Shown piece by piece: positions 1-17,857 of a stretch of DNA of 17,857 nt. This stretch comes from Gammaproteobacteria bacterium. Lineage in GTDB: Bacteria; Pseudomonadota; Gammaproteobacteria; Chromatiales; Chromatiaceae. Location of the stretch: contig JAGVUH010000516.1 of the NCBI GenBank assembly GCA_019136395.1, positions 1 through 17,857 of the forward strand, written 5' to 3'. How positions within the stretch are numbered: position 1 is the first letter of the stretch; every line of letters starts with the position of its first letter. Below the pieces are notes generated by a model. That model worked only from the letters and a program-made list of their open reading frames with translations, was not told where the DNA came from and searched no databases. The translations under genes were made by a program, and so were the position numbers.

Positions 1-807
1 CGCGGCGCGGCCCTGATCGCCGAGTGCCTGACCTTGCCCGACGAGGCCAGCCTGACCCAGGCGATCACCGGGGTGGTGGACCCCGACGCCCTACACCTGG
101 CCTGGACCGGCTTCCGCCAGGCGCTCGCGGCGCGGCTGCAAGCCGATTGGTGGACGACCTACGAGCAACTCGCGCCCCAGGGGCCTTACCGCTTTGACCC
201 CTCGGAGATGGGCCGCCGTGCCCTGCGCAATCGCTGTCTGGCGTACCTGGCGGAACTGGAGACTGAACCGGCCCGCGCCGCGGCCTGGTCTCAATTCCAG
301 GACGCGGACAACATGACCGACCAGTATGCCGCCCTCGCCGTCCTCACCGATCACGTGGGGCCGCAACGGGAGGCGGCCCTGGCCGCCTTTTACGATCAGT
401 GGCGGGCGGAGACGCTGGTCATCGACAAGTGGTTCGCCGTCCAAGCCGCCAGTCGCTTGCCGGACACCTTGACCCGGGTCGCGGAGCTGACCCGGCACCC
501 CGATTTCGACTATGCCAATCCCAACCGGGCCCTGAGTTTGCTGCGCACCTTCGGCGACAACCTGGTGCGCTTCCATGCGGCGGACGGTGGTGGCTATGAG
601 TTCCTGGGCGAGCAGATTGCCGTCATCGACGGCATCAACAGCACCACTTCCGCCTACCTGGCCCGGACCTTCGATTCCTGGCGGCGCTACGATGCCGGGC
701 GCCAGGCTCATTGCCAGCGGGTGCTGGAGGGCTTGCGGGAGCGGCCGGGCCTGTCCAGGGCCCTGCTGGAGGTGGTGACCAAGCTTTTGGAAGTAAGCCC
801 CGCCTGA
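1..807 (+). CDS. pepN: Aminopeptidase N, C-terminal part (5' truncated by window)
   Basis: The reading frame is open from base 1 to a TGA at 805-807, so about 268 C-terminal residues of a longer protein are present. They match the helical C-terminal domain of PepN, the M1-family zinc aminopeptidase that removes N-terminal residues from peptides in the cytoplasm. Recognisable stretches are AALIAECLTLPDEASL near the start, QYAALAVLTDH, EALAAFYDQWRAETLVIDKWF and NPNRALSLLRTFGDN, and an alpha-helical ARM-like composition throughout. The catalytic HExxH domain lies upstream of the window and cannot be checked. The TTG at 34 is internal, not a start. The gene converges on the response-regulator gene, whose end is about 105 bp away. 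The family call is confident; only integrity of the missing part is unknown. Confidence 0.93.
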   Translation, partial: RGAALIAECLTLPDEASLTQAITGVVDPDALHLAWTGFRQALAARLQADWWTTYEQLAPQGPYRFDPSEMGRRALRNRCLAYLAELETEPARAAAWSQFQDADNMTDQYAALAVLTDHVGPQREAALAAFYDQWRAETLVIDKWFAVQAASRLPDTLTRVAELTRHPDFDYANPNRALSLLRTFGDNLVRFHAADGGGYEFLGEQIAVIDGINSTTSAYLARTFDSWRRYDAGRQAHCQRVLEGLRERPGLSRALLEVVTKLLEVSPA

Positions 808-912
808 GGGGGATGGCTTTTGCCCTCGGCCAACCTCGGCAGCAGCCGGTCACCCCTGATGTTGTTCAGGCCCGCCGGCCAGCCATCGGCCGCTTATGGC
901 ACCCCCTACCCT
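808..912. other. Convergent intergenic gap
   Basis: This gap of about 105 bp lies between the convergent ends of pepN and the response-regulator gene. It contains a short inverted repeat CGGCC/GGCCG (876-880 with 888-892) but no T-run after it on either strand. I therefore see no convincing intrinsic terminator, although a bidirectional one would be expected at this position. Confidence 0.4.
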
Positions 913-1572
913 TCACCGGTGCTTAAGTTGTACCCCAAAGCTAAAGCCGGCGGCGCGCTCGGTCTTGAGGGGCAGTTCCTGACCACTGACCGCCTGCCAG
1001 CGATGGCGCAGCCGGCTGACCATGGTGTTCAGGCGGCGCTCGTCGTAGTCAAACCAATTCTCGCCAAAGGCCTCCACCAGGGCGCGCCGGCTGACGACCT
1101 GGTCGGGCGCGGCGGACAGGCAAGTCAATAGGGTCAGCTCATGGGCATTGAGGTCCAGGCAATGACCCTCCGGATCGCTCAGTTGATGGCGCGCCCGGTC
1201 CAGGCACCAGCCCAGCCCCAAGCGCCGCAACAGGGCATCGACGAAGCCCGCCAGTTCCGGAAAGCGCACGGGCTTGACCAGGTACTGATCGGCGCCGCCA
1301 TAGAGCCCCGCCAGCTTGTCCTCGGCGCCGGCGCGGGCGGTGAGCAGGATGACCCCCACCCGTGGGTGCTCCCAGTGCAGCCGGATCGCCGCCTCGGTGC
1401 CGCTGCCGTCAGGGAGCATGATGTCGAGGATGGCCAGGTCGATGGTCGCCATCAGCGGCCAGAATTCCGCCAGGCACCCGGCCTGGCTGATGGTGTGACC
1501 GCGGTGGGCGAGAAACACCGCCAGTTCCTCGCGCAGGCCGGCCTCGTCTTCAAGCAGGGCGATACGGGCCAT
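913..1572 (-). CDS. OmpR/PhoB-family response regulator, last gene of the pump operon
   Basis: This 219-residue protein has the full two-domain layout. The N-terminal receiver domain (1-115) has acidic residues E8-D9, phosphoacceptor D50 in LAILDIMLPDG, T78 in LLTAR and K100 in YLVKP. The winged-helix DNA-binding domain (about 122-219) includes the NAHELTLLTCL opening, a recognition-helix stretch RRLNTMVSRLRHRW and the wing LKTERAAGFSF. The ATG at 1572 has an excellent Shine-Dalgarno GAGGAGG at 1582-1588, nine bases upstream. The permease stop is 18 bp upstream, so the gene is the distal member of the efflux operon. No histidine kinase is encoded in the operon, so the phosphate donor is unknown. 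Proteins of this family bind head-to-tail direct repeats about 10-11 bp apart, and exactly that kind of repeat occurs upstream of this operon and three other transcription units here. Autoregulation is therefore likely but inferred. Confidence 0.93.
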   Translation of the reverse strand: MARIALLEDEAGLREELAVFLAHRGHTISQAGCLAEFWPLMATIDLAILDIMLPDGSGTEAAIRLHWEHPRVGVILLTARAGAEDKLAGLYGGADQYLVKPVRFPELAGFVDALLRRLGLGWCLDRARHQLSDPEGHCLDLNAHELTLLTCLSAAPDQVVSRRALVEAFGENWFDYDERRLNTMVSRLRHRWQAVSGQELPLKTERAAGFSFGVQLKHR

Positions 1573-1590
1573 GAGTTCGTTCCTCCTCGT

Positions 1591-2799
1591 TCAATCCGCC
1601 CGCAGGGCCTGAATCGGGTCCAGCCGCGCTGCCTGGCGGGCGGGGTAGAAGCCGAAAAAGATGCCCACGGCACTGGCCACGCCCACGCCAAGCAGGATGG
1701 CATCCGGGGACAGCAGAAACGCCCACTGGGCGAGGTAGGCCGTCACCCAACTCGCCCCCACCCCCAACAGGATGCCGAACAGGCCGCCGATCAGGGACAG
1801 GATCACCGACTCGACCAGAAATTGCTGTTGGATGTCCCCTTGCCTGGCCCCCAGGGCGCGGCGCACGCCGATCTCCCGGCGGCGCTCGGTCACCGACACC
1901 AGCATGACGTTCATCACCCCGATACCGCCGACGATGAGGGAGATGCTGCCGATAGCCCCGGCGAGCAGGGTGAACATGCGCATCTGCTTCTCCATCTGGG
2001 CGATGATCTCCTCCGGGCTGCGCGCCCGCACCGGCTGGCGCCGCGCCTGGAAGTAGGCCTTCACCTGGGCCATGGCCTCGGCGTTGGTGTGGCCCGGTTT
2101 CACCCGCGCCAGGATCGTGCCGATCTCCGGCTGCTTTTGCAGCCGCGTCGCCTGCGGCAGGGGGATCAGCACGGACTGGTCTGGCTCCAGGGAGGCGAGG
2201 CTGTTGTAGCTGGCGGGGGCCAGCACGCCGATGACGGTATACAGGCCGTCGCCGACCCGCACCGGGGCGCCGAGGGGCTCCGTCACCCCCCGCGCCGCCA
2301 GTTGCCGGGCCAGATCGGCGCCGATGACCGCGTAACGGTTCCCCTCATCCAGGTCGCTCAGAAAGCGTCCTTGGGTGACCCGCAGCCGGGCCAGGGTCGG
2401 AAAGGCCTCGGTCACCCCCACCAGGCTGGCCCGTTCCAGGGGCTTGCCGCCCTGGCTGACGGTCTGGGACAGGGCGCTGATGCTGGGGGCGATGGCGACC
2501 AGGGCCGGCGCCGCCGCCAGCAGCCCGTTCAGGTCGGCGGGCTGGAGACCGCGCGGCGGGGCGCCCCCGCGGCCCCCGCCGCGGCCACCCCCACCGCTGA
2601 AGTCCTTGGTGATGGTGAAGAGGTCGGTACCCATCTCCTTGAACTGGCGCAGGGCCTCCTCCTTGACGATGGCGCTGACGCTGACCATGGCGATCACCGA
2701 ACCGATGCCGATGACGATGCCGATCAGGGCCAACAGGCTGCGCTGCTTGGCGGCGGCCAGGCTGGTGACGGCCTCGCTAAGGATGGCGGCGTGAATCAT
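1591..2799 (-). CDS. MacB-type ABC transporter permease (FtsX/MacB core domain)
   Basis: This 402-residue inner-membrane protein has the MacB/FtsX topology: one N-terminal transmembrane helix (about 21-42), a large periplasmic domain (about 43-274), then three C-terminal helices (about 275-300, 330-352, 366-386). The cytoplasmic motif VTERRREIGVRRALGA (303-318) is the conserved coupling region of MacB permeases, and the end ARLDPIQALR is typical. The ATPase is a separate protein, unlike E. coli MacB where the two are fused. I chose ATG 2799 because it overlaps the ATPase stop (ATGA, 2796-2799), which suggests translational coupling; an upstream in-frame start at 2841 would lie inside the ATPase. 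A Gly/Arg-rich stretch at residues 69-84, just after the first helix, is unusual. With the neighbouring ATPase, adaptor and outer-membrane protein it should form a mechanotransmission-type tripartite pump. The substrate is not evident. Confidence 0.93.
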   Translation of the reverse strand: MIHAAILSEAVTSLAAAKQRSLLALIGIVIGIGSVIAMVSVSAIVKEEALRQFKEMGTDLFTITKDFSGGGGRGGGRGGAPPRGLQPADLNGLLAAAPALVAIAPSISALSQTVSQGGKPLERASLVGVTEAFPTLARLRVTQGRFLSDLDEGNRYAVIGADLARQLAARGVTEPLGAPVRVGDGLYTVIGVLAPASYNSLASLEPDQSVLIPLPQATRLQKQPEIGTILARVKPGHTNAEAMAQVKAYFQARRQPVRARSPEEIIAQMEKQMRMFTLLAGAIGSISLIVGGIGVMNVMLVSVTERRREIGVRRALGARQGDIQQQFLVESVILSLIGGLFGILLGVGASWVTAYLAQWAFLLSPDAILLGVGVASAVGIFFGFYPARQAARLDPIQALRAD

Positions 2800-3461
2800 G
2801 GCACCAGCAGCCCGTCGCGCATGGTGACGACCCGGTCGCATTGGCGAGCGATGCCGGGGTCGTGGGTGATGATCACCACGGTGATGCGGTCATCGCGATT
2901 GAGTTGGCGGAAGAGGGTCATGATCTCCTGGCCGACGCGGGTGTCGAGGGCGCCGGTGGGCTCGTCGGCGAGGATCAGGGTTGGCTGGCCTACCAGGGCG
3001 CGGGCGATGGCCACCCGCTGCTGCTGGCCTCCGGACAGCTCGGGGGGCTTGTGGTGGGCGCGCTCGGCCATGCCCACCCGCTCCAGCATGGCCAGGCCCC
3101 GCTTTTCGGCATCCGGGGTAGGCTCGGGCCGGTACACCAGTGGCAGCAGGACGTTGGCCAGGGCGCTCAGGCGCGACAGCAACTGATATTGCTGAAAGAC
3201 GAAGCCGATGCGCCGGTTGCGAATCAGGGACAGGCGATCGTCATCGGCATATTCCACCCGGCTGCCATCCAGGTGGTATTCGCCGCTGCTCGGCCGGTCC
3301 AGGAGGCCGATGATATTCATCAGGGTCGATTTACCGCAGCCGGAGGTGCCGGTGATGGATACCAGCTCCCCGGGCTCAATGGTCAGGCTGATGCCCTTGA
3401 GGACCTCCACCGCGGTGGGGCCGACGCGGTAAACCTTGTGGATGTCGCGCAAGTCCAGCAT
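2796..3461 (-). CDS. ABC transporter ATP-binding protein (MacB/LolD type)
   Basis: This 221-residue ATPase of the MacB/LolD/FtsE class hydrolyses ATP to drive the adjacent permease. All motifs are present: Walker A GTSGCGKST (38-46), Q-loop around Q90, signature LSGGQQQR (142-149), Walker B LILADEP (162-168), D-loop GALD (170-173) and switch histidine H200. The length is that of a stand-alone nucleotide-binding subunit. ATG 3461 follows the adaptor stop by 3 bp, and the stop overlaps the permease start by 4 bp, so adaptor, ATPase and permease are translated as a coupled block. The combination with an HlyD-type adaptor and a TolC-like protein favours a MacAB-like efflux or export pump over lipoprotein release. 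Confidence 0.95.
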   Translation of the reverse strand: MLDLRDIHKVYRVGPTAVEVLKGISLTIEPGELVSITGTSGCGKSTLMNIIGLLDRPSSGEYHLDGSRVEYADDDRLSLIRNRRIGFVFQQYQLLSRLSALANVLLPLVYRPEPTPDAEKRGLAMLERVGMAERAHHKPPELSGGQQQRVAIARALVGQPTLILADEPTGALDTRVGQEIMTLFRQLNRDDRITVVIITHDPGIARQCDRVVTMRDGLLVP

Positions 3462-3464
3462 GGC

Positions 3465-5288
3465 TCAGCCGCCTGCGGGGGTGCGGGGCGGCGCCACCGC
3501 CTCGATGAGGTCCCCCGCCGCCAGCCCGCTCAGGATCTCAACCTCGTTCTGGGTGGTGAAGCCGGTCTGGACTGCCACCGCCTCGACGGCGGCCCCGGGC
3601 GCCGGGCGGCGATAGACGAAGCGCTTGCCACCCTCGGCGCGGACCGCCGCCAGGGGTACCAGCAGGGCCGCGGGATTGTCGTGGATGAGGATCTCGACGT
3701 TGGCCGACATGCCCACCAGGATACGCTCACGCAGGTCGTCGGGGATGGTCTCGACCGCGACCCGGGCGGTAAAGGCCGGGGCCCCCTGGTTCTGCTCCTC
3801 GGCGTGGGGCGCGATGGCCAGCACCTCACCCACCAGTTGGATACCGGGGAAGGCGTCCAGGGTGATGCGCGCCCCCTGACCGGGCTGGACACGGGTGACG
3901 TCGATCTCATCGAGCTTGACGTCGAAGGCCAGGCCCGTGAGATCGCCAATGGCCAGCAGGACCTGGTCTTTCTGGTAGGTGGCCCCTTCCTCCAGGGCCT
4001 TGCCACTGTCCTGGCCCTCCTTGCCGCCGCTGGGCGGTTTCATCACCAGCCCCGCCACCGGGGCCTTGACCTGGGCGTTGGCCAGTTCCTCTTCCGCCAG
4101 GCGCGCCTTGGTCTCGGCATTTTCCAGTTCCATGCGCGCCACCTCCAGGTTCTCGGCGTCGCCCTTCTTCACGACCGCCGCCAGCTCTTCCTCGGCATTG
4201 GTGAAGTCCAGTTCCTGATTGGCCAGTTGCTGCCGGGCCTGATCGTGCTCGGTGGCGGGGATGATGCCCTTGTCCAGCAGGCGCTGGGTTTCGGCGAAGG
4301 TCTCCCGTTGTTTTTCCAGGCTCATCCGCGCGCGGATCAGGGAGCGATTGGCCCGGGCCACCTCGCTGCCCGCCTCCCAGTTCGCGACTTCCAGGTAATG
4401 GGTATGGGCCTTGATGGCGGCGGCCTTGGCCTCGCGGTACTTGATGGCGGCCTCGCTGTCGTCCATGGTCAGCAACACCTGGCCCGCGCCGACCCGGTCG
4501 CCATAGTGGACCTGCAGCTGGCCGAGCTTGCCGCCAAAGGGCGCGCCGAGATTGATCTGATGCAACGGCAGGACCTTGCCGCTCAGGGCTAGGCCCTGGC
4601 TATGGTGCCGGGGGCTCAGGGTGAGGGTGGTGGCCCCTGGCGCGCCGCCACTGGCCGCCTGGTCGCCCGGCGGCGGCGCTAGCGGACCGGGGGTGGAGCC
4701 CTGCCAGGCATAGAGGCCGACGCCGAGGAAGAGCAGGATGGTGAAGGCGGTAGCGGTGACGCGGATGACCTGGACCTTTTTCAGGGCCTGGCCCAGTTGC
4801 TGGTTGCGCTCCTCGGTCTGGCGGTAGGCGGCGAGCAACTCCTCATGCTTGAGGCGCAATTCCGACGTCAGGCGCTCCTCCGCCTCCCGCGCCGCCAACA
4901 GGGCGGTGATGTCGGTGAAGACGGCGATGACGCCGATCCGCCGTCCCTCGGCGCTGGTCAGAAAGCTGGTGGTCAGGTCCAGGGTAAGCTGCCGCTCGCC
5001 CTGGCGAAAAGGCACCACCCGGTCGTGAGTCACCTGGGCGTCATAGACGGCATCGAGGATGGTCTGGTTGAAGGCGTCGTTGTCCTGGGCCAGGAAGGTC
5101 TCGGCGAAGGTGCCGGCCAGGGTCGCCTCCCGGTCGAGGCCGAGCATGGCGGCGGCGGCGGCGTTGAACTCGAGGATGCGCCCGGACAGGTCGATGACCA
5201 GGACGCCATCCGCCATGTTGGCGAGGATGCGCCCGGTGACCGCCTGGTGCGGGGGCGCGGCGCCCGGATGGGGTTCAGCGTTCGACAA
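3465..5288 (-). CDS. PAS domain fused to HlyD/MacA-type periplasmic adaptor
   Basis: This 607-residue fusion has an unusual layout. Residues about 20-130 form a PAS domain (ADGVLVIDLSGRILEFNAAA through IGVIAVFTDITAL). Residues 131-172 are a heptad-like charged segment that looks like a coiled coil. Residues 176-195 are a hydrophobic transmembrane helix. After a Pro/Gly linker, 220-607 is a membrane fusion protein: lipoyl half-motifs (GAPFGGKLGQLQVHYGDRV and NAQVKAPVAGLVMKP), a long alpha-hairpin (about 281-403) and beta-barrel/membrane-proximal domains. PAS is predicted cytoplasmic and the adaptor periplasmic, linking TolC-like protein and permease. The start is taken as TTG 5288, preceded by GGGGGGTGA and overlapping the outer-membrane gene's end by 14 bp. 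The next ATG (residue 25) would cut into PAS. No LOV-type cysteine motif is seen and the ligand is unknown. Ordinary MacA-type adaptors have only a short cytoplasmic N-terminus. Confidence 0.9.
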   Translation of the reverse strand: MSNAEPHPGAAPPHQAVTGRILANMADGVLVIDLSGRILEFNAAAAAMLGLDREATLAGTFAETFLAQDNDAFNQTILDAVYDAQVTHDRVVPFRQGERQLTLDLTTSFLTSAEGRRIGVIAVFTDITALLAAREAEERLTSELRLKHEELLAAYRQTEERNQQLGQALKKVQVIRVTATAFTILLFLGVGLYAWQGSTPGPLAPPPGDQAASGGAPGATTLTLSPRHHSQGLALSGKVLPLHQINLGAPFGGKLGQLQVHYGDRVGAGQVLLTMDDSEAAIKYREAKAAAIKAHTHYLEVANWEAGSEVARANRSLIRARMSLEKQRETFAETQRLLDKGIIPATEHDQARQQLANQELDFTNAEEELAAVVKKGDAENLEVARMELENAETKARLAEEELANAQVKAPVAGLVMKPPSGGKEGQDSGKALEEGATYQKDQVLLAIGDLTGLAFDVKLDEIDVTRVQPGQGARITLDAFPGIQLVGEVLAIAPHAEEQNQGAPAFTARVAVETIPDDLRERILVGMSANVEILIHDNPAALLVPLAAVRAEGGKRFVYRRPAPGAAVEAVAVQTGFTTQNEVEILSGLAAGDLIEAVAPPRTPAGG

Positions 5289-7071
5289 GGGTCACCCCCC
5301 AGCGGTCGAGGACGATGCCCAGGGTGTTTTCCAGGGCCGTCAAGTCGTTGAGATAACTGATGATGGCGTTGACCTCGGCGTTCTGGGCGTTGACCAGGGC
5401 GTTCTGGTAACTCAGCAACTCGAAGTTGGAGGTGCGGCCGGCCTTGAGCTTCTCGGTCTGCACCTCGACGTTTTTCTGCGCCAGCTCCCGCGCTTGGGTG
5501 TTGAGCTCGATCTGCCGGCGGCTGATCTCGGCCTTGCGCAGGGCGTTGATCACTTCAACCTCGATGTCCAGGCGCTGCTGGGCCAGGTCGTTCTCGAACT
5601 TGTCGAGATTGATGCGCGCGGCGACGGCGCCCTGTTGGATCGCCGGATCGTTCAAGGGGATGGTGAGCATCAAACCGACGCTCCAGTTGTCCTGGGGGCC
5701 CTGGCTGTCCAGTTGACCCAGCCCCTCGGTCTGGTTGTAGGAGCCGGTGAGGTCCAGAGACCAGAGGGTACTGTTCTCGGCGACCAGGAGGTTGAGCTTG
5801 GCGATTTCGTAACTCAGCAAGGCGCTGAGGTAGTCGGGGCGGTTCTCGAAGGCCAGGCGCAGGGCCTCCTGGCGATCCTGGGGCACGGGGGGGATTGTCG
5901 TCTCGGCCAGCGCTCGGGGCTGGCTGGCGGGGTCGAGGTCAAGGAGTCTGATCAGGGTGAGGCGGGCGGCATCCAGGCTGTTTTGCGACTGCAAGAGGCT
6001 GACCTCGCGGCTGGCGACGTCGGCCTCGGTCTGGTAGATATCGACGGCGGCCATGCGCCCGGCGGCGATGCGTTCCTGGTTGATGGCCAGGGTCTGGCGG
6101 CTGCGCTCCAGGGATTGCTCGCTGATGGCCAGGGACTCGTTGCTCTGCACCAAGCTACGGAAGGCACTGATGGTCAAGACGACGGTGCTCATCAGGGTCT
6201 GCTTGAGGCGCAGGATATTGGCCTGCTCATTGAATTGGGCCATGCGCACCGAGGCGGTGTTGACGTCGCGGCCGGAGCCCTTCAGCAGGGGTTGGGTGAA
6301 GTTGACCGTCCAGCCACGGGCACTGCCCCAGTTGCCGAGGGTGAAGAGGGCCTGGCTGGTGCCCAGGAAGGTGATGCGGGCGCCGGTGGGCAGGAGTTGG
6401 GTCGCGGTGCCGGCAATGTTGCCAGTGCGTTGGCCATCCTGGCGATTGCCACCCTGGGCACCGACCTCGGTGGTGAGGAGGAACTTGGGGGAGAACTTGC
6501 TCTCGGCGACGTAGAGGTCGTACTTCTGCACCACACGATCGAGGTAGGCGTTCTTGACCCGGGTATTGTCGACCACGGCGATGCGGATGGCCGCTTCCAG
6601 GGTCAGGTCTTGGGGAGCGGGCGTGGCGGCGGCGGTTGGCTTGGCCCCGGACGGAGCGGCCTGGGTGGCCGTGGCGGGCTGGTTCTTGGCGGGCTTGGCC
6701 TGGGCCGGCTTAGCCTGGGCCGGAATATCGTTGGCAGCCTTGCCTTGCGTATGCTTGGCGTTGGCAGGCTTGCCTTGGGTAGGTTTGCCGTTGGCCGCCT
6801 TGCCTTGGGTAGGTTTGCCGATGCCAGGCTTGCCCTTGTCCGCCGGGCTGGATACCACCGCGCTGGGGGTAGCCAAGCCCATGGCGGACCGGTTCTCGTC
6901 AGGCAGGCGCGCGGCGGCGGCGCCGCTGGCGGATGGGGGCGCGGCCGGCGGCTGAGCGAGCCGCGGGGGCACGCCAGGTTCCTCGCCCTGATCGGCGCCA
7001 TGAGCCAGGGGTAAGGGCGCGCTGAGTAGCACGCTTAGTACGGAGAGGAGCCTAAGGCCCCGCCAAATCAA
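5275..7071 (-). CDS. TolC-family outer-membrane efflux protein with repetitive N-terminal extension
   Basis: This protein of about 598 residues forms the outer-membrane channel of the tripartite pump. A Sec signal peptide (1-25, ending AHG before AD) is followed by an unusual low-complexity, Lys/Ala/Pro/Gln-rich extension (26-153), then the outer membrane efflux region (about 154-598) with two OEP repeats. Recognisable pieces include LTLEAAIRIAV, SVRMAQFNEQANILRLKQTL, ENRPDYLSALLSYEIAKLNL, WSVGLMLTIPL and NFELLSYQNALVNAQN. Typical TolC homologs are about 430-500 residues and lack the extension. The start is TTG 7071; upstream the frame has no ATG before an in-frame stop at 7107-7105. It is the first gene of the operon, about 120 nt downstream of the start site predicted from the regulated promoter at 7199-7242. 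Its stop overlaps the adaptor start. Confidence 0.92.
   Translation of the reverse strand: MIWRGLRLLSVLSVLLSAPLPLAHGADQGEEPGVPPRLAQPPAAPPSASGAAAARLPDENRSAMGLATPSAVVSSPADKGKPGIGKPTQGKAANGKPTQGKPANAKHTQGKAANDIPAQAKPAQAKPAKNQPATATQAAPSGAKPTAAATPAPQDLTLEAAIRIAVVDNTRVKNAYLDRVVQKYDLYVAESKFSPKFLLTTEVGAQGGNRQDGQRTGNIAGTATQLLPTGARITFLGTSQALFTLGNWGSARGWTVNFTQPLLKGSGRDVNTASVRMAQFNEQANILRLKQTLMSTVVLTISAFRSLVQSNESLAISEQSLERSRQTLAINQERIAAGRMAAVDIYQTEADVASREVSLLQSQNSLDAARLTLIRLLDLDPASQPRALAETTIPPVPQDRQEALRLAFENRPDYLSALLSYEIAKLNLLVAENSTLWSLDLTGSYNQTEGLGQLDSQGPQDNWSVGLMLTIPLNDPAIQQGAVAARINLDKFENDLAQQRLDIEVEVINALRKAEISRRQIELNTQARELAQKNVEVQTEKLKAGRTSNFELLSYQNALVNAQNAEVNAIISYLNDLTALENTLGIVLDRWGVTLVER
6693..6722 (-). 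repeat. 15-bp tandem duplication in the same linker
   Basis: Two adjacent 15-bp units (6693-6707 and 6708-6722) differ at one base and encode the AQAKP repeat at about residues 118-127 of the outer-membrane protein. They continue the basic low-complexity linker encoded by the 30-bp repeat next to them. Confidence 0.75.
6731..6835 (-). repeat. 30-bp tandem repeat coding for a 10-residue repeat
   Basis: Three full 30-bp units (6731-6760, 6761-6790, 6791-6820) and half of a fourth (6821-6835) lie in the tolC-like gene. They encode decapeptides of the type KAANGKPTQG (residues about 79-115). The multiple of three preserves the frame, so copy number could vary without disrupting the gene. Confidence 0.85.
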
Positions 7072-7198
7072 CCCGACTTTGATAGAAGCAACCTCAGGAA
7101 GGCATCACCTTAAGCGACAGAAAGGGCCTACCCAGGGCGCCGGTGGACCACGGCGGAGGGGGGGGTGGTCGCCTGGCCAATCCGGGCGGAAACGGTTC

Positions 7199-7242
7199 AT
7201 GCTAAGCGATACGCGACCGTCGGAACCTTACCGAATATTACC
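7199..7242 (-). promoter_or_regulatory. Regulated promoter of the pump operon (element copy 1)
   Basis: On the minus strand the 19-nt box GGTAATATTCGGTAAGGTT (7242-7224) is a direct repeat of GGTAAnnTT with a 10-bp period. After exactly 19 nt comes TAGCAT (7204-7199), a -10-like hexamer. The predicted transcription start is near 7192, about 120 nt before the TTG start of the outer-membrane gene. There is no good -35 hexamer, so activation by a factor bound to the repeat is likely. The operon's own OmpR-family regulator is the obvious candidate. Confidence 0.75.
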
Positions 7243-7244
7243 GG

Positions 7245-7460
7245 ACTTGTTGCGTTTAAGGGACAGCGAATCTGACTCAGACGTGGCGGGATGCCGCATA
7301 TGCTCGCTCAGCACCCGCGTCTAATCCCGGCCCCGGGCATTGCTCCATCACCCGGTATCAGGTAGCAGCCCCCAATGGTAAGCAAGCGGACGCCCATCAC
7401 GGCTTCGCTGAGCAATCATTAGCGGCCTATGTCGACGATCCGTGGTGTATATCCAAAGCA
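7245..7460. other. Non-coding stretch beside promoter copy 1
   Basis: The whole gap between the pump operon and the first small secreted gene is 7072-7460. It holds the promoter at 7199-7242 and the leader of the pump operon (7072-7192). In the remaining 216 bp I see no gene with credible codon use. A GC-rich near-palindrome CCCGGCCCCGGG lies at about 7326-7337, but its loop is too small for a terminator and no T-run follows. Confidence 0.4.
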
Positions 7461-7853
7461 TCACTCCCTACAGAATGAATACTGTTCAGTACTGCCTTTT
7501 GGCATATCGCATATCTTCATGTTGAAATTACCGCAGGCAACTGCCGCCCAGCATACTCCCCATTCAGGTCCGTACCAGGTACCATACATATCGGTCCCCA
7601 TCACATTCACATGTACATCAGGAGATGCCACTCCTCGCGGACAATCAGCCCCCGTATCAAATGTGTGTGTGGTGTACGGCTCCATCGACACCTTTATGTT
7701 GGGATTCGTTACCGCAAGGATGCACAGGCCATAATAAACTTGGACATTGAGCCTTACTCCCAATGTATTTGTCACCGTTACCTGCCAGGCATTGGCATTT
7801 AGCGGCGCATGGAGCAGTAGGGTGAACAATACGGTAGTCAGTAGCGGTTTCAT
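7461..7853 (-). CDS. Small Sec-exported protein, paralog of the 8393-8800 product
   Basis: This 130-residue protein has a clear signal peptide (1-22, MKPLLTTVLF... ending ANA before W). The mature part of about 108 residues starts with a beta-strand-rich segment (WQVTVTNTLGVRLNVQVYYG) and carries six cysteines (44, 71, 101, 107, 115, 128). Its C-terminal half is closely related to the 8393-8800 protein: GTDMYGTWY (86-94), then CGNFNMKICDMPKGS and YSFC, with cysteine spacing 107-115-128 identical to 112-120-133 in the paralog. ATG 7853 is preceded by AAAAGG. It is the last of three same-strand small genes probably read from the promoter at 8929-8972. I do not recognise the family and assign no function. 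Its base composition is AT-richer than the neighbours. Confidence 0.82.
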   Translation of the reverse strand: MKPLLTTVLFTLLLHAPLNANAWQVTVTNTLGVRLNVQVYYGLCILAVTNPNIKVSMEPYTTHTFDTGADCPRGVASPDVHVNVMGTDMYGTWYGPEWGVCWAAVACGNFNMKICDMPKGSTEQYSFCRE

Positions 7854-7924
7854 GATCGCCTTTTGTTGTTAACGGAGGATGATAGTTACACAAACAAAAA
7901 GAACGGGCATGGACATTGCCGCGC

Positions 7925-8311
7925 TCACTTCCGCAACTTGGGTGTCTCACGTATGTTCGTAAAACAGTTGCCTCCTGAGTCCTCATGAATATATCCTTTG
8001 ACGTCATAGCACGCCGGCAAAGCTGTTCCTTCTATAAAATACGTGTAATTAATGTTGCCGGATATCGTGTACGATAACGGACAGATCCCGCCAGTTATTT
8101 CGCATGATTTCGCAGTATTAGCTGGGACGGATACAGTGCAATCCACCTGATTCCAAAAAAGGTGGCCACCATAAACATCGATTTTGGTTTCCTTGGAACA
8201 TTTGTTTTCAATCGTGACGGTATAAGCAAGGATGGGTGGCGCATTGCAAGCCAGCGGGAGTAGGATGCAGGCCATGCGCAGGCACTTGTTCTGTAGATCA
8301 TATTTAATCAT
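7925..8311 (-). CDS. Small Sec-exported cysteine-containing protein
   Basis: This 128-residue protein has a hydrophobic signal sequence (about 13-29, ending PPILA before YTVTIEN). The mature part has six cysteines (38, 58, 70, 77, 101, 116) and many Thr, Ile and Tyr residues, suggesting a disulfide-stabilised beta fold. The opening YTVTIENKC resembles the openings of the two flanking paralogs (WQVTVTN, YEVVVKN), but the GTDM-GTWY and KIC-MP motifs are missing, so it is at most a distant relative. ATG 8311 is used; ATG at residue 13 would leave a shorter signal peptide and is possible. It lies 81 bp after one small gene and 71 bp before the next on the same strand, probably in one transcript. 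Function unknown; AT-richer than the surroundings. Confidence 0.75.
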   Translation of the reverse strand: MIKYDLQNKCLRMACILLPLACNAPPILAYTVTIENKCSKETKIDVYGGHLFWNQVDCTVSVPANTAKSCEITGGICPLSYTISGNINYTYFIEGTALPACYDVKGYIHEDSGGNCFTNIRETPKLRK

Positions 8312-8392
8312 GCGGTGCGACCCTTAAATAACACGATCATGCTGCGAGGAAGTTTCAGAATTGTGATTACGACAGAATCAGTTTGCAGGGCT

Positions 8393-8800
8393 TTAATATG
8401 TACAGAAGGAATATTCCTTCGAGCTACCTTCCGGCATTTTACAAATTTTAAAATTTACATCACCGCAACGTGGAAAGCCCGCTGGGGGAAAATCATACCA
8501 AGTGCCAAACATATCAGTACCTTGAAATTTGCGCCCTGACTTATCTGTCCCATCAAGACCGTTTGGACATAAGATAAGTGTATTAAAAGATCCCGAGCTA
8601 TATTTATTAATTTCAAGTGGATGAGCACCACCTGGACCATAGTAAAGTGTTACCACTGCGGTAAAATCGAAAGGGTTCTTCACCACCACTTCGTAGGCAT
8701 GGGCTGGCAGCGGAACCTGGAGGAATGTCGCGAACAGCAGGGCGGTCGCGCCGGTTTTGCGAAGCATACCAAACGAATTTGAACTCAAGTGAGTTTTCAT
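8393..8800 (-). CDS. Small Sec-exported protein, first gene of the secreted cluster
   Basis: This 135-residue protein has a signal peptide (1-35, basic start, hydrophobic 17-31, cleavage after AHA before YEVVV). The mature protein has four cysteines (78, 112, 120, 133), a YYGPGG turn near 53-58, GTDMFGTWY (94-102) and CGDVNFKICKMPEGS near the end. These features are shared with the 7461-7853 product, so the two are paralogs by duplication. ATG 8800 has a good Shine-Dalgarno AGGAG. The gene lies about 120 nt downstream of the start site predicted from the promoter at 8929-8972, and is probably the first of three co-transcribed genes. I recognise no named family. Sharing a promoter type with the efflux pump suggests a product that is transported, sensed or made under the same condition; this is inference. 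Confidence 0.82.
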   Translation of the reverse strand: MKTHLSSNSFGMLRKTGATALLFATFLQVPLPAHAYEVVVKNPFDFTAVVTLYYGPGGAHPLEINKYSSGSFNTLILCPNGLDGTDKSGRKFQGTDMFGTWYDFPPAGFPRCGDVNFKICKMPEGSSKEYSFCTY

Positions 8801-8928
8801 ATCATAGCTCCTGGCTGGCAGCAGCCTTGGCTAGGCTCTTTATTTTGAAATCCTGACCCGCTGTACAGACCGATAGTGTCTGCAACGGTATCGATGACTT
8901 GGTCCACCCAGGTCTGGCGCATGATCCT

Positions 8929-8972
8929 ATGATAGGCGAGACAAGGCGGTCGCAACCTTTCCGAATATTACA
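8929..8972 (-). promoter_or_regulatory. Regulated promoter of the small secreted cluster (element copy 2)
   Basis: On the minus strand TGTAATATTCGGAAAGGTT (8972-8954) matches the box upstream of the pump operon at 17 of 19 positions. Exactly 19 nt later is TATCAT (8934-8929), a good -10 hexamer. The predicted start is near 8922, about 120 nt before ATG 8800. The rest of the 8801-9104 gap shows no gene. Confidence 0.75.
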
Positions 8973-9104
8973 GGGCACTTTTCCTCCGTCCCCCCGCTTC
9001 TGTTAGTACCATCCCCCCGATACTTTTAGACAGGGCATCCTGGCACAGACATACCGGCGCCTTGAGGGACAACGACAGGCGGACGCGCGTGGGACAGGGG
9101 GTTG

Positions 9105-9416
9105 TCAGTCACAGTAGCCTTTGCAGGTACCGTTGCCATCAAAACATTTAGCGATGCCGCCAATGTCGGCCCAGTAGACGCAGCCCCAACATGTATTGCC
9201 GCAGCTCGAATACTTGTTGTTACAGTCCCTGGCGGGTTGCTGGGAGTCAGCGGGGTAGCCAAAAGAGTAACTAACCGTGACCGTGCCCTTACTGCCTCCT
9301 TCCCCGTTTTGATGACAATTCAGTTCAGCGGAGCCAGCACTGAAGGCTCTGCCAGGCAGGATGCCGAGGCTCACTGTCACCACGAGGGTCAGGATCGATG
9401 CGTGGAATTTGTTCAT
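9105..9416 (-). CDS. Small Sec-exported cysteine-rich protein (eight cysteines)
   Basis: This 103-residue precursor has a signal peptide (1-27, MNKFHASILT... cleavage after AFSA likely) and a mature part of about 76 residues. All eight cysteines are in the mature part (34, 65, 72, 76, 79, 91, 98, 102), clustered in CGNTCWGC and at the C-terminus, enough for four disulfides. There is a glycine-rich segment and a Tyr/Ser strand (VTVSYSFGY) before the cysteine cluster. No family is recognised; it looks like a small disulfide-rich extracytoplasmic protein, which could be a toxin-like, metal-binding or surface peptide. ATG 9416 is preceded by GGAG. It is monocistronic by position and lies about 124 nt downstream of the start predicted from the promoter at 9547-9590, so it shares regulation with the pump operon. 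Confidence 0.75.
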   Translation of the reverse strand: MNKFHASILTLVVTVSLGILPGRAFSAGSAELNCHQNGEGGSKGTVTVSYSFGYPADSQQPARDCNNKYSSCGNTCWGCVYWADIGGIAKCFDGNGTCKGYCD

Positions 9417-9546
9417 CGCGAGTGCTCCGTCAGATAGGCAATAAGCCAGCCAATGTCATCCCGGCATCACCCTCGGCGTGCAAAAACCCTGGCTGTCACC
9501 GGACGACGGTTGAGGTGCAGGTCTCTCCCCTGTTCACCAGGACGGC

Positions 9547-9590
9547 ATGATAATCGCGACCCAGCGGCCCAAACCTTACCGAATATTACC
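9547..9590 (-). promoter_or_regulatory. Regulated promoter of the cysteine-rich secreted gene (element copy 3)
   Basis: On the minus strand the box GGTAATATTCGGTAAGGTT (9590-9572) is identical to that of the pump operon, and TATCAT (9552-9547) follows exactly 19 nt later. The predicted start is near 9540, about 124 nt upstream of ATG 9416. The 19-nt spacer differs in sequence from the other copies, so the conserved spacing is not due to recent duplication of the whole region. Confidence 0.77.
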
Positions 9591-9651
9591 GGGCGGTTGG
9601 CGCCAAACGTTTGTGTCCCGCTGGCCAGGTGCACACCCTGTCACCGGTCGA

Positions 9652-11223
9652 TCAAGCGTCCCCCGGGTCGAGGGGGGATCTTCCCCCGGCCAGGGCCCGG
9701 ATACCCTGCCCTGCCAGCAACCCCAAGAAGCCACAACCCACCAGCGTCAGGAACACATCACCCTGCACGGCATAAAAGGACAGTCCGGGACGCCAGCGGA
9801 CAGTGGCGGAGGTGATCATGGCCTGCCCCGGTGGGGTCAAGGTCCCGGCACTGATGGCGCCGCTGGGGTGGATGAAGGCCCCAGACCCGGTATTGGTGAC
9901 CCGCACCAGGGGGATACGGTATTCCACGGCCCTGAACAGGAGCAGCGCCAGGTGCAATCGACCGGCGGCGGGGTCGCCAAACCAGGCATCGTCGGCCATG
10001 GACACCAGCAGTTGACCACCCTGGGCGAGCCCCTGGCGGACGGTTTCGGGAAACAGCCCTTCGTAACAGAGCGACGGGATGATCTTGGCACCCTCCCCTA
10101 TCGTCAGCACCACCCCCGCGTCACCGGGCTGGTAATGCTGCACCCCCGGGAACCAATCGCGCAGCCAGGGCAGCCGCTCCTCCAGCGGCAGGTATTCGGC
10201 AAAGGGGAGCAGTTTGCGTTTGCGGTACTTCGGGCCACAGTTCCCGTCGCCCTGTACCAACAAGGCCGCGTTGTGGTGGCGGTTCTGTGCGTCACCCTCC
10301 TCCACGCAGGCGAACAGCAACGCCTTGCCCAGCCGCCGGACGAAGTCGCCCTGGCCCTTGCCGGCCTCGCAGGCGCAGGACAGGGACGGGGGTACCTCGG
10401 GCCAAACCAGCAACTCGGTTTCCGGGTGTCGGGCCACCGCTGCCCTCATCAGGTCCGCGGCCGCGGTCAACGCCTCCGTCCCGCGCGGGCTCAGATAATC
10501 CAAGGTGACCGGCAAGTTGGGCTGGATGGCCGTGAGGGTCAGCGATGGAACGCCATGCCCGTCAGTCGCCGCTGGGGTGAAGGCCTCCAGGCGCAGCCAA
10601 CCATAGGTCAGGATGCCAGCAAACAGCGCCGTCAGGGCCAAGGTTTCCGGCAGGATGGGCCGGCCCGCGCGGTGCAGGTAAATCGCTTGTTCGACCAGGG
10701 CGTTGACCAGGACCAGCAGGCAAAACACCAGGGGCACGCCGCCCAGGTCGGCCGTCTGAATCAAGAGCGGGTGCGTAAAGAGGGCATTGGCCAGACTCCC
10801 CGGAAAGAGGTTGGGGAACAGGTAGACCAGGGCCGTCAGCGCCAAGGCATGGGCTAGCGGCGTCCAACGGCCCCGGTTGCGGCTTAACCCCTGATACAGG
10901 CCGAAGAGCGCGTAAGGCAGGGCGTGGTAGAGGGAAAAAAGCAGGGCGACCAGCCAGGCGCCGGGGTCCGCAAGCAGTAACCATTGCTGGGCGCCGACTT
11001 TCACCCACCAGGTCAGGAGTAGCCAGATCAACCCGCCGAAGGTCAGTCCCAGGGTCAGCCCACGCCAACCCTTGGTCCCCCGCAAGGCCATGAACCATGG
11101 CACCAACGCCAGAAACGCCAATGGCGCCAGCGCGTCGCTCTGAAAACTAAGCCAGACGATCAGGGCCGCGAGACAGACCAGCGCCATCCGCGGGGTGGAA
11201 TGAAAATGTTCCATCATGATCAT
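9652..11223 (-). CDS. lnt: Apolipoprotein N-acyltransferase (Lnt) family protein
   Basis: This protein of about 523 residues belongs to the Lnt family, which transfers an acyl chain from phospholipid to the N-terminal cysteine of lipoproteins at the periplasmic face of the inner membrane. The N-terminal half has several hydrophobic helices and the C-terminal half is a nitrilase domain. The catalytic triad is visible: Glu in LLVWPEVPPS (about 276), Lys in KYRKRKLLPFAEY (about 337) and Cys in IPSLCYEGLFP (about 386). DDAWFGD and a C-terminal membrane helix are also typical. I chose ATG 11223 because GGGAGAAG (11233-11240) lies nine bases upstream; ATG 11256 has no such site. It is transcribed toward the secreted-protein cluster. 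Whether it is the housekeeping Lnt or a second copy cannot be told from this window. Confidence 0.88.
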   Translation of the reverse strand: MIMMEHFHSTPRMALVCLAALIVWLSFQSDALAPLAFLALVPWFMALRGTKGWRGLTLGLTFGGLIWLLLTWWVKVGAQQWLLLADPGAWLVALLFSLYHALPYALFGLYQGLSRNRGRWTPLAHALALTALVYLFPNLFPGSLANALFTHPLLIQTADLGGVPLVFCLLVLVNALVEQAIYLHRAGRPILPETLALTALFAGILTYGWLRLEAFTPAATDGHGVPSLTLTAIQPNLPVTLDYLSPRGTEALTAAADLMRAAVARHPETELLVWPEVPPSLSCACEAGKGQGDFVRRLGKALLFACVEEGDAQNRHHNAALLVQGDGNCGPKYRKRKLLPFAEYLPLEERLPWLRDWFPGVQHYQPGDAGVVLTIGEGAKIIPSLCYEGLFPETVRQGLAQGGQLLVSMADDAWFGDPAAGRLHLALLLFRAVEYRIPLVRVTNTGSGAFIHPSGAISAGTLTPPGQAMITSATVRWRPGLSFYAVQGDVFLTLVGCGFLGLLAGQGIRALAGGRSPLDPGDA

Positions 11224-11713
11224 GGCCGGGCGCTTCTCCCTGGTGTCGCACCTCATGGCCGAGTGGGGTGCCGAGACGGTTAAAGCCCGCTTCCAGGGCC
11301 TGATCAGGGCCGACCTGATCGACCAACTCCTGGAGGGCTTCTCGGCCTATCGTGAGGTCGGCGCCGATGCGCGACGTCCCCCGCTGCCGGCGGTGTCCGG
11401 GGGCCAGCGGGTGACGGTCGACCGGGAACGATTCCAGGACTTGCTGACCACCCTGCTCGAAAACCTGGTGGGCACCGGCACCACCGACCTCCGGCTGGGT
11501 GTGGAAAGCGGGATGGAGAGCGACCACCCCACCGTGGTGATCACCATCCTGGCGCGCAACCGGTCGCCAGTAGCCAGGGCCCCGGGGCCCGCCCCGCGTC
11601 CTTACCTCCAGTGGCTGGCGGAACAGGCGGGCGTCCGTGTGACCTCCGCCGCGGCGCCGGCCGCCGGGCTCCATGGCTATCGCATCCGTTGCCGGCCGGT
11701 CGCGGCCGCATGA
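11216..11713 (+). CDS. Degenerate histidine-kinase-like ATPase fragment
   Basis: This 165-residue frame has GC-rich third codon positions and appears genuinely coding. Residues 64-84 (QRVTVDRERFQDLLTTLLENL) resemble the start of an HATPase_c domain, including the first asparagine of the N-box. The usual catalytic asparagine of NLxxNA is replaced, and no DxGxG or GxGxG nucleotide motif follows. The C-terminus (YLQWLAEQAG to GLHGYRIRCRP) resembles the last helix and strand of kinase ATPase domains. Upstream residues (ADLIDQLLEGFSAYREV) could be the end of a dimerisation helix, but no phosphorylatable HE/D motif is present. The start overlaps the head-to-head lnt start by 8 bp, and the end converges on the polyferredoxin gene. 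It is probably a remnant or pseudo-kinase; the function is not assignable. Confidence 0.5.
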   Translation: MIMAGRFSLVSHLMAEWGAETVKARFQGLIRADLIDQLLEGFSAYREVGADARRPPLPAVSGGQRVTVDRERFQDLLTTLLENLVGTGTTDLRLGVESGMESDHPTVVITILARNRSPVARAPGPAPRPYLQWLAEQAGVRVTSAAAPAAGLHGYRIRCRPVAAA

Positions 11714-11801
11714 CCCTCTTCCCTTTGGAAAACCAAGACCTGCCTCGGTGATCCAATCCGACCAATTCGATGAGCACGTCCTGGGGCGGACCTGATCCTT
11801 T

Positions 11802-13574
11802 TCAGAGGCTGTGCCGCAGCGAGAAGCTGCCTTTGTTGTCCGACATGCGGGCGTGATAGGCGCCTCCTCGCCGGCGTCGTCCAGTTGGGGTTCCCCGCGA
11901 TAATCGGGCAGGGCCAGGGGTTTGCCGGTGTGGGAGATGGTCATGACCCCCTTGTTCTTGCGCAGGATGGCGAGAACGGTCACCTTGCTGCCGGCAGGCA
12001 GGGCGCCCCGCATAAAGCTGATGACCTCCTGGGCGGCGTTGGCCAGGGAGACGGCGGCGGGCACCCGCCAGCGCGCCTGGACCGCCTGCTCGACCAGCCA
12101 GCTCAGCACCTCCCCCTGGGCCCCCGGGTCGCCGTCGCGGATGTTCCAGGTCTTGGTGGCGCTGAAGTCCTCCTTCTCCACGGTGGCCGGGCGCTCGCGC
12201 CTGAGAATCAGGGCCAGCGCCAGCAGGGCGGCATTGAGGCCGATGAACAACCGCCCCTTGGGACGCGTCTGGCATCAGTGGCCAGGTGGCGTGCAGATTC
12301 CAGCCCGCGAAGAGCAGATAGAAGGTGCCAAAGGCGAGGACAAAGCGGGTGCGGTCAATGCCCTGGGCCCGGACCGCGGTCCAGCCCAGCAGGGCCAAGG
12401 CCAGGACAAGCCCGAGCAGGATGCAGAGGGCGTTGGCATAGGCCGTCCAGTCCGCGCCCCAGAGACCCGGCAGGGCCAGCCCCGGGGTCTCCAGGACCCG
12501 CGCCAGGGGCCCGAGCAGGTGGCCGCCGTCCTGCCAGAATTCCGCCCCGACATGACCCAGGTGGCTGAGCAGCAGCAGAGGGATCAGGGGACGGGCGCCC
12601 AGGGCCAGCCAGGCATCCGGGGACATGCGCCCCGGGTTGGCGCTGGCGGCCAGGCGCGACAGCGCCCGCAGCAGCCACCAGGTACCCCCCAAGGCCGCCG
12701 CCATGAGCAGGGTCTTGATCAGGACCGGGTAGGCGGTCGCCTCCAGCCAGCCCTCCAGGGGGAGACGGCCGCTTTCCAGGGCGTTGAGCAGGCTGATCAG
12801 GCCCGCCAGGAAGGGGATCAGCCACAACACCACGGGCGCCATGGGGGACTCCGCCGTCAGTTCCGCCGCAGGCGCCTCGTAGCGCAGTTGCAGGGAGCCA
12901 TGCTGGCAGCGCTTGACGCAACCGCCGCAGAGATTGCACTGGGTTACCGATTCCATGGCGAAGGGCGACAGGTGCATGGGACAACCGGCATAACCAGCAT
13001 CGGGGACCATGCAGTCCTTGGTGGTGCAGTCGGCGCAGATGTCCTCCCGGGGGCGCACCTTGAACAGGGCGGCCCGGCTATAGACCTGGCTCAGGCCGCC
13101 GATCGGACAGACATAGCGGCACCAGACGCGGCCCTGGAAAAAGAGGCTGAAGACGATGGCCCCGGTGAGGATGCTGAGGAGCAGGATGGCGGTCTGGCGG
13201 GGCGAATCCAGAATACCCCGGGTCTCCTCCAGCCAGGACAGGAGGATGAAGGCGATCAGGATCAGCCAGCCGCCCTGTTCCTTGAGAAAGTCCGGTACCG
13301 CCCGGCGCAGACCGACCAGGCGCCGGACGCCGTCACTCACCTTGGAGAAGGGACAGATCCCGCACCAGAACCGCCCGGCGACAAGAAATAGCACGCAGAG
13401 CAACGGCCACCACACCAGCCAGACCAGCAGATTGCCGGGATTATCCTTGTCCGCCGGGCCAAACAGCAGGTAGCCGACCACGGGGAGGAAGAACAGCACC
13501 GACAGCCATTGCAGCAGGCCGGGATACCAGGGCCTGCGCATCAGTCGGGTAAGCACGGCGGCGAAAGGGGCCAT
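11802..13574 (-). CDS. NapH-like membrane polyferredoxin with ATPase-like C-terminus; two apparent frameshifts
   Basis: From ATG 13574 (good AGAAAGGAA upstream; an in-frame start at 13613 is less likely) the protein has several membrane helices. It has two NapH/NosR-type motifs, CGICP (71-75) and CRYVCP (152-157), a cysteine-rich loop (180-199) and a 4Fe-4S motif CNLCGGCVKRC (213-223). Such proteins move electrons across or at the inner membrane. More helices follow to about residue 440. From about 12262 down to about 11865 the open frame encodes an Arg/Gly/Pro-rich shadow, while the neighbouring frame reads sensibly (LFIGLNAALLALALIL, then a soluble domain with SLANAAQEVI and TISHTGKPLALP). 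Near 11860 the original frame becomes sensible again and ends MSDNKGSFSLRHSL. I infer two compensating indels. The restored tail resembles an RsbW/HATPase-like domain lacking its catalytic Asn. It is divergent from the SpoIIE phosphatase gene. Confidence 0.78.
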   Translation of the reverse strand: MAPFAAVLTRLMRRPWYPGLLQWLSVLFFLPVVGYLLFGPADKDNPGNLLVWLVWWPLLCVLFLVAGRFWCGICPFSKVSDGVRRLVGLRRAVPDFLKEQGGWLILIAFILLSWLEETRGILDSPRQTAILLLSILTGAIVFSLFFQGRVWCRYVCPIGGLSQVYSRAALFKVRPREDICADCTTKDCMVPDAGYAGCPMHLSPFAMESVTQCNLCGGCVKRCQHGSLQLRYEAPAAELTAESPMAPVVLWLIPFLAGLISLLNALESGRLPLEGWLEATAYPVLIKTLLMAAALGGTWWLLRALSRLAASANPGRMSPDAWLALGARPLIPLLLLSHLGHVGAEFWQDGGHLLGPLARVLETPGLALPGLWGADWTAYANALCILLGLVLALALLGWTAVRAQGIDRTRFVLAFGTFYLLFAGWNLHATWPLMPDASQGAVVHRPQCRPAGAGPDSQARAPGHRGEGGLQRHQDLEHPRRRPGGPGGGAELAGRAGGPGALAGARRRLPGQRRPGGHQLYAGRPACRQQGDRSRHPAQEQGGHDHLPHRQTPGPARLSRGTPTGRRRRGGAYHARMSDNKGSFSLRHSL

Positions 13575-13628
13575 GATGATTTCCTTTCTGGCGGGAGGGG
13601 TGGGCAGGGTCATGAGAGGCGGCCTGCT

Positions 13629-13672
13629 ATGTTAGCCGACTGGCGACAGCCGGAACCTTACCAAATGTTACC
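13629..13672 (-). promoter_or_regulatory. Regulated promoter of the polyferredoxin gene (element copy 4)
   Basis: On the minus strand GGTAACATTTGGTAAGGTT (13672-13654) matches the pump-operon box at 17 of 19 positions. TAACAT (13634-13629) follows at exactly 19 nt. The predicted start is near 13622, about 48 nt before ATG 13574. It lies in the divergent gap with the SpoIIE phosphatase gene and might also influence that gene, but the -10 hexamer is only on the minus-strand side. Confidence 0.72.
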
Positions 13673-13715
13673 GGACACGATTTTCCAGGGGCTGAATCAC
13701 CTCGGGCATAATAGG

Positions 13716-13730
13716 CCGGCATCCAGCCGG
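13716..13730 (+). other. Small hairpin in the leader of the phosphatase gene
   Basis: CCGGC (13716-13720) and GCCGG (13726-13730) can pair around a 5-nt loop just upstream of the ribosome-binding region of the phosphatase gene. CATAAT at 13707-13712 just before it could be a -10 hexamer, but no good -35 is visible. Both may be chance in GC-rich DNA. Confidence 0.25.
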
Positions 13731-13750
13731 TTACCCAGGGAGTTATCGCC

Positions 13751-15595
13751 ATGTTGAAGACCATCCGCGCCAAAATGCTGCTGGGCTTCGGCCTCATGCT
13801 CACCGCCGTCCTCAGCCTGCTCGGTTATTTCTTGTACGCCGAGGTCAAGGGCACGGTCATCCCCCTGACCCAGGAATTCAGCCAGGAGGTCTTGCGTGCC
13901 CGCTCGGCGGGTCTGGGCAATCTGTTCCGGGGTTATCTGAACGACATGCGCATCCTGTCCCGCGATGCCGTGTTTCGCGGTGGGGACATGGCGGCCATTC
14001 AACGCGAACTGGCCCACCGCATGCTCGGCATCAATCCCGATTACGAGATGGTCTTCTTCGCCGATGCCCAGGGCCAGTACGTCGGCTCCATCGGCGCGAC
14101 CGGTCAGGTCGCCGACCGCGGTTACTTCAAGGCGATCATGGTGGAGGGCCAGGACCAGGTCATCAGCGAACCGGTGGTCTCCCGCGCCACCGGGGCGACG
14201 GTCTTCGTGGTCGCCGCCGCCGTCACCGACGATCAAGGGCAGCGGGTCGGTCTGGTCGCCGCCACGGTGCTGCTGGATACCCTGTCGGAGATCGCCGGGA
14301 CCATCGGCATCGGCGAGCATGGCTTTGGCTGGGTCATGGACCATCAGGGGCTCTTGATCGCCCACCCCAACGACCAGTTGCGCATGCGGCTCAACCTCCT
14401 GCACGCCGGCGCCCAGGGTTATCAGGGCCTGGAGGAGATCGCCCAGACCCTGGCCCGGGGCGAGGGGGGGGTGGGCACCTACCGGCGTCCGGACGGCACC
14501 CTCTTCGCCACCATCTACAACCCCATTCCCAACACCCCGAACTGGGGGCTGGGCGTCTCGCTCCAGGAGGCGGAGCTGATGGGGCGGGCCTACGGCCTGA
14601 TGCGCGCGCTCCTGTGGGGCATGGCCGCCGTCATGGCCGCCGTGCTGGTGCTGGTGTTCGTGGTCTCGGGACGCATCGCGGCCCCGGTGCGCCAACTGGC
14701 GCAGGGGGTGGCCTATGTCAGTTCCGGCCACCTCGATCAGCGCCTGGAGGTGCGCACCGGGGACGAGATCCAGGCCCTGGCCGAGGATTTCAATCGCATG
14801 ACCCAGAACCTCAAGGACCATATCCGCGACCTGGCGCGGGTCACGGCGGAAAAGGCCCGGGTGGACGGCGAACTGCGCGCCGCCAACCGCATCCAGGCCA
14901 GCATGCTGCCGCGCCTCTTCCCGCCCTATCCCGACATCGCCAATCTCGACCTCTACGCCACCATGGAGCCGGCCAAGGAGGTAGGCGGTGACTTCTACGA
15001 CTTCTATCCCCTGGACGACCATCGCCTCTGTTTCTGCATCGGCGACGTCTCCGGCAAGGGGGTGCCGGCGGCCCTGTTCATGGTCATCGGCATGACCATC
15101 CTCAAGAACCTGGTCCGTCAGGGCCAGCCCCTGGGGGAGGTCTTCGTCCAGGCCAACAACATGCTCTGTTCCGAAAACGACATGTTCATCACCGCCTTCA
15201 TGGGCATCCTCGATGCCACCACCGGGGAATTGGAGTATGTCTCCGCCGGCCACAATCCCCCACTGCTCGCCCGCGCGGGCGGGGATTTTGCCTACCTGGA
15301 CACCCCCATCCACCTCTTCCTGGGGGGCATGGAGGGGGTGGGCTACCAGTCCTCCCGGCTGACCCTGGGCGCGGCGGACGTCCTCTTCCTCTATACCGAC
15401 GGCCTCACCGAGGCCCAGGACATCCGGGGCGCCTTCTTCACCGGCCCGCGCATGATCGCGGCGATCAACGCCCTCCCGGAGCGTCGGGTGCGGGAGCTGA
15501 TCGGCGGTATGCGAGAGGCAGTCGCCCAGTTCGTCCAGGAGGCCCCGGCGGCGGATGACCTGACCATGCTGGCCCTGACCATCACGGCCGGGTAG
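13751..15595 (+). CDS. dCache-HAMP-SpoIIE (RsbU-type) PP2C serine phosphatase, membrane receptor
   Basis: This 614-residue receptor phosphatase has a first transmembrane helix (about 9-28), an extracytoplasmic dCache-like sensor domain (about 35-285, with ILSRDAVFRGG, YEMVFFADAQGQYVG, DRGYFKAIMVEG and HPNDQ), a second helix (about 290-311), a HAMP domain (about 312-366, ending DEIQALAEDFNRMTQNL) and a SpoIIE/PP2C domain (about 400-612). Metal-binding aspartates are intact: GGDFYD (412-417), GDVSGKG (431-437), TDGLTEA (549-555) and ADDLTML (from 601). RsbU/SpoIIE phosphatases dephosphorylate STAS-domain anti-anti-sigma proteins in partner switching; no STAS protein is in the window. ATG 13751 is preceded by CAGGGAG. 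The divergent neighbour carries an RsbW-like tail, which may be its functional counterpart. The two downstream genes are probably co-transcribed. Confidence 0.93.
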   Translation: MLKTIRAKMLLGFGLMLTAVLSLLGYFLYAEVKGTVIPLTQEFSQEVLRARSAGLGNLFRGYLNDMRILSRDAVFRGGDMAAIQRELAHRMLGINPDYEMVFFADAQGQYVGSIGATGQVADRGYFKAIMVEGQDQVISEPVVSRATGATVFVVAAAVTDDQGQRVGLVAATVLLDTLSEIAGTIGIGEHGFGWVMDHQGLLIAHPNDQLRMRLNLLHAGAQGYQGLEEIAQTLARGEGGVGTYRRPDGTLFATIYNPIPNTPNWGLGVSLQEAELMGRAYGLMRALLWGMAAVMAAVLVLVFVVSGRIAAPVRQLAQGVAYVSSGHLDQRLEVRTGDEIQALAEDFNRMTQNLKDHIRDLARVTAEKARVDGELRAANRIQASMLPRLFPPYPDIANLDLYATMEPAKEVGGDFYDFYPLDDHRLCFCIGDVSGKGVPAALFMVIGMTILKNLVRQGQPLGEVFVQANNMLCSENDMFITAFMGILDATTGELEYVSAGHNPPLLARAGGDFAYLDTPIHLFLGGMEGVGYQSSRLTLGAADVLFLYTDGLTEAQDIRGAFFTGPRMIAAINALPERRVRELIGGMREAVAQFVQEAPAADDLTMLALTITAG

Positions 15596-15608
15596 GCTGG
15601 CCCCAAGC

Positions 15609-16760
15609 ATGATTCACATCGCCACCATACCCGCCGAGGGACTGGACTTCGAGACCTTTCTCGAGGTCCCCCGGACCATCCATGACCAGGGTTCGCGTTG
15701 GCGTGAGCACTCCAGCGCGCGGACCCGACGGATGCTCGCGCGGGGGCTCAATCCCTTCTGGCGACAGGCTGAATCCGCCCTGTTCCTGGCCTGGGCGGGC
15801 GCACGCCCCGTCGGGCGGATCGGTGCCACGCGCCGCAGCCTCGCGGGACGGGAGGCGGCTGGGGCAAGGGATGGTTTTTTCGGTTTTTTCGAGTCCATTG
15901 CCGATCCCGAAGTCGCCCGCGCGCTGCTGACCGCGGCGGCGGACTGGCTGCGGGAGCGGGGTTGTACCCGTATGCTGGGCCCCTGTCAGCCGACGCCGGA
16001 TTTCGACGGTTTCGGCCTGCTGGTGGAGGGATTCGATGCGCGACGCCTGAGCGGCGAATCCTTCAATCCCGATTATTATCCGGCCTTGTTCGCGGCCTGT
16101 GGCTTGCACCCGGAGAAAGATTATTTCTCTTTCCAGAACAATATGCTCGACAACCCGGTCTTCGAGCGCGAGATGGCGCGGCTGGGGCGGTATCGAGCGC
16201 GTCACGCCTCGGCCCGGGTGCGGTCGTTCGATGTGGCGCGGTTCGAGCGCGACACGGCGATCGTGCGGGACATCCTGGCGTGCGCCTATGCGGATCAGCC
16301 ACTCTATGCGCCGCTGGATTTCGACACCTATGCCTTCCATCTCCACACGCTCGCGCGCCGGGAAGACATGCACTGGTTCCTGATCGTGGAGATCGACGGG
16401 CAGCCGGTAGGGGTGAACCTGCTGGCGCCGAATGAGAACGAACGGCTGCATGGCTTGGCGCCCCGGGGGATCGGCACCAGCGAATTCAGCATCCTGCCTG
16501 AGTATCATCACACCCAGGCGGCCGCGGCGCTCTTCCATGACAGTTGGGCCCGGGCGCGACGCCAGGGTTTTGCCTGGGCGTCCATGGCCTATCAGGACGA
16601 ACACCATGTCAGCATGCACCGCATGCTTGAAAAGGTTGGTTCTTTTCGGGCGAAACGCTTCCGGCTGTATCAAATGCCGCTGAACGCCGCGACCGACCCT
16701 GCCACCACGGGACCGGCGTCGGCTCTTGCGCTCACGACCCGCCACCCTGGCACCGTCTGA
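15609..16760 (+). CDS. YghO-like GNAT-superfamily protein
   Basis: This 383-residue protein resembles the YghO-like family of GNAT-fold proteins. Visible family features are LNPFWRQAESALFLAWAGARPVGRIGA (residues about 47-73), GFFGFFES (from 88), a mid-protein segment GPCQPTPDFDGFGLLVEGFD and a second GNAT-like half around WFLIVEIDGQPVGVNLLAPNEN. The acceptor substrate of the family is not established. The start is ATG 15609, 13 bp after the phosphatase stop; only a weak ribosome-binding site is visible, so coupling to the upstream gene is likely. Its stop overlaps the ATG of the CDF-like gene by one base (TGATG). The last ~25 residues (Ala/Thr/Pro-rich) look like a disordered tail. Confidence 0.82.
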   Translation: MIHIATIPAEGLDFETFLEVPRTIHDQGSRWREHSSARTRRMLARGLNPFWRQAESALFLAWAGARPVGRIGATRRSLAGREAAGARDGFFGFFESIADPEVARALLTAAADWLRERGCTRMLGPCQPTPDFDGFGLLVEGFDARRLSGESFNPDYYPALFAACGLHPEKDYFSFQNNMLDNPVFEREMARLGRYRARHASARVRSFDVARFERDTAIVRDILACAYADQPLYAPLDFDTYAFHLHTLARREDMHWFLIVEIDGQPVGVNLLAPNENERLHGLAPRGIGTSEFSILPEYHHTQAAAALFHDSWARARRQGFAWASMAYQDEHHVSMHRMLEKVGSFRAKRFRLYQMPLNAATDPATTGPASALALTTRHPGTV

Positions 16761-17653
16761 TGTCAGACCCGCACGGCGACCCCTTGCGCAAACAGGAGCG
16801 CGCGATCTTCCTCAGCTTCCTGCTGGCGCTGGCCGGCTTTCTGCCGACGGCCCTGGTCGCGGTGTTCTCGGGCTCGATCCTGCTCATGAGCGATCTTCCG
16901 GCCTACGCCCGAGGCATCTTCACCACCTTCATGGGCTGGAAGATCCTGCGCTCCATTCGTCGCGGGCGCATTCATGGCTACGATTACGGCACCGACAAGA
17001 TCCAGTCATTGGCGGCTATCGTCGGCTCCCTCCTGTATCTTGGCACCCTGGGTCTATTTGCGGTCTGGGCGATCGGCCGCCTGTTCGCGCCGGCCGAGTT
17101 GCATCCGACTTTCACCCTCTTCGGCCTGTTGATCCAGTTGATCGACTGTGCGGTCAGCGCCTGGTTGTGGCGGTTCCATCGCAACCTCGCCAGGCTACAG
17201 GTTTCACCGGTCATGGAGATGCAATGGCGGGCCTATCGCGGAGACACTCTGCTGTCGCTGGCGCTCGCCATCAGTCTGGCACTGACGCTGCTGTTGGATG
17301 ACTTTTCCTGGTCGGTATATCTCGATCCCATTCTGGCGCTGATCTTCGTCGCCTATGTCGGGCTGTCGTTCCTGCCCGTCCTGGCCAATGATCTCAACGA
17401 CCTGCTCGATAAAACCCTGCGGGAGGATCTGCAACTGCGCATCGATCGCCGCCTGGCCGAGCATTTCAATGACTACACGGCCTTTCATGGCGTGCGTTCG
17501 CGCCGCGCAGGGGGGCGGACCTTCATCGATCTCGCCCTGAGTTTCGACCCTGATACCCCCACGGCCAGCACGCTGAATACCGTCAGGCAACTGCGCGAGA
17601 AGCTGGAGGGTGATATTCCCGGTAGCGAAGTGCGCGTGGTGCTCATACCCTGA
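16760..17653 (+). CDS. Cation diffusion facilitator (CDF) family membrane protein with incomplete metal site
   Basis: This 297-residue protein has the CDF layout: six predicted membrane helices in residues 15-205, then a cytoplasmic ferredoxin-like dimerisation domain (about 215-297, ending GDIPGSEVRVVLIP). The motif HGYDYGTDKIQSL (72-84) after the second helix is characteristic. CDF proteins export Zn2+, Fe2+, Mn2+ or other divalent cations by proton exchange. The transport site appears incomplete. In helix 2 D45 is present but the partner four residues later is Y49. In helix 5 D162 is present but the position four residues before is A158, where a His is usual. The protein may therefore have altered specificity or a non-transport role. 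ATG 16760 overlaps the upstream stop. Nothing suggests truncation. Confidence 0.87.
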   Translation: MSDPHGDPLRKQERAIFLSFLLALAGFLPTALVAVFSGSILLMSDLPAYARGIFTTFMGWKILRSIRRGRIHGYDYGTDKIQSLAAIVGSLLYLGTLGLFAVWAIGRLFAPAELHPTFTLFGLLIQLIDCAVSAWLWRFHRNLARLQVSPVMEMQWRAYRGDTLLSLALAISLALTLLLDDFSWSVYLDPILALIFVAYVGLSFLPVLANDLNDLLDKTLREDLQLRIDRRLAEHFNDYTAFHGVRSRRAGGRTFIDLALSFDPDTPTASTLNTVRQLREKLEGDIPGSEVRVVLIP

Positions 17654-17857
17654 GCGATCCGAATGAAACCCGAGCTTGGATCGAAGTCCCCCACCGGTAC
17701 TGGAGGCTTAGCCAAGGTCTATCCACTCCTGCGCACCGCGGATCTGGCCATTCCTCGCTCACAGGAGACGGTGCCGCCCCCTCACCTTGGGACCCACCAG
17801 TCAACGCGCGCGGGATGCTGAGCGTCCATTGAGGGGGCCAGGGTGCTTTGCCCCCAA
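17654..17857. other. Non-coding end of window
   Basis: No gene with credible codon use is seen in the last ~204 bp. The final bases (17829-17857) can form an imperfect GC-rich hairpin of the TTGAGGGGGC / GCCCCCAA type, which could be a terminator for the plus-strand operon, but the window ends before any T-run would be seen. Confidence 0.3.

Follow-up and report, generated by a model that had tools for sequence, protein, structure and literature searches.

A 19-nt direct-repeat box found before four transcription units in a purple-sulfur-type bacterium likely serves as operator for a two-component system under its own control. As read from sequence comparison, this system would pair a 7TMR-DISM kinase with the regulator encoded at 913-1572, and each promoter carrying the box would start one transcription unit. 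The window, i.e. the whole stretch of DNA that was analysed, comprises 17,857 nt of contig JAGVUH010000516.1 (GCA_019136395.1) from a Gammaproteobacteria bacterium of the Chromatiaceae. As a form of gene control this is familiar, and the regulon of the window adds a new and well-supported case.

An earlier note had placed the box at four minus-strand sites, each followed after exactly 19 nt by a -10-like hexamer. Both the sites (two exact matches, two with two changes) and, by alignment, the spacing were confirmed:

7224..7242, minus strand: box W1, GGTAATATTCGGTAAGGTT, exact match
7199..7204, minus strand: -10-like hexamer TAGCAT of W1, 19 nt past the box
8954..8972, minus strand: box W2, TGTAATATTCGGAAAGGTT, two mismatches
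8929..8934, minus strand: -10-like hexamer TATCAT of W2, 19 nt past the box
9572..9590, minus strand: box W3, GGTAATATTCGGTAAGGTT, exact match
9547..9552, minus strand: -10-like hexamer TATCAT of W3, 19 nt past the box
13654..13672, minus strand: box W4, GGTAACATTTGGTAAGGTT, two mismatches
13629..13634, minus strand: -10-like hexamer TAACAT of W4, 19 nt past the box

These are the only matches in the window at up to three mismatches, and 200 shuffles of the sequence yielded none. A position matrix revealed no fifth box in the window, the next best score being 12.1 versus 34-37 for the boxes. All four lie in gaps between genes, which account for 9.5% of the window (1690/17857 nt, own gene calls); by simple arithmetic from this fraction, such a placement has a chance probability of about 8e-5. 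The element, its spacing, its location in gaps and its orientation are thus directly observed. Each box is also found upstream of the start of a transcription unit, as had been proposed, namely the pump operon, the secreted cluster, the cysteine-rich protein and the polyferredoxin. The genes concerned, together with a convergent neighbour, are the following:

5275..7071, minus strand: TolC-like outer-membrane efflux protein, opening the W1 operon (Pfam OEP; TIGR01844 below cut-off)
3465..5288, minus strand: PAS domain fused to an HlyD/RND-type adaptor (Pfam PAS, HlyD_3; TIGR01730 127.2 bits vs cut-off 94.9)
2796..3461, minus strand: ABC transporter ATPase (Pfam ABC_tran)
1591..2841, minus strand: MacB-like permease (Pfam MacB_PCD, FtsX)
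913..1572, minus strand: OmpR/PhoB-family response regulator at the end of the W1 operon, candidate binder of the box (Pfam Response_reg, Trans_reg_C; tree clade A)
8393..8800, minus strand: sec3, small protein whose N-terminus resembles a signal peptide, first gene behind W2, beta-sandwich by prediction
7925..8311, minus strand: sec2, small protein with a signal-peptide-like N-terminus, without Pfam match
7461..7853, minus strand: sec1, small protein with a signal-peptide-like N-terminus, paralogue of sec3 (37.6% identity over 125 aa)
9105..9416, minus strand: cysteine-rich protein whose N-terminus resembles a signal peptide, behind W3
11802..13574, minus strand: NapH-like polyferredoxin membrane protein, after W4 (Pfam Fer4_5; NapH models below cut-off)
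1..807, plus strand: PepN-type aminopeptidase (C-terminal part), convergent with the regulator (Pfam DUF3458_C, residues from 34)

Among 5.8 billion proteins searched, sec3 has seven relatives and the cysteine-rich protein has one. The fold search with sec3 gave a single match below 0.001 (2mca, 15% identity) and otherwise generic beta-sandwich matches, and no function was drawn from it. Some of these generic matches, with E above 0.01, lie in pore-forming toxins. The C-terminal part of the NapH-like protein reads in two frames.

The anatomy of the promoters was analysed over eight counted instances. The half-site is GGTAAnnTT and the box consists of two such 9-bp repeats, 10 bp apart, reading GTAA[TC]-N5-G[TA]AAG. 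In all eight instances 5-7 of the 9 bases are repeated at 10 bp, in agreement with the direct-repeat period first suggested, and a hexamer beginning with TA and ending in T lies exactly 19 nt downstream (8/8). Spacers had been described as alike in length and not in sequence; their length is indeed constant, but their sequence is partially conserved, with G at position 17 in 8/8 and T at position 15 in 7/8. Likewise, the reported lack of a normal -35 element holds at a spacing of 16-18 nt, but a TTGCGA-like hexamer is present at a short spacing of 15 nt. This hexamer overlaps the last TT of the box and agrees with the -35 consensus TTGACA in at least four of its six positions in 4/8 instances. 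With a site over -35, a -10 hexamer and no good -35 at 16-18 nt, the sequence has the anatomy of a putative class II type activator-dependent sigma-70 promoter. The 5' leaders of W1-W3 measure 127, 128 and 130 nt, and constant leader length was considered as a sign of duplication; this idea was dropped because the other leaders are about 54-104 nt long.

The earlier note had also suggested comparing the gaps in related genomes, where the box was found to recur with the same 19-nt spacing wherever this can be read. The family set comprised 210 genomes, with a Thiobaca locus as the centre of the search. The composite pattern (box, N19, TANCAT, up to three mismatches) was present in 2/210 genomes, designated G061 and G062, while the reversed control gave one match each in 3/210. 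An order-level search with this pattern again returned only G061 and G062 (reversed control 2/210), and it adds no outgroup since the same 210 genomes came back. The strict box alone, a pattern partly shaped on the relatives' own instances, was found in 3/210 genomes (G011, G061 and G062; reversed control 0/210). A pattern built from the window only, with up to one mismatch, matched 6/210, i.e. these three and single matches in G048, G063 and G096 (control 1/210); none of the three single matches has TAnnnT at 19 nt (0/3). Two of them are covered by long open frames. A scan of genome contigs based on the regulator alignment relied on generic patterns and mostly returned remote regulators; in genomes from three other loci of that scan the composite pattern had no match.

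One strong box each is present in G011 and G062. The 19-nt spacing and the -10 hexamer are kept in G061 and G062, and the -10 of G011 is unreadable because the contig end cuts the box. A loose search in G061 and G062 gave 6 and 4 real matches versus 2 and 5 in the reversed control; five weaker matches of this kind (2-3 mismatches) have no TAnnnT at 19 nt and were left uncounted. Candidate box targets in the relatives include a secreted papain-like protease, an outer-membrane barrel and a kinase operon. The regulon had been described as local: its grouping under one box stands, but it is not purely local, the relatives' boxes being spread over several contigs before other genes. The box near the polyferredoxin in G062 points to the outer-membrane barrel, so that the link to the polyferredoxin is not conserved in direction. 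No box was found upstream of the NapH-like gene of G063, a genome without the clade-A system. In the relatives, four contigs, representing three sites, break off no more than a few dozen nt from a box, and a degraded PepN fragment adjoins one box of G061.

The distribution of the box parallels that of one clade of two-component system, and this co-occurrence is a direct observation. The relatives' kinase has the domains 7TMR-DISMED2, 7TMR-DISM_7TM, HisKA and HATPase_c. Close orthologues of the G061 kinase (contig C286) occur only in G011 (72%) and G062 (68%, over residues 207-697 of 706 only), the next match being at 55%. This kinase clade (tree support 100/99) thus occurs in 3/210 genomes, the same three that carry the strict box, and its presence is patchy within genera (2/4 genomes in one, 1/7 in another). 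The partner regulator, of the same clade A as 913-1572 (support 88/80), is encoded in G011 and G062; in G061 it was not found, only the kinase. The recognition helix RR[LI]NT has N in clade-A regulators (8/25 rows) and D, E or Y in the other 17. Since the box recurs in relatives sharing the matching kinase clade, W1-W4 are taken to form a regulon. On contig C286 of G061, the box is followed by a secreted-protein gene, the 7TMR-DISM kinase and PepN. The operator therefore stands before the kinase operon there and before the regulator operon in the window (W1), in two different genomes, which argues for an autoregulated system. The proposal of an OmpR/PhoB-type regulon, probably under 913-1572, is hence supported, the strict box being confined to the three kinase-clade genomes and preceding kinase or regulator operons.

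In the regulator itself, Response_reg and Trans_reg_C both score above the Pfam cut-off, and D9, D50 and K100 of the phospho-acceptor region are invariant in 28/28 aligned sequences. Among the 25 NCBIfam models listed of 54 matched, none was reached at its cut-off. Assignments as CpxR (equivalog model, 64.8 bits vs cut-off 341) and as PhoB (TIGR02154, 92.4 bits vs 296.2) were rejected, as was the box as a CpxR operator GTAAA-N5-6-GTAAA, whose fifth half-site base differs. Like other members of the OmpR/PhoB family, the system has a receiver and a winged-helix domain and an operator made up of two repeats in tandem, as in the PhoB pho box and the RstA box; unlike them, its half-site is GGTAAnnTT. 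The RstA box, TACA-N6-TACA, likewise repeats with a period of 10 bp, the CpxR motif shares both the half-site GTAA and this period, and the relatives' kinase shares its domain set with RetS, LadS and SagS, a group of 7TMR-DISM sensor kinases. Targets of the Cpx response include envelope and export proteins, and so do those of the window; in contrast to CpxR, the kinase of the relatives is of the 7TMR-DISM type. Unlike in the RetS/LadS/SagS group, the kinase gene here adjoins that of an OmpR-type regulator.

A different OmpR/PhoB-type regulator, for example a CpxR-like envelope-stress regulator, could bind the box, with 913-1572 as a mere target, and several OmpR-type regulators are encoded in these genomes. 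This is nevertheless improbable, given that the strict box occurs only in three clade-A genomes and patchily within genera, which a widespread regulator would not predict, and that the 20-kb stretches around a second, related system in G061 and G062 have no box. The fixed distance to the -10-like hexamer and the conserved G and T of the spacer could alternatively reflect a promoter of an alternative sigma factor, the box being an extended -35 region with no regulator bound. At 19 bp, a tandem repeat of 10-bp period exceeds a sigma -35 element in length, and the box tracks the two-component system lying under it, making this explanation very unlikely. If the boxes were mere copies of a mobile or duplicated sequence with no part in regulation, this might account for the contig ends near boxes, as repeats often cause, and for the PepN fragment. 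Such an origin is hardly credible, as beyond the 44 bp of box, spacer and hexamer no alignment between copies was seen by eye, only box, spacing and hexamer are kept, and the boxes point at a gene start wherever one is readable.

Under the preferred reading of an autoregulated two-component system, two subunits of the phosphorylated regulator would bind head to tail on the two GGTAAnnTT repeats; phosphorylation dependence, like the binding itself, is predicted. Because the downstream repeat overlaps the -35 position, the box would be centred near -41. The regulator would then recruit sigma-70 RNA polymerase to the TAnnnT -10 exactly 19 nt downstream and thus presumably activate, rather than repress, promoters without a normal -35. 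From its putative start site, each promoter would begin one transcription unit. In the window these would be the MacAB/TolC-like pump operon ending in the regulator gene, three small proteins that are probably secreted, the cysteine-rich protein, also predicted to be secreted, and the NapH-like polyferredoxin; in relatives they would include the secreted protease, the outer-membrane barrel and the kinase operon.

A more far-reaching and rather unlikely reading is that bacteria of the Chromatiaceae type share a spreading module for sensing and secretion, patchy in its occurrence. The 7TMR-DISM sensor and its regulator would switch on a private set of small beta-sandwich and cysteine-rich exported proteins, a secreted protease and a dedicated pump whose adaptor bears a cytoplasmic PAS sensor. 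This pump may carry the small proteins out of the periplasm so that they affect neighbouring cells. Gain and loss would concern regulator, kinase and boxes jointly.

No published regulon with this element was found in a literature search covering mostly open-access papers. Among the best 10 of 494 matches, no paper contained more than one of three overlapping box fragments, and none was found joining Chromatiaceae with regulon, two-component system and binding site, or 7TMR-DISM with OmpR and promoter. One readable operator ties proteins of unknown function to a sensor, a pump and a protease, and it provides a tag for finding further regulon members in a group represented here mainly by draft genomes. 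Within genera, operator and regulator are present together or absent together, and so offer a clean natural case of a regulon that moves or disappears as one.

Beside the second, related system, other repeats of 10-bp period with a -10 included no convincing diverged box, and the sister system in G119 has no such box. A degenerate element, AGTCATATTCGGTAATATT followed by N19 and TAGATT, lies before the SpoIIE-kinase genes of G011 and was not counted.

The four 19-nt boxes claimed in the earlier note were all found at their positions on the minus strand, each with the expected TAnCAT hexamer 19 nt downstream:

7224-7242, minus strand: box W1, ahead of a TolC-like protein gene at the head of the pump operon
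8954-8972, minus strand: box W2, ahead of a small, predicted secreted protein, first of a three-gene cluster
9572-9590, minus strand: box W3, ahead of a cysteine-rich protein, predicted to be secreted
13654-13672, minus strand: box W4, ahead of a NapH-like polyferredoxin membrane protein

As also claimed, all four are intergenic, in gaps that make up 9.5% of the window by our own gene calls, and each precedes a transcription unit (pump operon, secreted cluster, cysteine-rich protein and polyferredoxin). The window holds no further box at up to 3 mismatches, and none appeared in 200 shuffles of its sequence. Behind W1, genes for TolC, PAS-adaptor, ABC ATPase, MacB-like permease and the OmpR/PhoB-type regulator (913-1572) follow one another, neighbours overlapping or separated by at most 18 nt. 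Secretion of the W2 and W3 products is predicted from their N-termini.

The anatomy of the element was established on eight instances, four from the window, three from the related genome G061 and one from G062; the box of a third relative, G011, whose contig ends 17 nt past it, and five weak matches were left out. The box consists of two 9-mers that repeat at a 10-bp interval and agree at 5-7 of 9 bases, and the hexamer exactly 19 nt away begins with TA and ends with T in 8/8. Spacers had been described as differing in sequence and not in length; the length is indeed constant (19 nt, 8/8), but the sequence is partly constrained, with G at position 17 in all eight and T at position 15 in seven. 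In the same way, no normal -35 fits at 16-18 nt in the eight instances, but several have a TTGCGA-like hexamer at 15-nt spacing, overlapping the end of the box. If transcription starts 7 nt past the TAnnnT hexamer, the box would extend from about -50 to -32, with its centre close to -41. Beyond the 44 bp of the element, the copies cannot be aligned by eye; the element is therefore not a long duplication.

The suggested comparison with related genomes covered 210 genomes of the family containing the Thiobaca trueperi locus's genome, the search centre. These relatives are drafts and may be incomplete. At up to 3 mismatches, the composite pattern (box, N19, TANCAT) recurs in 2/210, four times in G061 (0, 1, 2 and 2 mismatches) and once in G062 (3 mismatches), the reversed control matching once in each of 3/210; the G061 matches on contigs C286 and C736 are a single site, the contig ends sharing a 99-nt overlap. 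The composite pattern had no match in the three genomes scanned outside the 210. A strict box without the hexamer was present in G011, G061 and G062 only (control 0/210). This pattern was shaped partly on the relatives' instances, hence it was rerun with a window-only pattern, which at up to 1 mismatch matched 6/210 (control 1/210), adding G048, G063 and G096 with one 1-mismatch match each; all three lack TAnnnT at 19 nt, two of them lying within long open frames. A loose search (up to 3 mismatches) in G061 and G062 added five weaker matches, 0/5 with TAnnnT at 19 nt, the reversed control being as frequent (2 and 5, respectively). G011 and G062 each yielded few boxes.

On G061 C286, a box precedes genes for a small, predicted secreted protein, a kinase (7TMR-DISMED2, 7TMR-DISM_7TM, HisKA, HATPase_c) and a PepN-type protein with an export-like N-terminus. 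Among the 210 genomes, close orthologues of this kinase exist only in G011 (72%) and G062 (68%, the match spanning residues 207-697 only), the next best reaching 55%. The kinases of clade A have a support of 100/99 in their tree and the clade-A regulators 88/80 in theirs, G119 being sister in both. Strict box and clade-A kinase thus occur in the same three of the 210 genomes. With the window-only pattern, the box occurs in 3/3 kinase genomes and 3/207 others (hypergeometric about 1e-5, relatedness ignored). Relatedness is not the full explanation: two of the four genomes covered for G061's genus have both and two neither, one of the seven covered for G011's genus has both and six neither, and the chance of such a match within these 11 genomes is 1 in 165.

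Kinase and regulator genes converge in both G011 and G062, where the regulator is 77.5% and 68% identical, respectively, to that of the window; in G011 both share a 5.4-kb contig with the box. In the G061 draft the kinase was found and a clade-A regulator was not. A MASE3-PAS-GGDEF-type gene directly precedes the G062 regulator (L130:997-4470), and a relative of it (65-86% identity in two stretches) lies at the end of G061 C736 (L088:5560-8217), so the G061 regulator may lie just past that end.

The window regulator has its closest named relatives in an uncultured Thiocystis (78%) and, at 61%, in a Chromatiaceae MAG, which makes a Chromatiaceae-type gammaproteobacterium the probable source of the window. 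For this regulator, no NCBIfam cut-off was reached among the 25 of 54 matched models listed (CreB 99/273 bits, PhoB 92/296, CpxR 65/341). Its clade reads RR[LI]NT in the recognition helix (8/25 rows), with D, E or Y instead of N in the other 17. Regulators of the OmpR/PhoB family are dimeric when bound to their tandem sites. For instance, RstA recognizes TACA-N6-TACA, PhoB and PmrA bind head-to-tail (PMC4117788), and a CpxR site is given as GTAAA-N5-6-GTAAA (PMC9600279). The box is alike in architecture, whereas its half-site is its own.

The sequences establish the element, its spacing, its location and its co-occurrence with the kinase clade. From these we conclude that an autoregulated two-component system probably uses the box as its operator. 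We infer that a signal, phosphorylation and binding would lead the regulator to activate promoters lacking a normal -35, its own among them. By synteny with G061, a kinase gene is predicted left of the window's PepN, beyond the window.

In relatives, boxes precede a predicted secreted papain-like C1 peptidase on G061 C296, where a second box points off the contig end, and an outer-membrane barrel on G062 C90, where a divergent NapH-like gene starts 300 nt from the box. Together with those of G061 C286, these targets point to exported and envelope proteins, plus the two-component system itself, as a shared theme. No box lies upstream of the NapH-like orthologue of G063 (76%).

Several loci show further features. 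A degenerate box (AGTCATATTCGGTAATATT; L131:5177-5195), then N19 and TAGATT, precedes SpoIIE-kinase genes in G011. Just upstream of a G061 box, a degraded PepN-type C-terminal fragment (L086:1970-2053; 82% identity to the window PepN over 28 aa) hints at rearrangement. Four relative contigs (L086, L087, L088, L131; L087 and L088 at one site) break off a few dozen nt or less from a box, which suggests assembly branching there. Against G062, the NapH-like protein (11802-13574) has its C-terminal part in a second frame, the first being regained near the end; the G062 copy changes frame elsewhere, and these may be real changes or assembly errors. The gene at 13751-15595, divergent from the NapH-like gene, encodes a Cache-HAMP-SpoIIE phosphatase, a relative of which (51% identity) adjoins the clade-A kinase in G011. 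The pump's periplasmic adaptor (3465-5288) carries an N-terminal PAS domain ahead of the membrane helix. This fusion is unusual and could make the exporter responsive to a cytoplasmic signal. The cysteine-rich protein (9105-9416) had one relative in a 5.8-billion-protein search. In the W2 cluster, the first and third proteins in coordinate order (within 7461-8800) are 37.6% identical paralogues and belong to a little-known family with conserved cysteines; for the latter (8393-8800), 7 relatives were found, and the predicted model is a small beta-sandwich.
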